Source: a virus
Length of the DNA: 56,448 nucleotides
Virus record (IMG/VR): IMGVR_UViG_3300046804_006442
Coordinates: 1 to 56,448 of that record
Strand: one strand, 5' to 3'
Shown piece by piece: positions 1 to 56,448 of the stretch. The notes under the pieces are model-generated. The model saw only the letters and a list, made by a program, of their open reading frames with translations, was not told the DNA's origin and ran no database searches. The position numbers and the translations under genes were made by a program. Position 1 is the stretch's first letter. The number at the start of each line of letters is the position of its first letter.

Positions 1-20
1 TGATAGGGTACAATACATTC

Positions 21-206
21 GTGCCCATGATATCAGTACGCTTGCCTTATATCAGGCAGTTCAACTACAATACAGTGGTCAAGATCGACGATCATGATTT
101 TGCTGCGACCAATCCCGGAGTCTGGTGTCATAGGCTCCATGATTTACAGCGCACGGATTGCTTCACCGATTGGAGCGAATACAGCAAGGATGAGACACTG
201 AAATGA
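21..206 (+). CDS. Small hypothetical protein, GTG start
   Basis: A 61-residue ORF with no family I recognise. The GTG start at 21 lies 6 nt after a TACAAT -10-like hexamer (9-14), the same leaderless spacing seen at 9037, 28410, 38121 and 45228; ATG at 27 is the alternative. Its TGA overlaps the next start by 4 nt (ATGA), so it looks like the first gene of a translationally coupled run. The -35 region would lie outside the window. Confidence 0.5.
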   Translation: MPMISVRLPYIRQFNYNTVVKIDDHDFAATNPGVWCHRLHDLQRTDCFTDWSEYSKDETLK

Positions 207-424
207 CACTCTGGGACGAAGAAGGTCTGTGGTTGTTTACCCCCGAAGAACTCAAGCAACTACCTGATGGGATCGAGCTCACATCGATCATGGGTGATAC
301 AGCCATCAAGGGAACCAACGAGATCGACGATGACACGAGATTTGGGCATACTGCCTGGGGCGTATATGACCCACTCAATCACAAATATGCGCATCTGTTC
401 ACTGTGTTTGGATTGAAGCGATGA
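203..424 (+). CDS. Small hypothetical protein
   Basis: A 73-residue acidic protein coupled by ATGA overlaps to the genes on both sides. It has no signal peptide, membrane segment or recognised motif. Its N-terminus is rich in Asp, Glu and Trp and its C-terminus is aromatic. The function is unknown. Confidence 0.6.
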   Translation: MTLWDEEGLWLFTPEELKQLPDGIELTSIMGDTAIKGTNEIDDDTRFGHTAWGVYDPLNHKYAHLFTVFGLKR

Positions 425-624
425 TAGATCTGGAATACGACTTCGAAGACCGCGCCCTAAATATCATCGAGATCGGCCTATGGTTAGACTCTAACATGCC
501 TAACCCCCCGTTACCGGAGCCGCAGCGTTGGACCATTGGCTACAGCACCGATGGTCGCGTGGGTGTGCGATTTGCCGAGGACCGGGACGCGACTGTCTTT
601 TGCCTGCGTTGGGGACGACACTAA
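421..624 (+). CDS. Small hypothetical protein
   Basis: A 67-residue protein overlapping the previous gene by ATGA, with its TAA overlapping the next ATG by one base. The alternating hydrophobic pattern toward the C-terminus (GYSTDGRVGVRF) suggests a small beta-rich domain. It resembles the C-terminal patterns of other short proteins in this window, but no named family is assigned. Confidence 0.55.
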   Translation: MIDLEYDFEDRALNIIEIGLWLDSNMPNPPLPEPQRWTIGYSTDGRVGVRFAEDRDATVFCLRWGRH

Positions 625-1094
625 TGGATCCAAGACAACAAGCTCTAGCCGAACAAACTGTTAAGACGATGCAACAGGCACAACGACGCATCTGGGTGAC
701 CTTCCAGCAGGAAGGCATCCATAAATATCCCGCAGCAGCCACGGATCCCAACCTGGCCACCGGAGATCAGTATGATGTATCGTTTCTTGCCCATCCTCAC
801 CGTCATGTGTTTCATTTCCGGGTGTGGATCGATGTGTTCCACAATGATCGGGACATCGAGTTCATCCAGTTCAAACGATGGCTCGTTTCGCTGTATCGTG
901 GTTCCGATTCCGTTCTAGAACTCGACTACAAAAGCTGCGAGATGATCGCAGACGACCTATATATCCAAATCACAGGCCGCTATCCAGGTCGCAACATATG
1001 GATAGAAGTATCCGAAGACGGCGAGAACGGATGCTTGATCAAGTATGAACAGCCGAAATTTCAATCAAACCCCTGGACTCTAATAGGAAACTAG
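624..1094 (+). CDS. Hypothetical protein
   Basis: A 156-residue protein. The start at 624 was chosen because its ATG overlaps the preceding TAA (TAATG); a longer reading from 528 would run through the previous gene. The N-terminus is Gln/Ala-rich and helical, the middle is aromatic and beta-like (YDVSFLAHPHRHVFHFRVWI) and the C-terminus is mixed. No catalytic motif or membrane segment is seen. The function is unknown. Confidence 0.55.
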   Translation: MDPRQQALAEQTVKTMQQAQRRIWVTFQQEGIHKYPAAATDPNLATGDQYDVSFLAHPHRHVFHFRVWIDVFHNDRDIEFIQFKRWLVSLYRGSDSVLELDYKSCEMIADDLYIQITGRYPGRNIWIEVSEDGENGCLIKYEQPKFQSNPWTLIGN

Positions 1095-1098
1095 TATC

Positions 1099-1317
1099 AT
1101 GGCAAAATTCAAATATACCCCCAACCCCCGCGCACAGGCAGTAATGGACGACCTGGAGAAATATCTCGGGTTCTGTCGAGATTACGGCTATCGTTACAAC
1201 GAGGCCGACCTGGGTAACTGGAAAAGTTACGCCTACCAACAATACAACAAATTCTTGGAGGGTAAACCCGCCAAGAATATGTGGGATCAACTGATCCGCG
1301 CAGTGCGGGGCGCCTGA
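1099..1317 (+). CDS. Small hypothetical protein
   Basis: A 72-residue basic, Tyr-rich, soluble protein (KFKYTPNPRAQAVMDDLEKY near the N-terminus). Its TGA overlaps the ATG of the following glycosyltransferase (ATGA), so the two are probably translated together. The family is not recognised. Confidence 0.6.
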   Translation: MAKFKYTPNPRAQAVMDDLEKYLGFCRDYGYRYNEADLGNWKSYAYQQYNKFLEGKPAKNMWDQLIRAVRGA

Positions 1318-2555
1318 TGAGAAAGCTCTTTTACATGGGACTGGAGTCGTACGAATCACGATACACGCTCCAGCTCACCGAATGGAACCGTCGCGTATTT
1401 GAACGCCGCGGCTTGGACGTGGTCTATGTTCCAGGCTCCACCATCGATGACAGCCAAGCTATCTCGGTGGGTCAGGTCCTGGATGCACATGGGCGCAGCT
1501 ATTTTGCCATGAGCCAGATGATGAATCTGGTGGCGTGGATGCGTCGCGGTGAGGTCACCGCAGATGACGTGATCTACTTTGAAGACATGTTCCAGCCCGG
1601 TATGGAGAGCTTGCCTTACATCATGGATCAGGTCGCGCCCGAATACCGCCCGCGTGTGTTTGTACGCTGCTTGGCCCAGGCCATTGATCCCGATGATTTT
1701 GTGCACGTCTGGGGCATGAGCCGCTGGATGAGCCTGTATGAACAGATGTGCAACGAATTCGTCACTGGCGTGCTGGCTACTTCGGAAGAGATGGTGGCCC
1801 ATATGCGTATCGCGGGTTGGACTGCCCCGATCTATAACGTCTCAGGACTGGCCTTTGGCAAGGAAGAAGTCCAAGAGCGCATCGGTGGTGTGGCCAATAT
1901 CAAACCCTTTGCTCAGCGTCCCATGCGCGTGGGATTCGCTGCTCGCTGGGATCAGGAAAAACAACCTGACTTCTTTATGGATCTCGCGGAACACTGGCAC
2001 GAGCATGGGTTGAATCCAGTAGAGTTCGCTATCTATCAAGGTGGCACTCTGCGCAGCAACAACCACAAGTATGTGATCCGGGCGCGCCAGCTGGCCGAGC
2101 AGGGCAAACTGCGCATCTATGAGAATCTCTCCAAGAACCAGTATTACCAACTGCTGAACGATACCAGGGTGCTGTTCAACTGTGCCCTGCAGGATTGGGT
2201 CAGCAATACTGTGAGCGAAGCCGACGCTCTGGGTGCCAACGTGCTGTATCCGGCATATCGCAGTTTCCCCGAGACGTTTGCCAACGACGCTGAACGCATG
2301 TATATTCCCTGGAGTCAAGATGATGCTGCTCGCAAGCTGGATCGCTTGTTGATCCGCCCGCATGCCAATCAAGGCTTGATCTCAGACTGGACCAATGGTA
2401 CCATCGACCGTATCGTGGACATCATGGAAACAGCCGGTACGACACAGGAAGATGGTATGGGATGCCAGGCCACTACTTGGTATCGCGGGGGAAATAGATA
2501 TCGTGATCATGTGGCCAAACCCAAATACCAACTCAACAACGGGAACACTCAATGA
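1317..2555 (+). CDS. GT-B-type glycosyltransferase
   Basis: 412 residues from ATG 1317, which overlaps the preceding TGA; the longer reading from 1281 would duplicate upstream coding sequence. The C-terminal half looks like a family-4-type sugar-nucleotide binding domain: a strand-rich stretch around MRVGFAARWDQEKQPD (near 215), a conserved Arg-rich helix, then a Glu-containing segment TVSEADALGANVLYP (near 310), as in retaining GT-B enzymes that bind the nucleotide sugar. It probably transfers a sugar to a glycan or modified base. The next gene is a UDP-sugar epimerase overlapping by 4 nt, which supports a sugar role. Donor and acceptor are unknown. Confidence 0.75.
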   Translation: MRKLFYMGLESYESRYTLQLTEWNRRVFERRGLDVVYVPGSTIDDSQAISVGQVLDAHGRSYFAMSQMMNLVAWMRRGEVTADDVIYFEDMFQPGMESLPYIMDQVAPEYRPRVFVRCLAQAIDPDDFVHVWGMSRWMSLYEQMCNEFVTGVLATSEEMVAHMRIAGWTAPIYNVSGLAFGKEEVQERIGGVANIKPFAQRPMRVGFAARWDQEKQPDFFMDLAEHWHEHGLNPVEFAIYQGGTLRSNNHKYVIRARQLAEQGKLRIYENLSKNQYYQLLNDTRVLFNCALQDWVSNTVSEADALGANVLYPAYRSFPETFANDAERMYIPWSQDDAARKLDRLLIRPHANQGLISDWTNGTIDRIVDIMETAGTTQEDGMGCQATTWYRGGNRYRDHVAKPKYQLNNGNTQ

Positions 2556-3505
2556 AAGTATTAGTAACAGGAGCAGCTGGCTACATAGGTGGCCAGACTG
2601 TGCTACATCTCCGGGATCGTGGCCACGAGGTAGTGGGGCTCGATCTCCGGGCACCCAGCGATGCGATCCGGGCTGCCAGCCAGGAATTCATGATCGCGGA
2701 TATCTCGCATTACATCACGTCTGAACGATTACGTACCGATCAATTTGATGCTGTGATACACTGCGCCGGTACCAGCTTGGTTGGACCCAGCATGCGTAAT
2801 CCCCGGGAATATTACGAAAACAATTTCGTCAAGACCCAACAGTTGGTGGAACATCTGCTGGAGAATAGTTCCAGCACTAGATTTATATTCAGCAGCTCGG
2901 CCAGTGTGTATGGCAATCCAGTCATGACACCTTGCAGCGAGGTCGACCTGATCATGCCCATGTCACCTTATGGCGAGAGCAAGGCCATGATCGAATGGAT
3001 GCTGGCCAGCTATGCCAAAGCGTACCGGCTGGATTCGGTTTCGTTCCGTTATTTCAACGCATGTGGTGCTGATCCACAGGCCCGTCATGGTCAAGAAGCA
3101 GCAGCCACGCATATCATAGCCAGAGTCCTGGAAAGTATCCGGGATCACGCACCATTTACCATATATGGTGATCAGTATCCCACCTTTGATGGTACCTGCG
3201 TACGTGACTATGTGCATGTAGCCGATATTGCCGAAGCACATTGCCGAGCCTTGGATCGCCAGGTCCAGGCCGGAGTATATAACCTAGGAACCGGTGAGGG
3301 ACACAGCGTGAGAGAAATCATCGATGAAGCATGCCGGGTAACCGGTCGTGACGTTGAAGTCATCACTGGAGAACCACGTGCCGGTGATCCACCGGAATTG
3401 ACCGCCACGGCGGCCAAATACGCCCGAGAATCAGGATGGAAGACCACATACAAATTGTCTGAGATAATCTCACATGCCTGGGCATGGTATCAGAAATCCC
3501 GGTAA
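2552..3505 (+). CDS. galE-like: NAD-dependent UDP-glucose 4-epimerase-like protein
   Basis: 317 residues, an extended short-chain dehydrogenase. The N-terminus has the Rossmann glycine motif GAAGYIGG (positions 7-14). SSASVYGN (near 111) holds the catalytic Ser/Thr region and YGESK (near 132) is the YxxxK pair. Further C-terminal are RYFNACGAD and YVHVADIAEAH, typical of GalE. Family members interconvert UDP-sugars such as UDP-glucose and UDP-galactose. The 4-nt overlap with the glycosyltransferase suggests it supplies that enzyme's donor. It could be another UDP-hexose epimerase, since the substrate is not determinable from sequence alone. Confidence 0.85.
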   Translation: MKVLVTGAAGYIGGQTVLHLRDRGHEVVGLDLRAPSDAIRAASQEFMIADISHYITSERLRTDQFDAVIHCAGTSLVGPSMRNPREYYENNFVKTQQLVEHLLENSSSTRFIFSSSASVYGNPVMTPCSEVDLIMPMSPYGESKAMIEWMLASYAKAYRLDSVSFRYFNACGADPQARHGQEAAATHIIARVLESIRDHAPFTIYGDQYPTFDGTCVRDYVHVADIAEAHCRALDRQVQAGVYNLGTGEGHSVREIIDEACRVTGRDVEVITGEPRAGDPPELTATAAKYARESGWKTTYKLSEIISHAWAWYQKSR

Positions 3506-3520
3506 TAATTGCTCACGACC

Positions 3521-3526
3521 TAAATA
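3521..3526 (+). promoter_or_regulatory. T4-type late promoter-like TAAATA
   Basis: TAAATA lies 31 nt upstream of the folE start, with a ribosome-binding-site-like GGAGA between. It matches the core of the T4 late promoter TATAAATA but lacks the first two consensus bases. Confidence 0.4.
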
Positions 3527-3557
3527 ATATCTATAATGTATCTAACCGGAGACCGAG

Positions 3558-4388
3558 ATGAACCGTAAATTTCAACCCATATGGCCTAGCCCTCCCAAAC
3601 CAGAATTTCGTACCGATTATTTTCCGCAAGCCACCTACGACCAAGAGGAACAACCATTGTCTGACACCAATAATACCATCAACCCTACTCTGCTTCCCGA
3701 AGCATCTGTCAGTACACAAATTATCAACCGTATCAAAGCCGCGGATGGTAGATACTGGGCCGGTGACAACATCAGCCAGTGGATCCAACCCGGCGAACAC
3801 GAACGTTTGATCGACGAAGCCACCTGTGCGTTTGAACGGGTGTTAGACTGTTTGGTGATCGATCGCTACGATGATCCAAATTCGCGTGGTACTGCGCGGC
3901 GCTTGGCCAAGATGTATTTCAACGAGATCATGAGCGGACGTTACGAACCTGCTCCCAACTGCACCGCTTTTCCCAATGACAGCGAAGGTCGCTATGAGGG
4001 TATGCTGGTGGTGCGTAGTGAGATACGCAGCATGTGCAGCCACCACCATCAACCAGTATCGGGCGTGGCCTATATAGGTATCATCGCTGCCCAAAAGCTG
4101 ATCGGGCTCAGCAAATACACGCGCATCGCCCAGTGGTGTGCGCGCCGTGGGACCTTGCAGGAAGAACTCTGCAATGATATCGCCCGCGAGATCATGCGCG
4201 TCACTGACAGCGCAGATGTGGGTGTCTATATCCAGGCCACCCATGGTTGCTGCGAGAATCGTGGTATCATGGCACATAGTTCTTTGACCCAGACCACAGT
4301 GCTGTCGGGTGTGTTCAAATCCGACAGCGGGGTCAAGAAAGAGTTTATGGACAATATCAAACTGCAACAGGAGTTTGCCCCGCGATGA
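3558..4388 (+). CDS. folE: GTP cyclohydrolase I
   Basis: 276 residues, including about 60 extra N-terminal residues beyond the usual core. The zinc ligands are visible: C160 in the CSHHHQP block with H163, and C231 in the GCCENRG block. The enzyme opens GTP to 7,8-dihydroneopterin triphosphate, the first step shared by folate and 7-deazaguanine synthesis. QueD (5206) and QueE (9037) lie nearby, so the likely product stream is CDG/preQ0 for DNA or tRNA modification. The Pro-rich N-terminal extension is unusual and unexplained. The gene overlaps the MazG-like gene by 4 nt. Confidence 0.93.
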   Translation: MNRKFQPIWPSPPKPEFRTDYFPQATYDQEEQPLSDTNNTINPTLLPEASVSTQIINRIKAADGRYWAGDNISQWIQPGEHERLIDEATCAFERVLDCLVIDRYDDPNSRGTARRLAKMYFNEIMSGRYEPAPNCTAFPNDSEGRYEGMLVVRSEIRSMCSHHHQPVSGVAYIGIIAAQKLIGLSKYTRIAQWCARRGTLQEELCNDIAREIMRVTDSADVGVYIQATHGCCENRGIMAHSSLTQTTVLSGVFKSDSGVKKEFMDNIKLQQEFAPR

Positions 4389-4681
4389 ACAGGACCGATG
4401 AAATACTGACTATCACCCAGGAAGAATGCGCCGAGATCATCCAAGTTATCAGCAAGATATTCCGTTTTGGCATCGGGAATCAACATCTAGCCAGCAATAC
4501 AGGTACCAACGTAGATAAACTCAACCAAGAAGTAGGAGATCTCCTGGCCATGCTGGATCTCCTGCGAGAGGAAGGTATACTTGATACCGCAAAGCTGGCG
4601 GAAGCCAAACAGCGAAAGATTGCCAAGCTCAAGATTTGGTCTGATATATATAAAGATAATCAAACCAAGGACCCAACATGA
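4385..4681 (+). CDS. MazG-like nucleotide pyrophosphohydrolase
   Basis: 98 residues with the all-alpha MazG signature: EECAEIIQ near residue 14 and EVGDLLAMLDLL near residue 49, which supply the metal-binding acidic cluster. Such proteins hydrolyse NTP or dNTP to NMP and PPi; phage members often tune nucleotide pools or (p)ppGpp. It overlaps folE by ATGA and the next gene by 4 nt, so it may act on nucleotides in the deazaguanine operon. Confidence 0.82.
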   Translation: MNRTDEILTITQEECAEIIQVISKIFRFGIGNQHLASNTGTNVDKLNQEVGDLLAMLDLLREEGILDTAKLAEAKQRKIAKLKIWSDIYKDNQTKDPT

Positions 4682-4863
4682 TACTACTAACCGCTTTGAT
4701 GTGCGCATTACTGGGCTACCAAGTAACCATGCCTGCAGTAGATAATGCCAAATATACCTTTACTGTTTATGAGAACCATATCGTTCGCATGAACACCCAG
4801 AACGGTACATTTGAGACCTGTGACCGAAACCTTAAGTGTGCTTCAGTACAGCAAGAGAAATAA
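4678..4863 (+). CDS. Small exported or membrane-anchored protein
   Basis: 61 residues. The N-terminus is a hydrophobic segment (ILLTALMCALLGYQV) followed by a polar domain with two cysteines (C51 and C57). This fits a short signal peptide or single membrane anchor with a periplasmic tail. It is coupled to the MazG-like gene. The function is unknown. Confidence 0.5.
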   Translation: MILLTALMCALLGYQVTMPAVDNAKYTFTVYENHIVRMNTQNGTFETCDRNLKCASVQQEK

Positions 4864-4890
4864 ACCACAGCGGACTTGGCGTCAACCCGC

Positions 4891-4920
4891 TTTACGAAAT
4901 TCTGCCGCCTATGCTATAAT
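4891..4920 (+). promoter_or_regulatory. Sigma70-type promoter
   Basis: The -10 is a perfect TATAAT (4915-4920). The -35 is a weak TTTACG with an 18-nt spacer. The predicted start lies before an AGGAG-like site and the 4940 ATG. Confidence 0.55.
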
Positions 4921-4939
4921 CTAACATAGGAGAATCCAC

Positions 4940-5206
4940 ATGGCAGAATTTATCGTAGAAAAGACCAAAAACGGCTATCTAAGAAAAGAGTATCGTCCAA
5001 CATATGACCCATACTGCGAAGAAACCGATTGGTTCCGTACTTTTTCGATGCTTCCAAGAAATTGCGAAGTAACCGGAGAATCTTTGCTGTTCAAACCTGC
5101 ATATTGCCTGCGACGACAGATCACTGGCTATGATTCTCATGAAACGGAAACGCATTGGCACAGCCAGCAGGGTCATGTCCTCTACCTATTGCAAGGAAAG
5201 AAATAA
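4940..5206 (+). CDS. Hypothetical protein
   Basis: An 88-residue soluble protein rich in Tyr, Arg and Cys, with no recognised domain. It begins after a clear leader (TATAAT promoter, then AGGAG) and its TAA overlaps the queD start by one base, so it heads a small operon with queD and the downstream glycosyltransferase. Confidence 0.6.
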   Translation: MAEFIVEKTKNGYLRKEYRPTYDPYCEETDWFRTFSMLPRNCEVTGESLLFKPAYCLRRQITGYDSHETETHWHSQQGHVLYLLQGKK

Positions 5207-5685
5207 TGGCAAAATATATCAGTACCAAAACATATCGACAGATCGGACCCGTGGCTTACCGCCAATGGCGCGCTGATAGTCACTGCAATCTCATACATGG
5301 TTATGCACTCAGCTTCCATTTTGAATTTGAATGTGATACCCTAGATGCCCGGAACTGGTGCATGGATTTCGGGGGTCTCAAGCCACTCAAAGAAAAACTA
5401 GAGGAATGGTTCGACCATACTCTGCTGGTAGCCGAAGATGATCCTCAGCGCGAAGAATTGCTGCGTCTAGGTAAACTGGGCCTGGCCAAGATCACCGAAG
5501 TAGAACGTACTGGCTGCGAAGGCCTGGCAGCATTCCTGTATGAATATGTCAACACCATCTTCTTGCCCATGTATGGCGCCGAAGAAGCCCGGCGCATCTG
5601 GTGCTGTAAAGTAGAGGTAAGAGAAACTGACTCAAACATGGCCATGCGAGTAGGTCATAGAGAAGATGGGGAATTCAATGAGTAA
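5206..5685 (+). CDS. queD: 6-carboxytetrahydropterin synthase-like protein (QueD/PTPS family)
   Basis: 159 residues from ATG 5206. The family block SHCNLIHGYALSFHFEFE (residues 26-43) carries the conserved Cys and the His-Gly pair, but the usual HGH zinc motif reads HGY here. Downstream, MDFGGLK and FDHTLL match the family, as does the C-terminal VRETDSN with its catalytic Glu. QueD converts dihydroneopterin triphosphate to 6-carboxytetrahydropterin, between FolE and QueE. The His-to-Tyr change at a zinc position may mark a phage subfamily; activity cannot be judged from sequence. Confidence 0.85.
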   Translation: MAKYISTKTYRQIGPVAYRQWRADSHCNLIHGYALSFHFEFECDTLDARNWCMDFGGLKPLKEKLEEWFDHTLLVAEDDPQREELLRLGKLGLAKITEVERTGCEGLAAFLYEYVNTIFLPMYGAEEARRIWCCKVEVRETDSNMAMRVGHREDGEFNE

Positions 5686-6523
5686 ACAGTTTGACCTAAG
5701 CCTATTGCTGGCCACCCGGGGACGCACCGACGCCCTGAGTCGCAGCGTAGCCAGCGTGTTTGAGCTAGCAGACCATCCAGAAAAGATCCAGATACTGTTT
5801 GGGTTTGATCGCGATGATGCCCAGGGCTTGGCACACTGGAATCAAGTGCTGCGGCCATGGTTGGATCAACATGGACACAACTATATCGCCATGAAGTTCG
5901 AACCCATGGGCTATACCAGTCTGCATATCTATAACAACAAGATGGCCCAACAAGCCCGTGGCGAATGGTTTGTTATCTGGAACGATGATGCTGTGATGGA
6001 GACACAGGGCTGGGATACCGAGATCCTGCGCCATCGCGACGAATTCCGTCTGCTGGCCTTCCGTACACACCAAGATCATCCCTACAGCATCTTCCCTATA
6101 TTACCGCGCCAATGGTTTGACATGTTTGGCTACATCAGTCCGCACCCCACACAGGATGGTTGGTTGAGCCAACAGGCCTATATGTTGAATATCCTGGAGC
6201 GTATCCCGGCTTGGGTCAAGCACGACCGTTATGATCTTACCGGAAACAATCTCGATGAAACGTTCCGCAATCGACGTATGTTAGAGGGGCAGCTAGATGA
6301 TCCGCGAGATTTTCATAGCCCCCAACAGAACGAACTCAGGAATAGAGATGCGGCCAAGATAGCTGAATATCTCCGCAAAGAGCGTGGACAAGACATGAGC
6401 TTCTGGGACAACATCTGGACCGGCAAACAAGATCCCTGGGAGAAGCTCAAACTCAACGATATCAATCATCAGATGATGCAGTTTGATCCACGCGATCCCT
6501 CTACTTTTCCTGGCAGTAAATAA
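5678..6523 (+). CDS. GT-A (family 2-like) glycosyltransferase
   Basis: 281 residues from ATG 5678, chosen because a GGGGA ribosome site lies 5 nt upstream; it overlaps queD by 8 nt. The N-terminus LSLLLATRGRTDALSRSV is the usual nucleotide-sugar binding start of GT-A enzymes. The acidic WNDDAVM (near 106) is the DxD-type metal site. The remainder is less conserved and ends in a polar tail. It probably transfers a sugar from a nucleotide donor; the acceptor is unknown. Confidence 0.75.
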   Translation: MSKQFDLSLLLATRGRTDALSRSVASVFELADHPEKIQILFGFDRDDAQGLAHWNQVLRPWLDQHGHNYIAMKFEPMGYTSLHIYNNKMAQQARGEWFVIWNDDAVMETQGWDTEILRHRDEFRLLAFRTHQDHPYSIFPILPRQWFDMFGYISPHPTQDGWLSQQAYMLNILERIPAWVKHDRYDLTGNNLDETFRNRRMLEGQLDDPRDFHSPQQNELRNRDAAKIAEYLRKERGQDMSFWDNIWTGKQDPWEKLKLNDINHQMMQFDPRDPSTFPGSK

Positions 6524-6526
6524 GGC

Positions 6527-8536
6527 ATGACTTATAAGATAGCCTGGGTCCAGCCCAATTTCCAGCAAGGACCCAAGGAGTTCAATGCTTTCTATCTGCC
6601 CTATTCGGCCGGTGTGATCTGGAGTTATGCCTGCACCGATGAGTGGATCCGGGAAAATTTTGAGTGTACCGAGATGGTGTGGCGCCGGGAGGCTGTAGAA
6701 CCCGTGGCTGAGAGATTGGCCCGCAATGATGTGGTGGCCTTCAGCACCTATGTCTGGAACCATCAGTACAACTATACCCTGGCACGTCGAGTCCGAGAAC
6801 TCAATCCCCGATGCTTGATAATATTCGGCGGGCCCGAACCTGCCGTCACCCAGACCGATATATTCATCGAGAATCCGTTTATGGATCTGGTGGTATGTTT
6901 TGAAGGTGAGATCACCTTCCAGCGAGTGTTGCGGGCATTTGAACAACGTAACTGGCAGGACATACCCGGGCTATTGGTAAACGTCAATGGTCAAGCAGTC
7001 AATACTGGTGCAGCACGCCGTATAGAGACCTTGGACCAAGTACCCAGTCCCTATCTCACGGGAGTGTTTGATGATATCATTCGCGACAATCCCGGCATAG
7101 AATGGAATGGCACCCTGGAGACCAATCGCGGTTGCCCGTTCCAATGCACATTTTGCGATTGGGGTAGCCTGACCTACAACAAGGTCAAACAGTTTGAACT
7201 GCAACGTGTATTCGATGAGCTGGAATGGATGGCCCAACGTCGCTGCGGATTCATATCTATCACCGATGCCAACTTTGGTATGTTTGCCGAGCGCGACAAC
7301 CTCATAGCCGACAAGATCATCGAGATACAAGAGCAGTATGGTTATCCCAAGACCTTCTCGGTGGCCTGGGCCAAGAACCAAAAGCGCGAGGTCGTAGACA
7401 TAGTCAAGAAATTGTTGGATGCTCCGGGATTCAATCAAGGTCTGACTCTCAGTGTGCAGAGCCTGGACAATGGTGTGCTGGATAATATCCGGCGCCGCAA
7501 CATGGAGATGAGCCGCTTGGAAGAAGTGTTTGAGCTGTGCGAGCAGCGCAACATACCCACCTATACCGAGCTGATCTTGGGTCTGCCCGGCGAGAGCCTG
7601 GAGAGCTGGAAGGACAATTTCTGGCGCTTGTTCCGCATGGGCAACCATACCGGACTCACAGTGTTCCAGGCTCAGCTGCTGGAAAACGCCGAGATGAACC
7701 TGGTCCAGAAACAACAGTATGATATACAAGCCCAGAGAGTCACCGACTACTTTTCGGGCAGCTACAGCAATGAGCACGTAGAAGAAGGCATCGATATCGT
7801 GATCAGCACACGAGACATGCCTTTAGAAGCCATGCTGGATGCCGAGGTGTTCAGCTGGTTCATCAATACCTGGCATATCAACGGTATCAGTACCATCGTC
7901 AGCAGATTCCTGTACAAGTATATAGGGGTAGATTACAGCGAGTTCTATTCGGATCTGTTCGATGCCTTGCAGAATGATCCTTGGCTCCTGGACGAACAAA
8001 ACGAAATCCGGAGGTATTACCATAACTGGATGACGCAGGGACGTATACAACACCCCAACATCGGTGGTATCGAGATCCATGGCTGGAACCTCATACATCG
8101 CACGGTCTTGAACATGCATGTAGAACATCAATATGAGCGTATGTTCGATTTTCTGGAAAATTTCGTGCAGCGTTACGGTATATCACCGGACATCATGCAT
8201 GACGTCATGCAGTTCCAACGCCGATATCTGGTGGTATACGATCAGATAGCAACCTATCCCAAAGAATTGACCCTGGGATATAACGTCTGGGAATATATCA
8301 CCGGGGACCAAGGGCTGCGCCGGGCGCCGGCACATTATCTCATGGATTTTCCCGAAGACAAGAGCATGAGCTTCCCGCGCTTCCTGGAACTTTTTTATTT
8401 TGCTAGACGACGTAACTTTGGAAAGACAACCGTAGAGAGAATCGACAATGAAACAGACACAACTAACATGGCACGACGTGGAACGCTACACCCAGGCGCT
8501 TTGCCGGGAAATGACCCTGGAGCAATGGCGTCCTGA
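6527..8536 (+). CDS. B12-binding-type radical SAM protein
   Basis: 669 residues. An N-terminal cobalamin-binding-like Rossmann region (about 1-140, with IIFGGPEP near 98) is followed by a radical SAM barrel with CxxxCxxC at C203, C207 and C210, then LTLSVQSLDNGVL and TELILGLPGES. A C-terminal helical part of about 250 residues follows. Relatives methylate or rearrange unactivated carbons, for example in natural-product or sugar chemistry. The last 89 nt overlap the start of the phosphoribosyltransferase gene in another frame. The substrate is unknown; flanking glycosyltransferases suggest sugar or base modification. Confidence 0.82.
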   Translation: MTYKIAWVQPNFQQGPKEFNAFYLPYSAGVIWSYACTDEWIRENFECTEMVWRREAVEPVAERLARNDVVAFSTYVWNHQYNYTLARRVRELNPRCLIIFGGPEPAVTQTDIFIENPFMDLVVCFEGEITFQRVLRAFEQRNWQDIPGLLVNVNGQAVNTGAARRIETLDQVPSPYLTGVFDDIIRDNPGIEWNGTLETNRGCPFQCTFCDWGSLTYNKVKQFELQRVFDELEWMAQRRCGFISITDANFGMFAERDNLIADKIIEIQEQYGYPKTFSVAWAKNQKREVVDIVKKLLDAPGFNQGLTLSVQSLDNGVLDNIRRRNMEMSRLEEVFELCEQRNIPTYTELILGLPGESLESWKDNFWRLFRMGNHTGLTVFQAQLLENAEMNLVQKQQYDIQAQRVTDYFSGSYSNEHVEEGIDIVISTRDMPLEAMLDAEVFSWFINTWHINGISTIVSRFLYKYIGVDYSEFYSDLFDALQNDPWLLDEQNEIRRYYHNWMTQGRIQHPNIGGIEIHGWNLIHRTVLNMHVEHQYERMFDFLENFVQRYGISPDIMHDVMQFQRRYLVVYDQIATYPKELTLGYNVWEYITGDQGLRRAPAHYLMDFPEDKSMSFPRFLELFYFARRRNFGKTTVERIDNETDTTNMARRGTLHPGALPGNDPGAMAS

Positions 8537-8996
8537 TTATGTGGTAGGACTTACTCGTGGCGGTCTGACCCCGGCCGTGATGGTCAGCCAGTATCTGGAT
8601 ATACCCATGTACGCGCTCAAGGTCAGCTTGCGTGATGCTGTAGAGGATTGCGAAAGCAATCTCTGGATGGCCGAAGAAGCATTTGGTTACGTAAACCAAG
8701 AGGACCAACAGCAAATAGGTAGCCGCTGGGATCCATATCTACGTAAGAATATCTTGGTACTAGACGACATCAATGATTCGGGGGCCACTTTCAATTGGAT
8801 CCGGGATGATTGGCAATCTAGCTGTATGCCCGCCGAGACCGAGGCCTGGAAAACGGTATGGAATCACAACGTACGATTCGCGGTATTGGTCAATAATGAG
8901 ACCAGCGGATTCAAAGATATCGATTACTCGGCCCTGACTGTGAACAAACTGGAAGATCCGCAATGGATCATCTTTCCCTGGGAACAATGGTGGTAA
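8448..8996 (+). CDS. Purine-type phosphoribosyltransferase
   Basis: 182 residues. The PRPP-binding motif ILVLDDINDSGATF (102-115) and the upstream VVGLTRGGLTPAVM (32-45) are diagnostic of type I phosphoribosyltransferases. The C-terminal WIIFPWEQWW resembles xanthine/hypoxanthine enzymes. It would attach ribose-5-phosphate to a purine or modified purine. Lying between a radical SAM gene and queE, it might act on a deazapurine, but that is speculation. It overlaps the previous gene by 89 nt. Confidence 0.82.
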   Translation: MKQTQLTWHDVERYTQALCREMTLEQWRPDYVVGLTRGGLTPAVMVSQYLDIPMYALKVSLRDAVEDCESNLWMAEEAFGYVNQEDQQQIGSRWDPYLRKNILVLDDINDSGATFNWIRDDWQSSCMPAETEAWKTVWNHNVRFAVLVNNETSGFKDIDYSALTVNKLEDPQWIIFPWEQWW

Positions 8997-9001
8997 AACT
9001 G

Positions 9002-9030
9002 TTGATTTCTCCGCGCAAGACCTATATACT
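9002..9030 (+). promoter_or_regulatory. Sigma70-type promoter giving a leaderless queE mRNA
   Basis: TTGATT (9002-9007), a 17-nt spacer and TATACT (9025-9030), followed by 6 nt and the queE ATG at 9037. The transcript start would fall at or next to the start codon. Confidence 0.7.
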
Positions 9031-9036
9031 TGTATC

Positions 9037-9897
9037 ATGAAAATCAAAATCTCCGAAATATTCTATTCAGCACAGGGCGAAGGTCGCTTCGTAGGTGTAC
9101 CTTCGGTATTCATGCGCACGTTCGGCTGTAACTTTACCTGCGGTGGGTTTGGTATGCCCCCAGGACAAGTCAGCCGCGAACGCGATGCAGTCAATCCCGA
9201 TCGTTATGAAACCTTCGATAGCCTGCCCTTGGTCTCCACTGGTTGTGACAGCTATGCTAGCTGGGATCCGCGCTTCAAACGATTTAGCCCCAGCCTTGAG
9301 ATCGACGAGATCGTAGCGCGTATGCTACGACTAACTCCCAACAATCGCTGGCAGCAGGCCAATGGCAATCGTGTACATCTGGTCATAACTGGTGGTGAAC
9401 CCTTGCTGGGATGGCAACGAGCCTATCCAGAATTGCTGTCACATAGCAGTATGTCAGACCTCCGGGACATCACGTTTGAGACCAACGGTACCCAGCCCTT
9501 GCATGATGCCTTGTACGATTACTTCTGGAACCGTGTGACCCTGCAGGGCCGGCGCAGGACTAACCTTACTTTCTCGGTCAGTGCCAAATTGCCGGTAAGT
9601 GGTGAGGCCTGGAGTGATGCTATATGCCCCGAGGTAGTACGCGAGTATGATAACTTGGGGCATACCTATCTCAAGTTCGTGGTAGAAAAGGCCCAGGACT
9701 TTGAGCTAGTGGATCAAGCCGTGAGCGAGTATCGAGCGGCTGGGTTCGGTGGTGAAGTCTATGTCATGCCCGTGGGTGGCGTGGTATCTGTGTATGATGG
9801 CAATCGGATCAACGTAGCCGACGAAGCCATGCGCCGTGGCTATTACTACAGCCCTAGAATACATATTGACATCTGGGGTAATGCCTGGTCAAAATAA
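9037..9897 (+). CDS. queE: 7-carboxy-7-deazaguanine synthase
   Basis: 286 residues. The N-terminus KISEIFYSAQGEGRFVG and FMRTFGCNFTC match QueE, as do LVITGGEPLLGWQ and TFETNGTQ. The cluster cysteines are spaced abnormally: C31-x3-C35 is followed by a 34-residue insert before C70 in GCDSYASW, where canonical QueE has two residues. QueE is a radical SAM enzyme that contracts 6-carboxytetrahydropterin to CDG. With FolE and QueD it gives the pathway up to CDG. QueC and any DNA- or tRNA-inserting transferase are not in this window. Confidence 0.9.
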   Translation: MKIKISEIFYSAQGEGRFVGVPSVFMRTFGCNFTCGGFGMPPGQVSRERDAVNPDRYETFDSLPLVSTGCDSYASWDPRFKRFSPSLEIDEIVARMLRLTPNNRWQQANGNRVHLVITGGEPLLGWQRAYPELLSHSSMSDLRDITFETNGTQPLHDALYDYFWNRVTLQGRRRTNLTFSVSAKLPVSGEAWSDAICPEVVREYDNLGHTYLKFVVEKAQDFELVDQAVSEYRAAGFGGEVYVMPVGGVVSVYDGNRINVADEAMRRGYYYSPRIHIDIWGNAWSK

Positions 9898-9909
9898 CCC
9901 ATTCGTTGA

Positions 9910-9915
9910 TAAATA
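9910..9915 (+). promoter_or_regulatory. T4-type late promoter-like TAAATA
   Basis: The sequence GATAAATA upstream of the homing endonuclease gene, followed by an AAGGATGGGG ribosome site. Confidence 0.45.
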
Positions 9916-9933
9916 TGTAACAAAGGATGGGGT

Positions 9934-10695
9934 ATGAAAAAGGGATCGTATAGTCATCAGGAATTTATAGAGAAAGTCGCTAAAGTCAATCCTGATATAA
10001 AAATATTATCAGACTATCTAGGAATGGATCATCAGGTAATGATTGAGTGTAAACATCAAGGTACTACAAATGTTTATGCTTATAGATTACTCAAACCCAA
10101 TAGGCATTGTTGTAAACAAGGGTATTATGAAAGTAAAAAAGGTAAAAATAAAAAGACGATCGAAGAGAGGATAGATCTATATCAACATAAAGTAGATCAT
10201 AATATATCCTTCGAACATGTTTTTTTGTTAGATGATCAAAAATTACATCATCTATTCTGCCAAACACATAATATGTATTTTGACCAATGGTTTGATTCAT
10301 TACGTAGAGGTATAGCTTGTCCGGAGTGTGGGAAAGAAAACAAAAGGAAAGCTGGAATCCGGATGTTGGGTGTTGCTAGGAAACATCAGGTCAACAAAGG
10401 AAAAGCTAAGTTTATATCTAAAGCAGAAACATTATGGTTAGACTCTCTTTCTATTCCTATTAGGCAACATTGGCTCGAGGATGTACAATATTCGGTAGAT
10501 GGTTTTGATCCATCTACTAACACTGTATATCTTTATCATGGTAGATTTTGGCATGGATGCTTAGAAACATATGATCCAGAAATGATCCATCCTATATTGA
10601 AAGTGAAAATGAAACAGTTATTTGAGAGAACTATGGAGTGGGAACATAAGATTCTAGGAGCAGGATATAACCTAGTAACAAAGTGGGGCAAATAA
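9934..10695 (+). CDS. Vsr/EDxHD-like homing endonuclease, probable mobile gene
   Basis: 253 residues, clearly richer in A/T and Lys codons than its neighbours, a sign of recent transfer. The N-terminal part has paired Cys (CPECGKEN near 126) suggesting a zinc-binding DNA-recognition region. The C-terminus has an acid ahead of VDGFDPSTNTVYLYHGRFWHG (188-208), resembling the E...D...H...FWHG arrangement of Vsr-like free-standing homing endonucleases. It would cut DNA and promote its own spread. It sits alone between queE and a hypothetical gene with its own late-type promoter. Confidence 0.7.
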   Translation: MKKGSYSHQEFIEKVAKVNPDIKILSDYLGMDHQVMIECKHQGTTNVYAYRLLKPNRHCCKQGYYESKKGKNKKTIEERIDLYQHKVDHNISFEHVFLLDDQKLHHLFCQTHNMYFDQWFDSLRRGIACPECGKENKRKAGIRMLGVARKHQVNKGKAKFISKAETLWLDSLSIPIRQHWLEDVQYSVDGFDPSTNTVYLYHGRFWHGCLETYDPEMIHPILKVKMKQLFERTMEWEHKILGAGYNLVTKWGK

Positions 10696-10714
10696 CCTAG
10701 ATGGAGAATCTGAT

Positions 10715-11113
10715 ATGTTTGATCTGATCAAGAAGTGGCGCCGTAAACGCGCTAAACCAGAACCTCAAGTTCGACCAGCTGAGCCCAAACCGGCGCCAAC
10801 CAAGTCGGCCAAAGAACTGGCCACCGAACGTGGTGAGCCCTGGGTCGAGATTATCTCCATGGATATCGATCCCAATAACCTGCACCAGGGTAGCTTTGAA
10901 CTGGACTGGAACGAGATCTTCGTGGCGCGTTTGGTCAAGGCCGGTTACATGATGAAACCCACAGACACCGATGCTGAGATCGTGGATCGCTGGTTCCAGA
11001 ATGTATGCAGACATGTGGTCATGGAGACCTGGGAACAGGAAGAAGCCATACGTAATTCGGGCATATATGTACAGTCCCGAGACATAGGTGGAGGAAGGAG
11101 CGAAGTTTCATAA
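10715..11113 (+). CDS. Hypothetical protein with basic, Pro-rich N-terminus
   Basis: 132 residues. The first 35 are Lys/Arg/Pro-rich and probably disordered. The rest is acidic with a compact pattern (WVEIISMDIDPNNLHQGSFE, then WNEIFVARLVKAGY). It resembles conserved small proteins of T4-like phages, but I cannot name a family. Confidence 0.55.
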   Translation: MFDLIKKWRRKRAKPEPQVRPAEPKPAPTKSAKELATERGEPWVEIISMDIDPNNLHQGSFELDWNEIFVARLVKAGYMMKPTDTDAEIVDRWFQNVCRHVVMETWEQEEAIRNSGIYVQSRDIGGGRSEVS

Positions 11114-11169
11114 ACTAAACTGATCTACCAGCAACAGACAAACTGTACCAAAAACCTAGGAAGACCATT

Positions 11170-11571
11170 ATGAGCAAAACTGATCTGCAAGCAAAGCAAG
11201 CAAGAGACAAACTGCGCCATGAACGAGCAACCGTAAAGGACCAATGGGGATATACCTGGGATGAACGACGAGCAAAAGAGAAACTGCGCCATGAACGAGC
11301 AACTGTAAGAGACCAATGGGGATATACCTGGGATGAACGGCATGAGTTGGAATGTATGTACCCGGGCGCAATCACTAATGATTTAAGGGTCAAGGGTGAG
11401 CGGGCTACCCGTGTGAAACGAGCCAAATTTGTAGGCAAATCCGCCGATGGGCTAGAATGGGTGTATCATGTGACCTTGAAAGACGGAACCAAAACACAGG
11501 TTTTTTACCATATCGATAGAACTAAACCGTATAATCCATTTATTTGTCGGCGAGTTGATTTTGGCACGTGA
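11170..11571 (+). CDS. Hypothetical protein with an internal 24-residue tandem repeat
   Basis: 133 residues. The N-terminal half holds two near-identical 24-residue units (72 bp each, starting near 11209 and 11281) containing KLRHERATV and QWGYTWDER. The C-terminal half is a separate beta-type domain (EWVYHVTLKDGTKTQVF). The leader at 11112-11150 resembles the segment before the first repeat, so a third decayed copy may lie upstream. The function is unknown. Confidence 0.6.
   Translation: MSKTDLQAKQARDKLRHERATVKDQWGYTWDERRAKEKLRHERATVRDQWGYTWDERHELECMYPGAITNDLRVKGERATRVKRAKFVGKSADGLEWVYHVTLKDGTKTQVFYHIDRTKPYNPFICRRVDFGT
11209..11352 (+). repeat. Two tandem 72-bp direct repeats inside a gene
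   Basis: Copy 1 starts at 11209 and copy 2 at 11281; they differ at only a few positions over the shared part. The period of 72 preserves the reading frame, as expected for an in-frame duplication. Confidence 0.85.
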
Positions 11572-11591
11572 TCATTTGGGCTCGTGGCATC

Positions 11592-11786
11592 ATGACCGAA
11601 GTTGAACTGCAGATTCCATTTGGTCAGGCTTGTGAACTTGCCGAGGAAATCTTCGGCACCAAATCACTTTATTACCTGCACAGTCAAGCAGGCTCACGCG
11701 ACTGGGTGGTACGGCAGAGAGAAGGCCGTGTTTTTCTCCGAATTCGCGATCCCCGGATGGCTACATTTTTCCTACTACAAACATGA
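11592..11786 (+). CDS. Small hypothetical protein
   Basis: 64 residues from ATG 11592. A GTG at 11568 that overlaps the preceding TGA is an equally possible start and adds 8 residues. It has a helix-rich N-terminus and a basic middle. Its end overlaps the cytidylyltransferase start by 4 nt. The family is unknown. Confidence 0.45.
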   Translation: MTEVELQIPFGQACELAEEIFGTKSLYYLHSQAGSRDWVVRQREGRVFLRIRDPRMATFFLLQT

Positions 11787-12337
11787 TATTCAACAAAATC
11801 AAAGAACTCAAGACCCAGGGCAAGCGAGTGGGCATCACCTTTAGCACGTTTGACATGCTGCACGCCGGACACATAGCCATGTTGAGCGAGGCCAAGAATC
11901 ACTGCGATTATCTCATCTGCGGACTACAGACCGATCCCACCATCGACCGTCCGGACACCAAAAATCGTCCAGTGCAGAGCATAGTGGAGCGACAGATACA
12001 ACTGGCCGCGTGTCGTTATGTGGACGAGGTAGTGGTATACCAGACCGAGCAAGACCTAGTGGACCTCTTACTGATACTGCCCGTGGATGTGCGTATCCTG
12101 GGCGTGGAATACCAGGACCAGAACTTTTCTGGACGATCAGAGTGCGAAGGCCGCGGCATCGAGATCGTGTATAACGGCCGTGATCACAGCTTCAGTTCCA
12201 GCAGTCTCCGCAAAAGGGTCGCACACGCCGAGACCGAGCGTGCGCTCAAGTCCGAACCTGATCTCGAAGGTGATCTCATGTACGATACCGTGATAGATCC
12301 CGCAACCTATCTTCCAAAAAAAATACTGCGCCGATGA
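11783..12337 (+). CDS. Cytidylyltransferase-like nucleotidyltransferase
   Basis: 184 residues. The motif HAGHIAML (near 27-34) is the HxGH signature, after GITFSTFDMLH, and the late SSSSLRKRV (about 144-152) matches the ISSSxxR motif. This is the fold of glycerol-3-phosphate and phosphoethanolamine cytidylyltransferases and of HldE-type nucleotidyltransferases. It would activate a phosphorylated alcohol or sugar with CTP or ATP. The glycosyltransferases in the region fit a role in activating a glycan building block. Confidence 0.8.
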   Translation: MIFNKIKELKTQGKRVGITFSTFDMLHAGHIAMLSEAKNHCDYLICGLQTDPTIDRPDTKNRPVQSIVERQIQLAACRYVDEVVVYQTEQDLVDLLLILPVDVRILGVEYQDQNFSGRSECEGRGIEIVYNGRDHSFSSSSLRKRVAHAETERALKSEPDLEGDLMYDTVIDPATYLPKKILRR

Positions 12338-13059
12338 TTCTCTATGTCAACGGCGACAGCCATACCGCAGGGGCTGAAGCAGTCAACCCCGCTGCATTTG
12401 CCGAGGATGACTGGCGCTATCAAGATCTAGGGCGCCGTCCACACCCGGACAATCTAGCTGTGAGTTGGTGCACGGTGCTGGCCCGTGATCTAGCATGGGA
12501 TCTGGTGTGCGATGCTGAGTCGGCCAGCAGCAATGACCGTATCATCAGGACCACTCGCGATTGGTTGGATCGCAAGGATATCGATCCCGACAAGACCTTC
12601 GTGATCCTGCAATGGAGCACCTGGGAAAGAGAAGAGTGGTTTTACCAAAACCAATGGTATCAGGTCAATGCTTCAGGGCAGGATTCGGTACCACTTGCAC
12701 TACAGGCACGCTATCGAGAATTCGTGATGGATGTGGATTGGCGAGCCAAGACATACCAAGCGCACGCCAAGATCTGGGAGATGCATCACCTGCTGAAACG
12801 ACGATCAATACCGCATGTGTTTTTCAACGGCAACAACTGTTTCGATCGGATGGATTGTGCGTTTGACTGGGGCGATCACTATCTATCCCCTTACCATGCC
12901 CAGGGAACCTTTCATTCTGTGCTGACCCAACAGGGGTTTTCTCCTGTAGATTCAAGCAGTTATCACTACGGGCCAGATGCCCATTGCTTTTGGGCCAGAT
13001 ATATGTTACAATACATGCGTTCTCATAACCTTTTGGACACGCCATGCGATATCTCTTGA
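12334..13059 (+). CDS. SGNH/GDSL-type hydrolase-like protein
   Basis: 241 residues. The N-terminus ILYVNGDSHTAGAEA carries the nucleophile-Ser block, and the C-terminus YHYGPDAHCFWARYML carries a DxxH pair, as in SGNH esterases. Between them lie NDRIIRTT and LQWSTWEREEW. Such proteins often remove or transfer acyl groups on glycans. It overlaps the cytidylyltransferase gene by ATGA and the exonuclease gene by 16 nt. The substrate is unknown. Confidence 0.65.
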   Translation: MILYVNGDSHTAGAEAVNPAAFAEDDWRYQDLGRRPHPDNLAVSWCTVLARDLAWDLVCDAESASSNDRIIRTTRDWLDRKDIDPDKTFVILQWSTWEREEWFYQNQWYQVNASGQDSVPLALQARYREFVMDVDWRAKTYQAHAKIWEMHHLLKRRSIPHVFFNGNNCFDRMDCAFDWGDHYLSPYHAQGTFHSVLTQQGFSPVDSSSYHYGPDAHCFWARYMLQYMRSHNLLDTPCDIS

Positions 13060-14045
13060 TTGACACTGCCAATATGTTTTTCCGGGCCCGACACGTGGCT
13101 TTCCGGGCATCCGACCCCTGGGAGAAGGTGGGATATGCATTGCACATCACTCTCAGTGCCATCAACAAAGTGGCCCGAAAATTCTCAGCTGATCATGTGG
13201 TATTTGCCCTAGAGGGGCGTAGCTGGCGCAAGGATCACTATGCACCCTACAAACGCAACCGTGCTGATGCCCGTGCTGCCATGTCCGAGACCGAAGCCGA
13301 AGAAGATCGACTGTTCTGGGAAACATACGACAAATTCACGCAGTATCTCAACGAGGGCACCAACTGCTCGGTCATACGCTGCGCCACAGCCGAAGCCGAT
13401 GATGTGATAGCCCGCTGGATCGCGCTGCATCCCCAGGATCATCATACCATCGTGAGCTCGGACACAGACTTTGTGCAGCTCTTGGCCGAGAATGTGGATC
13501 AATACAACGGTATCTCCAACGAGCTGCTGACACTGGCCGGTGTGTTTGACGATCGCGATCGTGCTGTGATCGACAAGAAGACCAAAGCACCCAAACAAGT
13601 GGGCGATCCAGCCTGGTTGTTGTTTGAAAAATGCATGCGCGGCGACAGCAGTGACAATGTGTTTTCGGCCTATCCCGGCGTGCGCACCAAGGGAACTCGA
13701 AACCAGATCGGGTTGATGGAAGCCTTTGCCGACAAGGACAAGAAAGGGTTCAACTGGAACAACCTCATGCTGCAACGCTGGACCGACCATGACGGGGTTG
13801 AGCACAAAGTGGGCGTAGATTATGAGCGTAACTGCCAACTGATAGATCTCACTGCTCAACCCCAGGAGATCAAGGACGTCGTGGATCAGTGCATCCGTGA
13901 ACAGATCAGCCATCGTGACGTGGGGCAGGTGGGCGTAAGATTTATGAAGTTTTGCGGTAAGTTTGAATTGAATCGAGCCAGCGAGCAAGCCGAGCAATAT
14001 GGACGCTGGCTGAATGCAACATATCAAGGAGTACTCAATGATTGA
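13044..14045 (+). CDS. 5'-3' exonuclease / RNase H of the FEN-PIN family
   Basis: 333 residues. The acidic clusters of the flap-nuclease family are present: YLLIDTANMFFRARH at the start, ATAEADDVIARW (near 116), VSSDTDFVQLL (near 137) and CMRGDSSDN (near 195) leading into the helical region. This matches the T4 RNase H and Pol I 5'-nuclease type that removes RNA primers and 5' flaps during replication. It is the only clear replication gene in the window. Confidence 0.85.
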   Translation: MRYLLIDTANMFFRARHVAFRASDPWEKVGYALHITLSAINKVARKFSADHVVFALEGRSWRKDHYAPYKRNRADARAAMSETEAEEDRLFWETYDKFTQYLNEGTNCSVIRCATAEADDVIARWIALHPQDHHTIVSSDTDFVQLLAENVDQYNGISNELLTLAGVFDDRDRAVIDKKTKAPKQVGDPAWLLFEKCMRGDSSDNVFSAYPGVRTKGTRNQIGLMEAFADKDKKGFNWNNLMLQRWTDHDGVEHKVGVDYERNCQLIDLTAQPQEIKDVVDQCIREQISHRDVGQVGVRFMKFCGKFELNRASEQAEQYGRWLNATYQGVLND

Positions 14046-14487
14046 AGCCAAACCCGTGGTAGCCAACCGCTACTGGATATTGAAGCGAGATGATCGCAAG
14101 GTAGGTACCGTAGAAGCCGATTCGCAGGGTTTCCAAGTACGTATCGATGGTGAGACGCAACGATTCCGTACCATACCCATGGTAAGAAAACAAACTGATA
14201 TCGATTTCCAACCTGAATTCCAGACCACGCGAGCCCCGCGTAACCTGGTGCATGGATTTGATGCCGGTTGCCGGGCATACAGTGCCATGTGGGATGTAAG
14301 GCGTCATCTGCCCCTGTTTACCAAGACTGCCAAAAGCAAGAGCTGGTATGCCGCGGGCTGGTATCGTGTGCAACAGCATCGTCGCTGGAGCGTGATGCAT
14401 AATCCCAAGCTCATCATCCTGGATCGTTATCAATTCCAAGGTCCATTCGCAACCAAGGAGCAAGCCAATGACCGACCTCTTCCGTGA
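14038..14487 (+). CDS. Hypothetical protein
   Basis: 149 basic residues, started at 14038 because AGGAG lies about 7 nt upstream; it overlaps the exonuclease by 8 nt. It is beta-rich with many Arg, Trp and Tyr residues. No motif is recognised; it is probably a T4-like conserved small protein. Confidence 0.55.
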   Translation: MIEAKPVVANRYWILKRDDRKVGTVEADSQGFQVRIDGETQRFRTIPMVRKQTDIDFQPEFQTTRAPRNLVHGFDAGCRAYSAMWDVRRHLPLFTKTAKSKSWYAAGWYRVQQHRRWSVMHNPKLIILDRYQFQGPFATKEQANDRPLP

Positions 14488-14836
14488 TCAAGGTGTGTTT
14501 ATGCAGGCCTGTGGGCAAACCGTGGGCAAAAATAACAAATCACAGTTTGCTCTCTACTGCGATCTCATCGAAGAAGAGCACAAAGAGTTGACTGAAGCGG
14601 TCGAGCAGAATGATCGGGTGGAACAATTAGATGCCCTGATCGATATCCTGGTCGTGACCATAGGTGCTATCCATAGCATGGGAGCCGATGCCGAAGGCGC
14701 CTGGCGTGAAGTCATGCGTACCAATCAGGCCAAGATTGATCCTGCCACAGGACTGGTGCGCCGGCGCGAAGATGGCAAGATTCTCAAACCCGAGGGTTGG
14801 CAACCTCCCAACATCAAACCCTACGTCCATGATTGA
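14468..14836 (+). CDS. MazG-like / phosphoribosyl-ATP pyrophosphohydrolase-like protein
   Basis: 122 residues with the acidic alpha-helical signature EEEHKELTEAV (near 35) and DALIDILVVTIG (near 56). A C-terminal tail RREDGKILKPEGWQPP is typical of phage and bacterial dNTP-pyrophosphohydrolase-like proteins. It is the second MazG-type gene in the window and overlaps its neighbours by 20 and 8 nt, in a replication/repair operon. It probably trims non-canonical dNTPs. Confidence 0.8.
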   Translation: MTDLFRDQGVFMQACGQTVGKNNKSQFALYCDLIEEEHKELTEAVEQNDRVEQLDALIDILVVTIGAIHSMGADAEGAWREVMRTNQAKIDPATGLVRRREDGKILKPEGWQPPNIKPYVHD

Positions 14837-15269
14837 ACCACTGCGTGACGATCTCATGGTGCAGGAGCAGCTACCTGCAGAGCCGGGTAGTCGTACCTGG
14901 GCTTGGCAGCACATGGTGGCCGTGATCATGCTGAACCAGACCGGCAGGAAACCAGTCAAGACCGTGCTGCCCACATTCTTGTCGCGATGGTATCAGCCCT
15001 GGGATCTATTCATAGCCGAGGATAGCGATATTCAAGATGTGATCTGGCCGCTGGGGTTGGTCAACGTCCGTTTGAAGCGCCTGCGTCGCATGACCGAAGA
15101 TTTTTTAGACTGGGATGATCAATTGTGCGATGCCCAAGATCTCTATGGTATCGGCAAATACGGATCCGATAGCTACGAGATTTTTTACCGTCATAATTAC
15201 TCGGTGACGCCCACCGACAAAGAGCTGCGCCGCTATCTGGAGAAACTACATGAGCCTGCACATACATAA
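14829..15269 (+). CDS. HhH-GPD DNA glycosylase, MBD4-like
   Basis: 146 residues from ATG 14829. WAWQHMVAVIMLNQTGRKPV (25-44) matches the opening helices of the MBD4 glycosylase domain. The hairpin-helix-hairpin reads LYGIGKYGSDSYEIF (105-119). The catalytic Asp is D130 in VTPTDKEL, at the position used by MBD4. No Fe-S cysteines are present. MBD4 relatives remove T or U from G mismatches or act on damaged pyrimidines. It is short (catalytic domain only) and lies between a MazG-like gene and a conserved small gene. The substrate could be uracil, deaminated cytosine or a host-modified base. Confidence 0.82.
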   Translation: MIEPLRDDLMVQEQLPAEPGSRTWAWQHMVAVIMLNQTGRKPVKTVLPTFLSRWYQPWDLFIAEDSDIQDVIWPLGLVNVRLKRLRRMTEDFLDWDDQLCDAQDLYGIGKYGSDSYEIFYRHNYSVTPTDKELRRYLEKLHEPAHT

Positions 15270-15474
15270 ATTCATAGATCTGGTGCGAGCCACAGAATCA
15301 CGTGGCCAGCGAGATCTGCACATGCCCCTGAAAGACGCCCGGGATCTGCATGCCGATATCACTCGCTTGCTGACCACGCTGGAAGATCTGCGCCGAGGCG
15401 CACCCGCCTCACAGCAGCCGCAAGACCAGATCATAGAACTCGAAGTCACGGGCGGTAGCTTCAAAAACACGTAG
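15250..15474 (+). CDS. Small conserved phage-type protein
   Basis: 74 residues, soluble and mostly helical, with HIHKFIDLVRATESRGQRD at the start and a Gln-rich linker before a beta-like tail. It overlaps the glycosylase by 20 nt. It resembles short helical proteins of T4-like phages; its role is unknown. Confidence 0.6.
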   Translation: MSLHIHKFIDLVRATESRGQRDLHMPLKDARDLHADITRLLTTLEDLRRGAPASQQPQDQIIELEVTGGSFKNT

Positions 15475-15483
15475 ATTTTGGCA

Positions 15484-15489
15484 TAAATA
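15484..15489 (+). promoter_or_regulatory. T4-type late promoter, leaderless
   Basis: CATAAATA, with the ATG of the next gene only 7 nt downstream and no Shine-Dalgarno sequence in the gap. Confidence 0.6.
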
Positions 15490-15496
15490 CTGGACC

Positions 15497-15799
15497 ATGA
15501 GTCGTCCCAAACCCAAAGTCTTGATCGAGCATACCGACCGGCAGACCTATAAAACCGAGCAGGTGCTGTCAGCCGAAGGTGTGTGGGCCGTGTTCTTCCA
15601 AGGACAGCCTATCAATCTCAAGACGCACAATCTCTTGGTACAATATCCGGGACCAAAGTACAAGAAAGTATCGTTCAGCAATCCCGGACATGCTATCAAT
15701 CTAGCCCGCAAACTCAACACTCAATTCCGCACCAGTGATTTTACTGTGGTTCTCCTGAAGGCCGGAGAACAGGTATATCCCAATGCCCAGCAAGCTTGA
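15497..15799 (+). CDS. Hypothetical protein
   Basis: 100 basic residues with a beta-rich pattern (KVLIEHTDRQTY, VWAVFFQGQPINLKT). The start follows a late promoter by 7 nt, so the mRNA is probably leaderless. The end overlaps the next gene by 17 nt. No family is assigned. Confidence 0.6.
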   Translation: MSRPKPKVLIEHTDRQTYKTEQVLSAEGVWAVFFQGQPINLKTHNLLVQYPGPKYKKVSFSNPGHAINLARKLNTQFRTSDFTVVLLKAGEQVYPNAQQA

Positions 15800-16148
15800 G
15801 TTCACCCAGCAGGCCATAGAAAAGCTGGGGCGCGATACCGAGTGGTTGACCGAACATGGCCTTCGAAAATGGTGGAGAAATGTCCTCGGTGAGGGTCTCC
15901 AGCTTTCTATAACCGGATACAGCATCTTCCGCCAAGCGGGTTTTGAATCGTTTGAGTTTGAACTGCAGAACTCAAACCTATCATCTAGAGCACTGTTGGT
16001 CATGGATCGCAAGATCACCCAGCCCTGGGCCTTCGTGCGGAACCGCACAGGTAAACCCAGCTTGGTATTGTTTGGCAGCGCCGATGCCATGATGCTGACC
16101 TTGTATGGTGATTTTGCAGCCTGGATCAAGAGTTTGGATCATAAATAA
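15783..16148 (+). CDS. Hypothetical protein
   Basis: 121 residues with a helical N-terminus (FTQQAIEKLGRDTEWLTEH) and a beta-rich C-terminus ending in a short helix (YGDFAAWIKSLDHK). That ending recurs in several small proteins here. It overlaps the previous gene by 17 nt. The function is unknown. Confidence 0.55.
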   Translation: MPSKLEFTQQAIEKLGRDTEWLTEHGLRKWWRNVLGEGLQLSITGYSIFRQAGFESFEFELQNSNLSSRALLVMDRKITQPWAFVRNRTGKPSLVLFGSADAMMLTLYGDFAAWIKSLDHK

Positions 16149-16169
16149 AATATCATTTAGGAGAGTGTG

Positions 16170-16541
16170 ATGTCTGCAATATGGAAACAGCTCTGGAAAA
16201 TCGAACCTATTGTCGATATTGATTCGTTGACGCCCGAAGAAGTCAACCAACTATTCGTATCTTTGCGTGGTCGCGAGGTGAATACCGCGATCTCGGACAA
16301 TTCCGCCGAGAAGATCTACCAAAACAAAACGGACCATGACAAATGGAAGTTTGAGGTTGATATGACCAATCGAGTCATGCTACGTTGCCGGGAATTTGTT
16401 GATTTGGCAAGCGCCGAATCCCATCGCGCATGGCATGAGACTTCCCATGGTACTGTGTTTCCAGAATCAGGACCGGCATGGTTTACTCTGATCCGGTATG
16501 AGGTATTGGACGATACTACCCTAGATCAAGTCACAGTATAA
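16170..16541 (+). CDS. Hypothetical protein
   Basis: 123 residues. ATG 16170 was preferred over GTG 16167 because TAGGAGAG lies just upstream. A CATAAATA late-type element (16139-16146) precedes it. It has mixed alpha/beta composition with no catalytic motif recognised. It is the last gene before the RNA island. Confidence 0.55.
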   Translation: MSAIWKQLWKIEPIVDIDSLTPEEVNQLFVSLRGREVNTAISDNSAEKIYQNKTDHDKWKFEVDMTNRVMLRCREFVDLASAESHRAWHETSHGTVFPESGPAWFTLIRYEVLDDTTLDQVTV

Positions 16542-16582
16542 TTCCAGATCAGTCGACAAAGAAATACTTTTCCCGTAGGCTG

Positions 16583-16590
16583 TATAAATA
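16583..16590 (+). promoter_or_regulatory. T4 late promoter consensus TATAAATA
   Basis: An exact TATAAATA octamer in the leader region. A second exact copy with matching flanks (AAACC) lies 54 nt downstream. Confidence 0.55.
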
Positions 16591-16636
16591 AACCGTGCAA
16601 CACTGTTGACTTTTGGTAAAACACAGGTTGACGCGG

Positions 16637-16644
16637 TATAAATA
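16637..16644 (+). promoter_or_regulatory. T4 late promoter consensus TATAAATA, second copy
   Basis: An exact octamer. It also serves as a possible -10 (TATAAA) for a TTGACT at 16615-16620 with a 16-nt spacer, so early and late signals may overlap. Confidence 0.5.
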
Positions 16645-16840
16645 AACCAGTAACATAGAGCACATAATGATTTCAAAACTTTCACATATATCGAAACTCG
16701 GGCACTTTATGCCATCATGCCAACCCACATGGGCCGGCTTGGTGCTGGATTATACCCGTGGAATCGAGAATAGTGCGAGTCGGGGGTCTGAGTGTGCAGA
16801 TAGGGACAAGTAGCAAATAATCCCAAAATGGACATAAAAG

Positions 16841-16871
16841 ACCCCAGGACTAAACACCCTGGGGTTTTTCG
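16841..16871 (+). terminator. Intrinsic terminator
   Basis: The stem CCCCAGG/CCTGGGG with a short loop is followed by TTTTTCGTTTT. It separates the upstream genes from the tRNA operon promoter. Confidence 0.88.
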
Positions 16872-16899
16872 TTTTAGTATCAAGTATTTGCAGTCAAGG

Positions 16900-16928
16900 T
16901 TGACAAGTAACATGTGATGCGGCATAAT
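16900..16928 (+). promoter_or_regulatory. Sigma70-type promoter of the first tRNA cluster
   Basis: A perfect TTGACA (16900-16905), a 17-nt spacer and CATAAT (16923-16928), placed between a terminator and the first tRNA. Confidence 0.8.
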
Positions 16929-17190
16929 TGCACCACGCTAACAACGTGAGGTAATGATTGCAACAGAGTCAACCTGGTAACAACGTAACAAGTGTGAGGG
17001 AACGCGACCCTGCCGGCACTCAAAACATCGGCTGTAATGTGGGCGGCCTACCGGATGAGAAGTTCCTGGCGATAACGGGAATGGTAAAAAGGTAGCGTAA
17101 TAAAGCATATAGGGCTGGCGACTAAGCCGGGGAGAAATCCCAAACTGTATGCTTTATTACACACATTCTACGGAGTGTGTTGAACGATTT

Positions 17191-17283
17191 GGGTGTCTTG
17201 ATGCTATGGCGTGTGCATCCCCGGACTGTAAATCCGGTCCCTCGTGGTAAACAATCGCGGTTCGAATCCGTGGACACCCACCA
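17191..17283 (+). tRNA. tRNA-Tyr (GTA)
   Basis: A seven-pair acceptor (GGGTGTC/GACACCC), anticodon loop CTGTAAA, a long variable arm as expected for Tyr, and an encoded CCA. Confidence 0.92.
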
Positions 17284-17288
17284 AAATT

Positions 17289-17375
17289 AGGCTTGACTAG
17301 AAATGGTTTCTTACTCTCACGAAGACCGGTCACTACATGAGAGAGTAGGTGGTTCGATTCCACACTAGCCCACCA
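17289..17375 (+). tRNA. Aberrant tRNA-like element or pseudo-tRNA
   Basis: It has a good T-arm and an encoded CCA, but the acceptor has mismatches and the helix at the anticodon position (CTCTCA/TGAGAG) encloses an 18-nt loop instead of 7. That loop contains the palindrome GACCGGTC. No anticodon can be assigned. It may be a decayed tRNA or one with an insertion in its anticodon loop. Confidence 0.45.
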
Positions 17376-17449
17376 AATCAATACGGCGCGTAGGAGACCC
17401 TCGCGATCCGGATACTTCCGGATGATTCTCTTACAGCCGGACCTTTTAT

Positions 17450-17526
17450 CGGTGTATAGCGCAGCCTGGCAGCGCGTCGGTCTGGGGGACCGAAGGTCGT
17501 CGGTTCGAACCCGGCTACACCGACCA
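17450..17526 (+). tRNA. tRNA-Pro (GGG)
   Basis: Acceptor CGGTGTA/TACACCG, anticodon loop CTGGGGG, CCA encoded. Confidence 0.93.
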
Positions 17527-17534
17527 ATTTCAAT

Positions 17535-17612
17535 GGTGACTGTCAGCAAGCGGCCTAAGCCTGCGGACTGTGACTCCGCAATTCGTGGGTTCGAATCCCA
17601 CCAGTCACCCCA
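17535..17612 (+). tRNA. tRNA-His (GTG)
   Basis: Anticodon loop CTGTGAC. An extra 5' G opposite C73 gives the eight-pair acceptor that marks tRNA-His. CCA is encoded. Confidence 0.95.
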
Positions 17613-17619
17613 AAGATTT

Positions 17620-17715
17620 GCTCCTCAGCACTCGGCGTGCGGCGCGCCCTTATAAAGCGCGGAGACCGGTCAGATGGGCTGGAACGGCAGGGTTCGAAAC
17701 CCTGGGGGAGTACCA
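17620..17715 (+). tRNA. Unusual class II tRNA, probably Ile (TAT)
   Basis: Acceptor GCTCCTC/GGGGAGT (two wobble pairs), a T-arm and CCA are present. The anticodon stem CGCGC/GCGCG encloses nine bases whose core CTTATAA puts TAT at 34-36. A 6-bp variable arm (CCGGTC/GGCTGG) gives it a class II shape, abnormal for Ile. Confidence 0.5.
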
Positions 17716-17726
17716 ATATAAAATAT

Positions 17727-17803
17727 GGCCCAGACGCATAAATGGTGGTGCACCGGTCTCCAAAACCGGATAAGAGGCGGTTCGATCCCGTCCTGGGTCG
17801 CCA
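17727..17803 (+). tRNA. tRNA-Trp (CCA)
   Basis: Acceptor GGCCCAG/CTGGGTC, anticodon loop CTCCAAA, CCA encoded. Confidence 0.92.
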
Positions 17804-17808
17804 TTTTT

Positions 17809-17884
17809 GCCCTTGTAGCTCAGTTGGCAGAGCAGCGGTTTTGTAAACCGAAGGTCGGGAGTTCGAGACTCTCCGGGGGCACCA
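17809..17884 (+). tRNA. tRNA-Thr (TGT)
   Basis: Acceptor GCCCTTG/CGGGGGC, anticodon loop TTTGTAA, CCA encoded. Confidence 0.9.
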
Positions 17885-17892
17885 ATTTTATC

Positions 17893-17968
17893 GCCAGTGT
17901 AGCTGAGATGGATTAGCGCCTGCCTGAAGAGTAGGAGGAGGTTGGTTCGATACCAACCGCTGGCACCA
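17893..17968 (+). tRNA. tRNA-Phe (GAA)
   Basis: Acceptor GCCAGTG/CGCTGGC, anticodon loop CTGAAGA, CCA encoded. Confidence 0.93.
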
Positions 17969-17977
17969 ATATCAAAT

Positions 17978-18052
17978 GGATCGTGAGCAGCTGGCGCAGG
18001 CGACTGGCCCTTCAAGCCGGGAAGAGGAGTTCGAATCTCCTACGATCTACCA
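17978..18052 (+). tRNA. tRNA with anticodon TTC by geometry (Glu-like), identity uncertain
   Basis: Acceptor GGATCGT/ACGATCT and T-arm are sound. The best anticodon stem CTGGC/GCCGG gives the loop CCTTCAA, with C instead of the invariant U33. The D-stem is weak. A second, canonical Glu (TTC) tRNA follows directly, so this one may have another role. Confidence 0.55.
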
Positions 18053-18056
18053 ATCG

Positions 18057-18132
18057 GTTCCCATCTTCTAGAGGCCTAGGAAAACCGCCTTTCACGCGGT
18101 CAACGGGGGTTCGAATCCCCCTGGGAACGCCA
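18057..18132 (+). tRNA. tRNA-Glu (TTC)
   Basis: Close to bacterial tRNA-Glu throughout: acceptor GTTCCCA/TGGGAAC, anticodon loop CTTTCAC, discriminator G, CCA encoded. Confidence 0.95.
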
Positions 18133-18147
18133 CTACAAGGAGAGATC

Positions 18148-18552
18148 ATGGATGTAATCAAGACCTACAATGCCCTGCAGGGGCCGGTGCGTGAGTTCCG
18201 CGAACTCCGGGGTCGTATACTGTGCCGCGCCGAGCAGGACGGCGAAGAGCTACGCCTGTATCTCACCGACGACCACTACGTGAGATTGTATCACGCCCAG
18301 GATTGCTGCGAGTCGGTCTGGATCGAAGACGTCTGTGGCGATCTCCAGGATCTCATAGGTGAGCCCTTGACCGAGGCCGAAGAAGTGCGGGGCTACACAG
18401 GTCCTGAACAAGATTACGAAAGTTATACCTGGACCTTTTACCGTTTTGGTACGCGTCGTGGTAGCGTTACTGTGCGTTGGTTGGGGCACAGCAATGGCTA
18501 CTACGGTGAAGGCGTAGATGTGGCCATCATAGGTGGTCCAGTGGAAGAATAA
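18148..18552 (+). CDS. DUF7448-like phage protein
   Basis: 134 residues from ATG 18148, with AAGGAGAG upstream. The central block LYLTDDHYVRLYHAQDCCES (36-55), followed by VWIEDVCGDLQDLIGEPL and SYTWTFYRFGTRRGSVTVRW, matches a small protein family common in phages (DUF7448 as I recall it). Its biochemical role is unknown. It sits inside the tRNA array, between Glu and Arg tRNAs, and its stop is one base from the next tRNA. Confidence 0.72.
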   Translation: MDVIKTYNALQGPVREFRELRGRILCRAEQDGEELRLYLTDDHYVRLYHAQDCCESVWIEDVCGDLQDLIGEPLTEAEEVRGYTGPEQDYESYTWTFYRFGTRRGSVTVRWLGHSNGYYGEGVDVAIIGGPVEE

Positions 18553-18553
18553 T

Positions 18554-18631
18554 GTCACCTTAGCTCAGTTGGACTAGAGCATCGGTCTACGAAACCGAGG
18601 GTCGGGAGTTCGAGTCTCTCAGGTGACGCCA
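18554..18631 (+). tRNA. tRNA-Arg (ACG)
   Basis: Acceptor GTCACCT/AGGTGAC, anticodon loop CTACGAA, CCA encoded. Confidence 0.93.
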
Positions 18632-18637
18632 TACAAT

Positions 18638-18713
18638 GCCTGGTTGAGCAGAGAGGTTATGCACCTCCCTTACAAGGAGGACGATGTTGGTTCGAGTCCA
18701 ACACCAGGTACCA
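18638..18713 (+). tRNA. tRNA-Val (TAC)
   Basis: Acceptor GCCTGGT/ACCAGGT, anticodon loop CTTACAA, CCA encoded. Confidence 0.93.
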
Positions 18714-18720
18714 ATTATAT

Positions 18721-18794
18721 GTCGGTGTGGCCGAATGCTGAGGCTGAGGTCTGCAAAACCTCCTATGCTGGTTGGATTCCAGTCGCCGACTCCA
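18721..18794 (+). tRNA. tRNA-Cys (GCA)
   Basis: Acceptor GTCGGTG/CGCCGAC, anticodon loop CTGCAAA, discriminator T as in Cys, CCA encoded. Its T-arm and 3' end overlap the last codons of the oppositely oriented HNH gene; the T-loop reads TTGGATT rather than TTCGATT. Confidence 0.85.
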
Positions 18795-19548
18795 GACACA
18801 TTCGATTGAATTGTTCTATCCGTAGCAACAACTCATTTAAAGATATCGATGACTTCTTATTTTTACTTTGGTTATGTCGATGTGGAACAACTTGGCAGTT
18901 AGCAGGATGTGAGATTATAGTTGGGTCAACTTTATTGATGAACCCATCGCTAACTGAAAATAGGTGATCTCGAGAACATCCGTTAAGATTGTTACCTCGA
19001 TTTGATGCTGAATACCACCCATATTCAGAAATAAGAGACGATACATTAGAAAACCATTGTGGATATGAGCTCAGACTGAACTGAAATCGACATTGATACG
19101 CATAGGTCTTTTTATCTAATATTGTAGTTGGATGGATTGTTTTGATTGTAGGAGAATACCACTTTTTACCAGTTATTTTGCATGTGCAGAGATACACTCT
19201 AGTATGCGGGCCGCTTGCGTCCGGCAGCAATGTTGAACGCCTTTTCCGAGGTGCTTTTGGTTTTGGTGTTTTTGGTTTTGGCCCAGTAACAATCTTATCC
19301 CAATCTTTTTTGGAATTGTTATAAATCGCAGCACATGTTCTCCCACAAAACTTATTGGATTTCCTCCGTAGATATTCAATAGGTTTAGAACAGTTTTTAC
19401 ACAAGCACGGGCTTGACTCATACGCCTCAATTGATTTCTTATGTTTTACTTTACCATTGCGTTTACTAGAACAAGATAGAGAACAATATGTCCCGGTTGA
19501 TCCCGGGGATGGGGTAAAGAGTTTTTGGCAATAATAACAAGTTTTCAT
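18763..19548 (-). CDS. Zinc-finger HNH homing endonuclease in the tRNA array
   Basis: 261 residues from the minus-strand ATG at 19548. Two Cys clusters occupy about 1-75 (CYYC...CSLSC, CKNC...CGRTC). A Lys/Pro linker leads to an HNH-like C-terminus with CSRDHLFSVSDGF, then NCQVVPHRHNQSKNKK. It is AT-rich compared with the flanking tRNAs, and antisense to them. Its C-terminus runs into tRNA-Cys, and a stray tRNA 3' half lies beyond its N-terminus, suggesting insertion into a tRNA. Its own late-type promoter sits 5 nt before the ATG. Confidence 0.82.
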   Translation of the reverse strand: MKTCYYCQKLFTPSPGSTGTYCSLSCSSKRNGKVKHKKSIEAYESSPCLCKNCSKPIEYLRRKSNKFCGRTCAAIYNNSKKDWDKIVTGPKPKTPKPKAPRKRRSTLLPDASGPHTRVYLCTCKITGKKWYSPTIKTIHPTTILDKKTYAYQCRFQFSLSSYPQWFSNVSSLISEYGWYSASNRGNNLNGCSRDHLFSVSDGFINKVDPTIISHPANCQVVPHRHNQSKNKKSSISLNELLLRIEQFNRMCLESATGIQPA

Positions 19549-19553
19549 AAAGT

Positions 19554-19559
19554 TATTTA
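19554..19559 (-). promoter_or_regulatory. T4-type late promoter of the HNH gene, leaderless
   Basis: On the minus strand ATAAATA precedes the ATG by 5 nt. This spacing selected ATG 19548 over the upstream one at 19566. Confidence 0.55.
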
Positions 19560-19574
19560 TGTTCAAAACAGTAT

Positions 19575-19606
19575 TAGTGTAGGTTCAAATCCAGCCCGTT
19601 GCTCCA
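19575..19606 (+). pseudogene. Displaced 3' half of a tRNA
   Basis: A T-arm-like AGGTTCAAATCC is followed by an acceptor strand and TCCA, with no 5' half in front. The T discriminator is typical of Cys or Gly tRNAs. It flanks the HNH insertion on the side opposite the intact tRNA-Cys. Confidence 0.5.
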
Positions 19607-19614
19607 AGTTTCAT

Positions 19615-19689
19615 AGCCAGTTAGCTCAGCGGTAGAGCAATCGGTTGATAACCGATAGGTCATTGGTTCGATCCCAATATTGGCTACCA
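19615..19689 (+). tRNA. tRNA-Ile (GAT)
   Basis: Acceptor AGCCAGT/ATTGGCT, anticodon loop TTGATAA, CCA encoded. Confidence 0.92.
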
Positions 19690-19695
19690 AACACG

Positions 19696-19770
19696 GGTGA
19701 TATGGCCTAGACGGATGGGCACGGGACTCATAAGCCCGCGAGGTTGGATCGATACCAACTATCACCACCA
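19696..19770 (+). tRNA. tRNA with CAT anticodon (Met or Ile2)
   Basis: Acceptor GGTGATA/TATCACC, loop CTCATAA closed by an A-G mismatch, CCA encoded. Elongator Met, or an Ile tRNA needing lysidine, cannot be told apart by eye. Confidence 0.85.
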
Positions 19771-19771
19771 A

Positions 19772-19864
19772 GGAAGGGTTAGCCGAGATGGCCTAGCGGC
19801 GGCGGTTTCGAAAACCGCGGGCCCTGCGAGGGGCGTGTGAGTTCGAGTCTCACCTCTTCCGCCA
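19772..19864 (+). tRNA. tRNA-Ser (CGA)
   Basis: Class II shape with a long variable arm, anticodon loop TTCGAAA, discriminator G, CCA encoded. Confidence 0.93.
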
Positions 19865-19872
19865 AAGAATCT

Positions 19873-19960
19873 CAGCCCAGCAGACGTGCTGGGTATGATA
19901 ACTGCGCCTCCGATGTCACCGCGGGGGATGGAAATACCGGATTCGAGTCTCCGGTGCAAC
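19873..19960 (+). other. Structured insert with orphan T-arm-like hairpin
   Basis: The perfect hairpin CCCAGCA-GACG-TGCTGGG is followed by a second G/C-rich segment and a stem ACCGG/CCGGT around a TTCGAG-type loop. No acceptor or anticodon stem can be drawn. It may be a decayed tRNA or a separate small RNA. Confidence 0.4.
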
Positions 19961-20002
19961 CGTTGAGTCGGGAGAGAAAAACTAACAGGTGGCCGGAACA
20001 AT

Positions 20003-20074
20003 TGGGGTGAGACTGGAAGTCACACCTGCCTCTGAAGCAGGTTGGAGTTGGTTTGAGTCCAACCGCCCCCGCCA
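20003..20074 (+). tRNA. tRNA-Gln (CTG)
   Basis: Starts TGGGGTG as in bacterial tRNA-Gln, anticodon loop CTCTGAA, discriminator G, CCA encoded. The first acceptor pair is mismatched. Confidence 0.9.
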
Positions 20075-20077
20075 GAT

Positions 20078-20169
20078 GGAGAGCTGCCAGAGCCCGGCTT
20101 AATGGCCCTGATTGGAAGTCAGTGGGCGCTGCAAGGCGCACAAAGGTTCGAATCCTTTGCTCTCCGCCA
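20078..20169 (+). tRNA. tRNA-Ser (GGA)
   Basis: Acceptor GGAGAGC/GCTCTCC, anticodon loop TTGGAAG, long variable arm, CCA encoded. Confidence 0.93.
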
Positions 20170-20183
20170 TATATAACAACATC

Positions 20184-20257
20184 GCCCCCATAGTTAAATG
20201 GCATAACGCAGTCTTGGTAAGACTGAATAGAAAGTTCGATTCTTTCTGGGGGCACCA
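20184..20257 (+). tRNA. tRNA-Thr (GGT)
   Basis: Acceptor GCCCCCA/TGGGGGC, anticodon loop TTGGTAA, CCA encoded. Confidence 0.93.
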
Positions 20258-20263
20258 GAATCT

Positions 20264-20351
20264 GGAAGAGTGGCAGAGTGGTTGAATGCACCGGTCTTGA
20301 AAACCGGCAGTCCTACGGGGCTCGTGAGTTCGAATCTCACTTCTTCCGCCA
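20264..20351 (+). tRNA. tRNA-Ser (TGA)
   Basis: Class II shape, acceptor GGAAGAG/TTCTTCC, anticodon loop CTTGAAA, CCA encoded. Confidence 0.93.
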
Positions 20352-20424
20352 GATGTGTTGCAACTAATCTTAGGGATTGAATGTTAGCCTAAGTTAAAAT
20401 GACAAAAATCATTCACAGATTTAT

Positions 20425-20503
20425 TCCCCATAATCCGAGCAAGGTGCACGGACGTGACTGTTAATCACTGACTAGCAAGGTTCAATTCCTTGATGGGGAG
20501 CCA
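20425..20503 (+). tRNA. tRNA-Asn (GTT)
   Basis: Acceptor TCCCCAT/ATGGGGA, anticodon loop CTGTTAA, discriminator G, CCA encoded. Confidence 0.92.
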
Positions 20504-20510
20504 GAACAAT

Positions 20511-20596
20511 TGCGGGGTAGAGAGTAACGGTAGCTTGCGAGTCTCATAAGCTCGCGCCGCAAGGCCCAGGTGGTTCAATTCCATCCCCCGCTACCA
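20511..20596 (+). tRNA. CAT-anticodon tRNA with class II variable arm (possibly initiator)
   Basis: GCGGGG/CCCCGC acceptor with a T-T mismatch at 1-72, recalling the unpaired end of initiator tRNA. The loop CTCATAA is closed by a T-G pair. The extra arm (GCC-GCAA-GGC) is far longer than in normal Met tRNAs. CCA encoded. Confidence 0.7.
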
Positions 20597-20601
20597 AAAA
20601 T

Positions 20602-20676
20602 AGTCCCAAAGTGTTCATGGACGCATGCGAGCCTGTCACGCTCGAGGAAGGGGATCGTTACCCCTTGGGACTGCCA
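20602..20676 (+). tRNA. tRNA-Asp (GTC)
   Basis: Acceptor AGTCCCA/TGGGACT, anticodon stem CGAGC/GCTCG, loop CTGTCAC, discriminator G, CCA encoded. Confidence 0.9.
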
Positions 20677-20678
20677 GC

Positions 20679-20849
20679 ATTGAGATCGCACAGTAAAAAC
20701 AACGGGCGGGGTGTGCGGGTTCGATTCCCGGTTGAGGCGGGTGGAAGCCCGGCCTTGGCTGCGCCCAGATCTCAAGACCAGTACTCCTGTCACCACACCC
20801 TCACTGAGTAGCGCAGGGAAGGGCAGCGTGAGGGCTGCCCGAGAGTTTT
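20679..20849 (+). other. Structured non-coding segment with an orphan T-arm
   Basis: The helix TTGAGATC/GATCTCAA joins the two sides of a 100-nt domain holding a T-arm-like hairpin (20715-20732). A hairpin GGGCAGC/GCTGCCC followed by GAGAGTTTT lies just before the next tRNA and may be a partial terminator or processing site. No function is recognised. Confidence 0.4.
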
Positions 20850-20935
20850 GCCCCGGTGGTGGAATTGGCAGACACGCGAGCTTCAGGTGCTCGTGCTCAC
20901 AAGGCTTAGGAGTTCGAGTCTCCTCTGGGGCACCA
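20850..20935 (+). tRNA. tRNA-Leu (CAG)
   Basis: Acceptor GCCCCGG/CTGGGGC, anticodon loop TTCAGGT, long variable arm, CCA encoded. Confidence 0.93.
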
Positions 20936-20967
20936 AATACACAGCAGAATCAATGACTCGGCAGTGG

Positions 20968-20996
20968 TTGACCACAATCATCAAACTGCCTATAAT
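20968..20996 (+). promoter_or_regulatory. Strong sigma70-type promoter of the second RNA unit
   Basis: TTGACC (20968-20973), exactly 17 nt, then TATAAT (20991-20996). It has the house consensus of this genome. Confidence 0.88.
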
Positions 20997-21015
20997 AGCG
21001 GCATAAGTTAGTAAT

Positions 21016-21028
21016 TGCTCTTTAACAA
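21016..21028 (+). promoter_or_regulatory. boxA-like antitermination sequence
   Basis: TGCTCTTTAACAA is identical to the boxA core of enterobacterial rRNA leaders, which binds NusB-NusE. It lies about 20 nt after the promoter, the expected place in an antiterminated stable-RNA operon. Confidence 0.75.
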
Positions 21029-21740
21029 TGCGGCTTTATTCACATGCGCATCTGGGCACTCGGCCGATGCCCTGCATAGTGCAGCCGCGCTCCCTTGGGA
21101 GCGTTCGAGGTGGATGGTGAAAATCCATTGATGTGCAGTTGAATAAGGCTGTAACAGTTTATTGGAACATGTGGCGAGATTCCAAAGGGTCGGTGATGTG
21201 TAGTGCAGCATCTGCCAATAGTGACCAAACCACCTCTGAGTCCAAATTTTTTGTTAGATTGAAATGTGTTGCTAGTTTAAAGAAAACATGCTTGGCCCTA
21301 AGGCAGCGGTTTTCTCTAAAGGTCATGGGATACTGTGACCACGGAGTCGACCACTTAGTAGGCATATTGGGTGTGGGCAGTGCATCCGGCAGCATATTTC
21401 AATGTAACAATACAGTAGCCATATTGAAACACATTGGACCCCCGCAGGGGATGGTTGACAACAGGCTCATGCCAGTGTGTTTCGATATGGTAACAGGTGG
21501 CAGCATGAGCGTGGTGTGATCCTCGAGGTAAGCGCCCGGACATGCGCTCACTCGTGCAGAGCAGTCGGGCGGCCGCCCGGCCTCGGTGGAGTGAGAGATA
21601 TGGGTTCGATTCCCATCTACTTGTGACCATATTGAAGCGCATTCAAACACTGTGGCCACAGTGCAGCTGGATGCAGGGTTATACTATGACCCGTTGGGTT
21701 CGATTCCCAGAGTGTGTTTCAATATGGTATTACCCTATAT
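21029..21740 (+). ncRNA. Long structured non-coding region of unknown family
   Basis: About 700 nt with no credible gene. A closing helix pairs CGGCTTTATTC with GAATAAGGCTG across the first 130 nt. Two long helices follow, CCATATTGAAACACATT with AGTGTGTTTCGATATGG (21419/21474) and a similar pair at 21627/21709, of the kind cut by RNase III. Two T-arm-like hairpins (21600-21616, 21694-21711) sit inside without a full tRNA. It is probably a processed RNA or several, transcribed behind boxA. Confidence 0.55.
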
Positions 21741-21814
21741 GCGGGATTAGTTTAATGGTAAAACGAGTGCCTTCCAAGCACACGTCAGCGGTTCGATTCC
21801 GCTATCCCGCTCCA
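21741..21814 (+). tRNA. tRNA-Gly (TCC)
   Basis: Acceptor GCGGGAT/ATCCCGC, anticodon loop CTTCCAA, discriminator T, CCA encoded. Confidence 0.93.
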
Positions 21815-22144
21815 GATTCTGGTTCTTGTCTATATAGCCTCGACCTGTAGGGTTCCGATCTCTACCACTGCCTGGCCCCAAAGCCGGGTCCAAAGATATT
21901 ATGTGAAATATATAGGTGGCATACCGGGACAAACGGCACAGCGGATTAGACACCTGCTGGGAACCGGACCCAATCCCTGAGTCCAGGCAGGTAGCCCTGG
22001 AACACTAGCGACAGTGAGTCAACGTGGAACTCAAACGTTGGGCGTGAAAGAGCCGGTGGTTGACTGTGACGAGCCGGTAAGGAAATGCGCAGCACGGAAC
22101 AGCGGACCCTAAACCAAGATCACGAAGGTCCATGTGATCATTTT
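21815..22144 (+). ncRNA. 330-nt structured region ending in an H-type pseudoknot
   Basis: No credible gene. A T-arm-like hairpin lies near 21850, several G/C-rich stems follow, and the 3' end has two interleaved helices: GGACC (22104) with GGTCC (22127) and GATCAC (22118) with GTGATC (22134). That order defines a pseudoknot. The family is not recognised. Confidence 0.45.
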
Positions 22145-22221
22145 GCCCTGGTGACGGAATTGGCATACGTACTGGTCTTAGAAGCCAGGTTTTGTGGGTT
22201 CGAGTCCCACCTGGGGCACCA
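22145..22221 (+). tRNA. tRNA-Leu (TAG), short variable arm
   Basis: Acceptor GCCCTGG/CTGGGGC and a Leu-type D-arm, anticodon loop CTTAGAA, CCA encoded. The variable arm is only about 5 nt, unlike bacterial class II Leu. Confidence 0.9.
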
Positions 22222-22308
22222 TATTCAAGCACATTCTTGTTAGACTGAAACCCTGGTAGAATGCCGATTGGCCGCTTCCAACCCCGGGCATAGAGTGTGC
22301 TCCAATCT

Positions 22309-22400
22309 GGAGAGTTGGCTGAGTGGCTGAAGGCAGCGGTTTGCTAAACCGTCGACCGGGGAAACCCGGTCCATAGGTTCGAATCCTATACTCTCCGCCA
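22309..22400 (+). tRNA. tRNA-Ser (GCT)
   Basis: Class II shape, acceptor GGAGAGT/ACTCTCC, anticodon loop TTGCTAA, CCA encoded. Confidence 0.93.
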
Positions 22401-22475
22401 AAACACTATGGTTTCTGGATACCTGCATCCAGTGCCGGCGGGTAAGCCGCTATTTTTTCAATCACGAGGTGACGT

Positions 22476-22958
22476 ATGAAGATGAAACTAAACATCCCGG
22501 AAGTGGTTGAGTTCATAAGAGCCCAATCACCCGAAACCCGGATCTACCTGGGTTGCGACAGTGAACGCTATCGCGTTGACAATGTCTGGTATGCCGACTA
22601 CATTCTTGCCGTGGTCGTACACATGGACGGAAATCACGGCTGTCGCCTGTTTGGTGAGGTCGTGACCGAGCGTGATTACGATCAGCGGCGCGATAGGCCC
22701 GCTACCCGGCTCATGACCGAAGTCTACAAGATCTCGGAACTGTATCTCCAGCTGGCCGAAGTCCTGGAAGGACGGCATGTGGAAGTGCACCTCGACATCA
22801 ACCCCGACGAACAGTTCGGTTCCAGCTGCGTGATCCAGCAGGCCGTGGGTTATATCAAGGGTGTATGCAACGTCATACCCATGGTCAAGCCCGACGCTTT
22901 CGCTGCCAGCTATGCCGCTGACCGCCTCAAGCACGTCAGCAGCTACCGCGCAGCATAA
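22476..22958 (+). CDS. DUF458/YkuK-like RNase H-fold protein
   Basis: 160 residues; GAGGTGA precedes ATG 22476. The acidic motif IYLGCDSERY (23-32) starts a beta-strand fold, followed by EVHLDINPDEQFGSS (near 102) and a C-terminal PDAFAASYAADRLKH. These fit the DUF458 family, predicted to have an RNase H-like fold with a metal site. Its position among tRNAs suggests an RNA role, but no activity is established for the family as far as I know. Confidence 0.75.
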   Translation: MKMKLNIPEVVEFIRAQSPETRIYLGCDSERYRVDNVWYADYILAVVVHMDGNHGCRLFGEVVTERDYDQRRDRPATRLMTEVYKISELYLQLAEVLEGRHVEVHLDINPDEQFGSSCVIQQAVGYIKGVCNVIPMVKPDAFAASYAADRLKHVSSYRAA

Positions 22959-23020
22959 TCTGACCCGCTTACACTAGCGGCATAAATCCAAGTGGAGGCC
23001 GGTGCAATCCCGGCCACGAT

Positions 23021-23094
23021 GCGGGCTTAGTTTAGTGGTAAAATCAGTCGTTGCCAACGATTAGTTGAGAGTTCGATTCTCTCAGCCCGCACCA
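23021..23094 (+). tRNA. tRNA-Gly (GCC)
   Basis: Acceptor GCGGGCT/AGCCCGC, anticodon loop TTGCCAA, CCA encoded. Confidence 0.93.
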
Positions 23095-23109
23095 AACTAA
23101 TTACAATAT

Positions 23110-23628
23110 ATGGATACTCTACGATTACAGCTCGCCTGCACCTATTGCAATGGGTGGCCACGATTACGTGTACGATTGCAGAATGATCTCATATATGATT
23201 TCGCCCCGGACCAAGCCCAGGTCGATCTAGCAGTTGATTTGCCCCAGACTCCTGGACCCTGTTGGATCGAGATCGAGCGTTGGGGCAAGACCGCAGCAAA
23301 CACCCAAGACGGCGCGGATCAAGTCGTGGAGATCAAACAACTCTACGTTAATGACATGGCGATACCGCAATGGTTTTTATGGGGGAACAGTCAATTTCGT
23401 TTCAATGATCAATGCCAGCAATCGTTGATCATGGCGCCGAACGGTGTCTGGCGGTTGGATTTCGCGACCCCGCTGATCACCCACATATTGGATCAAAAGA
23501 TCCTGCACGAAGCTCAATACAACCAGGATTACCAATATCCCTGGAGTTATAAATTTGGTCCCGGGCAGACTGAAGAATTAGATCGAGAATTGGCGAACGC
23601 CATGGATCTGGTGAGGTCTAAGTTATGA
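23110..23628 (+). CDS. Hypothetical protein preceding a radical SAM gene
   Basis: 172 residues, beta-rich (RLQLACTYCNGWPRLRVRLQ; PCWIEIERWGKTAANTQ), resembling small beta-sandwich proteins of sugar-modification loci. The C-terminus is polar. It overlaps the downstream radical SAM gene by 4 nt (ATGA), so the two probably work together. I do not recognise the family. Confidence 0.6.
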   Translation: MDTLRLQLACTYCNGWPRLRVRLQNDLIYDFAPDQAQVDLAVDLPQTPGPCWIEIERWGKTAANTQDGADQVVEIKQLYVNDMAIPQWFLWGNSQFRFNDQCQQSLIMAPNGVWRLDFATPLITHILDQKILHEAQYNQDYQYPWSYKFGPGQTEELDRELANAMDLVRSKL

Positions 23629-25112
23629 CCCGGATATCCTGTGTTTCCGTGGATCTGGTCAATGCTGATAAACCTCCGGCCTCGCTGGCTTTTTTGGCCG
23701 CGGCCTGTGAGGAAGCCCAGGTCGATTATCAATGCATCAGTTTCAACGCTTGTTTTTTATCAAGATTTGACCAGTCTACCATGAGTCAAGTCTATAACAA
23801 CGTAATCAAGCTGGGTCGTACCGAACCAGTGATAGAGACACTAAACCCCGCGATCGCGGCTGTGGTATCCGACATCAAGAGCTATGGTTCTACCATCGTG
23901 TTGGTTTCGGTGTTTACCTTTATGCAGCACGATTTGGCCCGGCATTTCCTGACCCGGCTGCGGCAAGAATTACCGCAGGTCACTGTGGTAGTAGGTGGAC
24001 CAGGCACACCCAGCAGGTATCAAGAATACCCCACGTTTGGTAGATTTTTAGTGCAGCAAGGACTCGCGGATTTTTACTGCCTTGGTGAAGGCGATCGAGT
24101 GCTGCCAAGATTTTTAGCCGGTGAACGAGACCTAGTGGGTATAAACCATCCAGGATCGCCGGAGGAGACATGGGTACCGCAGATCGATGATCTGGATCGG
24201 GACTATCTGATTCCCAGTTACAAGAAAATACGTGTAGATGTATACAACAACCTCGAAAACAAAAACTCAGCGGTCTATCCAATCAACACCAGCCGTGGCT
24301 GCGTGAGAGATTGTTCTTTCTGCGACGTAGGTGCTACCTGGAAAAAATTCAGATTCCGCAGCGGACATCATGTGGCGCAAGAAATACTACAGCACCATCG
24401 GGATATCGGGGCGGTAAATTTTACTCTCGTTGACTCGTTGATAAACGGTAGCCTGAAAAGTTTCCGCGAGTTTAACGAACAGATGATCGATCTCAAGACC
24501 CAGCATCCCGGGCTCAAAGGATTCAGTTACAATGGCATGTTTATAGTCCGGGATCGGCGCAGTCATCCCGAAGATCTGTTCAAGACCATGGCCGAGGCCG
24601 GATGTGAGAGTTTGGCCATAGGTGTTGAGACCGGCAGTGATCGAGTACGGTTTGCCATGAATAAAAAATTCACCAACCAGGATCTCGATTGGCATTTTGA
24701 AATGTGTAGCAAATATCGGATCAAGAATGTGATGCTGATGTTTGTGGCCTATCCCACAGAAACCCGGGATGATTTCAACCAGACCCTGGCCATGTTGGAT
24801 CGATATCAAAAATATCTATTAGATGACACTATCTTGGGGATCAATGCCTCGGGCGTGTTTTCTTTGTTAGAGCATGCTCCGGTCTTTGAGAATCGTGAGC
24901 AACTGGGTATCGTTTTACAGAAAGATTGGAAACACCGGCGGCTACAATGGTTTAACCAAAATAATCCAGATCTCACGCTGCGTGAAAGAATCATGCGAGA
25001 TCTTGAATTCCGACGCCATGCGTTGAAACTAAGGTATCCTATACCTTATGCTCGGAGATATATGCAATATCTCGCCGAGATCGATGCTGACTTCGTGTTG
25101 CAAAGTGACTAA
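23625..25112 (+). CDS. B12-binding-type radical SAM protein
   Basis: 495 residues. A cobalamin-type Rossmann region (about 1-180, VVVGGPGTPSRYQEYPTFGR near 121) precedes a radical SAM core with C226, C230 and C233 (GCVRDCSFCDVG). LAIGVETGSDRVRFAMNKKF and VMLMFVAYPTETRDDF continue the SAM barrel. It is the second such enzyme in the window, but not a close copy of 6527-8536. Coupled to the 23110 gene. The substrate is unknown; methyl or methylthio transfer to a sugar, lipid or nucleotide are family possibilities. Confidence 0.82.
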   Translation: MTRISCVSVDLVNADKPPASLAFLAAACEEAQVDYQCISFNACFLSRFDQSTMSQVYNNVIKLGRTEPVIETLNPAIAAVVSDIKSYGSTIVLVSVFTFMQHDLARHFLTRLRQELPQVTVVVGGPGTPSRYQEYPTFGRFLVQQGLADFYCLGEGDRVLPRFLAGERDLVGINHPGSPEETWVPQIDDLDRDYLIPSYKKIRVDVYNNLENKNSAVYPINTSRGCVRDCSFCDVGATWKKFRFRSGHHVAQEILQHHRDIGAVNFTLVDSLINGSLKSFREFNEQMIDLKTQHPGLKGFSYNGMFIVRDRRSHPEDLFKTMAEAGCESLAIGVETGSDRVRFAMNKKFTNQDLDWHFEMCSKYRIKNVMLMFVAYPTETRDDFNQTLAMLDRYQKYLLDDTILGINASGVFSLLEHAPVFENREQLGIVLQKDWKHRRLQWFNQNNPDLTLRERIMRDLEFRRHALKLRYPIPYARRYMQYLAEIDADFVLQSD

Positions 25113-25115
25113 CAT

Positions 25116-25193
25116 CTGCCCTTAGCTCAGTGGACTCAGAGCAGTGAGCTTCTACCTCACGGGTCGGGGGTTCGAATCCCTCAGGGCGGACCA
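25116..25193 (+). tRNA. tRNA-Arg (TCT)
   Basis: Acceptor CTGCCCT/AGGGCGG, anticodon loop CTTCTAC, CCA encoded. Confidence 0.92.
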
Positions 25194-25230
25194 GTATTTG
25201 AATCGATAAATATTCCAATAAGGAATGATT

Positions 25231-25548
25231 ATGTCAACTACATTTAACTGGACCGTGGAGAAAATGATCTGCGCACCTGAACTCGAGGGTCACACAGATG
25301 TGGTAACATCGGTGATGTTCGCATGTGCGGGCACAGATGGTACCCACGGCGCAGAAATACGCGATACCTGCGCTATTCCATATCACGCTGATAGCTTCGT
25401 CGCTTATCAGGATCTTACCCAGGATCAAGTGCTGGCATGGTTGGATGCTCAAGGCATCAACCGTCCTTATATCGAACAATTGGTGCAGCAAAAGATCAGC
25501 GATCAATATCAAAATCTGCAGATCCAAGATCCGCCCTGGGTTTCTTAG
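25231..25548 (+). CDS. DUF7936-like small phage protein
   Basis: 105 residues from ATG 25231, which leaves a 6-nt gap after AAGGA; ATG 25225 would have none. TTFNWTVEKMICAPELEGHT opens a beta domain, and YQDLTQDQVLAWLDAQG leads to a helical tail. This matches a short phage family with a T-F-N-W-T start (DUF7936 as I recall it), whose function is unknown. A GATAAATA late-type element (25205-25212) lies upstream. Confidence 0.65.
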   Translation: MSTTFNWTVEKMICAPELEGHTDVVTSVMFACAGTDGTHGAEIRDTCAIPYHADSFVAYQDLTQDQVLAWLDAQGINRPYIEQLVQQKISDQYQNLQIQDPPWVS

Positions 25549-25580
25549 ATCAGTAGCACCAACAGCGTAAATAGATTTAC

Positions 25581-25656
25581 GGGGGTATAGCTCAGCTGGG
25601 AGAGCGCTAGCTTTGCAAGCTAGATGTCGTCAGTTCGATCCTGACTACCTCCACCA
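25581..25656 (+). tRNA. tRNA-Ala (TGC)
   Basis: Acceptor GGGGGTA/TACCTCC, anticodon loop TTTGCAA, CCA encoded. Confidence 0.93.
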
Positions 25657-25660
25657 AATT

Positions 25661-26113
25661 ATGTTTGAACTACGAACCAAAACAAGATCATGTGGGGGCT
25701 GCACCCGGTGCTGCGAAGGTTGGCTCACCGGCGATGCCTGGGGACATCAATTCCACCCCGGTAAGCCCTGCGGTTGGTTGTGCCGGTCGGGTTGCCTCAT
25801 ATATGAGAACCGGCCCCGCAATCCTTGCCAGACCTTCTTGTGCGAGTGGAAACGCCTGCCCAGCATACCCGAGTGGATGCGGCCCCAGGAATCTGGGGTC
25901 ATACTGGTATCGCGGCGCTTGGATGAATACAGTTATATACGCGCCCATGCCTGCGGTCGCCCTGTGGAGCCGAAGGTCTTGACCTGGGCCCAGGAATACA
26001 GCGATCAGCATCAGGTGCCGGTCATAGTAGATGCTGACACAGGTGTTTGGTGTTTTAGCCCCGAATCAGGATTCCGGATCGCGGCAGCCAATTTATGGAA
26101 TTTGGTAAACTAG
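25661..26113 (+). CDS. YkgJ-type Cys-cluster (metal-binding) protein
   Basis: 150 residues from ATG 25661. The N-terminal SCGGCTRCCEGW (10-21) and later CGWLCRSGCLIYENRP and CQTFLCEWKR carry the spaced cysteines of the YkgJ/UPF0153 family, thought to bind zinc or iron. The rest is a soluble alpha/beta domain. No substrate is known. It begins only 4 nt after tRNA-Ala, so it is likely co-transcribed with the tRNA. Confidence 0.78.
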   Translation: MFELRTKTRSCGGCTRCCEGWLTGDAWGHQFHPGKPCGWLCRSGCLIYENRPRNPCQTFLCEWKRLPSIPEWMRPQESGVILVSRRLDEYSYIRAHACGRPVEPKVLTWAQEYSDQHQVPVIVDADTGVWCFSPESGFRIAAANLWNLVN

Positions 26114-26116
26114 CGG

Positions 26117-26145
26117 TTGACCTGTAGCGTCAACTCACATATACT
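26117..26145 (+). promoter_or_regulatory. Sigma70-type promoter of the large ncRNA
   Basis: TTGACC, 17 nt, TATACT (26140-26145). No gene follows for 1 kb, so this promoter makes an RNA. A boxA-like GTTCTTTTACAAA lies at about 26164-26176. Confidence 0.82.
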
Positions 26146-26151
26146 AGAGAC

Positions 26152-27090
26152 TATTGCAGTAAACGTTCTTTTACAAATTAGGAATTAGGGGAGTTTGATC
26201 TCCTCCCGAAGCGAAAGCCTAGGGGAAGGATAAGCCTGGTGACAGGCCCAAAGCGGTAGCGTCCTACACGCCCGCGCTGGCAACAGTCCGATCAAGCAAG
26301 CCTGCTCACTGTGGTGACACAGCGATCACTGATAAGACCGGTGGTTGTAACAGCAAAGCTGGTGCGGGGGGAACGACACATATCGACTGGCCCGCAAGGG
26401 AACCAGGGTATGTGAAAAGTAACGGGTGGTGCCGACTTCCCAGCAAAACCAATCAGCTAACTGGTATGAGAAAGGGTAGTGCAAGGGTCCAAGGGGTCGC
26501 TCCCAAGGGCTGGTTGTGCAGTCGGAGTGGTTGGTGGATAGGCCGAGACCGGAGTAAAATCCGTATGCCGACGACACTGATCGCGAAAGACGTCTGAGTA
26601 GCCCGCGGGGCCAAAGGAACGTGGTGTGTTGTATCGTGTATTCCAAAAGAGTGCGCGGCAACAGGAACGGCACATCACAGTAGGTTGATATAGCTCAATG
26701 GTAGAGCAACTCCATTTAAAGGAGTCGGCTGTGGGTTTCGATACTCACTATCGATTAAAAATGCAAAGCCCGTTCCCGGTAATAACGAAAATGGCCTAAT
26801 ACTTGACACGCAAGTGAATCAAGTTACTCAAATGCCGCAAGCAGATGAGCATTGACTAGGATAGTGTCGTAAGAGTTTAGCGACTTTGAACTGCTCGCAA
26901 GGCAGACGAAACTTGAATAATCGAGTAGTTATTACTGTAACGAGAAACGCAACTCGTCAAATGCGGCCATGGTATCAGACTTACTTACCGCAAGGGAGTA
27001 AGTGGATGATGGAGGAAAGTTTCCCGCAAGGAAATTATAATCTCCTGAAGTGATACTGCGATTCTGTGTAATCTCAGCAGATTCACCTTT
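26152..27090 (+). ncRNA. Large (about 0.9 kb) structured RNA with an embedded tRNA
   Basis: It has its own promoter and boxA-like site and no coding frame. There are many local helices with stable loops and GCAAG/GAAA-type tetraloops (for example near 26393, 26899 and 27030), and a tRNA-like domain at 26684-26756. Size, phage location and neighbouring tRNAs recall the giant ornate GOLLD/ROOL RNA classes, but I cannot confirm a match by eye. An exact late promoter and an HNH gene follow its 3' end. Confidence 0.6.
26684..26756 (+). tRNA. tRNA-like domain with UUA anticodon (ochre-suppressor-like)
   Basis: Acceptor GTTGATA/TATCGAT, a canonical D-arm (GCTC/GAGC) and an anticodon stem ACTCC/GGAGT with loop ATTTAAA, giving anticodon TTA, complementary to the UAA stop. 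No CCA is encoded and the T-loop has 8 nt. It may be a functional suppressor after CCA addition, or only a structural domain of the surrounding RNA. Confidence 0.6.
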
Positions 27091-27094
27091 CCGT

Positions 27095-27102
27095 TATAAA
27101 TA
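27095..27102 (+). promoter_or_regulatory. T4 late promoter consensus TATAAATA
   Basis: An exact octamer upstream of the 27163 HNH gene. A hairpin (GTAGTT/AACTAC) lies between it and the gene. Confidence 0.6.
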
Positions 27103-27162
27103 ATAGTGTAGTTCGCGGGATTGGCGTCCCCAACTACTCTAATGCTTAGACGGAGCACCAGG

Positions 27163-27729
27163 ATGTGTATTTACTGTAATACAAAAAACTACCGTAAGAT
27201 CTACGAAAACCATATCGGTCCTATTACTTTAGATTGTGATGGGCGTAGTTTAGAAATCCATCACTGTGATGGAAATCATAATAATAACCATCCAGATAAT
27301 CTCAAACTGGTGACTATACAAGAACATTATGAAATTCATCGTTCTCAAGGAGATTGGGCGGCATGTAAACTAATTTCAAGCAGAATGCGTATTTCAATTC
27401 AAGAACATAAACAGGAACTAAGTCGTGCAACAACTGAGGCAAATTTGCAAAGAGTCAAGGACGGAATTCATCCGTTTATTGGCCCAATGTTGAATCAATC
27501 TAGGATTGAAAAAGGCACTCATAACTTTTTAGGTCCCGAAAATAATAGAAAAAGAGTGATAGAAGGCAAACATAATTTTCTCGGTAAATCAAATACACAA
27601 AAGCAATTAGCAGAAGGAAAACATCCTTCTCAAAAGACTTGGAAATGTCCTTATTGTAATAAAGAAGGTCGTGGTACAGGGATATATTCAAGATATCATG
27701 GTAATAAATGTAAGTTCAAAACAATCTAG
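27163..27729 (+). CDS. HNH homing endonuclease with NUMOD-like repeats
   Basis: 188 residues; ATG 27163 follows GGAG, while the longer reading from 27121 lacks a site. CIYCNTKNY opens a zinc-type finger; LEIHHCDGNHNNNHPDNL (about 42-59) is the HNH core. Three spaced GxHxFxGP-type modules (near 103-147) recall NUMOD3 DNA-binding repeats, and a C-terminal CPYCNKEGRGTG finger follows. The gene is AT-rich and lies between the large ncRNA and tRNA-Gln, with its TAG overlapping the tRNA by 2 nt. A mobile element in an RNA-gene target is the likely explanation. Confidence 0.85.
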   Translation: MCIYCNTKNYRKIYENHIGPITLDCDGRSLEIHHCDGNHNNNHPDNLKLVTIQEHYEIHRSQGDWAACKLISSRMRISIQEHKQELSRATTEANLQRVKDGIHPFIGPMLNQSRIEKGTHNFLGPENNRKRVIEGKHNFLGKSNTQKQLAEGKHPSQKTWKCPYCNKEGRGTGIYSRYHGNKCKFKTI

Positions 27730-27802
27730 GGGATTCGCCAAGTGGTAAGGCATCGGATTTTGATTCCGACATTCGGTGGTTCGATCCCATCATCCCCTGC
27801 CA
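27728..27802 (+). tRNA. tRNA-Gln (TTG)
   Basis: Acceptor AGGGGAT/ATCCCCT, anticodon loop TTTTGAT, discriminator G, CCA encoded. Its first two bases overlap the HNH stop codon. Confidence 0.92.
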
Positions 27803-27820
27803 AAATAACAAAGGAGCCAG

Positions 27821-28033
27821 ATGTACAAAGTCTACTGGACCGATAGTCAAGGTCAATCACATGGTCACGAGCATGACAGCATCACTGAGATGCTGGCGCA
27901 TAGCCGACGTCTGCGTGAACAACCGGGCATGAGGTTCATAACCACAGTGGGAGAAGATCCCAACTGTACAAGTCTGCAGGGCGCCACAGATGTGCCCGGC
28001 GATTACACATGGATGAAACGGAGAACTCGATGA
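27821..28033 (+). CDS. Small phage protein
   Basis: 70 residues with a good AAGGAG site. It has a His-rich start (YWTDSQGQSHGHEHDSI), a short helix and a basic tail. It resembles short accessory proteins of T4-like phages. No function is assigned. Confidence 0.6.
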   Translation: MYKVYWTDSQGQSHGHEHDSITEMLAHSRRLREQPGMRFITTVGEDPNCTSLQGATDVPGDYTWMKRRTR

Positions 28034-28117
28034 AACGAGGTAAACGCTAGTGTCATCCTAGATCCCATCGTATGGTCTAGGGTTGGCACGTTAAATCAAC
28101 TCTATACGATCAACGAT

Positions 28118-28205
28118 GGGACTGTAGTCGAGTGGCTGAAGACACCGGACTTTTAATCCGGCATCCGAAAGGACATCGTGGGTTCGAATCCCACCGGTCC
28201 CACCA
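28118..28205 (+). tRNA. tRNA with TTT anticodon (Lys) on a class II body
   Basis: Acceptor GGGACTG/CGGTCCC, anticodon stem CCGGA/TCCGG, loop CTTTTAA, CCA encoded. The extra arm (TCC-GAAA-GGA) and Ser/Leu-like D-arm are abnormal for Lys. Confidence 0.8.
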
Positions 28206-28211
28206 TCAAAC

Positions 28212-28286
28212 GGGGTGTAAACTTTGATGGTGAAGTCCTGCCTCTTAAGCAGCGAGAACCCAGTTCGAGTCTGGGCCACCCCACCA
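28212..28286 (+). tRNA. tRNA-Lys (CTT)
   Basis: Acceptor GGGGTG/CACCCC, anticodon loop CTCTTAA, CCA encoded. Confidence 0.88.
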
Positions 28287-28292
28287 ATTCCA

Positions 28293-28368
28293 GCCCTGTT
28301 AGCTCACCGGGTAGAGCGCCTGTTTCGTAAATAGGAGGTAGGCAGTTCGAGACTGTCACAGGGCACCA
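28293..28368 (+). tRNA. tRNA-Thr (CGT)
   Basis: Acceptor GCCCTGT/ACAGGGC, anticodon loop TTCGTAA, CCA encoded. Confidence 0.92.
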
Positions 28369-28374
28369 AATTCA

Positions 28375-28403
28375 TTGACATCCAGGTCCGGAGTCAGTAT
28401 AAT
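28375..28403 (+). promoter_or_regulatory. Sigma70-type promoter giving a leaderless nuclease mRNA
   Basis: A perfect TTGACA, 17 nt and TATAAT (28398-28403), then 6 nt to ATG 28410 with no ribosome-binding site. Confidence 0.88.
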
Positions 28404-28409
28404 TACTAG

Positions 28410-28910
28410 ATGACCCAACTAATACATACTCTTGACCCTGCATTACTTGCCGAAGGACTGCCAGACACTCGCTATGACGAGTCTCCTTTCCGCAATCTCA
28501 AAACCCTGGGACCTAGAACCAAAGGCACTAGATTTGAAAATATAACCATAGCTCTCATGCAACAGCTGGGCCATAGTTACAAAAAACGCATTGGTACCGA
28601 TAATGATGCGGTATTCGATGAGGTCTGTTACGAGATCAAGGGTAGCCTACTAGGGCGAGACCATAACAAATTTACTTTCCTCCAAATCAGACCTGATCAA
28701 AACTATGATGCTATACTTTTTTCTATGTTTTATCCGCATCGAGTTATTCTCATGACCATGGATAAATCAACTGTCATAAAAAATATTTCTTCCAAGATAT
28801 TTAAAAAACAGCATGGCGGGGCCAAGGCAAATTCTGGCACCTATAGCTATTACGGAAACGAGAATACCCTGGCGCAGATCGGTGCTCGGATTTTACATGA
28901 AATTGAGTAA
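28410..28910 (+). CDS. PD-(D/E)xK-type restriction-like endonuclease
   Basis: 166 residues, leaderless. TKGTRFENITIALMQQLGHS (45-64) is followed by DAVFDEVCYEIKGSLLG (66-82), with D and E-x-K in the PD-(D/E)xK arrangement, then FTFLQIRPDQNYDAILF (near 89), a block found in several type II restriction enzymes. The C-terminus is basic. Its end overlaps a DNA methyltransferase gene by 14 nt, which strongly suggests a restriction-modification pair. The target sequence is unknown. Confidence 0.75.
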   Translation: MTQLIHTLDPALLAEGLPDTRYDESPFRNLKTLGPRTKGTRFENITIALMQQLGHSYKKRIGTDNDAVFDEVCYEIKGSLLGRDHNKFTFLQIRPDQNYDAILFSMFYPHRVILMTMDKSTVIKNISSKIFKKQHGGAKANSGTYSYYGNENTLAQIGARILHEIE

Positions 28911-29826
28911 GGATATCACCACAGCTGAATTGATGGCCATGGACTATCGCTATCACTACAGCGATCTAGAATTGATCAACGATTGGCAACGTCTCTGCAC
29001 TACCACGCAATACAAAACCGGTAGCCAATTCCGTCCGGGTATCAAACTATGCCATCACTTCTTCCCCAACTTTTGGGAGATCCAGAACCGGCGCGGTGTG
29101 AGCTTTGCCACTGCTTGGCAGGATCCCAAGGTCATGGATCGTGTGCGACAGTGGGGGCTGGAAGGCATGAGCCAGCTGTGGTTGAGCTGGATACGCCGGG
29201 CCGTGTTCTTGAATGCGGGACTTTGCAACAGTAGTTTCTATAGGCCACATCTGGCACGTCAGATCGTGATGAGTACCGACATCAAAGAAGGTGTAGTGTT
29301 TGATCCCTGTGCCGGCTGGGGTGGACGCATGCTGGGCACAGTGAGCGCGGGCTGGCGCTATGTGGCCTGCGAACCCAATCCCACTACATTTGACAATCTG
29401 CAGCGCATGGTAGATTTTTTGGGCATCGGTTCCTGCGTAGAGTTACATTGCCAACCCGCGGAACAGTTTGATATCGAGAGTTTGGATCGGGTAGATGTGG
29501 TGCTGACTTCGCCGCCCTACTTCAATCTTGAGATCTACAGCCAGGATCCGGATCAATGCTATAACCAATGGAACGATTGGACCGCGTGGAGAGACCAATG
29601 GTTTGAACCATTGGTACGACGATGCCAGCAGAAATTGAGCAGCGGTGGTCTCAGCTGCTGGAATGTCATGAACGTAAACCGTTGTGATCTCGTGGGGGTG
29701 ATTGAAAACACCCACAGCGATCTCCAGCAATGGGAACATGTCCGGGATGTGGGATTCCGTACACCCTTGGCCAATCTAAGAACTTTGAAGAATACCGACG
29801 TCACTAGATGTTACCGACGACGGTAG
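28897..29826 (+). CDS. DNA methyltransferase (amino-methylating type)
   Basis: 309 residues from ATG 28897. The SAM-binding motif VVFDPCAGWGGRMLGT (about 132-147) and the catalytic TSPPYFNLEIYSQD block (near 208) are clear; TSPPY is more typical of N4-cytosine enzymes than DPPY. The N-terminal 120 residues are specific to this protein and may hold target recognition. It is overlapped by the nuclease upstream. It could protect phage DNA while the nuclease cuts host DNA, or protect the phage from host restriction. Confidence 0.85.
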   Translation: MKLSKDITTAELMAMDYRYHYSDLELINDWQRLCTTTQYKTGSQFRPGIKLCHHFFPNFWEIQNRRGVSFATAWQDPKVMDRVRQWGLEGMSQLWLSWIRRAVFLNAGLCNSSFYRPHLARQIVMSTDIKEGVVFDPCAGWGGRMLGTVSAGWRYVACEPNPTTFDNLQRMVDFLGIGSCVELHCQPAEQFDIESLDRVDVVLTSPPYFNLEIYSQDPDQCYNQWNDWTAWRDQWFEPLVRRCQQKLSSGGLSCWNVMNVNRCDLVGVIENTHSDLQQWEHVRDVGFRTPLANLRTLKNTDVTRCYRRR

Positions 29827-29833
29827 AGGAATA

Positions 29834-29909
29834 CGGTGTGTAGCTCAGTTGGCAGAGCGCGACGTTTGGGACGTTGAGGCCGGGAGTTCGAGACTCTCCA
29901 CACCGACCA
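29834..29909 (+). tRNA. tRNA-Pro (TGG)
   Basis: Acceptor CGGTGTG/CACACCG, anticodon loop TTTGGGA, CCA encoded. Confidence 0.92.
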
Positions 29910-29914
29910 ACATT

Positions 29915-29991
29915 GCCCCTGTACGCCAGTGGACTAGACTACCTCGCTTCGAACGAGGGAGACGGAGGTTCGAATCCTTCCAGGGGCGCCA
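29915..29991 (+). tRNA. tRNA-Arg (TCG)
   Basis: Acceptor GCCCCTG/CAGGGGC, anticodon loop CTTCGAA, discriminator G, CCA encoded. Confidence 0.93.
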
Positions 29992-30064
29992 GTTTTGCCA
30001 GATCGGTCGCGCCGGCAGCAGCGACCATCTATAATCACTCTAACATCAATACACAAGGAAAAAT

Positions 30065-30628
30065 ATGAACATCAGCCTACGCCGCGCAGCGGCCCTGCAA
30101 GCCAGCATACACGACGCCATCCGCGAGATCCGCTTGGTGCGTTCGATCCGACTCAACGAATTCCAAGCAGCCGAACCCCAGCTTCTCCAGGCCTGCGCAA
30201 ATCATCGCACAGGTCTCCAGACTCGTAGCCAGCTCATGGGGGTGTTGTATCAGATCCGCCAGGCCGTGGGGCAAGCCAACGCCGCAGCCGGTATTGGGGA
30301 TCGCCTGGCCCAGGTGGCGCTGCTGGACAAAGAGATCCAGTTCTACAGCGAACTGGCCGGATGCCAGGCCCGCGAAAGCGCCGAGGTTGTTGCCGGCCGG
30401 CTGGACAAGATCCGCAATAGTCCGGCCGAGAGCAGTTACTACCGCGAACCCGTGGTAGAAAGCTCGGTGTTCGATGCCCAGGACATCCAGGATTTCCGCA
30501 AGCTGGTCTCAGAACATCGACGCGTTCGCCAGACCTACCAGGACCAGATCCTGGAGCTCAACGTGCGCACCGAGATCACGCTCTCGGACGAAGCGGTACA
30601 GATCCTCAAGAACGCGAACATCTTGTAA
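30065..30628 (+). CDS. Coiled-coil-rich hypothetical protein
   Basis: 187 residues, almost entirely helical, with many Ala, Gln and Arg residues (LRRAAALQASIHDAIREIRL at the N-terminus). AAGGAAA lies 5 nt before the start. No enzymatic motif is seen. It could be a scaffolding or DNA-binding accessory protein. Confidence 0.6.
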   Translation: MNISLRRAAALQASIHDAIREIRLVRSIRLNEFQAAEPQLLQACANHRTGLQTRSQLMGVLYQIRQAVGQANAAAGIGDRLAQVALLDKEIQFYSELAGCQARESAEVVAGRLDKIRNSPAESSYYREPVVESSVFDAQDIQDFRKLVSEHRRVRQTYQDQILELNVRTEITLSDEAVQILKNANIL

Positions 30629-30635
30629 CGAGTTT

Positions 30636-30661
30636 GGACGCAGGGTTCCGGCCCTGCGTCC
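30636..30661 (+). other. Strong hairpin after a gene
   Basis: A 10-bp perfect stem GGACGCAGGG/CCCTGCGTCC with a 6-nt loop. It has no U-tract, so it is a weak terminator at best or an RNA-processing or stability element. The 250 nt up to the next tRNA hold another hairpin (CCAGTA/TACTGG) and a pyrimidine-rich stretch, but no credible gene. Confidence 0.55.
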
Positions 30662-30913
30662 CGGAGAGTGGGAGGAAATGAGGATAGACAGCCAGTACTA
30701 GTTACTGGGTTGGCTTCAAAACCAACAGTGAAAACCATTGGACATGGTACGCGCAGGCGTGCTCCGGGCCGAGATTATTCGATTTGTCAATTGCTGCCCG
30801 GTGATATGCAGGCCCCTGTAGATTGTGCCTTGTGGTTTGTCGACGGTGGACTAATGGTCTGCCCTGTGGATTGTCTAGTCTATTACTCGCTTTCTCGCTC
30901 TCCGTCTTTTTTT

Positions 30914-30989
30914 GTCCCCGTAGCTCAGTGAATAGAGCGGCTCCGTCCTAAGGAGCGGGTCAGGGGTTTGAATCCTCTCGGGGACGCCA
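30914..30989 (+). tRNA. tRNA-Arg (CCT)
   Basis: Acceptor GTCCCCG/CGGGGAC, anticodon loop GTCCTAA, discriminator G, CCA encoded. Confidence 0.93.
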
Positions 30990-30995
30990 GTATAT

Positions 30996-31072
30996 CCGAG
31001 TATAGCGCAGCCAGGTAGCGTGCCTGTTTCGGGAACAGGAGGTCGTGAGTTCGAATCTCACTACTCGGACCA
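30996..31072 (+). tRNA. tRNA-Pro (CGG)
   Basis: Acceptor CCGAGTA/TACTCGG, anticodon loop TTCGGGA, CCA encoded. Confidence 0.93.
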
Positions 31073-31077
31073 TGAGA

Positions 31078-31325
31078 ATTGACATCTGACCTATCGCTGC
31101 GATGCGGTTTGTCGTAGAGGAAGTTCAGGGCTGCCACCGAGAACGTATGGGAGACGCGAGTCGGTTGAACCAGCGTGATATGGGCAGCAAGCCAAACAGA
31201 ACCAGGGAATTCTCGGCCTATTGGTTCGGGTTGGTGCACCCGTGATCCGCTGTGAGGCGGGGAGGACAGTGTTTACTGTAGATGAATGATAGGATAAAAC
31301 AGAACCCTGACTACAGGATGTCAAT
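31078..31325 (+). ncRNA. rnpB: RNase P RNA (minimal, phage-encoded)
   Basis: A 248-nt RNA closed by a perfect 9-bp P1 helix: ATTGACATC (31078) with GATGTCAAT (31317). The 5' conserved block reads GAGGAAGTTCAGGGCT, matching the universal GAGGAAAGTCCGGGCT. The 3' block ACAGAACCCTGACTA (31299) matches ACAGAACCCGGCTTA, preceded by TAGATGAATGA as in bacterial rnpB. The P4 strands show compensating changes (CAGGG/CCCTG). It is about 120 nt shorter than typical bacterial RNase P RNA. It lies between tRNA-Pro and tRNA-Leu, where it could mature the phage tRNAs. Confidence 0.93.
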
Positions 31326-31337
31326 ATATACATGCAG

Positions 31338-31414
31338 GCCCCGGTGACGGAATTGGTATACGTGTCGGACTCAAAATCCGAATTGTGTGGGTTCGAGTCC
31401 CACCTGGGGCACCA
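31338..31414 (+). tRNA. tRNA-Leu (CAA), short variable arm
   Basis: Acceptor GCCCCGG/CTGGGGC, anticodon loop CTCAAAA, CCA encoded. The variable arm is about 5 nt, as in the other late Leu tRNAs. Confidence 0.9.
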
Positions 31415-31453
31415 ATAAAAATCAACCGCAGAGATCTGGAAGTTATATAGTTG

Positions 31454-32554
31454 ATGACGATGATTTCCTCGCCCGACAAATTTGGGTATTATACTGCGGG
31501 TGATCTAAAAACCTATAGCAAGATCGAAGCCATAGAATATTCGCTGCGCACCAATCAACCTGTGGCCTGGCGATTCAACGAAGAAACGTTCCAACAAGTG
31601 GATTGGACCCGCGAACCCGCGTGTTCGCTCTGGGACCTATACAAGCGCCGCTGTGCGCAGATCCGTGCGGCCTATGATTATGTGATCCTGATGTATAGTG
31701 GTGGATCCGACAGCCAGAATATGTTGGATGCTTGGATGGATTCAGGATTGCCCTTAGATGAGGTGGCCAGTCTCTGGAGCCTACAGGGCAGCGGAGATCG
31801 ACAGGCATTTTCCGAGGCCGAGGTAGCCAATGTGGTGCTGCCCAAGATGGAAAAATTACCGGTACGATTCCGACTCATCGATCAGACCACCCTGATATTT
31901 GATTACCTCAATCAGCTACGAGATGATTGGCAATATACGATCAATCGCCATCTCAGTCCCAACAACGGTGCCAGAGCATTGTTACGTACTCATATCAAAG
32001 AGTGGGCCGATATAATCGCGGCCGGGAAAAGGCTATGTATAGTCTGGGGATCAGAAAAACCCAGGTTTGATGATGACGTCGTGACTTTCATGGACATAGT
32101 CGACAACTGTGTCAGTCCATATGTGCAGAGAAAGTATCAGGACGGTTGGTATGATGAACTATTCTACTGGACTCCCGACCTGCCAGAGTTATTGGTAAAG
32201 CAGGCACATACGATACGACGTTTCTTATCAATCCCCCAAGAACTTCCGGGATTTTACAAACCAGGAAAAGACTACTACGGTCGTAATACCGGGTTGGACA
32301 AATATCTGACTGCCAAGGGTGTCAGGCATCTCATATATCCAACATGGAACGATGACACTTTCACAGTGGGCAAGAGTTCAAACAACGTATTCGCCGACCG
32401 TGACCGATGGTTCTGGCGCGGTAATACCGCGGAATCCCTGTTGTTTGGAGAGATCGTAAAGTCCACATTCAATATCATGCTGGGTGATAGCGACCTGGCA
32501 TTGATCGACGCATATCAAAAGAAACTCATGTTCAGCGGCGCATATCGCATATGA
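31454..32554 (+). CDS. PP-loop (N-type ATP pyrophosphatase) family protein
   Basis: 366 residues from ATG 31454; GGAAG lies upstream and a TTG at 31451 is possible. VILMYSGGSDSQNMLDAW (about 76-93) is the PP-loop SGGxDS. The rest, with IVWGSEKPRF (near 194), does not match QueC, TilS or asparagine synthetase closely. PP-loop enzymes adenylate a carboxylate, amide or nucleobase for amide, thiol or nitrile formation. A QueC-like role in the deazaguanine pathway is conceivable but unproven. Overlaps the next gene by 4 nt. Confidence 0.75.
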   Translation: MTMISSPDKFGYYTAGDLKTYSKIEAIEYSLRTNQPVAWRFNEETFQQVDWTREPACSLWDLYKRRCAQIRAAYDYVILMYSGGSDSQNMLDAWMDSGLPLDEVASLWSLQGSGDRQAFSEAEVANVVLPKMEKLPVRFRLIDQTTLIFDYLNQLRDDWQYTINRHLSPNNGARALLRTHIKEWADIIAAGKRLCIVWGSEKPRFDDDVVTFMDIVDNCVSPYVQRKYQDGWYDELFYWTPDLPELLVKQAHTIRRFLSIPQELPGFYKPGKDYYGRNTGLDKYLTAKGVRHLIYPTWNDDTFTVGKSSNNVFADRDRWFWRGNTAESLLFGEIVKSTFNIMLGDSDLALIDAYQKKLMFSGAYRI

Positions 32555-33402
32555 AAATCCTAGTTTTGTTTTTGTGTTTACTCACCGGTGTTTGCCATGC
32601 GGAAAAATCCGCGATCTACGTTTCAAATCCGCCCGGGGGTATCAGTGATCTTCTAGCTAGATTCATCGCCAAGAATCGACGCGATACCATGGTGGTCAAT
32701 ATACCCGGAGCTCTGACCCAACAGGCCCCAAAACAGGCGTTCCAGACTCACCAGCCGCTCATAGTCGAGACCTCAACACTGATCATAGATCCGATCATAT
32801 ACGGCCGTGATCGCACCTATGACATAATCACTAATTTTAAAGAGATAATACTACTGGGCACGGCACCTAACGTATTGTTGGTACCAGACAATAATCCAGC
32901 CATCGGCATACAGTCATTCCGTCGCTGGGCCGAAGAATCAAATGTGGACCTGACCTATGCTACCAGCGGATCAATGACTCATATCGCCGCGCTAGAATTG
33001 CTAGAACGATTAGGATTGTCAGGACGGAGGATACCTTATCGCGGTGGTATCAATGCTACCCAAGCAGTTATGCGCAACGAAGTGGTGTTCCATGTTGGCA
33101 ACCTAGTTGGCGCGAAACCAGCATTGGCCACGAAAAAGGTCCGGGGTATAATGTTACCAAAAGAAACGTTCAAGACCCGTGGCTATTATGGTATCGCGTT
33201 CCCACCGGGTATGGCTCCCGAAACTATCGCAGCATGGCGCCAGGTAATATCAGATCTATTTTCCAACAAGGAAACTCGTAGCGAGATCGAACAGTTTGGT
33301 TTTGAAGTGGATCTGGTACAGGGTATCGCGCTGGAACCTTGGATCCGGAAAGAAACCACCTACTACGAAGAAATAATAAAGCGGTACCGGGTCTCAGAGT
33401 AG
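32551..33402 (+). CDS. Bug/TctC-family periplasmic binding protein
   Basis: 283 residues. Residues 1-17 form a signal peptide (ILVLFLCLLTGVCHA with a cleavage site after AxA-like CHA). The mature part matches TctC/Bug receptors: SNPPGGISDLLARFIAKN, NVLLVPDNN, DLTYATSGSMTH and PYRGGINATQAVM. They bind carboxylates or similar ligands outside the inner membrane. No transporter genes accompany it, so it may redirect a host carrier or act as a secreted binder. The 3' end overlaps the oppositely oriented nitronate monooxygenase gene by 9 nt. A host-derived gene is likely. Confidence 0.85.
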   Translation: MKILVLFLCLLTGVCHAEKSAIYVSNPPGGISDLLARFIAKNRRDTMVVNIPGALTQQAPKQAFQTHQPLIVETSTLIIDPIIYGRDRTYDIITNFKEIILLGTAPNVLLVPDNNPAIGIQSFRRWAEESNVDLTYATSGSMTHIAALELLERLGLSGRRIPYRGGINATQAVMRNEVVFHVGNLVGAKPALATKKVRGIMLPKETFKTRGYYGIAFPPGMAPETIAAWRQVISDLFSNKETRSEIEQFGFEVDLVQGIALEPWIRKETTYYEEIIKRYRVSE

Positions 33403-34242
33403 CCGAATCAAATCGTCTACGATGTCTTGGATGGGTCTTATGGAGGTAATATGATCTATGGCAGTACCACAATACACATGCCCATCACAAAGATCCTTGA
33501 TACCACGCTGTAGCCCCAGGGTATGATTGTTTTCGTCGTCGCTATCGATGATTTTATGTACGATTCCTTGTTTTCCATGACGTCCGAATCTAGTGAGATC
33601 CGCAGAACTGGTCTGGAGCAATTGTTCTTTGGTGACAGCGCTCAATTGGCACTCTTGGCTCATGGCAAATAGTGTTCCTATGGCGACAGCGATCGCACCT
33701 TGATCTAGGTAATATTTTACCTGCTCAGCTGAATGTATCCCGCCCGTTGGTATCACATTTGGCAATAGCGTCTTGAAATAATCGTAGGTATTTTTTAATG
33801 GTTTGATATCACGATTACTCCCCCCAGCACCTTCGGCCCCTTTTATTACATAAGCATCAAACGGTAATTTTAGATTTTTGTGCTCTAAACCACCGCGTAA
33901 TATTACTTTGACGCCGCGTTGCTGTAGTCGATTGACAGCGACAGATATCTGATCTTCGTTATCGGGGGTTAGGTCGTAATATCTGAGAACTTCGACATAT
34001 CTGACGCCCATGTCCACATACCTGCCAATATCTGTCATCAATGCAGTTATAGGTAGCGTCAATATGACGTTGGTTTCATAATAATCTTGTAGATAATCTT
34101 CCAGCTCGGCGTCAGTAATCAATCCCAGCACTATACCAGGCGTTATGCCGGCCGCCGCGGCTGCTCGTATCAATCGCAAATCACTGACATGATTCATGGC
34201 CGCGCATATTATGGGATACTTGCTTGATAAGAATGAACTCAT
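33394..34242 (-). CDS. Nitronate monooxygenase-like flavoprotein
   Basis: 282 residues on the minus strand. The start YPIICAAMNHVSDLRLIRAA and later VIPTGGIHSAEQVKYYLDQG and IAVAIGTLFAMSQEC match the NMO/2-nitropropane dioxygenase and FabK-like fold, which binds FMN near the GG-G and GT blocks. Family members oxidise nitronates or reduce enoyl groups. A leader with TATAAATA and an AAGGA site precedes it, so it is a separately transcribed late gene. It converges on the Bug-type gene. Confidence 0.85.
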   Translation of the reverse strand: MSSFLSSKYPIICAAMNHVSDLRLIRAAAAAGITPGIVLGLITDAELEDYLQDYYETNVILTLPITALMTDIGRYVDMGVRYVEVLRYYDLTPDNEDQISVAVNRLQQRGVKVILRGGLEHKNLKLPFDAYVIKGAEGAGGSNRDIKPLKNTYDYFKTLLPNVIPTGGIHSAEQVKYYLDQGAIAVAIGTLFAMSQECQLSAVTKEQLLQTSSADLTRFGRHGKQGIVHKIIDSDDENNHTLGLQRGIKDLCDGHVYCGTAIDHITSIRPIQDIVDDLIRLL

Positions 34243-34261
34243 TTTAACATCCTTGGGATGA

Positions 34262-34269
34262 TATTTATA
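34262..34269 (-). promoter_or_regulatory. T4 late promoter consensus TATAAATA of the NMO gene
   Basis: An exact octamer on the minus strand, 19 nt before the start codon with a ribosome-binding site between. Confidence 0.65.
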
Positions 34270-34293
34270 GAGGCATTCTAAACATCGTTTTGA

Positions 34294-34322
34294 TTGACCG
34301 ACTCAACGTCTTACTATATAAT
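34294..34322 (+). promoter_or_regulatory. Sigma70-type promoter
   Basis: TTGACC, 17 nt, TATAAT (34317-34322), directly before tRNA-Val. Confidence 0.88.
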
Positions 34323-34328
34323 TACACT

Positions 34329-34404
34329 GGGTCCTTAGATTAGAGGCTAAATCATCACGTCGACATCGTGAAGACCACTGGTTCGATTCCAGTAGGACCT
34401 ACCA
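34329..34404 (+). tRNA. tRNA-Val (GAC), C33 variant
   Basis: Acceptor GGGTCCT/AGGACCT, anticodon stem TCACG/CGTGA, loop TCGACAT with C at position 33 instead of U, CCA encoded. Confidence 0.85.
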
Positions 34405-34405
34405 A

Positions 34406-34482
34406 GGGGACATAGCTCAGCTGGGACGAGCGCTTCGATGGCATCGAAGAGGTCCGGGGTTCGATCCCCCGTGTCTCCACCA
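34406..34482 (+). tRNA. tRNA-Ala (GGC)
   Basis: Acceptor GGGGACA/TGTCTCC, anticodon loop ATGGCAT, CCA encoded. Confidence 0.93.
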
Positions 34483-34501
34483 TTTTACCAAGGAGAAAGC
34501 A

Positions 34502-35173
34502 ATGAAACGCCAGATAGAAATACGTGCTGCCGAAGGCGGCGAAGACAGTCGGTTGTTTGTGCAGGACCTTGCCCAGGCCTATATCCGCCTGGCCCAGCGA
34601 GTGGGCTGAACAGCTCGCCCCGTGGACCAACGCCCAGGTGAATCACATATCCTGGTAGAAGGTCAGGATCTGCGGGGACTAGACAACGAACCCGGTGGGC
34701 ATCGCATACAGCGAGTACCACCCACCGAACGCCGGGGCCGTGTGCATACCAGCACAGTCACAGTGGCCGTGATAGACCCGGCCCGACCCCAGGTCACCAT
34801 ACGCGAACAAGATCTCGACATCGAATGGTATTCGGGTACCGGTGCCGGGGGTCAATATCGCAACAAACATCAGAATAGCTGCCGTATCCGGCACAGACCC
34901 ACCGGTATCCAGGCCACTGCCCAGTGCCGCAGCCGGGAGAACAGCCTAGCCGAAGCCAAAACTGCGTTATCTGCGCGGGTGCAGGCCGCTGTACAGGGCC
35001 AGCATGATCAGGACCTGGCCAGAGATCGGCGCCAGCAGGTGGGGTCAGGTCAGCGCGGGGACAAGATACGCACCTATCGTTTCCAGGATGATCGGGTGCA
35101 GGATCATGTTACCGGGCGGCGGGCGCGAGTCACGGATGTGATGCGTGGGCAGATCGATCTCTTATGGCCCTAA
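34502..35173 (+). CDS. RF1-like peptide chain release factor with in-frame UGA
   Basis: Read through the UGA at 34607-34609, it encodes 223 residues in one frame. The N-terminal part has IEIRAAEGGEDSRLFVQDLA (5-24), then the UGA falls where release factors have a conserved Trp. VQRVPPTE-like PxT (RIQRVPPTERRGRVH) marks the UAA/UAG-reading RF1 class, and GTGAGGQYRNKHQ holds the GGQ hydrolysis motif. The first RF domain is missing, so it is a short form. AAGGAG precedes ATG 34502. The UGA could permit regulated readthrough or be a mutation; other genes here use UGA as stop. Confidence 0.85.
34607..34609 (+). other. In-frame UGA codon at a conserved Trp position of the release factor
   Basis: Flanked in frame by GTG GGC and ACA GCT. 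Both flanking parts align to RF1, and the missing residue is Trp (UGG to UGA). No frameshift is needed to continue. Confidence 0.85.
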
Positions 35174-35189
35174 TCCATGTTGCAGTGCA

Positions 35190-35195
35190 TAAATA
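35190..35195 (+). promoter_or_regulatory. T4-type late promoter, leaderless
   Basis: CATAAATA followed by TCTGC and ATG 35201. The same arrangement with identical flanks (TAAATATCTGC-ATGGA) recurs at 51984. Confidence 0.65.
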
Positions 35196-35200
35196 TCTGC

Positions 35201-35377
35201 ATGGACCGAGAACTCATACTAGAATCGATCTCGCAGGGGCAGGCTCTGGATCTGGCACATATCCAGCGTTGCCTGGATCTAGTTGACCACGAACCCGATG
35301 ATCTCATACGCATCTATGCGCGCCTATGGTTAGAGCATCATAGTCTTGACTTCGCCCGAGCACTGGTATTAAAGTAA
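35201..35377 (+). CDS. Small hypothetical protein
   Basis: 58 residues from ATG 35201, chosen over 35177 because the late promoter core lies in between and ends 5 nt before it. It is helical and acidic. The function is unknown. Confidence 0.55.
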   Translation: MDRELILESISQGQALDLAHIQRCLDLVDHEPDDLIRIYARLWLEHHSLDFARALVLK

Positions 35378-35393
35378 CGGCTCGCGGGAGTGA

Positions 35394-35460
35394 CGGAATC
35401 GGCATACGTATCGGACTTAAAATCCGAGTTTTGAGGGTTCGAGTCCCTCCTCCCGCACCA
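35394..35460 (+). tRNA. tRNA-Leu (TAA), short variable arm
   Basis: Acceptor GCGGGAG/CTCCCGC, anticodon loop CTTAAAA, CCA encoded. A Leu-like D-arm with a truncated variable arm. Confidence 0.9.
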
Positions 35461-35463
35461 ATA

Positions 35464-36054
35464 TTATCCCGTGACTGGATCGGTAAAAACTATGGTATCA
35501 CCGCGCCGCATGATATTGTCGGTGAATTTATTGAAAAAATCCAAATCATAATGATCTAGATAGTCTGCCACCTGGGCCAACTGGGGCCAATGTTGTTTTA
35601 GATATGGTCGGTTGTCTCGATCTAGGACCTCTTGCCAAGCTGGATCCTCATCATGTAATTCTACGTCGGGTCCAAGATATTGACCGTATATAGACAATGA
35701 GTATATGTGTTCCAAGCGTTCCATACGTACTGCGTAAGCATGCTCACCGATGCGACGAACACGACCATATAAACGCGGCACGAACGGATTGTTCTGGTGT
35801 TGCAGCACCCACGACATATAGCGGACATATTCCTGATTATCGGCATCAAAGATTTTAATCACGTAGTTGAATTTGGGGTTGGAATAGACCTGTGCATAAA
35901 GACCAGTACCAGCCCGGGTCCAACCCAGTCGATCCATTTCAGCAGTCAATTTATCGCGCACCGCCCTGTAGGTACCGATCTCATAGGCGCCTTGTGCCTG
36001 GGCCGCTTGGAACGCAGGATGTTTTTTGAAAGGTTGTAGTTCGTAAAGACGCAT
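35464..36054 (-). CDS. Kinase-like fold protein
   Basis: 196 residues on the minus strand. VIKIFDADN (about 65) carries a Lys in the position of the kinase ATP-binding lysine. Later, FFNKFTDNIMRRGDTIVFTDP (near 174) resembles the catalytic-loop Asn and the DFG-type Asp of protein-kinase-like folds. It is shorter than a typical kinase, so it may be a small phage phosphotransferase or pseudokinase. It has a leaderless late-type promoter and runs opposite to the flanking tRNAs. Confidence 0.6.
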   Translation of the reverse strand: MRLYELQPFKKHPAFQAAQAQGAYEIGTYRAVRDKLTAEMDRLGWTRAGTGLYAQVYSNPKFNYVIKIFDADNQEYVRYMSWVLQHQNNPFVPRLYGRVRRIGEHAYAVRMERLEHIYSLSIYGQYLGPDVELHDEDPAWQEVLDRDNRPYLKQHWPQLAQVADYLDHYDLDFFNKFTDNIMRRGDTIVFTDPVTG

Positions 36055-36059
36055 ATCAA

Positions 36060-36065
36060 TATTTA
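36060..36065 (-). promoter_or_regulatory. T4-type late promoter of the kinase-like gene, leaderless
   Basis: TAAATA on the minus strand, 5 nt before the ATG at 36054. Confidence 0.55.
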
Positions 36066-36070
36066 GCCTA

Positions 36071-36147
36071 GCCCCGGTGACGGAACTGGCATACGTACTG
36101 GTTCGAGAGACCAGGTTCTGTGGGTTCGAGTCCCACCCGGGGCACCA
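36071..36147 (+). tRNA. tRNA-Leu (GAG), C33 variant
   Basis: Acceptor GCCCCGG/CCGGGGC, anticodon stem CTGGT/ACCAG, loop TCGAGAG with C33, short variable arm, CCA encoded. It is the last tRNA of the array. Confidence 0.86.
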
Positions 36148-36207
36148 TTTTTGTCAACTATTCCGGATCCAGCGCGTTAAATAAGAACACTGTCAGGAGG
36201 TACCATC

Positions 36208-36477
36208 ATGAAACAGATTTTAGTAGCTTTGGCGATACTGATTACCAGCACCGCGGCTCTGGCCCACGGTCCGCGATATCATCCGCATCACCCCAGCCCC
36301 ATGTGGTGGGTGGCCCCGGCAGTGATCGGGGGCGTGGTAACCTATGCCATGACCAGACCCACCGTTCCCGAACAACCGCGCATCATAGAAGTGCCGGCTG
36401 CACCGCCGGGTTTCCACTACGAAAACGTCCTGGATGCCCGTTGCAACTGCTACCGCACTGTTTTGGTCAACAACTAA
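36208..36477 (+). CDS. Exported His/Pro-rich small protein
   Basis: 89 residues. The first 20 (KQILVALAILITSTAALA) form a signal peptide with an ALA cleavage site. The mature start is His-rich (HGPRYHPHHPSPMWW), then a hydrophobic helix (WVAPAVIGGVVTYAMT) and a Pro-rich tail with CNCY near the end. It has a good AGGAGG site. It is probably a periplasmic or membrane-associated phage protein; its role is unknown. Confidence 0.65.
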   Translation: MKQILVALAILITSTAALAHGPRYHPHHPSPMWWVAPAVIGGVVTYAMTRPTVPEQPRIIEVPAAPPGFHYENVLDARCNCYRTVLVNN

Positions 36478-36551
36478 CGAGATTTTGTCAACGCAGGGCT
36501 GACAAAGGCGTTATATAGTATGCGCCCTGCGCAATAACCAAGGAGAATCAA

Positions 36552-36773
36552 ATGAAATACGTTCTATTTGCTGTGCTGTCTGTGTTTGGTTTCACCGCTG
36601 TAGCTGCTGAGCCTGCCAAGGCTCCCGAAGTCCGAGTCGAAGCCAAAAAGGAAGCTCCTGCCAAGGCCGAAGCCAAAAAAGAAGCTACCAAAAGCGACGC
36701 CAAGGCCGATAAAAAGGATAGCGCCAAACCTGTTGCTAAGAAAGACGACGTCAAAGCCGACGCCAAGAAGTAA
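36552..36773 (+). CDS. Exported Lys/Ala-rich small protein
   Basis: 73 residues. A signal peptide (residues 2-19, KYVLFAVLSVFGFTAVAA) is followed by a low-complexity, Lys/Ala/Asp-rich tail, a composition like histone-tail or structural linker peptides. AAGGAG is upstream. The function is unknown. Confidence 0.6.
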   Translation: MKYVLFAVLSVFGFTAVAAEPAKAPEVRVEAKKEAPAKAEAKKEATKSDAKADKKDSAKPVAKKDDVKADAKK

Positions 36774-36957
36774 TGGCTATTGGCTCTACTGGTGTGAGAC
36801 ATCGGATTATGAATTTGATACCCACCCCGGACGAGCCAGATTTCAAGTCGAGGATGCATCAACCACCGAAGATGATGAACTCAGCGACGAAATCATAGTC
36901 AGACTGTGGCTGGCGCGGCTACGTGCGCTGGCCCTATTGGACCGAACCCAGACCTAG
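36733..36957 (+). CDS. Possible small acidic protein (doubtful)
   Basis: An open frame of 74 codons from a TTG, overlapping the previous gene. The part after 36776 looks protein-like, with many aromatic and acidic residues (WLYWCETSDYEFDTHPGRA), but no ATG with a ribosome site exists in frame. It may be a remnant. A terminator overlaps its last codons. Confidence 0.25.
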   Translation: MLRKTTSKPTPRSNGYWLYWCETSDYEFDTHPGRARFQVEDASTTEDDELSDEIIVRLWLARLRALALLDRTQT

Positions 36958-36973
36958 TGTCTGGGTTCTTTTT
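36944..36973 (+). terminator. Intrinsic terminator
   Basis: The perfect stem GAACCCAGAC/GTCTGGGTTC with a 5-nt loop is followed by TTTTT. Confidence 0.93.
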
Positions 36974-36986
36974 GGTTAGACTATTA

Positions 36987-37015
36987 TTGACCGATACCAA
37001 AATCAGCTATATAAT
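36987..37015 (+). promoter_or_regulatory. Sigma70-type promoter
   Basis: TTGACC, 17 nt, TATAAT (37010-37015), directly after a terminator and before the 37046 gene. Confidence 0.88.
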
Positions 37016-37045
37016 AGCGACTTGATCATAAACACCGGAGACACA

Positions 37046-37222
37046 ATGAACGCCGACAAGAACTTCCGCATGAAACAGACCACCAAGCGCGTGGCTGCTA
37101 ACATTCTAGATGCCCATGAGCGTGGCGAATTCCTGCGCATGATGACGCAGGCCCAACTGATCGCTAGTCGCGTTCCCGCACGCCGAGACCGCAGCGAGCG
37201 CCGTGAGGCCGACAATGTCTAA
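37046..37222 (+). CDS. Small basic protein upstream of the omega-like gene
   Basis: 58 residues from ATG 37046, with GGAGA upstream. It is helical and Arg/Lys-rich (MKQTTKRVAANILDAHERGE), suggesting nucleic-acid or RNA-polymerase contact. Its TAA overlaps the omega-like start region by 8 nt, so the two are coupled. Confidence 0.6.
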   Translation: MNADKNFRMKQTTKRVAANILDAHERGEFLRMMTQAQLIASRVPARRDRSERREADNV

Positions 37223-37439
37223 GCATACCACCAGCGATCTGGCAGCAGCGGCCGTGGGTGGTCGTTATGACCTCGTGCTGATCGCTGCCAACCGTGTGCG
37301 CGAGATGCGCCTCCGACAGGCCCAACCCTTGGTGGAAAAACAGGGCAGCGATATCTCTACTGCTCTCCTGGAGATCGAACAAGGGCACGTGGGGCGCGAT
37401 TATCTCCAACGCGACGTCGACGACCGATCTCGCAAGTAA
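37215..37439 (+). CDS. rpoZ-like: RNA polymerase omega (RpoZ)-like protein
   Basis: 74 residues. GGRYDLVLIAANRVREMR (19-36) aligns to the conserved RFDLVLVAARRARQM of bacterial omega, followed by a PLVEKQGSDISTALLEIEQG block matching the KTTVIALREIEEG region. Omega binds the beta' C-terminus and helps assemble RNA polymerase. The overlap with a small basic gene suggests both act on host polymerase. A phage omega homologue could reprogramme the enzyme or serve a phage sigma. The alternative is chance resemblance in a short protein, but the pattern is good. Confidence 0.78.
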   Translation: MSKHTTSDLAAAAVGGRYDLVLIAANRVREMRLRQAQPLVEKQGSDISTALLEIEQGHVGRDYLQRDVDDRSRK

Positions 37440-37441
37440 TT

Positions 37442-37499
37442 GGATCAGGGCCGACAGCGATACCGGGCTACGAACCTAGAGTCCCTCGCTGCCTGATCC
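37442..37499 (+). ncRNA. Tandem structured RNA motif, copy 1
   Basis: The outer stem GGATCAGG/CCTGATCC encloses an inner stem CAGCGA/TCGCTG and a 25-nt loop starting TAC and ending GAGTCCC. Its shape and key bases are shared with copy 2 downstream. Confidence 0.7.
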
Positions 37500-37509
37500 T
37501 CCCAACCAA

Positions 37510-37563
37510 ATCAGGGCTCACGGTGATACTTGCCCCAGACGCATGAGTCCCTCACCGCCTGAT
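37510..37563 (+). ncRNA. Tandem structured RNA motif, copy 2
   Basis: The outer stem ATCAGG/CCTGAT is kept. The inner stem is CGGTGA/TCACCG, changed in both strands relative to copy 1, so base pairing is preserved. The same TAC and GAGTCCC loop ends are present. The family is not known to me; it could be a riboswitch-like or protein-binding element. Confidence 0.7.
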
Positions 37564-37583
37564 CCTCCAAAACTACCCAGATT

Positions 37584-37612
37584 TTGACATCTGTGATATA
37601 TACGGGTATTAT
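37584..37612 (+). promoter_or_regulatory. Sigma70-type promoter overlapping a start codon
   Basis: TTGACA (37584-37589), 17 nt and TATTAT (37607-37612). The -10 overlaps the 37611 ATG, so an alternative upstream -10 (TATATA, 37596) may be the functional one for a leaderless message. Confidence 0.5.
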
Positions 37613-38045
37613 GATACGTATAATCACCGATGCCGCCGATCCCTGGCTGGATTTCGTCCGCGACGATCCGGTGCGACCCGAGATTCCCCGTGAGTTCCGG
37701 GTAGCCCCCAATCGTTTCGTGGCGGCGCTGGGTGATGATCAGATAGAGGCCATGGTCTGCGTGAGCCTGCAACACGAGGTTCCCGCTGAAGTGGCTCAGC
37801 TGGGTGACGCCGAACCGGAACCCACCTGTGCTGTGTTCTATACCATCTGGAGTTATGCCGCCGGTGCCGGATCTCGCCTGTTGTTTGATACCGTGGCCGA
37901 GATCCAGCAGCGTTGGCCCACAGTGACACGCTATGTGACCCTGAGCCCCCAGACCGCGACCGCGCATAGATTCCATACCCGCAACGGGGCGCAAGTGTAT
38001 CGCATCAACCCCGATACTGTCAACTACGAATATAATCCCGGGTAA
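37611..38045 (+). CDS. GNAT-type acetyltransferase-like protein
   Basis: 144 residues. The middle (CAVFYTIWSYAAGAGSRLLFD, near 80) has the beta-bulge and the Q/R-x-x-G-x-G/A-like loop of GNAT folds, and ATAHRFHTRNGAQVYRIN near the C-terminus matches the conserved late strand. GNAT enzymes transfer acetyl groups to amines. The start may be leaderless. The substrate is unknown. Confidence 0.65.
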   Translation: MIRIITDAADPWLDFVRDDPVRPEIPREFRVAPNRFVAALGDDQIEAMVCVSLQHEVPAEVAQLGDAEPEPTCAVFYTIWSYAAGAGSRLLFDTVAEIQQRWPTVTRYVTLSPQTATAHRFHTRNGAQVYRINPDTVNYEYNPG

Positions 38046-38085
38046 ATCTGTTTGGGATCAAACGGTTAGCGCACCTAGATTCGGG

Positions 38086-38114
38086 TTGACTCGAATCTAG
38101 GTACCGTGTATTAT
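38086..38114 (+). promoter_or_regulatory. Sigma70-type promoter giving a leaderless Toprim mRNA
   Basis: TTGACT, 17 nt, TATTAT (38109-38114), 6 nt, then ATG 38121. Confidence 0.8.
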
Positions 38115-38120
38115 TTGGCT

Positions 38121-38645
38121 ATGGACGTCGAATCACATCTCCGGGAACGCGGGCTTGATCCCCGGCTCTATACAGTGAGCTGGGACGATGAGACCGCTTG
38201 TTTCGCGCTGTGGAACCTGTCGGGCCAGTGGGTTGGCTACCAGCAGTATCGTCCGTTCGCGCCCAAGACCACGCGCAATGATCCGCGTGAGGGTCGTTAC
38301 TTTACCTGGGCCCGGGATCGCTTGGCCGTATGGGGTCTCGAAACCTGGCACTTCCGGCGCGACGTTCTGTTCCTGACCGAAGGCGTGTTTGATGCCTGCA
38401 AGTTACATAACCTGGGCCTGCCCGCTGTGGCTGTGCTGGCCAATGATCCCAAGCGATTGCGCCCCTGGTTGGGGTCGCTGGCACGGCGCACTGTAGCGGT
38501 CTGTGACGCGGATGCCGCGGGTGCCAAATTGGGCCGCTTGTGTGATCGCGCCCTGACCGTGCAGGGCGGCAAAGATCTAGGCGATATGACCCAGCTGCAA
38601 GTGCTTGATTTTGTTAGAGAAAATATGCCCGGGCTTTTTGGTTGA
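38121..38645 (+). CDS. Toprim-domain protein (primase-like fragment)
   Basis: 174 residues from the leaderless ATG 38121. The N-terminus is a small beta-domain (TVSWDDETACFALWNLSGQW). The Toprim core shows LFLTEGVFDACKLHNLG (near 85), with the catalytic Glu, and TVAVCDADAAGAK (near 126) with the acidic DxD-like pair. It lacks helicase or primase zinc parts, so it may be a small topoisomerase/primase-type nuclease or a DNA-binding accessory protein. Confidence 0.75.
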   Translation: MDVESHLRERGLDPRLYTVSWDDETACFALWNLSGQWVGYQQYRPFAPKTTRNDPREGRYFTWARDRLAVWGLETWHFRRDVLFLTEGVFDACKLHNLGLPAVAVLANDPKRLRPWLGSLARRTVAVCDADAAGAKLGRLCDRALTVQGGKDLGDMTQLQVLDFVRENMPGLFG

Positions 38646-38670
38646 CCAGAATCACCGGATCGCCTACAAT
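38642..38670 (+). promoter_or_regulatory. Sigma70-type promoter
   Basis: TTGACC, 17 nt, TACAAT (38665-38670). The -35 overlaps the TGA stop of the Toprim gene (GGTTGACCAGAA context). Confidence 0.85.
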
Positions 38671-38700
38671 AGCGGTATAGTCAATAACAAGGAGCCAGCG

Positions 38701-38888
38701 ATGACCACCATGACGTATATGCTGATTTTGATGTTGGGTGCGCAGTCTACAATACCGCAGCGGTCACGGCTGTGACTGTGCCCATGCTGAACGAAGCGGC
38801 ATGTTTGGCAGCGTATGAAAAAGCCAAGGCGCATTGGGGTGATCGTCTCAAAGGTGCGCAATGCCTTTCAACCGGTGCTCAAAAATGA
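38701..38888 (+). pseudogene. Frameshifted small exported-protein gene
   Basis: ATG 38701 with AAGGAGCC opens a 24-codon signal-like peptide (TTMTYMLILMLGAQS) that ends at a TGA (38773). Another frame then continues with VYNTAAVTAVTVPMLNEAAC and a Cys-rich tail to 38888, and has no start of its own. A single -1 shift near 38736 would join both into one protein of about 60 residues. It could be a sequencing or genuine mutation, or a programmed shift. Confidence 0.5.
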
Positions 38889-39052
38889 GCAAGACGCGAA
38901 TAAAAGTCCTCAACACGTCTTACACGTGGGGGTCTACGAAGCAACGTGAATTTCGGGTATGTGAGCTGAAGCCCTTTGCGGGCTGGACGACTCGTGGTGT
39001 GTTTTTTAATCAAGCTGATGCGCGAGTGTTCGCAAAGGCCCTGAAAGGATAA
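38885..39052 (+). CDS. Small basic hypothetical protein
   Basis: 55 residues from ATG 38885, overlapping the preceding stop by ATGA. It is Lys/Arg-rich with an aromatic core (TSYTWGSTKQREFRVCELK). It is part of a run of very small genes. The function is unknown. Confidence 0.55.
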   Translation: MSKTRIKVLNTSYTWGSTKQREFRVCELKPFAGWTTRGVFFNQADARVFAKALKG

Positions 39053-39053
39053 C

Positions 39054-39176
39054 ATGGACAAGATTGATATTCTGATGTTGTGTGTTTGGTTTCATGGTAT
39101 TGCGGCGGGATTCTTTTTTGGCTGGTTCCTTGCCAAAGGTTACTTTCTCAAACGTGTGCAGGTGGTGGAGAAATGA
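39054..39176 (+). CDS. Small single-span membrane protein
   Basis: 40 residues (ATG 39054). A single hydrophobic segment (FHGIAAGFFFGWFLAKGYF) is followed by a short basic C-terminus, resembling phage small membrane peptides. Its TGA overlaps the next ATG by ATGA. The function is unknown. Confidence 0.55.
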   Translation: MDKIDILMLCVWFHGIAAGFFFGWFLAKGYFLKRVQVVEK

Positions 39177-39349
39177 TCAAAATCACTCTTGAAATCGCCG
39201 CCCAAGATATTCCCACCCAGGATCTGCGGGCATTGTTGGCAGCGGCCCTGATGCGTGGCGCTGGTGAAACCAACAGTTATATGGCCGAAGATGCGGTTAT
39301 TGCAGCGGCACGTGCCATGCGTGATGCTGAGATTACGGAGACTGTATAA
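39173..39349 (+). CDS. Small helical hypothetical protein
   Basis: 58 Ala-rich residues (IKITLEIAAQDIPTQDL at the start, Met/Ala-rich helix after). ATGA overlap upstream and TAATG overlap downstream. The family is not recognised. Confidence 0.55.
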   Translation: MIKITLEIAAQDIPTQDLRALLAAALMRGAGETNSYMAEDAVIAAARAMRDAEITETV

Positions 39350-39528
39350 TGATTAGAAAGATGAACCTGTTCTACGTGGTGGGTCGGTCCGGTAGAGACG
39401 ACGTGGATCTGCCCTACATCGACGGCCCGTTCAGAACCTGGGACGATGCCCGCGAGGCCAAGAATCGTATGCAGGACAGTCATCTCTTGGGCATTGCTCA
39501 ACAGGTTGTTCACGTGGAGGTCGACTGA
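39349..39528 (+). CDS. Small hypothetical protein
   Basis: 59 residues from ATG 39349, which overlaps the preceding TAA. LFYVVGRSGRDDVDLPYIDG opens a beta-rich fold followed by a helix (WDDAREAKNRMQDS). It resembles compact phage accessory proteins. The function is unknown. Confidence 0.55.
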   Translation: MIRKMNLFYVVGRSGRDDVDLPYIDGPFRTWDDAREAKNRMQDSHLLGIAQQVVHVEVD

Positions 39529-39529
39529 C

Positions 39530-39676
39530 ATGAAACTAAGTGACTTCAATCTGTTTATTTCCGGCTTTGCTGTGGGTGTGGCCCTGGGTGCCGTCAAGCT
39601 GGGGTTGGTGTGGCCGGCGGTGTTGATGACCGCGCTGGCGGTATTGAACTTTTGGATGTATTGGAGATGCCGATGA
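39530..39676 (+). CDS. Small membrane protein
   Basis: 48 residues with two hydrophobic segments (LFISGFAVGVALGAVKLGLV and WPAVLMTALAVLNFWMYW), so probably two membrane spans. Overlaps the next gene by 4 nt. The function is unknown. Confidence 0.6.
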   Translation: MKLSDFNLFISGFAVGVALGAVKLGLVWPAVLMTALAVLNFWMYWRCR

Positions 39677-40047
39677 AGATCAAGATTTTGAGTTATGTGG
39701 GCGACTACGACAGCAACGATGACTATATCCACATCCTCCGCGGTGTAACCGACTGGGAAGAAGTGGATGCGGATACTTACCACAAGCTGGCAGGTTGGTG
39801 CGCCATGAAGAATCGCGCCACCAGCATGGCCGATGTGCGTTATACCATATTCCGCCAAGACCAAATCAACGTCATGAGCTGCGTCCAGGAATACTTGGAT
39901 CACATGGCCGCCGAGGAAAAGAAGCGAGCTGCGGCTGCCAAGAAGCGTCTTGAAAATAAGCGTCTGAAGCTGGCCAAGAAGCAAAAGCTGGCCGAAGATC
40001 AGGAACGCAAGCTGCTTCAAGATCTCAAGCAAAAATACGGAGAATAA
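39673..40047 (+). CDS. Hypothetical protein with coiled-coil tail
   Basis: 124 residues. The N-terminal 75 form an alpha/beta-like domain (IKILSYVGDYDSNDDYIHIL). The C-terminal 45 are a charged Lys/Ala/Glu coiled coil. It overlaps the membrane-protein gene by ATGA. The function is unknown. Confidence 0.6.
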   Translation: MKIKILSYVGDYDSNDDYIHILRGVTDWEEVDADTYHKLAGWCAMKNRATSMADVRYTIFRQDQINVMSCVQEYLDHMAAEEKKRAAAAKKRLENKRLKLAKKQKLAEDQERKLLQDLKQKYGE

Positions 40048-40048
40048 C

Positions 40049-40363
40049 ATGACTAACGAATACACTGAACAAGACCGCGCCTGCGTCAACTGCCGTCATT
40101 TCCGACGCCGCTGGAATCCCATCGCCTTGATCGATACTGTCATCAGCGATGGCACCATGCATTACCGTTGCCAATTAAATGGCGTCTCGGAATCTATAAA
40201 TCCCATTACTGGGCGCAAGACCATAACCATCAGGGATCAATCTTGTAAGGACATGCGCAGCAGTCGTCATTATTGTGGACGCGAAGGTGATCATTGGCAT
40301 CCCAGCGAACAGTTTATGCGACGCAAAGAGAACCTGCTCAAGGTCATAAAAAATGCCCGATAA
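40049..40363 (+). CDS. Cys/His-containing hypothetical protein
   Basis: 104 residues. The N-terminal ACVNCRHFRRRW plus later YRCQLNGVSES, SCKDMRSSRHYCG give a possible zinc ribbon, and DHWHPSEQFMRRKENLLK is basic. The gene overlaps the glutamine amidotransferase by 11 nt. Metal binding is likely; function unknown. Confidence 0.55.
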   Translation: MTNEYTEQDRACVNCRHFRRRWNPIALIDTVISDGTMHYRCQLNGVSESINPITGRKTITIRDQSCKDMRSSRHYCGREGDHWHPSEQFMRRKENLLKVIKNAR

Positions 40364-41072
40364 CAAACCCATCGCAGTATTCCGGCTAGATCCCAGCGAT
40401 GGTCCGGGCTATCTTGGCACGTTCTTGACTGCCAAGAATCTGCCCTGGCAGCTGATCTGCGTGGACCAAGGCGATGCCATCCCCCGAGATGTGACCCGCT
40501 TTGCCGGTCTGGTATTCATGGGCGGTGCCATGAGCGTCAACGATGATCTGCCCTGGATCGAGCCGGTATTGGATCGGATCCAGGCAGCAGTGGCCACCGA
40601 CGTCCCGGTCATGGGACATTGCCTGGGCGGTCAGCTGCTATCGCGGGCCTTGGGCGGTGCTGTCACCGCCAATCCAGTCCAGGAGATCGGTTGGCACAAG
40701 ATCCGGATCGCCGACAACGATGCCGCACGCCATTGGTTCGGGCACGTGGGTGACGGGTTCTTGTCGTTCCACTGGCACAACGAGACCTTCAGCATACCCG
40801 CAGGTGCCACAGCCATAATGTCGAGCGCACATTGCGCTAATCAAGGCTTTGCCCTGGGACCGCATCTTGGCATGCAGTGCCATATCGAGATGCAGCCGTT
40901 TATGGTGCTGGAATGGTGTGAATCTGAAGCCAGCTCGCTCTTATGCGAAGCACAGGGTGCGAACATCCAGACTCCTGACCAGATGCGAGACCAGTTGGTG
41001 GATAGGATCACCCAATTGCATCTGGTGGCCGATGGTGTCTATGAGCAATGGATCAAAGGACTCAGGTGCTGA
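40353..41072 (+). CDS. Class I glutamine amidotransferase-like protein
   Basis: 239 residues. GHCLGGQLLSRALGG (88-102) contains the nucleophile Cys elbow, with the preceding AGLVFMGGAMSVNDD typical of GuaA-like amidotransferases. FHWHNETFSIP (near 139) gives the catalytic His and downstream acidic residues complete the triad. It hydrolyses glutamine to give ammonia for a partner synthetase, which is not apparent nearby; alternatively it is a gamma-glutamyl hydrolase-like enzyme. Confidence 0.85.
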   Translation: MPDNKPIAVFRLDPSDGPGYLGTFLTAKNLPWQLICVDQGDAIPRDVTRFAGLVFMGGAMSVNDDLPWIEPVLDRIQAAVATDVPVMGHCLGGQLLSRALGGAVTANPVQEIGWHKIRIADNDAARHWFGHVGDGFLSFHWHNETFSIPAGATAIMSSAHCANQGFALGPHLGMQCHIEMQPFMVLEWCESEASSLLCEAQGANIQTPDQMRDQLVDRITQLHLVADGVYEQWIKGLRC

Positions 41073-41073
41073 C

Positions 41074-41283
41074 ATGTCGGATCCGTTGGTGGATATGGTG
41101 CATGAATACGAAGCGCAGCAACGTTGGCAGCGAGGTCTGCGTCCTAGCTTTAGTCAGGGTATCTGCGGGTCAATTACCGCAGGCTATGGCGAGTTAGATC
41201 CCAGTGGCTATTGGCAATTTCCCTTGTATCCTGGTGAACTATACTTGGAAAAGTACGAAAAACGTTATAAATCAAGCACTTAG
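41074..41283 (+). CDS. Small hypothetical protein
   Basis: 69 residues, Gly/Tyr-rich and acidic, following the amidotransferase after one base. VDMVHEYEAQQRWQRGLRPS and a C-terminal PGELYLEKYEKRYKSS. No motif is recognised. Confidence 0.55.
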   Translation: MSDPLVDMVHEYEAQQRWQRGLRPSFSQGICGSITAGYGELDPSGYWQFPLYPGELYLEKYEKRYKSST

Positions 41284-41299
41284 CGCATCTATATTTCGG

Positions 41300-41328
41300 T
41301 TGACCAGAATCCCCGGTTCACCTATAAT
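41300..41328 (+). promoter_or_regulatory. Sigma70-type promoter
   Basis: TTGACC, 17 nt, TATAAT (41323-41328), in the GGTTGACCAGAAT...TATAATAG context shared by several promoters. Confidence 0.88.
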
Positions 41329-41355
41329 AGTGGTATAGTGAATAAGGGGCGTGAG

Positions 41356-41487
41356 ATGAAAACATTCTGCATTGTTGCCTCAGTTGGTGGTATGTTGACG
41401 GGTTGTGCCTTGGGTGCATGGGATGTTTTCGTGGTATTTGGTCTGTTCTATGTTGGTTTCCTGCATATGATAGCCAAAGGTTACTAA
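41356..41487 (+). CDS. Small membrane or lipoprotein-like peptide
   Basis: 43 residues. It begins with a hydrophobic stretch reaching LTGC, a possible lipobox (position 17), followed by another hydrophobic segment (FVVFGLFYVGFLHMIA). It is a probable inner-membrane peptide. The function is unknown. Confidence 0.55.
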   Translation: MKTFCIVASVGGMLTGCALGAWDVFVVFGLFYVGFLHMIAKGY

Positions 41488-41501
41488 TACAAGGAATAAC
41501 C

Positions 41502-41666
41502 ATGACAGTCCGAGAACTCATGGCTTTGCTGGCGACGATGCCGCAGGATGTGGAAGTCGAAGTCAATGACCAGCGCGGTGGCGAAGTCTATGCCGTGGAA
41601 CATTGTTTCCTGGCACCCGCTGACCGATATGATCCCGAAGCTGTGATCATTGCAGTGAACAGATAA
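41502..41666 (+). CDS. Small conserved phage protein
   Basis: 54 residues, ATG after AAGGAA. TVRELMALLATMPQDVEVEV is the common start of short phage and plasmid proteins that precede RtcB-like or nucleotide genes. Acidic. No activity known. Confidence 0.6.
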   Translation: MTVRELMALLATMPQDVEVEVNDQRGGEVYAVEHCFLAPADRYDPEAVIIAVNR

Positions 41667-41685
41667 TTAAAATCAAGGAATAGAG

Positions 41686-42897
41686 ATGACTATCAAACAA
41701 ATAATCGGCAACGGCGTTACCGCCGACGGCAGATACGAACTGCGAGTGCCGGTAAAGATCTGGACCAATGACATCGAGCCCACGGCTCTTGAACAGGCTC
41801 GTAAGCTGGCTCAGCTGCCCTTTATCCACAAGAACGGCGTGGCGCTTATGCCCGACGTGCATGCTGGTATTGGCTCTACTGTGGGCTCAGTGATCGCGAC
41901 TGAACATGCTGTGATCCCGGCGGCTGTGGGTGTGGATATTGGCTGCGGTATGAACGCGATCCGCACCAGCCTGCGCGCCGAGGACTTGCCCGACAGCCTG
42001 CGCACTGTGCGTCTGCAGATTGAGCGCGACGTGCCCCTGGGCGCGGGTGGTGCTCACAAAGAAGACTTGGCGGTGTTTCCGCAGCCCTTGGGTACCCGGG
42101 CTCGCCAACTGTTCGCAAAGCATCCCAACTTGGAAACCCGGCAATGGCATCGCCAGCTGGGCACGTTAGGTTCGGGCAACCACTTTATCGAGCTGTGCCT
42201 GGACGAAGCGGGCGCGGTGTGGATCATGCTGCACTCGGGTAGCCGTGGTGTTGGTAACACGATCGGCCGTCACTTTATCGATCAAGCCAAGCGCCTGATG
42301 GAACGGTTTTTCATTACGCTGCCGGATCGCGACTTGGCTTATTTGCCGGATGGCACCCAGGAATTTGCTGACTACATCGAAGCGATTGGTTGGGCGCAGG
42401 ATTATGCTCGCGAAAACCGTGCTATCATGATGACTGCGGTGATCGCGTCGCTGCGCCGGCATATCCCGGTAGAGTTTGAGCTGACGTCTGAAGCGGTCAA
42501 TGCACATCATAACTACCTGGAGATCGAGAACCACTTTGGCACCAACATGTATATCACTCGCAAGGGTGCTATCCGTGCGCGTCGAGGTGATCTTGGTATT
42601 ATCCCGGGCAGCATGGGCGCGAAGAGCTACATCGTGCAGGGCCTGGGCGATCCGGAATCCTACTGCTCGTGTAGCCATGGTGCGGGTCGTAAGATGTCGC
42701 GCACTGAAGCGAACCGGCGGTTTACTGTAGAGGACTTGAAGGCGCAGACTGCGGGTGTGGAATGCAACAAGACGTCCGCGGTTATCGACGAGATTCCCAG
42801 TGCATACAAGGACATCGATGTGGTCATGGAGAACCAGCGGGACTTGGTTCGTGTGGTGCATACCCTGAAGCAGGTTATGTGCGTCAAAGGTGCGTAA
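41686..42897 (+). CDS. rtcB: RNA-splicing ligase RtcB
   Basis: 403 residues with the full RtcB signature. GVDIGCGMNAI contains the metal ligand C87, LGSGNHFIEL contains H166, MLHSGSRGVG contains H183, and HHNYLE contains H275. SCSHGAGRKMSR holds H331, which is guanylylated. RtcB joins 3'-phosphate or 2',3'-cyclic-phosphate RNA to 5'-OH ends. Phages with large tRNA arrays could use it to reseal tRNAs cut by host nucleases or to repair rRNA. No RtcA or archease lies nearby. The following gene starts on the overlapping TAATG. Confidence 0.95.
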   Translation: MTIKQIIGNGVTADGRYELRVPVKIWTNDIEPTALEQARKLAQLPFIHKNGVALMPDVHAGIGSTVGSVIATEHAVIPAAVGVDIGCGMNAIRTSLRAEDLPDSLRTVRLQIERDVPLGAGGAHKEDLAVFPQPLGTRARQLFAKHPNLETRQWHRQLGTLGSGNHFIELCLDEAGAVWIMLHSGSRGVGNTIGRHFIDQAKRLMERFFITLPDRDLAYLPDGTQEFADYIEAIGWAQDYARENRAIMMTAVIASLRRHIPVEFELTSEAVNAHHNYLEIENHFGTNMYITRKGAIRARRGDLGIIPGSMGAKSYIVQGLGDPESYCSCSHGAGRKMSRTEANRRFTVEDLKAQTAGVECNKTSAVIDEIPSAYKDIDVVMENQRDLVRVVHTLKQVMCVKGA

Positions 42898-43109
42898 TGG
42901 TCAAGGTCAAGCTAGACACTGAACTGACCGGCTGGGTCGACACCGATGCTGCCGAAACTGTGGTATGTCCGCAATGCGGTGCTGGTTTTGGAGAATCATG
43001 CAGGACCATGACCAGCACCCCCAAGGACGAAGTCCATCCGCGGCGCCGGGACGTATTCGCGAAACACGTGGCACCAGCTGGTTATCATCCTCGAATCATC
43101 GAATTCTAA
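42897..43109 (+). CDS. Small zinc-ribbon-like protein coupled to rtcB
   Basis: 70 residues; ATG overlaps the rtcB stop. VVCPQCGAGFGESCRTM and a later VHPRRRDVFAKHVAP match the Cys-x2-Cys...Cys...His pattern of short phage and actinobacterial zinc fingers. It could help RtcB bind RNA, but this is inferred only from the overlap. Confidence 0.65.
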   Translation: MVKVKLDTELTGWVDTDAAETVVCPQCGAGFGESCRTMTSTPKDEVHPRRRDVFAKHVAPAGYHPRIIEF

Positions 43110-43129
43110 CATTTCACAAGGAGTAAATC

Positions 43130-43597
43130 ATGGGTTTGGACATGTATCTCAATGGTAAGCGGTTTCTCAGCGAGTATTTCCACAAGGGTGACGACGGGAT
43201 CAAACAGACCGTGGGCCAGCTATTTCCCGAGCTCGCGGCCATGCAGACCGGTCGTGATGAGGGCCTGGTCAAACAAATCGAGATCGAGGCCGGCTATTGG
43301 CGCAAGGCCAACCAGATCCATGCGTGGTTCGTGCGGAACGTGCAGGATGGCCGGGACGAATGTCAACCGCATCATGTAGAACGCGATCAGCTGCGCGAGC
43401 TCCGAGATACCTGCCAGCGGGTTCTAGACGATCATGCCCTTGCCCAAGAGCTCCTACCCGCGCAGTCAGGGTTCTTTTTTGGCGGCACCGATTACGACGA
43501 ATGGTATTTCCGGGATCTGGAGAACACGATCAAGATCATCGATCAGTGTCTGGCTCTGCCCCGGGACTGGTCTTTCGAATACTGTTCCAGCTGGTAG
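43130..43597 (+). CDS. Conserved phage protein (MGLDMYL type)
   Basis: 155 residues starting GLDMYLNGKRFLSEYF, with YWRKANQIHAWFVRNVQDGR (near 57) and SGFFFGGTDYDEWYFRDL (near 112). It belongs to a widespread phage/bacterial family with this start whose function is unknown to me. AAGGAG is upstream. Confidence 0.65.
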   Translation: MGLDMYLNGKRFLSEYFHKGDDGIKQTVGQLFPELAAMQTGRDEGLVKQIEIEAGYWRKANQIHAWFVRNVQDGRDECQPHHVERDQLRELRDTCQRVLDDHALAQELLPAQSGFFFGGTDYDEWYFRDLENTIKIIDQCLALPRDWSFEYCSSW

Positions 43598-43604
43598 ATC
43601 TACC

Positions 43605-44168
43605 ATGACCCGGATCCGAAGTGACAGCCATGGTTTGTATGTGAGGACCAACGGGTCTGTGTATCGACCCGTTGAAACACCTTGGTCCTATTACGTTACC
43701 CAGGCCGCGGTGCAGGGTATCACGCAGTTTGCCGAGGGCGAAGAGATCAAAGTCAGTCATGTGACTGGTTCACCCTTTGCACGTCTGCGTGGCGCGGATA
43801 CCAGGGATTTTTCAAATCGTGTGGAATTGTGGCATAGTCATGGTTGCTATTACGATGATCAGGGCAAGATCCGCAAAAGTGATGAACTTTGGGAACCCAA
43901 AGCTGAAGCCGCAGTTCGCAGCGTCCCGGTTACAGAAAGTATACGCTATCAGCATGGCCCATATTATCGTGTTCCGGACTATTGGCTGCAATTCATAGAA
44001 TCGGTCAAGCGCGATAATCCAAACATGCGTCTGCCCTTGAATATACACCATATAAACGAGTATCTGGTGCCATACAATGGTAGAATTATCGAAGAAGGCT
44101 ATGTCAGCTGGACTTTGATTTTTGAATCACAACGAGATTTCGCTTTCTTTTTATTGAGGTTTGCATAA
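43605..44168 (+). CDS. Hypothetical protein
   Basis: 187 residues from ATG 43605. Beta-rich, with His/Tyr-rich central parts (VELWHSHGCYYDDQGK) and a C-terminal IFESQRDFAFFLLRFA that recurs in small proteins at 49957 and 50196. The stop overlaps the next ATG by one base. The function is unknown. Confidence 0.55.
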   Translation: MTRIRSDSHGLYVRTNGSVYRPVETPWSYYVTQAAVQGITQFAEGEEIKVSHVTGSPFARLRGADTRDFSNRVELWHSHGCYYDDQGKIRKSDELWEPKAEAAVRSVPVTESIRYQHGPYYRVPDYWLQFIESVKRDNPNMRLPLNIHHINEYLVPYNGRIIEEGYVSWTLIFESQRDFAFFLLRFA

Positions 44169-44611
44169 TGACAGAAGAACTTAAACCCTGGATCGAAAAC
44201 GTGGCCGCGTCTGATGTGCCGCAAGGTTTTCATCATGACTGCGGTGCCAATGCCATGCTGATCCAGATCCGCGATCCCCGCAGCAAGTGGTGGCCCCAAC
44301 CACGGCATCAATTCCGGGAAATACACCAGTTTGAATTCCTGGATGCTGACTGGAAGGATGGCTTCCCGGAAGCGGACAAGATCCAGCCGGATCAGGCCCG
44401 GACCATCGTGGTGCTATTGCAGCATGCCCTGGCTCACAACATGAACGTGGTGGTGCACTGCATGGCCGGCGTCTGCAGATCGGGTGCTGTGGCCGAAGTA
44501 GGCGTCATGATGGGTTTCCGTGATGTGGGTCGCATGCGTATACCCAACATCCGGGTCAAGAAGATGATGATGCAAGAACTGGGATGGACCTATGACGAAG
44601 AAACGGTTTAA
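44168..44611 (+). CDS. Protein phosphatase-like protein, CX5R class
   Basis: 147 residues. VVVHCMAGVCRSGAVAEVG (near 95) is the CX5R loop of dual-specificity and tyrosine phosphatases, with Cys and Arg in place. Upstream aromatic and Asp-rich positions supply the general-acid region. It might dephosphorylate proteins, RNA 5' ends or phosphoinositides. It overlaps a basic small gene by 20 nt. Confidence 0.82.
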   Translation: MTEELKPWIENVAASDVPQGFHHDCGANAMLIQIRDPRSKWWPQPRHQFREIHQFEFLDADWKDGFPEADKIQPDQARTIVVLLQHALAHNMNVVVHCMAGVCRSGAVAEVGVMMGFRDVGRMRIPNIRVKKMMMQELGWTYDEETV

Positions 44612-44819
44612 GCGCCCCCCGCAGTGGTTCCTGATCCGGACCTGGCAATTCCTGCATCGGCGGGTCAGCCACTCGGATGATCGCTATCCCAACGTCCGCC
44701 GGCGCTGGCTCAGGGCCATGCAGAGGTTCAACGATCATCACTTTGCCGAGCGTGGGCTAAGATACCGGAGGACCACTGCTCGTTTCGTCAATCGCTATAC
44801 CGCGCACCGCTGGATGTGA
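44592..44819 (+). CDS. Small, very basic hypothetical protein
   Basis: 75 residues rich in Arg, His and Trp (KKRFKRPPQWFLIRTWQFLH). It is probably nucleic-acid binding or inserted in a complex. It overlaps the phosphatase and its stop overlaps the next ATG (ATGTGA). Confidence 0.5.
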   Translation: MTKKRFKRPPQWFLIRTWQFLHRRVSHSDDRYPNVRRRWLRAMQRFNDHHFAERGLRYRRTTARFVNRYTAHRWM

Positions 44820-45196
44820 ACATGTCCCGAGATTCCCGTTACAGGTTTTTTGATCGGCACATGACCAACAAACATGGCCGTACCTGGGGCCATGTGCACG
44901 AAGATTGCCGTGATGCCATTTTCAACTATCTGGTGCATGGTTATGAACCCGGTGGTTTCTTGACTGCGGTCATCACCAATGATCTCCGGCGCGCAGCCTG
45001 CGTGGCCGATTTCGAAAACATCGAGCGCCTGGGACATGTGGCGCGGTTCGTCGCGCATGCCCTGCCCGAGATCTGCACCGGTAGCTGGAACGCCATGTCA
45101 TACTGGATGCAGCTCAGCGAGCGTGAACGTGAAGAGATACTGATCGAAGTCCGTTTGCTGCCCACTTTGTTTGATGTGATCAAGGATCCCTATTGA
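44816..45196 (+). CDS. Hypothetical protein
   Basis: 126 residues, mostly helical with His and Asp residues (HVHEDCRDAIFNYLVHGYE). No recognised motif. Coupled by overlap to the preceding gene. Confidence 0.55.
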   Translation: MNMSRDSRYRFFDRHMTNKHGRTWGHVHEDCRDAIFNYLVHGYEPGGFLTAVITNDLRRAACVADFENIERLGHVARFVAHALPEICTGSWNAMSYWMQLSEREREEILIEVRLLPTLFDVIKDPY

Positions 45197-45221
45197 CCTG
45201 TGTGGATACATCTGCTACAAT
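45193..45221 (+). promoter_or_regulatory. Sigma70-type promoter giving a leaderless phosphoesterase mRNA
   Basis: TTGACC (45193-45198), 17 nt, TACAAT (45216-45221), 6 nt, then ATG 45228. The gap reads ACAGGG. Confidence 0.8.
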
Positions 45222-45227
45222 ACAGGG

Positions 45228-45800
45228 ATGAAAACTACATTCTTGATCGGTGATACGCATTTTGGACACGCCAATATCTGCCGTTTTCCGGCCTCAGACG
45301 GTCGCGGAAAACTACGTCCCTGGGATGACGTGGCAGACATGGACGAGGCCATGGTCGAAAAATACAATGCCAAGGTCGGACCAAATGACAAATGTTATTT
45401 CCTAGGTGATGTGTGTATCAACCGAAGAGCCCTGCCTATACTGGGTCGTCTCAACGGCGACAAGGTCCTGATCAAGGGCAATCATGACATCTTCAATCTA
45501 GCCGACTATGCGCCCTACTTCCGGGATATCCGGGCCTATCATGTCATGAATGGCATGATCCTGAGCCATATCCCGGTGCATGAATCGGCACTGTATCGCT
45601 TTGGTGCCAACATACACGGTCACCTGCATGACAAGCGAGTCATGCTGGCCGACGGTAGCGGGATCGATCCACGCTATATTACCGTGAGCGTGGAGCAGAC
45701 CGACTATGCGCCCATCAGCTTGGATGAAGTGCAGGATCGTATCCGGGCCCAGGGTGGGGTAGTAGGTTTCCGTAATGGCAATGGACCACAGGTGGACTAG
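45228..45800 (+). CDS. Calcineurin-like metallophosphoesterase
   Basis: 190 residues. The metal-binding motifs are in order: IGDTHFGHANI (7-17), FLGDVCINRR, IKGNHDIF (near 84), SHIPVHE (near 112) and NIHGHLHDKR (near 127). The fold cleaves phosphodiesters or removes 2',3'-cyclic phosphate and other phosphates. With RtcB and a CX5R phosphatase nearby, an RNA end-healing role is conceivable, but this is inference. Confidence 0.88.
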   Translation: MKTTFLIGDTHFGHANICRFPASDGRGKLRPWDDVADMDEAMVEKYNAKVGPNDKCYFLGDVCINRRALPILGRLNGDKVLIKGNHDIFNLADYAPYFRDIRAYHVMNGMILSHIPVHESALYRFGANIHGHLHDKRVMLADGSGIDPRYITVSVEQTDYAPISLDEVQDRIRAQGGVVGFRNGNGPQVD

Positions 45801-45801
45801 C

Positions 45802-46029
45802 ATGAGATCTGCACATAGAAAACATGGTGATCAACTGCCCTGGCGGATTCGTTTCGCTTGGTTTCCGGTATATATCTATGACTCCCATGAAGAACGCTGG
45901 TACTCGGTATGGTGGGAACGCTATACCGAACAGCGTACTTGGATAGTCAAAGAACGTCCTACCAAGTTTGGTTACCACATAACCTGCGGTGCGTGGGAAG
46001 TACAACGCAAGATGATAAAGAAATGCTAA
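45802..46029 (+). CDS. Small hypothetical protein
   Basis: 75 residues from ATG 45802, two bases after the phosphoesterase stop; ATGs at 45775 and 45781 would overlap it. Aromatic and basic (WRIRFAWFPVYIYDSHEERW). No family known. Confidence 0.5.
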   Translation: MRSAHRKHGDQLPWRIRFAWFPVYIYDSHEERWYSVWWERYTEQRTWIVKERPTKFGYHITCGAWEVQRKMIKKC

Positions 46030-46136
46030 TGGGTGGCTACCGACCCAGGCCTCTGCTATGTACGCTGAATGGGGTGGGGTGATTAGTTATAATCGAGCCG
46101 CGATAACCTGATGATCGCACCGGATACGGTAACCGG

Positions 46137-46142
46137 TAAATA
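46137..46142 (+). promoter_or_regulatory. T4-type late promoter-like TAAATA, leaderless
   Basis: TAAATA, 7 nt, ATG 46150. This supports the shorter start for the exported gene. Confidence 0.5.
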
Positions 46143-46149
46143 CCCAGTT

Positions 46150-46347
46150 ATGACTTTGGCACAATTCATGATTATGTTATTGGTGTTGGGGGCGGTTGGC
46201 CCAGATGCCGGCGCCTATCAAGTGCGTCGAGTCTGCGAGGAAGTCATGACCAAACAAGGTCGTAAAGAGTATTGTCGAACCGTGTTAGACAACAGCGTCA
46301 AACCCGTGGATGAGAAAGACAAAAAGGACAAAGCAAAAAATAAATAG
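46150..46347 (+). CDS. Small exported protein
   Basis: 65 residues from ATG 46150, as the late promoter core lies 7 nt before it; ATG 46111 would add 13 residues. The N-terminal TLAQFMIMLLVLGAVGPDAG is a signal peptide, ending near AGA. The mature part has two cysteines and a Lys/Asp tail. It is probably secreted to the periplasm; function unknown. Confidence 0.55.
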   Translation: MTLAQFMIMLLVLGAVGPDAGAYQVRRVCEEVMTKQGRKEYCRTVLDNSVKPVDEKDKKDKAKNK

Positions 46348-46482
46348 AAATATGCTGTGCGGGGGTAAGCCCCAGGTGGCGCTGGTTTTCTATCTGCCTG
46401 AAGGTTGTTGCCGTGAAAGACGCAAGGTCAGTCGCAGACATCACACGCCCCGGCGGTTGCGACATATATTTGGGAGTTTGAT

Positions 46483-46617
46483 ATGCCAGATGATGATGTA
46501 AGAGCCAGAGTCAGCGTACAAACACCTTGGTTCAAATTGTTTGTGGACCGGATAGACTGGAAAGAGGTCGTGGTAGTAGGCATGGTGTTGTTGACCATAG
46601 TTTATTTGGTCCGGTAA
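46483..46617 (+). CDS. Small single-span membrane protein
   Basis: 44 residues. Acidic N-terminus (PDDDVRARVS), then a membrane segment (VVVVGMVLLTIVYLV) at the C-terminus, so it is probably a C-tail anchored peptide. It has a GGGAG ribosome site and ends just upstream of the tmRNA acceptor part. Confidence 0.6.
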   Translation: MPDDDVRARVSVQTPWFKLFVDRIDWKEVVVVGMVLLTIVYLVR

Positions 46618-46629
46618 GAATTGCTGTAT

Positions 46630-46912
46630 GAAGCAGATCCAAAGACGGACAAGACAGGGGTTCGACTCCCCTCCAGTCCACCAGAAAGTATACTGCATAG
46701 GTTTTTGCGGATGGCGCCATCCAACACAATTCAGTAGTATACTTTCTAATGGGCTGGTCATGGTATCGATTGACGGACAAGTAGACGAGTGGACAGCAGG
46801 GTAGGCGAAGACCCTAAATCTAGCGAAACTATAGACGCTAACGACGATCTATTCGCACAGGCCGCGTAAAACCGGCTGCTGAGGCAGGAATGCCAAGAAA
46901 CAGAAAATCCAG
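46630..46912 (+). ncRNA. ssrA: Circularly permuted (two-piece) tmRNA
   Basis: The 3' acceptor part comes first: CGGACAAGACAGGGG, T-arm TTCGACT, then CCAGTCC-A-CCA ending at 46683. A 67-nt spacer (46684-46750), bracketed by AGAAAGTATACT/AGTATACTTTCT, would fold as a hairpin and be removed. The 5' part starts GGGCTGG at 46751, pairing with CCAGTCC in seven pairs, then a tmRNA-like TGGTATCGATTGACGG. The tag reading frame GCT AAC GAC GAT CTA TTC GCA CAG GCC GCG TAA (46837-46869) gives ANDDLFAQAA. This class rescues stalled ribosomes. No smpB is in this window. Confidence 0.95.
46837..46869 (+). other. tmRNA tag reading frame (ANDDLFAQAA)
   Basis: The resume codon GCT follows ATAGAC, as GCA follows ATAGTC in E. 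coli tmRNA. The tag ends in two alanines and a TAA, as expected for a proteolysis tag; AQAA replaces the common ALAA end. Confidence 0.92.
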
Positions 46913-46913
46913 A

Positions 46914-46940
46914 AATAGGCTCTTCGGAGCCTATTTTTTT
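46914..46940 (+). terminator. Intrinsic terminator of the tmRNA gene
   Basis: The stem AATAGGCTC/GAGCCTATT with a stable TTCG tetraloop is followed by seven T. Confidence 0.95.
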
Positions 46941-46967
46941 GACAACAGATCCCGTGGATAGTAAAAT
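46939..46967 (+). promoter_or_regulatory. Sigma70-type promoter of the peroxiredoxin gene
   Basis: TTGACA, 17 nt, TAAAAT (46962-46967). The -35 shares its first T residues with the tmRNA terminator tract. Confidence 0.7.
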
Positions 46968-46990
46968 TGTTCTTTGAGAAAGGAAATCTT

Positions 46991-47527
46991 ATGCCCTATT
47001 TTGCACCTGACAACGTGACCTTTGCCTTCAGGCAAGGAGATGAAGCCCCCGCGGGTGGTGGTTGCCCCATCGGTGGTGAGTTTGTTTACCGAACCAGCCG
47101 AGAACTGTTTGGCGGTAAACGTGTGATCGTGTTTAGCCTACCCGGCGCTTTCACACCCACCTGCAGCACCTACCAACTGCCCGGCTTTGAAGAACGCTAT
47201 GATGAGTTCCGGGCTCGCGGCATCGACGAGATCTATTGTTGCAGCGTCAACGATGCTTTTGTCATGAACGCCTGGGCCCAGCAGCTGGGTATCCAGAAGG
47301 TCAAGATGCTGCCCGATGGCAATGGTGACTTCACGCGCCTCATGGGCATGCTGGTCAGCAAAAGCCAGCTGGGTTTCGGTCAGCGCAGCCATCGTTATGC
47401 CATGATCCTTACCGACATGGTACGCGAGAAATTGTTCGTGGAACCCGGACGCGAAGACAATTTCGGCAGCGATCCCTATGGGGAGAGCAGCCCAGAAAAC
47501 GTCCTGAAGTATCTCCAGTCGCAGTAA
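46991..47527 (+). CDS. Peroxiredoxin (Prx5-like)
   Basis: 178 residues from ATG 46991, with AAAGGAA upstream; a start at 46967 would lie inside the promoter. LPGAFTPTCSTYQLPGF (near 52) holds the peroxidatic Cys in the PxxxTxxC motif. The sequence continues with a Prx5-type resolving region (IDEIYCCSVNDAFVMNAW) and later RYAMILTD. It would reduce H2O2 or organic peroxides in the infected cell. It sits between the tmRNA and a bidirectional terminator. Confidence 0.88.
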   Translation: MPYFAPDNVTFAFRQGDEAPAGGGCPIGGEFVYRTSRELFGGKRVIVFSLPGAFTPTCSTYQLPGFEERYDEFRARGIDEIYCCSVNDAFVMNAWAQQLGIQKVKMLPDGNGDFTRLMGMLVSKSQLGFGQRSHRYAMILTDMVREKLFVEPGREDNFGSDPYGESSPENVLKYLQSQ

Positions 47528-47529
47528 TG

Positions 47530-47553
47530 AAAAGCCCGCAACAGCGGGCTTTT
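47530..47553. terminator. Bidirectional intrinsic terminator
   Basis: The stem AAAAGCCCGC/GCGGGCTTTT with loop AACA is symmetric and serves the peroxiredoxin gene and the minus-strand HNH gene. Confidence 0.93.
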
Positions 47554-47826
47554 CTATTTGTATCCTATGCGATTGAGTATGTTGATGGCCCGGCGCCGCA
47601 GCTGATCCTCAAACTCGCTTTCGTTCAGCACACCCTTGGCCAGATTGCATTTGCGGCAGGTGACCTGCAGATTGGCCAGGCTGGTCGCCCCACCTCGAGC
47701 TTCGGGTATGACATGGTCCAAGTGGATCTCCTGGCCCACTAGATCTTCACCGCAATAGACACAGCGAGGCCCATCGCGTTCGATCACCATGCGGCGTAGA
47801 TTGGTTGGTATGCGGGCTTTGGGCAT
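47554..47826 (-). CDS. HNH endonuclease, small
   Basis: 90 residues. RCVYCGEDLVGQEIHLDHVI (21-40) gives the first Cys pair and the catalytic His-Asp-His region, followed by GGATSLANLQVTCRKCN (near 46) with the second Cys pair, a textbook HNH with zinc. Leaderless late-type promoter TAAATA with 4 nt to the start on the minus strand. It could be a free-standing homing or DNA-processing nuclease. Confidence 0.9.
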   Translation of the reverse strand: MPKARIPTNLRRMVIERDGPRCVYCGEDLVGQEIHLDHVIPEARGGATSLANLQVTCRKCNLAKGVLNESEFEDQLRRRAINILNRIGYK

Positions 47827-47830
47827 CAGG

Positions 47831-47836
47831 TATTTA
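47831..47836 (-). promoter_or_regulatory. T4-type late promoter of the HNH gene, leaderless
   Basis: TAAATA on the minus strand, 4 nt before the start codon. Confidence 0.5.
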
Positions 47837-47852
47837 CTCGGAGTAAATAGCG

Positions 47853-47881
47853 TTGACGTTCAAAAGCGGTTGTCGTATAAT
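47853..47881 (+). promoter_or_regulatory. Sigma70-type promoter
   Basis: TTGACG, 17 nt, TATAAT (47876-47881), before the 47909 gene with AGGAG. Confidence 0.85.
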
Positions 47882-47908
47882 AGAAAATACTCACTACCAG
47901 GAGCCACC

Positions 47909-48088
47909 ATGCAATGTCAATTCATCTCTTCGCGCCAAGTGGGTGGGCGTAATCTCAAGCTATTCCGCATCGGCGAATATCAATACGAGATCTGTGAGCT
48001 ATTGCTGGGTGAATTCCGGCGCATCCGCTTGCTGATCGGGGTGGATTACGATGGTGCGCAAGCGGCTCTTGCTGCGGAACGCGGATAA
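47909..48088 (+). CDS. Small hypothetical protein
   Basis: 59 residues from ATG 47909. Basic beta-rich N-terminus (QFISSRQVGGRNLKLFRIGE) and a helical tail (YDGAQAALAAE). The family is unknown. Confidence 0.6.
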   Translation: MQCQFISSRQVGGRNLKLFRIGEYQYEICELLLGEFRRIRLLIGVDYDGAQAALAAERG

Positions 48089-48128
48089 TTCCCTGCAGAA
48101 TCAAGCACTTAGCACGCCTATACACAGG

Positions 48129-48157
48129 TTGACCAAAAACGCCAATTCCGGTATAAT
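48129..48157 (+). promoter_or_regulatory. Sigma70-type promoter
   Basis: TTGACC, 17 nt, TATAAT (48152-48157). Confidence 0.88.
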
Positions 48158-48185
48158 AGCTCTATACTAACAGAACGGAGCAGGT

Positions 48186-48512
48186 ATGCAAACTCGTGAA
48201 TTGGAACGCGCAAAGGCACCCTGGGCCTGGGTAGCAGCCCGCGATGCTCGCCAGCGCAGCCTTGCAGCCCAGAGCCATTATACCCAGGCCCAGCAGGTTG
48301 CTGCCGAACGCATGCGCCTGGTCTTGGAATGTGTCTACGCCAACCGTAAGACCTACGTAACATACCGCCAGAAATTCATCTCGGTCAAGGTAGAGGCTGC
48401 CTTGGTTCGCGATCGTCGTGCTCTGCGAGAAATGGAAACTGAATGGGCCCAGCTGGGCTACGAAAAACTCGTTACAGATCAAGGGGTTACCTACCGTATC
48501 CCGCGCCAATAA
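48186..48512 (+). CDS. Helical hypothetical protein
   Basis: 108 residues, nearly all helix with Ala/Arg/Gln composition, so probably a coiled coil or three-helix bundle. A good AACGGAG site is upstream. It resembles small phage regulators but carries no named domain. Confidence 0.6.
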   Translation: MQTRELERAKAPWAWVAARDARQRSLAAQSHYTQAQQVAAERMRLVLECVYANRKTYVTYRQKFISVKVEAALVRDRRALREMETEWAQLGYEKLVTDQGVTYRIPRQ

Positions 48513-48517
48513 TTCAG

Positions 48518-48546
48518 TTGACCAGAAATGCAGGTCACGCTACAAT
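48518..48546 (+). promoter_or_regulatory. Sigma70-type promoter
   Basis: TTGACC, 17 nt, TACAAT (48541-48546), in the GTTGACCAGAAAT context. Confidence 0.86.
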
Positions 48547-48573
48547 AGTCCTACACTAACAAACGGAGCACAA

Positions 48574-48768
48574 ATGAACAAGTTCGCGCAGCAAGTCCGC
48601 CAAGTCATCAATAGCCTGGATGCCGAGCACCGCACCGTGGTCGCTGACAGCCTGAGCTTCAGCGATGGCACCCTGGCCAGTTTTGAACTGGAGCTCACTG
48701 CGGCGCGCTGGGAGCATCCGGCCCTGCCGGTTGAAGAAATCATGCAGCAAGTCCTGGTTGACCAGTAA
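48574..48768 (+). CDS. Small acidic hypothetical protein
   Basis: 64 helical residues ending VLVDQ. The last codons (GTT GAC CAG) overlap the -35 of the next promoter. No family is recognised. Confidence 0.6.
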   Translation: MNKFAQQVRQVINSLDAEHRTVVADSLSFSDGTLASFELELTAARWEHPALPVEEIMQQVLVDQ

Positions 48769-48786
48769 TCTCAACCCCCATATAAT
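48758..48786 (+). promoter_or_regulatory. Sigma70-type promoter of the MoxR operon
   Basis: TTGACC, 17 nt, TATAAT (48781-48786). The -35 doubles as coding sequence for the C-terminal Val-Asp of the upstream gene. Confidence 0.88.
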
Positions 48787-48825
48787 AGCATCACGTTCGT
48801 TACATAACCAAGAAAGGAAAGCCCT

Positions 48826-49911
48826 ATGTCTGACAATCGCACTGTTACTTCAATCGGCGCCCACAAGGCCATCCGCAAATGTTTCAACAAGAAACGCCCG
48901 CTGTTCCTCTGGGGTCCGCCCGGCATCGGCAAGTCCGACGTGGTCGCCGAGATCACGCAGGAGATGGGTGGTTTCATGATCGACCTGCGCCTGGGTCAGA
49001 TGGATCCCACTGATATCCGTGGTATCCCGTTCTACAACAAAGACACCGGCTTGATGGACTGGGCTCCGCCCGTGGACCTGCCGAACGCTGAGCTGGCTGC
49101 TCAGTATCCTATTATCGTCCTGTTCATGGACGAGATGAACTCGGCTGCCCCGGCCGTGCAGGCTGCGGCATATCAGCTGGTGCTGAATCGCCGGATCGGC
49201 AAGTATCGCCTGCCCGACAACGTGGTCATGATCGCTGCTGGTAACCGTGAGTCGGACAAGGGCGTCACGTTCCGTATGCCGACCCCGCTGGCCAATCGTT
49301 TCGTGCACATCGAAATGCGCCCGGATTTCGCTGCCTGGCAGGAATGGGCTGTGAAGAACCAGGTCCACAAGGACGTGGTGGGTTACCTGACCTTTGCCAA
49401 ACAGGACCTGTATGACTTTGATGCCAAGAGCTCGAGCCGTGCATTTGCCACGCCGCGCAGCTGGTGCTTCGTCAGCAATCTCCTGGAAGACGAGGACATG
49501 GACGATGTCACTGCTACCGACTTGATCGCTGGCACTGTGGGCGAAGGCCTGGCTGTGAAGTTCATGCAGCATCGCAAGATCGCGGGTCGCTTGCCCAAGC
49601 CCGAAGACATCCTGGCTGGCAAGGAGAAGGATCTCAAGGTCAAGGAAGTGTCGGCGATGTATTCGCTGGTGATTTCCATGTGCTACGAGCTCAAGAACGC
49701 TGTGGATACCAAGGTCGCTGACAAAGAGTTCCACGCCATGTCCGATAACTTCTTCGGCTACATGATGAAGAACTTCGAGACCGAGCTGGTGATCATGGGT
49801 GCGCGGATCGCGCTTACCACGTATAACCTGCCGTTCCAGCCCACCAAGTTGAAGAACTTCAACGAGTTCCACGACAAATACGGCAAGTATATCCTCCAGG
49901 CCAACTCGTAA
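48826..49911 (+). CDS. MoxR-family AAA+ ATPase
   Basis: 361 residues. Walker A FLWGPPGIGKSDV (near 27-39), Walker B PIIVLFMDEMNSA (about 96-108), sensor-like MIAAGNRES (near 136) and an Arg-finger region (TPLANRFVHIEM) define the MoxR group. MoxR proteins act with VWA partners as chaperones for complex assembly or metal insertion. The VWA gene lies downstream at 50607, with two small genes between. It may act in phage particle assembly or host remodelling. Confidence 0.9.
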   Translation: MSDNRTVTSIGAHKAIRKCFNKKRPLFLWGPPGIGKSDVVAEITQEMGGFMIDLRLGQMDPTDIRGIPFYNKDTGLMDWAPPVDLPNAELAAQYPIIVLFMDEMNSAAPAVQAAAYQLVLNRRIGKYRLPDNVVMIAAGNRESDKGVTFRMPTPLANRFVHIEMRPDFAAWQEWAVKNQVHKDVVGYLTFAKQDLYDFDAKSSSRAFATPRSWCFVSNLLEDEDMDDVTATDLIAGTVGEGLAVKFMQHRKIAGRLPKPEDILAGKEKDLKVKEVSAMYSLVISMCYELKNAVDTKVADKEFHAMSDNFFGYMMKNFETELVIMGARIALTTYNLPFQPTKLKNFNEFHDKYGKYILQANS

Positions 49912-49921
49912 TTGGCTACAC

Positions 49922-49974
49922 GGGGTCGGATCAGACGCGAAAGCGGACATAGGGCTATGTCAGATCCGACCCCT
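49922..49974 (+). promoter_or_regulatory. Long hairpin enclosing a start codon
   Basis: The 11-bp stem GGGGTCGGATC/GATCCGACCCC is followed by TTCTTTT. Inside, GACATAG/CTATGTC forms a second hairpin holding the ATG 49957. It may terminate the MoxR transcript and also occlude translation of the next gene. Confidence 0.6.
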
Positions 49975-50199
49975 TCTTTTACCTGTGTCTGCAAAGAATG
50001 GCGGCCCTATAGCTACTCGGGAGTCCGCAATACCTTGGAGAACACTCACAAAGAGTTTGGGTTTATCAACCGACAAAAATGGTATTTCCGGACTCGGGAC
50101 ATACTCGATGATCACGGATCGCTCGTGGGTTATGCCATAGATTTTTACTTTTCCAATCCGCACGATGCTATGATTTTCGCCCTTAAATATCTAGAATGA
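49957..50199 (+). CDS. Small hypothetical protein
   Basis: 80 residues. N-terminal CVCKEWRPYSYS then a FINRQKWYFRTRD beta segment and a final DFYFSNPHDAMIFALKYLE, similar in pattern to endings at 43605 and 50196. Its start codon is inside a hairpin, and the end overlaps the next gene by ATGA. Confidence 0.55.
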   Translation: MSDPTPSFTCVCKEWRPYSYSGVRNTLENTHKEFGFINRQKWYFRTRDILDDHGSLVGYAIDFYFSNPHDAMIFALKYLE

Positions 50200-50567
50200 A
50201 ATACTCAACACAAAAGCTCGACGGGCGATATAGCTACAACGATCGCTTCCAATACATGGTCGCCTTCCGAGAACGCATGGATCTGGATCAAGGCCCCCTT
50301 GAGTTCAATCGCGCACTGCAATGGTGCATCCAGACCTGGGGTTGGACCGCTGAAGTCCAGCAATATTATGAGATCATACGCTGGGCCCAGGTGTCGATAG
50401 TGCAGACCCAACCTGTACGCTGGGTCAAGACCCCGGATATCAAGCTTCCCCCGGAGTGCAATCCCTGTTGGACCTGGAGCAATGGTTTCGATGACCTGCG
50501 TATCTACTTGAAAAGCGGGGCAGAATTAGCGTTTTTCCAGCTGGCGCACCCGGTTGACCAGAAATAA
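50196..50567 (+). CDS. Hypothetical protein
   Basis: 123 residues, basic N-terminus (YSTQKLDGRYSYNDRFQYM), aromatic middle, and a C-terminal DLRIYLKSGAELAFFQLAH that matches the endings noted above. The last codons form the -35 of the next promoter (Val-Asp-Gln-Lys). Unknown function. Confidence 0.6.
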   Translation: MKYSTQKLDGRYSYNDRFQYMVAFRERMDLDQGPLEFNRALQWCIQTWGWTAEVQQYYEIIRWAQVSIVQTQPVRWVKTPDIKLPPECNPCWTWSNGFDDLRIYLKSGAELAFFQLAHPVDQK

Positions 50568-50582
50568 CGATTCCCGTATAAT
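50554..50582 (+). promoter_or_regulatory. Sigma70-type promoter of the VWA gene
   Basis: TTGACC, 17 nt, TATAAT (50577-50582), followed by AAGGAG and ATG 50607. Confidence 0.88.
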
Positions 50583-50606
50583 ACTGAAACAATGCAAGGA
50601 GCCCAT

Positions 50607-51935
50607 ATGTCATACAATTTGCAAAATCGTTCCAACGTGCTGCATGCTGCGGTCAAAGGCACCCAGAACAAAGATGACGCCAAACGTTTCGCTAACCTGA
50701 TCGGTCCCATGGATCCCAAACTGGACCGTGAAGTGCGCGAGCTACTGGTCACTGCCCGCGTGGGTATGCTACTCAAGTCCAGCTTCTTTGGTAACTTGGC
50801 CACGCGGCTCAAGTTGGTCAATGCCGACGAGTGGTGCGCGACCGCTGCCACAGATGGTCGTCACTTCTACTACAATACCCGCTTCATCAAAATGCTGCGA
50901 CCCCGTGAGATCGAATTCCTGTTCGGACATGAGGTCCTGCACTGCGTTTATGACCACTTTGGTCGCCGCGGTGATCGCGATCCCCAGATCTGGAATTGCG
51001 CCAATGACTTCTGCGTCAACGGTGACCTCAAGAAACACAAGGTCGGTGAGTTCATCACTTCGGTGCCGTGCCTGTATGACGACAAGTATGATGGCATGAG
51101 CTCGGAGCAGGTCTACGATGATCTCATGAAGAATGTGCAACAGATCACCCTGGACCAGCTGCTGGATAAACTGCTGGACGATCACCTGGACGGCGATGAC
51201 GACAGCGACGGCGGTGGCGACCAAGACGGCGAGGGCAAAGAAGGCAAAGGCAAGGGCCGTCCCAAACTCAGCGAAGAAGAAAAACAACAGATCCGCGATG
51301 AGATCAAGGAGGCTGTGCTCAGCGCGGCCCAGACCTGTAGCGCCGGCGACTTGCCCCTGGGTGTGCGACGCATGATCCAGGACCTAACCGAACCCAAGAT
51401 GAACTGGCGCGAGCTGATCCGCCAGCAGATCCAGAGCACTGTCAAGAGCGACTTTACTTGGATGCGGGCGAGCCGTAAAGGCTGGCACATGGACGCGGTC
51501 ATGCCGGGCATGAAGACCACTGACGCTATCGATATCGTGATCTTCCTGGACATGTCAGGTTCCATCGGTGAGGAACAGGCTCGGGACTTTATCTCCGAGA
51601 TCAAAGGCATCATGGAAACGTTTGAAAACTACCGTATCCATATCGCATGCTTTGATACTGAGGTCTACAACCCGCAACAGTATGACAGCGAAAACCTTGA
51701 GGACATCGCCGAATACCAGCTGGACGGTGGTGGCGGCACCATGTTTGAGTGCATGTTCAAGTATCTCAAGGACCAGAGCATCGAGCCCAAAAAGATGATC
51801 GTGTTCACTGACGGCTACCCCTGCGGCAGCTGGGGTGATCCCAACTACTGCGACACTGTTTGGATCATCCATGGTGATCCCAATCCCAATCCGCCCTTTG
51901 GTGTGTTCGCGCTCTACGACGATCACCGTAACTAG
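50607..51935 (+). CDS. VWA-domain, metallopeptidase-like partner of MoxR
   Basis: 442 residues from ATG 50607, with AAGGAG about 7 nt upstream. The N-terminal part carries EFLFGHEVLHCVYDHFGRRG with an HExxH zinc motif (108-112). A Lys/Asp/Gly-rich acidic linker follows (about 195-225). The C-terminal VWA domain has IVIFLDMSGSIGEEQ, the MIDAS DxSxS motif, and later FDTEVYNPQQ and VFTDGYP. The layout matches the DUF2201/VWA-metallopeptidase proteins that pair with MoxR ATPases. Confidence 0.88.
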   Translation: MSYNLQNRSNVLHAAVKGTQNKDDAKRFANLIGPMDPKLDREVRELLVTARVGMLLKSSFFGNLATRLKLVNADEWCATAATDGRHFYYNTRFIKMLRPREIEFLFGHEVLHCVYDHFGRRGDRDPQIWNCANDFCVNGDLKKHKVGEFITSVPCLYDDKYDGMSSEQVYDDLMKNVQQITLDQLLDKLLDDHLDGDDDSDGGGDQDGEGKEGKGKGRPKLSEEEKQQIRDEIKEAVLSAAQTCSAGDLPLGVRRMIQDLTEPKMNWRELIRQQIQSTVKSDFTWMRASRKGWHMDAVMPGMKTTDAIDIVIFLDMSGSIGEEQARDFISEIKGIMETFENYRIHIACFDTEVYNPQQYDSENLEDIAEYQLDGGGGTMFECMFKYLKDQSIEPKKMIVFTDGYPCGSWGDPNYCDTVWIIHGDPNPNPPFGVFALYDDHRN

Positions 51936-51947
51936 GTTGTCCAAAAT

Positions 51948-51977
51948 AGCCCCGGGATTTATTCCCGGGGCTTTTTC
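51948..51977 (+). terminator. Intrinsic terminator
   Basis: The stem AGCCCCGGGA/TCCCGGGGCT with a 5-nt loop is followed by TTTTTC. Confidence 0.93.
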
Positions 51978-51983
51978 TTGGCG

Positions 51984-51989
51984 TAAATA
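51984..51989 (+). promoter_or_regulatory. T4-type late promoter, leaderless
   Basis: TAAATA plus TCTGC and ATG 51995; identical to the element at 35190. Confidence 0.6.
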
Positions 51990-51994
51990 TCTGC

Positions 51995-52192
51995 ATGGAT
52001 ACTCAACTCACAGTGGCTGACATAGCCAACATCAAAACCTTATTGGAAGCTGCATGTGCTCGTGGCGCATTCAGGGCCAATGAAATGAGTCAAGTAGGTA
52101 CCATCTATGACAAGGTAGATCGATTCCTACAGCAAGCTTCGCAACAATCACAGCAATCCGATACACCCACACAAGGAGAACCCAATGCTTAA
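51995..52192 (+). CDS. Small helical hypothetical protein
   Basis: 65 residues, leaderless start, mostly helical with a Gln/Ser-rich tail (QQASQQSQQSDTPTQGE). Its end overlaps the next gene by 8 nt. Function unknown. Confidence 0.6.
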   Translation: MDTQLTVADIANIKTLLEAACARGAFRANEMSQVGTIYDKVDRFLQQASQQSQQSDTPTQGEPNA

Positions 52193-52913
52193 ACATGTAG
52201 GCCGCCATGGCGACCGTAAAGTAGCCATAGTATTCCGAGAAATCCCCGGTGAAGATCATATGTGCCTGGTAATATACCCCGAGACACTGCCCAGTAGTTT
52301 TGAAACCACTATCATGAAGGTGATTGAGAGTCCTGCTGGGCAAGCCGAAACCACATTGGCCAATGCCCTGCACCGTAACCTCCTACCCGATGGACGTGTG
52401 ATCCTTGAAGCTTTACACAAAGAAGGTATGCTCAAGAAAATCCCCACCAATCAAGTCATCGTCACTCCAACACCGTCTAGCTCGGTCAAACTAGATGAGC
52501 TAAATCGTCTGGTCCGAGAGATGGAATCCGGCGCCGATGCCGCCAAACGCATGGCCGAATTAGACAAGAACTCGGGATTGGTCAACCCCGAAGTCAAGCG
52601 CGAAGCCGAGCGTGAATTCAAACGTCGGCAACTAGAGCAGCAAGCCGCACAGCAACGAGCCGGTCAACCTCCCATGCAGGCCGAGCAATCCACGGCACTG
52701 GATGACCGCTCCTTGGCCGGTAATATGTTGGCCCAGGCCAAACGCATGGAAGCCGAAGCCAAAGGTCTTATTGCCGAAGCAGCTCGCATGAAGAAAGAAG
52801 CCGAACAGATGTTCCCGGGTGTGGTACAAACCGACGCAGCACCTGTGGTTGCCGCAGCACCAAAGCGGCGTGGACGTCCTGCCAAAGCTGCGACTAATGC
52901 AGCAGCTCAGTGA
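52185..52913 (+). CDS. Hypothetical protein with coiled coil and AT-hook-like tail
   Basis: 242 residues. Residues 1-75 form an alpha/beta domain (KVAIVFREIPGEDHMCLVIY). Residues 110-210 are a long Ala/Gln/Arg/Glu-rich coiled coil. The end KRRGRPAKA is an AT-hook-like DNA minor-groove motif. It may package or bind DNA. It overlaps neighbours on both sides. Confidence 0.6.
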   Translation: MLKHVGRHGDRKVAIVFREIPGEDHMCLVIYPETLPSSFETTIMKVIESPAGQAETTLANALHRNLLPDGRVILEALHKEGMLKKIPTNQVIVTPTPSSSVKLDELNRLVREMESGADAAKRMAELDKNSGLVNPEVKREAEREFKRRQLEQQAAQQRAGQPPMQAEQSTALDDRSLAGNMLAQAKRMEAEAKGLIAEAARMKKEAEQMFPGVVQTDAAPVVAAAPKRRGRPAKAATNAAAQ

Positions 52914-53205
52914 TGAGTTTCTAGCCAAGTGGGAACACATCATCCGAGATGTGGACATCACTGACCTACCATTGGAATGTATCAAAAAGGTCACCATCAA
53001 GCTCAGGGGCAACCGTCGCAAGACTATCAACATCTCTGTTCTGAAAAAACAAGGACTAGAGATGGAGCAGATCGAAGAAGCACTAAACAAAACTCTGATA
53101 GCCTACGAAGACGAAGTCCTTGACCTTGACTGGACCATAGATGTCAAGGCCGTGGCAGAACTGGTACAACCCGTGACCGATCGATTACTCAAAGCCATCA
53201 AATGA
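52897..53205 (+). CDS. Conserved small T4-like phage protein
   Basis: 102 residues from ATG 52897, overlapping the previous gene. SDEFLAKWEHIIRDVDITDL and VTIKLRGNRRKTINISVLKK are a beta-hairpin-rich pattern, with an acidic helical tail. It overlaps thyX by 4 nt. Unknown function. Confidence 0.6.
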   Translation: MQQLSDEFLAKWEHIIRDVDITDLPLECIKKVTIKLRGNRRKTINISVLKKQGLEMEQIEEALNKTLIAYEDEVLDLDWTIDVKAVAELVQPVTDRLLKAIK

Positions 53206-53891
53206 ACGTAAAATTAGTTTCTTACAGTCAACCCACCGCGGAATTCCGAGATCAAGGAATCGAGGATGCACAAGAGCTCATCGCCTTCTGTGCCCGAGTC
53301 TCAAATCCAGCTAACCAGTTCAACACCGATACCAGTGAAAAACTCATTAGGTACCTCATACAGCACCAGCACTGGAGCCCCCTTGAGATGGTTTCAGCTT
53401 GCCTGGAAATTACGACGACACGAGATATCGCAAGGCAGATCCTGCGACATCGAAGTTTTAGTTTCCAAGAGTTCAGTCAGCGTTACGCAGATCCAACCCG
53501 GGACCTTGAATTCGTTGTACGCGAGGCCCGACTCCAGGACACCCGTAATAGACAAAATAGTATAAAGCTAGACGTAGATAACAATCTCGAACACCGCGAG
53601 ATCTATCAGCTCTGGGAAGAGAAACAGCTAGAACTCATACGCCTGGCCCGCGAAACCTATCAGTGGGCCACCGCAGCGGGCATCGCCAAGGAGCAAGCCC
53701 GGGCTGTGCTACCCGAAGGACTGACTACCAGCCGCATGTATATGAACGGTACCCTGCGTAGCTGGATCCACTTTATCGAATTGCGTTCAGCCAATGGCAC
53801 CCAGCTGGAACATCAAGCCATAGCTCGCGAGTGTGCTTGCGTGATCGCTACTGTGTTTCCCATGAGCGCCGAATTCGTAGCAAACCCATAA
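53202..53891 (+). CDS. thyX: Flavin-dependent thymidylate synthase
   Basis: 229 residues. The ThyX signature RHRSFSFQEFSQRY (near 84-97) is complete. Flanking patterns match: FCARVSNPANQF near 30 and LPEGLTTSRMYMNGTLRSW near 167. The enzyme makes dTMP from dUMP with FAD and methylenetetrahydrofolate. A phage ThyX supplies thymine during replication. It overlaps the previous gene by ATGA. Confidence 0.95.
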   Translation: MNVKLVSYSQPTAEFRDQGIEDAQELIAFCARVSNPANQFNTDTSEKLIRYLIQHQHWSPLEMVSACLEITTTRDIARQILRHRSFSFQEFSQRYADPTRDLEFVVREARLQDTRNRQNSIKLDVDNNLEHREIYQLWEEKQLELIRLARETYQWATAAGIAKEQARAVLPEGLTTSRMYMNGTLRSWIHFIELRSANGTQLEHQAIARECACVIATVFPMSAEFVANP

Positions 53892-53911
53892 CTACCCTGC
53901 TATACTAGAGC

Positions 53912-54160
53912 ATGCGTCTAGAGTTTCAAAGATTCGTGCTGGGTTATATTGATATCCACGATCCCATTATATCGAATCCTGTATTGGAATGGGAAAGCAG
54001 CGAGCAGGGTCAATGGGTGATGGAACACGCCCAAAATTTGACATACTTCCGAGGTCACCAGATGGCTTCGCTCCAGACAATGGTAATGATAACCGGTGAA
54101 CTTGATGGCGTTGAACTAACGGAGTACTTGTTGAGATGGGCAAATCCAAAATCCTCGTAA
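53912..54160 (+). CDS. Small hypothetical protein
   Basis: 82 residues, with TATACT (53901-53906) 5 nt before the ATG, again a leaderless-like spacing, although no clear -35 is seen. WESSEQGQWVMEHAQNLTY is a pattern found in T4-like cyanophage proteins. It overlaps the epimerase by 25 nt. Unknown function. Confidence 0.55.
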   Translation: MRLEFQRFVLGYIDIHDPIISNPVLEWESSEQGQWVMEHAQNLTYFRGHQMASLQTMVMITGELDGVELTEYLLRWANPKSS

Positions 54161-55116
54161 CCGGGGGCCTGGGCTTTATAGGGCATCGCGTGGTACATTT
54201 CCTAGAGCGCCTGGGCCACGACGTCGTCATAGCCGATACCAGGACCACGTACGGCATCATTCCCCAGGCCGAACTGGACTATGTCATGTCCACACGCCTG
54301 CCCTGGATCCAGACCCAGAACATACACCGCATCGACATAGCCGATGCCGGGGGAATTGATTATCTGATGCGAGTCCATCAGCCCAACTGCGTCATACATC
54401 TAGCCAGCTTTCCCCGGCAGAAAGCCGTGAACGCTAACCCACAATTGGGATCACGCGCCATGAGCGAGGGTCTGCTCAACTTGCTGGAGCATTCAAAACG
54501 ACACGGTGTCCAGAAGTTCGTATATGTCAGTTCCAGCATGGTGTATGGGGAATTTGAAGACGATACACCCGAGTGGGTCTTTTGCGAACCGCGGGGACAA
54601 TACGGTATCATGAAACTGGCCGGGGAATGGCTAGTGAAGGATTATCATCGCCGGGGTAGTTTTGACTATGCCATAGTACGACCCAGTGCTGTATATGGTC
54701 CCGGGGACGTAGAAGATCGCGTGGTGAGCCGGTTCTTGCTGGCTGCGCATCGTGGAGAAGTGCTGCATGTGCATGGTGCTGCGGAAGCCCTGGACTTTAC
54801 CTATGTTGATGACACCGCATCAGGTATCGTTGCTGCCGCCGTCGCTGAGCCCGGCAACATACGTGTATTCAACATAACACGCGGACGCAGCCGGACACTA
54901 TTAGAAGCAGCCGAGCTGGCTGTACGTATAGCAGGACGTGGTTCTATTGAGGTAGTAGACCGTGATCCCGACTACCCGCAGCGTGGTGCTCTCCGTATTA
55001 CCACTGCGCGCCAGCATCTAGGCTTCAATCCCCAAACCGACATCGAACAAGGATTCCAGACATACTATGACTGGCTTGCGAATTCCCTTTATTGGTCTCC
55101 AAAAACAGTATCATAA
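54136..55116 (+). CDS. NAD-dependent epimerase/dehydratase
   Basis: 326 residues. Rossmann motif VTGGLGFIGHRV (8-19), active-site VSSSMVYG (near 133) and YGIMKLAGEW (155-164) with the YxxxK pair. FTYVDDTASGI near 230 and a C-terminal helical domain follow. It is a second, distinct member of the family seen at 2552. Overlap with the DegT-family aminotransferase suggests one sugar route. Confidence 0.88.
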   Translation: MGKSKILVTGGLGFIGHRVVHFLERLGHDVVIADTRTTYGIIPQAELDYVMSTRLPWIQTQNIHRIDIADAGGIDYLMRVHQPNCVIHLASFPRQKAVNANPQLGSRAMSEGLLNLLEHSKRHGVQKFVYVSSSMVYGEFEDDTPEWVFCEPRGQYGIMKLAGEWLVKDYHRRGSFDYAIVRPSAVYGPGDVEDRVVSRFLLAAHRGEVLHVHGAAEALDFTYVDDTASGIVAAAVAEPGNIRVFNITRGRSRTLLEAAELAVRIAGRGSIEVVDRDPDYPQRGALRITTARQHLGFNPQTDIEQGFQTYYDWLANSLYWSPKTVS

Positions 55117-56173
55117 TCTCCGGCAGGAGATCCTAGATGCCACGGATCAGGTCCTGCGCAGCGGGCAGATCATGAACGGCAACTGGACCCAGGAGTTTGA
55201 GAATTGGTTGGCCCAGCGCAACCAGGTGCAATACGCCGTGACTTGCCATTCGGGTACCCAGGCTCTGGAGATCCTGGCTACATATCTCCTTAGGCTTATA
55301 AGACCAACTAGGCCGCTTACGGTGTTATTACCGGCATTGACCTATCCAGCCACAGCCAATGCCTGGATCCGCGCCGGCTGGCATGTACATTTCGTTGACG
55401 TGGATCGTTATGGCGTTATGTCGCTCGAGGATCTGCCCCGGCTCACAGAATTCAATGCCGTATGCCCGGTTGGACTATATGGCGCCGCTATCTCGCATTT
55501 TGGTGCTGTCATGTATCTACATAACGCCTTCGTGATGGAAGATGCTGCCCAACATTGGCTCAGTGCCAGATCAGCGCGGTTTGGTGATGGGTCTGCCATC
55601 AGTTTTGATCCTACCAAGAACCTAGGTAACTTCGGCAACGGCGGGGCCGTACTAACCAACAATAGCGAGCTAGCCGACTTTGCCAGTAACTGGCGCGATA
55701 ACGGGCGTGATAACCAGTTCTCGCACGATTATCCGGTGACCAACAGTCGCATGAGCGAAGTAGACTGCGCCCAGATGCTAGTCAAGACCCACCACATCAA
55801 CGCATGGCAACAGCGGCGTGAAATGATCGCCCGGCACTGGATAGATCGCCTCAGGGGTTCGGGCATAAGGTGCCTCATAGATGACAGCAATATCCGCGAT
55901 CATTGTTTCCACAAGTTCGTAGTCGATACCGACATGCGGGATCGCATACACCGACAGATGAACATACGCAAGATCGAGACCCGCATACATTACGAGCAGC
56001 CGCTGTCGGAACTGGCCGCGTTCCAAAAGTATCCCGGTACCGATATGCTGAGCAAGGCCACCGCCCTGAGCCGGCGCGTATTGAGCCTGCCGATCTACCC
56101 CGAGCTCACGGATCTTGAAGTAGAATACATCATCGATCAGCTATTAGATTCCTACGCAGAAGTGCATAGCTAG
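55067..56173 (+). CDS. DegT/DnrJ/EryC1 sugar aminotransferase
   Basis: 368 residues from ATG 55067. SGQIMNGNWTQEFE and CHSGTQALEIL near the start, EDAAQHW (near 163), and SFDPTKNLGNFGNGGAV (near 183) with the PLP-binding Lys are typical of the family. It transaminates nucleotide-keto-sugars, and the epimerase before it (50-nt overlap) is a plausible source. Together they would make an amino sugar for a glycan or DNA glucosylation. Confidence 0.9.
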   Translation: MTGLRIPFIGLQKQYHNLRQEILDATDQVLRSGQIMNGNWTQEFENWLAQRNQVQYAVTCHSGTQALEILATYLLRLIRPTRPLTVLLPALTYPATANAWIRAGWHVHFVDVDRYGVMSLEDLPRLTEFNAVCPVGLYGAAISHFGAVMYLHNAFVMEDAAQHWLSARSARFGDGSAISFDPTKNLGNFGNGGAVLTNNSELADFASNWRDNGRDNQFSHDYPVTNSRMSEVDCAQMLVKTHHINAWQQRREMIARHWIDRLRGSGIRCLIDDSNIRDHCFHKFVVDTDMRDRIHRQMNIRKIETRIHYEQPLSELAAFQKYPGTDMLSKATALSRRVLSLPIYPELTDLEVEYIIDQLLDSYAEVHS

Positions 56174-56435
56174 CCAGCCAGGACCAGTCATAGCTTTTTC
56201 GTAGCTGCGCAAAATCACCCCCAACCGAGTCGTAGTATTCCATGGCATCTTGGGCACCTACGTGGCTCCATTTGAAATAATCATTAGTGTTGTTCTCCCG
56301 GAGCCAACACTTCAATCTATATTCATTTTCTATGTCGGGTAGGCTGTGTCGTAGCTTGATCGCTTCACGGAACGCTGTGCGCCAGGCCATCCAGGCCGTG
56401 TTACAATACTGCGCGGTGCCCGACAACATGGGCAC
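56130..56435 (-). CDS. Hypothetical protein, possibly partial
   Basis: 101 residues on the minus strand; its end overlaps the aminotransferase 3' end by 44 nt. It is Trp/Tyr-rich and helical (WRTAFREAIKLRHSLP; SWLASYALLRRN). The N-terminus lies inside the terminal inverted repeat, so the true start may be lost at the edge of the window. Confidence 0.45.
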   Translation of the reverse strand: MPMLSGTAQYCNTAWMAWRTAFREAIKLRHSLPDIENEYRLKCWLRENNTNDYFKWSHVGAQDAMEYYDSVGGDFAQLRKSYDWSWLASYALLRRNLIADR

Positions 56436-56448
56436 CGCGCAGTATTGT
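56403..56448. repeat. Terminal 19-bp perfect inverted repeat
   Basis: ACAATACTGCGCGGTGCCC and its exact reverse complement are separated by 8 nt and end at the last base of the window. It may be a fold-back assembly artefact or a real DNA hairpin. Confidence 0.75.

Follow-up and report, generated by a model that had tools for sequence, protein, structure and literature searches.

A complete two-piece (circularly permuted) tmRNA gene was identified with Rfam covariance models and ARAGORN at positions 46622-46937 on the plus strand of a linear viral fragment from an IMG/VR virus record. The whole fragment of 56,448 bases is referred to here as the window. The gene is very likely a complete and probably functional phage ssrA of the betaproteobacterial permuted form, which would act as an ordinary ssrA together with host factors during infection.

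Structure of the permuted tmRNA gene

The beta_tmRNA model (RF01850) matched window positions 46576-46937 over its full length (model positions 1-331) with 122.5 bits against a curated cut-off of 84 (E = 7e-37), and tmRNA_permuted (RF04321) matched 46622-46869 with 108.8 bits against a cut-off of 47 (model positions 1-213). ARAGORN independently reported one permuted tmRNA with the tag ANDDLFAQAA. A chance origin of the match is excluded. An earlier note, made from the sequence alone, had proposed a phage-encoded permuted two-piece tmRNA with this very tag and had suggested a search with the permuted covariance models; these strong matches, the ARAGORN call, the phage-type neighbours and the synteny described below bear the proposal out. 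The span given there, 46630-46912, does fall on the gene but is too narrow, since the gene starts with a helix at about 46622 and runs to the end of its terminator at 46937.

All parts of the gene are on the plus strand. The acceptor half, the tRNA-like 3′ part of the molecule, occupies 46622-46683, as delimited by the start of the RF04321 match at 46622, the sequence and the pairing, and ends in CCACCA. It contains a T-arm at 46656-46672 (AGGGG-TTCGACT-CCCCT, loop TTCGACT), followed by the acceptor 3′ strand CCAGUCC (46673-46679) and ACCA (46680-46683). A 67 nt spacer (46684-46750; RNA fold −22.8 kcal/mol), predicted to be removed on maturation, leads to the coding half, which comprises the mRNA-like part and the 3′ region (46751-46912, the 3′ end being predicted). 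The acceptor 5′ strand GGGCUGG (46751-46757) opens the coding half and pairs in seven of seven positions with the acceptor 3′ strand, and the D-loop UGGUAUCGA follows at 46761-46769. Alanine identity is carried by the CCA end and by G3-U70, the alanine identity pair; the third acceptor pair was G-U in 201 of the 202 permuted tmRNAs collected. In the predicted fold the two ends of the spacer, 46684-46696 and 46734-46746, join in a 13-bp hairpin that stacks on the acceptor stem; pairing of the spacer ends was seen in 176 of the same 202. The acceptor half upstream of the coding half, the seven-base-pair joining of the two ends and the inverted repeat around the spacer had all been noticed earlier and were all recovered here.

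The tag frame, also read correctly at the outset in its resume-codon context, runs from the resume codon GCT to a TAA stop at 46837-46869 (GCT AAC GAC GAT CTA TTC GCA CAG GCC GCG TAA), in agreement with ARAGORN, the translation and the alignment with relatives. A rho-independent terminator, GAAATAGGCTC TTCG GAGCCTATTTTTTT, is found at 46912-46937 (fold −13.7 kcal/mol) and is followed by a T run. Just past it, at 46939-46967 (+), a sigma-70-like promoter (TTGACA-17-TAAAAT, 11 of 12 positions by consensus match) probably serves the next gene, encoding a peroxiredoxin. No convincing promoter was found upstream of the tmRNA gene. With its own terminator ending at about 46937 and another promoter directly beyond, the gene looks like a self-contained 3′-terminated unit.

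In gene order, two-piece form, G3-U70, D-loop and T-loop motifs, resume context, ten-residue AND... tag and 3′ terminator the window copy resembles the betaproteobacterial permuted tmRNAs (RF01850, RF04321). It differs from these in its location on a phage, its longer hairpin spacer and the QAA end of its tag, and its 122.5 bits are below the scores of bacterial copies such as that of Thauera (274 bits).

The degradation tag and its evolution

The tag conforms to the general ssrA pattern, AND...F.-AA, and has the final Ala-Ala of the ClpXP-type degron (Ala-Ala after Leu) with Gln in place of Leu. Among the 144 distinct viral tmRNAs collected, the QAA end was found in the window only (0 of 143 others); LAA was present in 96, and the remainder were mainly MAA, VAA and IAA. 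The polar Q occupies a position that is L, M or I in 73 of 76 ten-residue phage tags and A in two. The nearest tag is ANDDLFAMAA, from locus L090. A degenerate scan of viral contigs for AND..[F/Y]AQAA revealed no other tmRNA, and QAA was rejected as a recurring viral tag, the sole scan match being the end of a protein-coding gene on viral contig L364. There, a 198-aa protein (9336-9932) ends in ...LQAANDDTFAQAA and resembles an ssrA tag, probably by chance.

Across 36 independent phage tmRNA pairs, substitutions were distributed unevenly over the tag. Codons 2, 3, 9 and 10 had 59 synonymous and 3 amino-acid changes, whereas codons 4 and 5 had 7 synonymous and 39 amino-acid changes. By this count phage tags conserve N, D and the final AA at the amino-acid level, which argues that the tags are translated and used. 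Between near relatives (loci L003-L303) the middle codons 4-8 of phage tags differed by 0.36 changes per site against 0.07 in the RNA core, about five times as many, and in bacteria by 0.067 against 0.058. Faster tag evolution in phages is a lead only, because the bacterial values come from 7 pairs and because selecting pairs for the closest core introduces a bias into the contrast. How far tags may diverge is illustrated by L027 (ANDSRFLMVA) and L084 (ANDESYALAA), whose RNA cores are 97% identical. If phage tags did outpace host tags yet keep AND and AA, this would be a direct sign of degron selection during infection. We regard it as unlikely that phages with two-piece tmRNA maintain rescue and quickly adjust the tag in its middle and at its end, with QAA here uncoupling rescue from fast ClpXP destruction.

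In a related reading, selection has favoured QAA itself for slower or redirected degradation; ribosomes would be freed while tagged phage proteins last longer. The rarity of QAA and the rate of change of the middle codons point in this direction, but the case is one codon in one record, and the reading seems improbable to us. A single base separates the Q codon CAG from CTG, which encodes Leu, so that mutation or error may account for it, and Q8 could reflect either damage to the tag or a mistake in assembly or sequencing. The aromatic residue and the AA are kept, and bacterial tags also depart from LAA (LKQA in Variovorax, LAYGT in Herbaspirillum). Moreover, ClpXP recognition is described as depending most on the C-terminal Ala-Ala, and a change of the antepenultimate Leu as raising the KM for ClpXP only modestly (PMC7652416, citing Flynn 2001). 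In view of this modest effect and of the retained AND...F.-AA, the earlier suggestion that the tag may direct nascent chains to proteases of choice has no support. The likeliest effect of QAA would be somewhat slower degradation and not a new protease.

Phage neighbourhood and relatives

The gene is flanked upstream by a phosphoesterase (phrog_547, 45228-45800, +) and downstream by a phage-type peroxiredoxin (phrog_2281, 46967-47527, +, E = 2.5e-65), whose closest cultured relatives are cyanophage proteins with 66% identity. Further upstream is an RtcB RNA ligase (41686-42897, +; PF01139, E = 7e-126; phrog_1075), and ARAGORN located 42 tRNA genes on the same strand at 17191-36147, covering nearly all amino acids and with small ORFs between them; the tmRNA had rightly been described as lying beside a large translation kit. 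Past the peroxiredoxin an AAA ATPase (phrog_1297) has its best relatives in Pseudomonas jumbo phages (53%), and a VWA protein and ThyX are also encoded downstream of the tmRNA. A MoxR-like AAA ATPase (48826-49911) adjoins a DUF2201/VWA metallopeptidase-like protein (50592-51935). SmpB was not detected in the 56,448-base fragment, so the tmRNA would rely on that of the host.

Two other loci in the window were noted. A GOLLD RNA (26621-27080, 191 bits) encloses a tRNA-like sequence at 26683-26757 whose anticodon, UUA, would decode the UAA stop. If it worked, an ochre suppressor of this kind would come at a cost, because TAA is the commonest stop (11 of 23 confident ORFs) and also ends the tmRNA tag; tRNAs within the GOLLD linker are already known (PMC12286853). 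A gene for a TctC/Bug-like receptor protein (32551-33402, +) overlaps at its 3′ end that of a nitronate-monooxygenase-like protein (33394-34242, −). This pair is possible metabolic cargo and a weak hint to the host, as plasmid matches to TctC were only about 25% identical and mostly from Cupriavidus and other betaproteobacteria.

A diverged relative, L366 (also L124; contig IMGVR_UViG_3300048694_001276), encodes an RtcB 86% and a peroxiredoxin 83% identical to those of the window. It shares the phosphoesterase and, downstream, a block of 5 kb with 78% identical DNA, including the MoxR-like and DUF2201/VWA genes. In the same interval between phosphoesterase and peroxiredoxin L366 has a permuted tmRNA with the tag ANDNVYALAA. 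Acceptor pairs 4, 5 and 6 are C-G, U-A and G-C in the window and G-C, G-C and U-A in L366, i.e. three double changes that leave all seven pairs intact and G3-U70 the same. The two tmRNAs use different sequences to pair their spacer ends, and TTCG forms the terminator loop of each. That L366 retains the locus at this position, with three of the seven acceptor pairs doubly changed and all seven still pairing, is strong evidence that the tmRNA is maintained as a phage gene and is not contamination. The closest fragment by RtcB (95%), L365, shows no tmRNA within its 31 kb, and the gene may thus be dispensable in the lineage or located elsewhere.

This gap in L365 and the Q8 substitution would both fit a neutral passenger, acquired with the tRNA array and now drifting. 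Such drift is very unlikely, given that acceptor and T-arm pairs, CCA, G3-U70, tag frame and terminator are all intact and that the changes in L366 are compensatory.

We give still less credence to a host fragment or attachment-site remnant, in which a betaproteobacterial ssrA would have arrived by imprecise excision, at a prophage junction or on a contaminating host contig. It is true that ssrA is often used as a site of integration (PMC11915505, PMC4131195) and that the best-fitting covariance model is betaproteobacterial. However, the gene is whole with phage-type genes on either side, no tyrosine integrase was found in the 56,448-base fragment, and the position is kept in L366 with compensatory changes; by synteny the host-fragment reading appears largely refuted, and a prophage or attachment-site origin was rejected for the lack of an integrase and the kept synteny. 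In a tree of 159 tmRNA sequences, poorly resolved and used only for the viral nearest rows, those nearest to the window copy were viral and not from the sampled bacteria. The earlier note had named an identical locus in a host genome as the sign of contamination; no copy was found in plasmids, nor among 101 genomes sampled from a Variovorax family in a search that had no positive control. Host assignment from order- or family-level genome samples gave few or no useful matches and was rejected as uninformative, because few candidates were scored per genome or the positive control was missing.

Least credible is a decoy role, in which competition for host SmpB would block trans-translation in the host, a mechanism put forward for the tag-less tmRNA-like RNA of mycobacteriophage DS6A. 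Although a tRNA-like domain alone inhibits tmRNA (PMC4131195, PMC11915505), a decoy requires neither the intact tag frame, resume codon and stop found here nor the conservation of phage tags as protein.

Occurrence in viruses and proposed role

Viral contigs were scanned with a DNA pattern for permuted tmRNA in a long-spacer and a shorter-spacer form, which matched at least 120 stretches and 60 stretches, respectively. At least 137 distinct matches were obtained, with full seven-of-seven acceptor pairing in at least 116; among the matches listed this is 85%, compared to 19% when partners were shuffled. A survey of 18,146 genomes had previously found the two-piece form in 53 of 133 distinct phage tmRNA structures and described phage Melnitz in detail (PMC9004378), whereas earlier lists covered one-piece phage ssrA (PMC4131195). 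Phage two-piece tmRNA was thus already published in 2022 (PMC9004378), and the window copy adds a member. In view of this precedent, the locus is less unusual than the earlier note suggests.

Among cultured phages, Synechococcus phage BUCT-ZZ01 (ON615601) is the nearest match; both tmRNA halves align at about 78%, its permuted tmRNA scores 94.5 bits with beta_tmRNA and has the tag ANDETFSMALAA. Its tag and neighbouring genes differ from those of the window, and in the record its tmRNA overlaps a 'hypothetical protein'. Similar DNA also matches annotated tmRNAs of Stenotrophomonas phages and Pelagibacter phage Mosig. Like the window, methylophage Melnitz and Mosig combine a complete permuted tmRNA with a large phage genome and no reported integrase (PMC9004378). 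Their ssrA is of alphaproteobacterial descent and has a glutamine riboswitch (PMC9004378), whereas the window copy is betaproteobacterial by score, and no riboswitch was detected alongside it. The ssrA of mycobacteriophage Bxz1 and Bacillus phage G (PMC4131195) is also phage-encoded, but of one piece and not permuted. Permuted-type tmRNAs were further seen on two Stenotrophomonas (gammaproteobacterial) contigs, L214 and L226, with the tags ANQVDYHQARIAA and ANADYYDQDEEVILRVA; they are possibly mobile-element copies, since cultured Stenotrophomonas phages carry tmRNA too.

The action of the window gene as an ordinary phage ssrA may be depicted as follows: A single transcript would stop at its own terminator, and host RNases would cut out the spacer, whose hairpin extends the acceptor stem. 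The two pieces would stay joined through the 7-bp acceptor stem and long-range helices. The CCA end would be charged by the host alanyl-tRNA synthetase via G3-U70, and host SmpB and EF-Tu would deliver the tmRNA to ribosomes stalled on broken mRNA. Translation would resume at GCU, add (A)ANDDLFAQAA and terminate at UAA, and the tagged chain would go mainly to host ClpXP. Together with the 42 tRNAs and RtcB, the benefit may be that ribosomes keep cycling during the destruction of host RNA and DNA, and that they are also freed when defence nucleases cut mRNA and tRNA.

The translation kit of this large phage, rich in tRNA genes, includes a structurally intact two-piece tmRNA of betaproteobacterial type. 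Together with the more than 100 viral copies gathered, it allows tests of whether trans-translation serves phages to keep ribosomes available, and of whether phage tags have adapted to viral needs.
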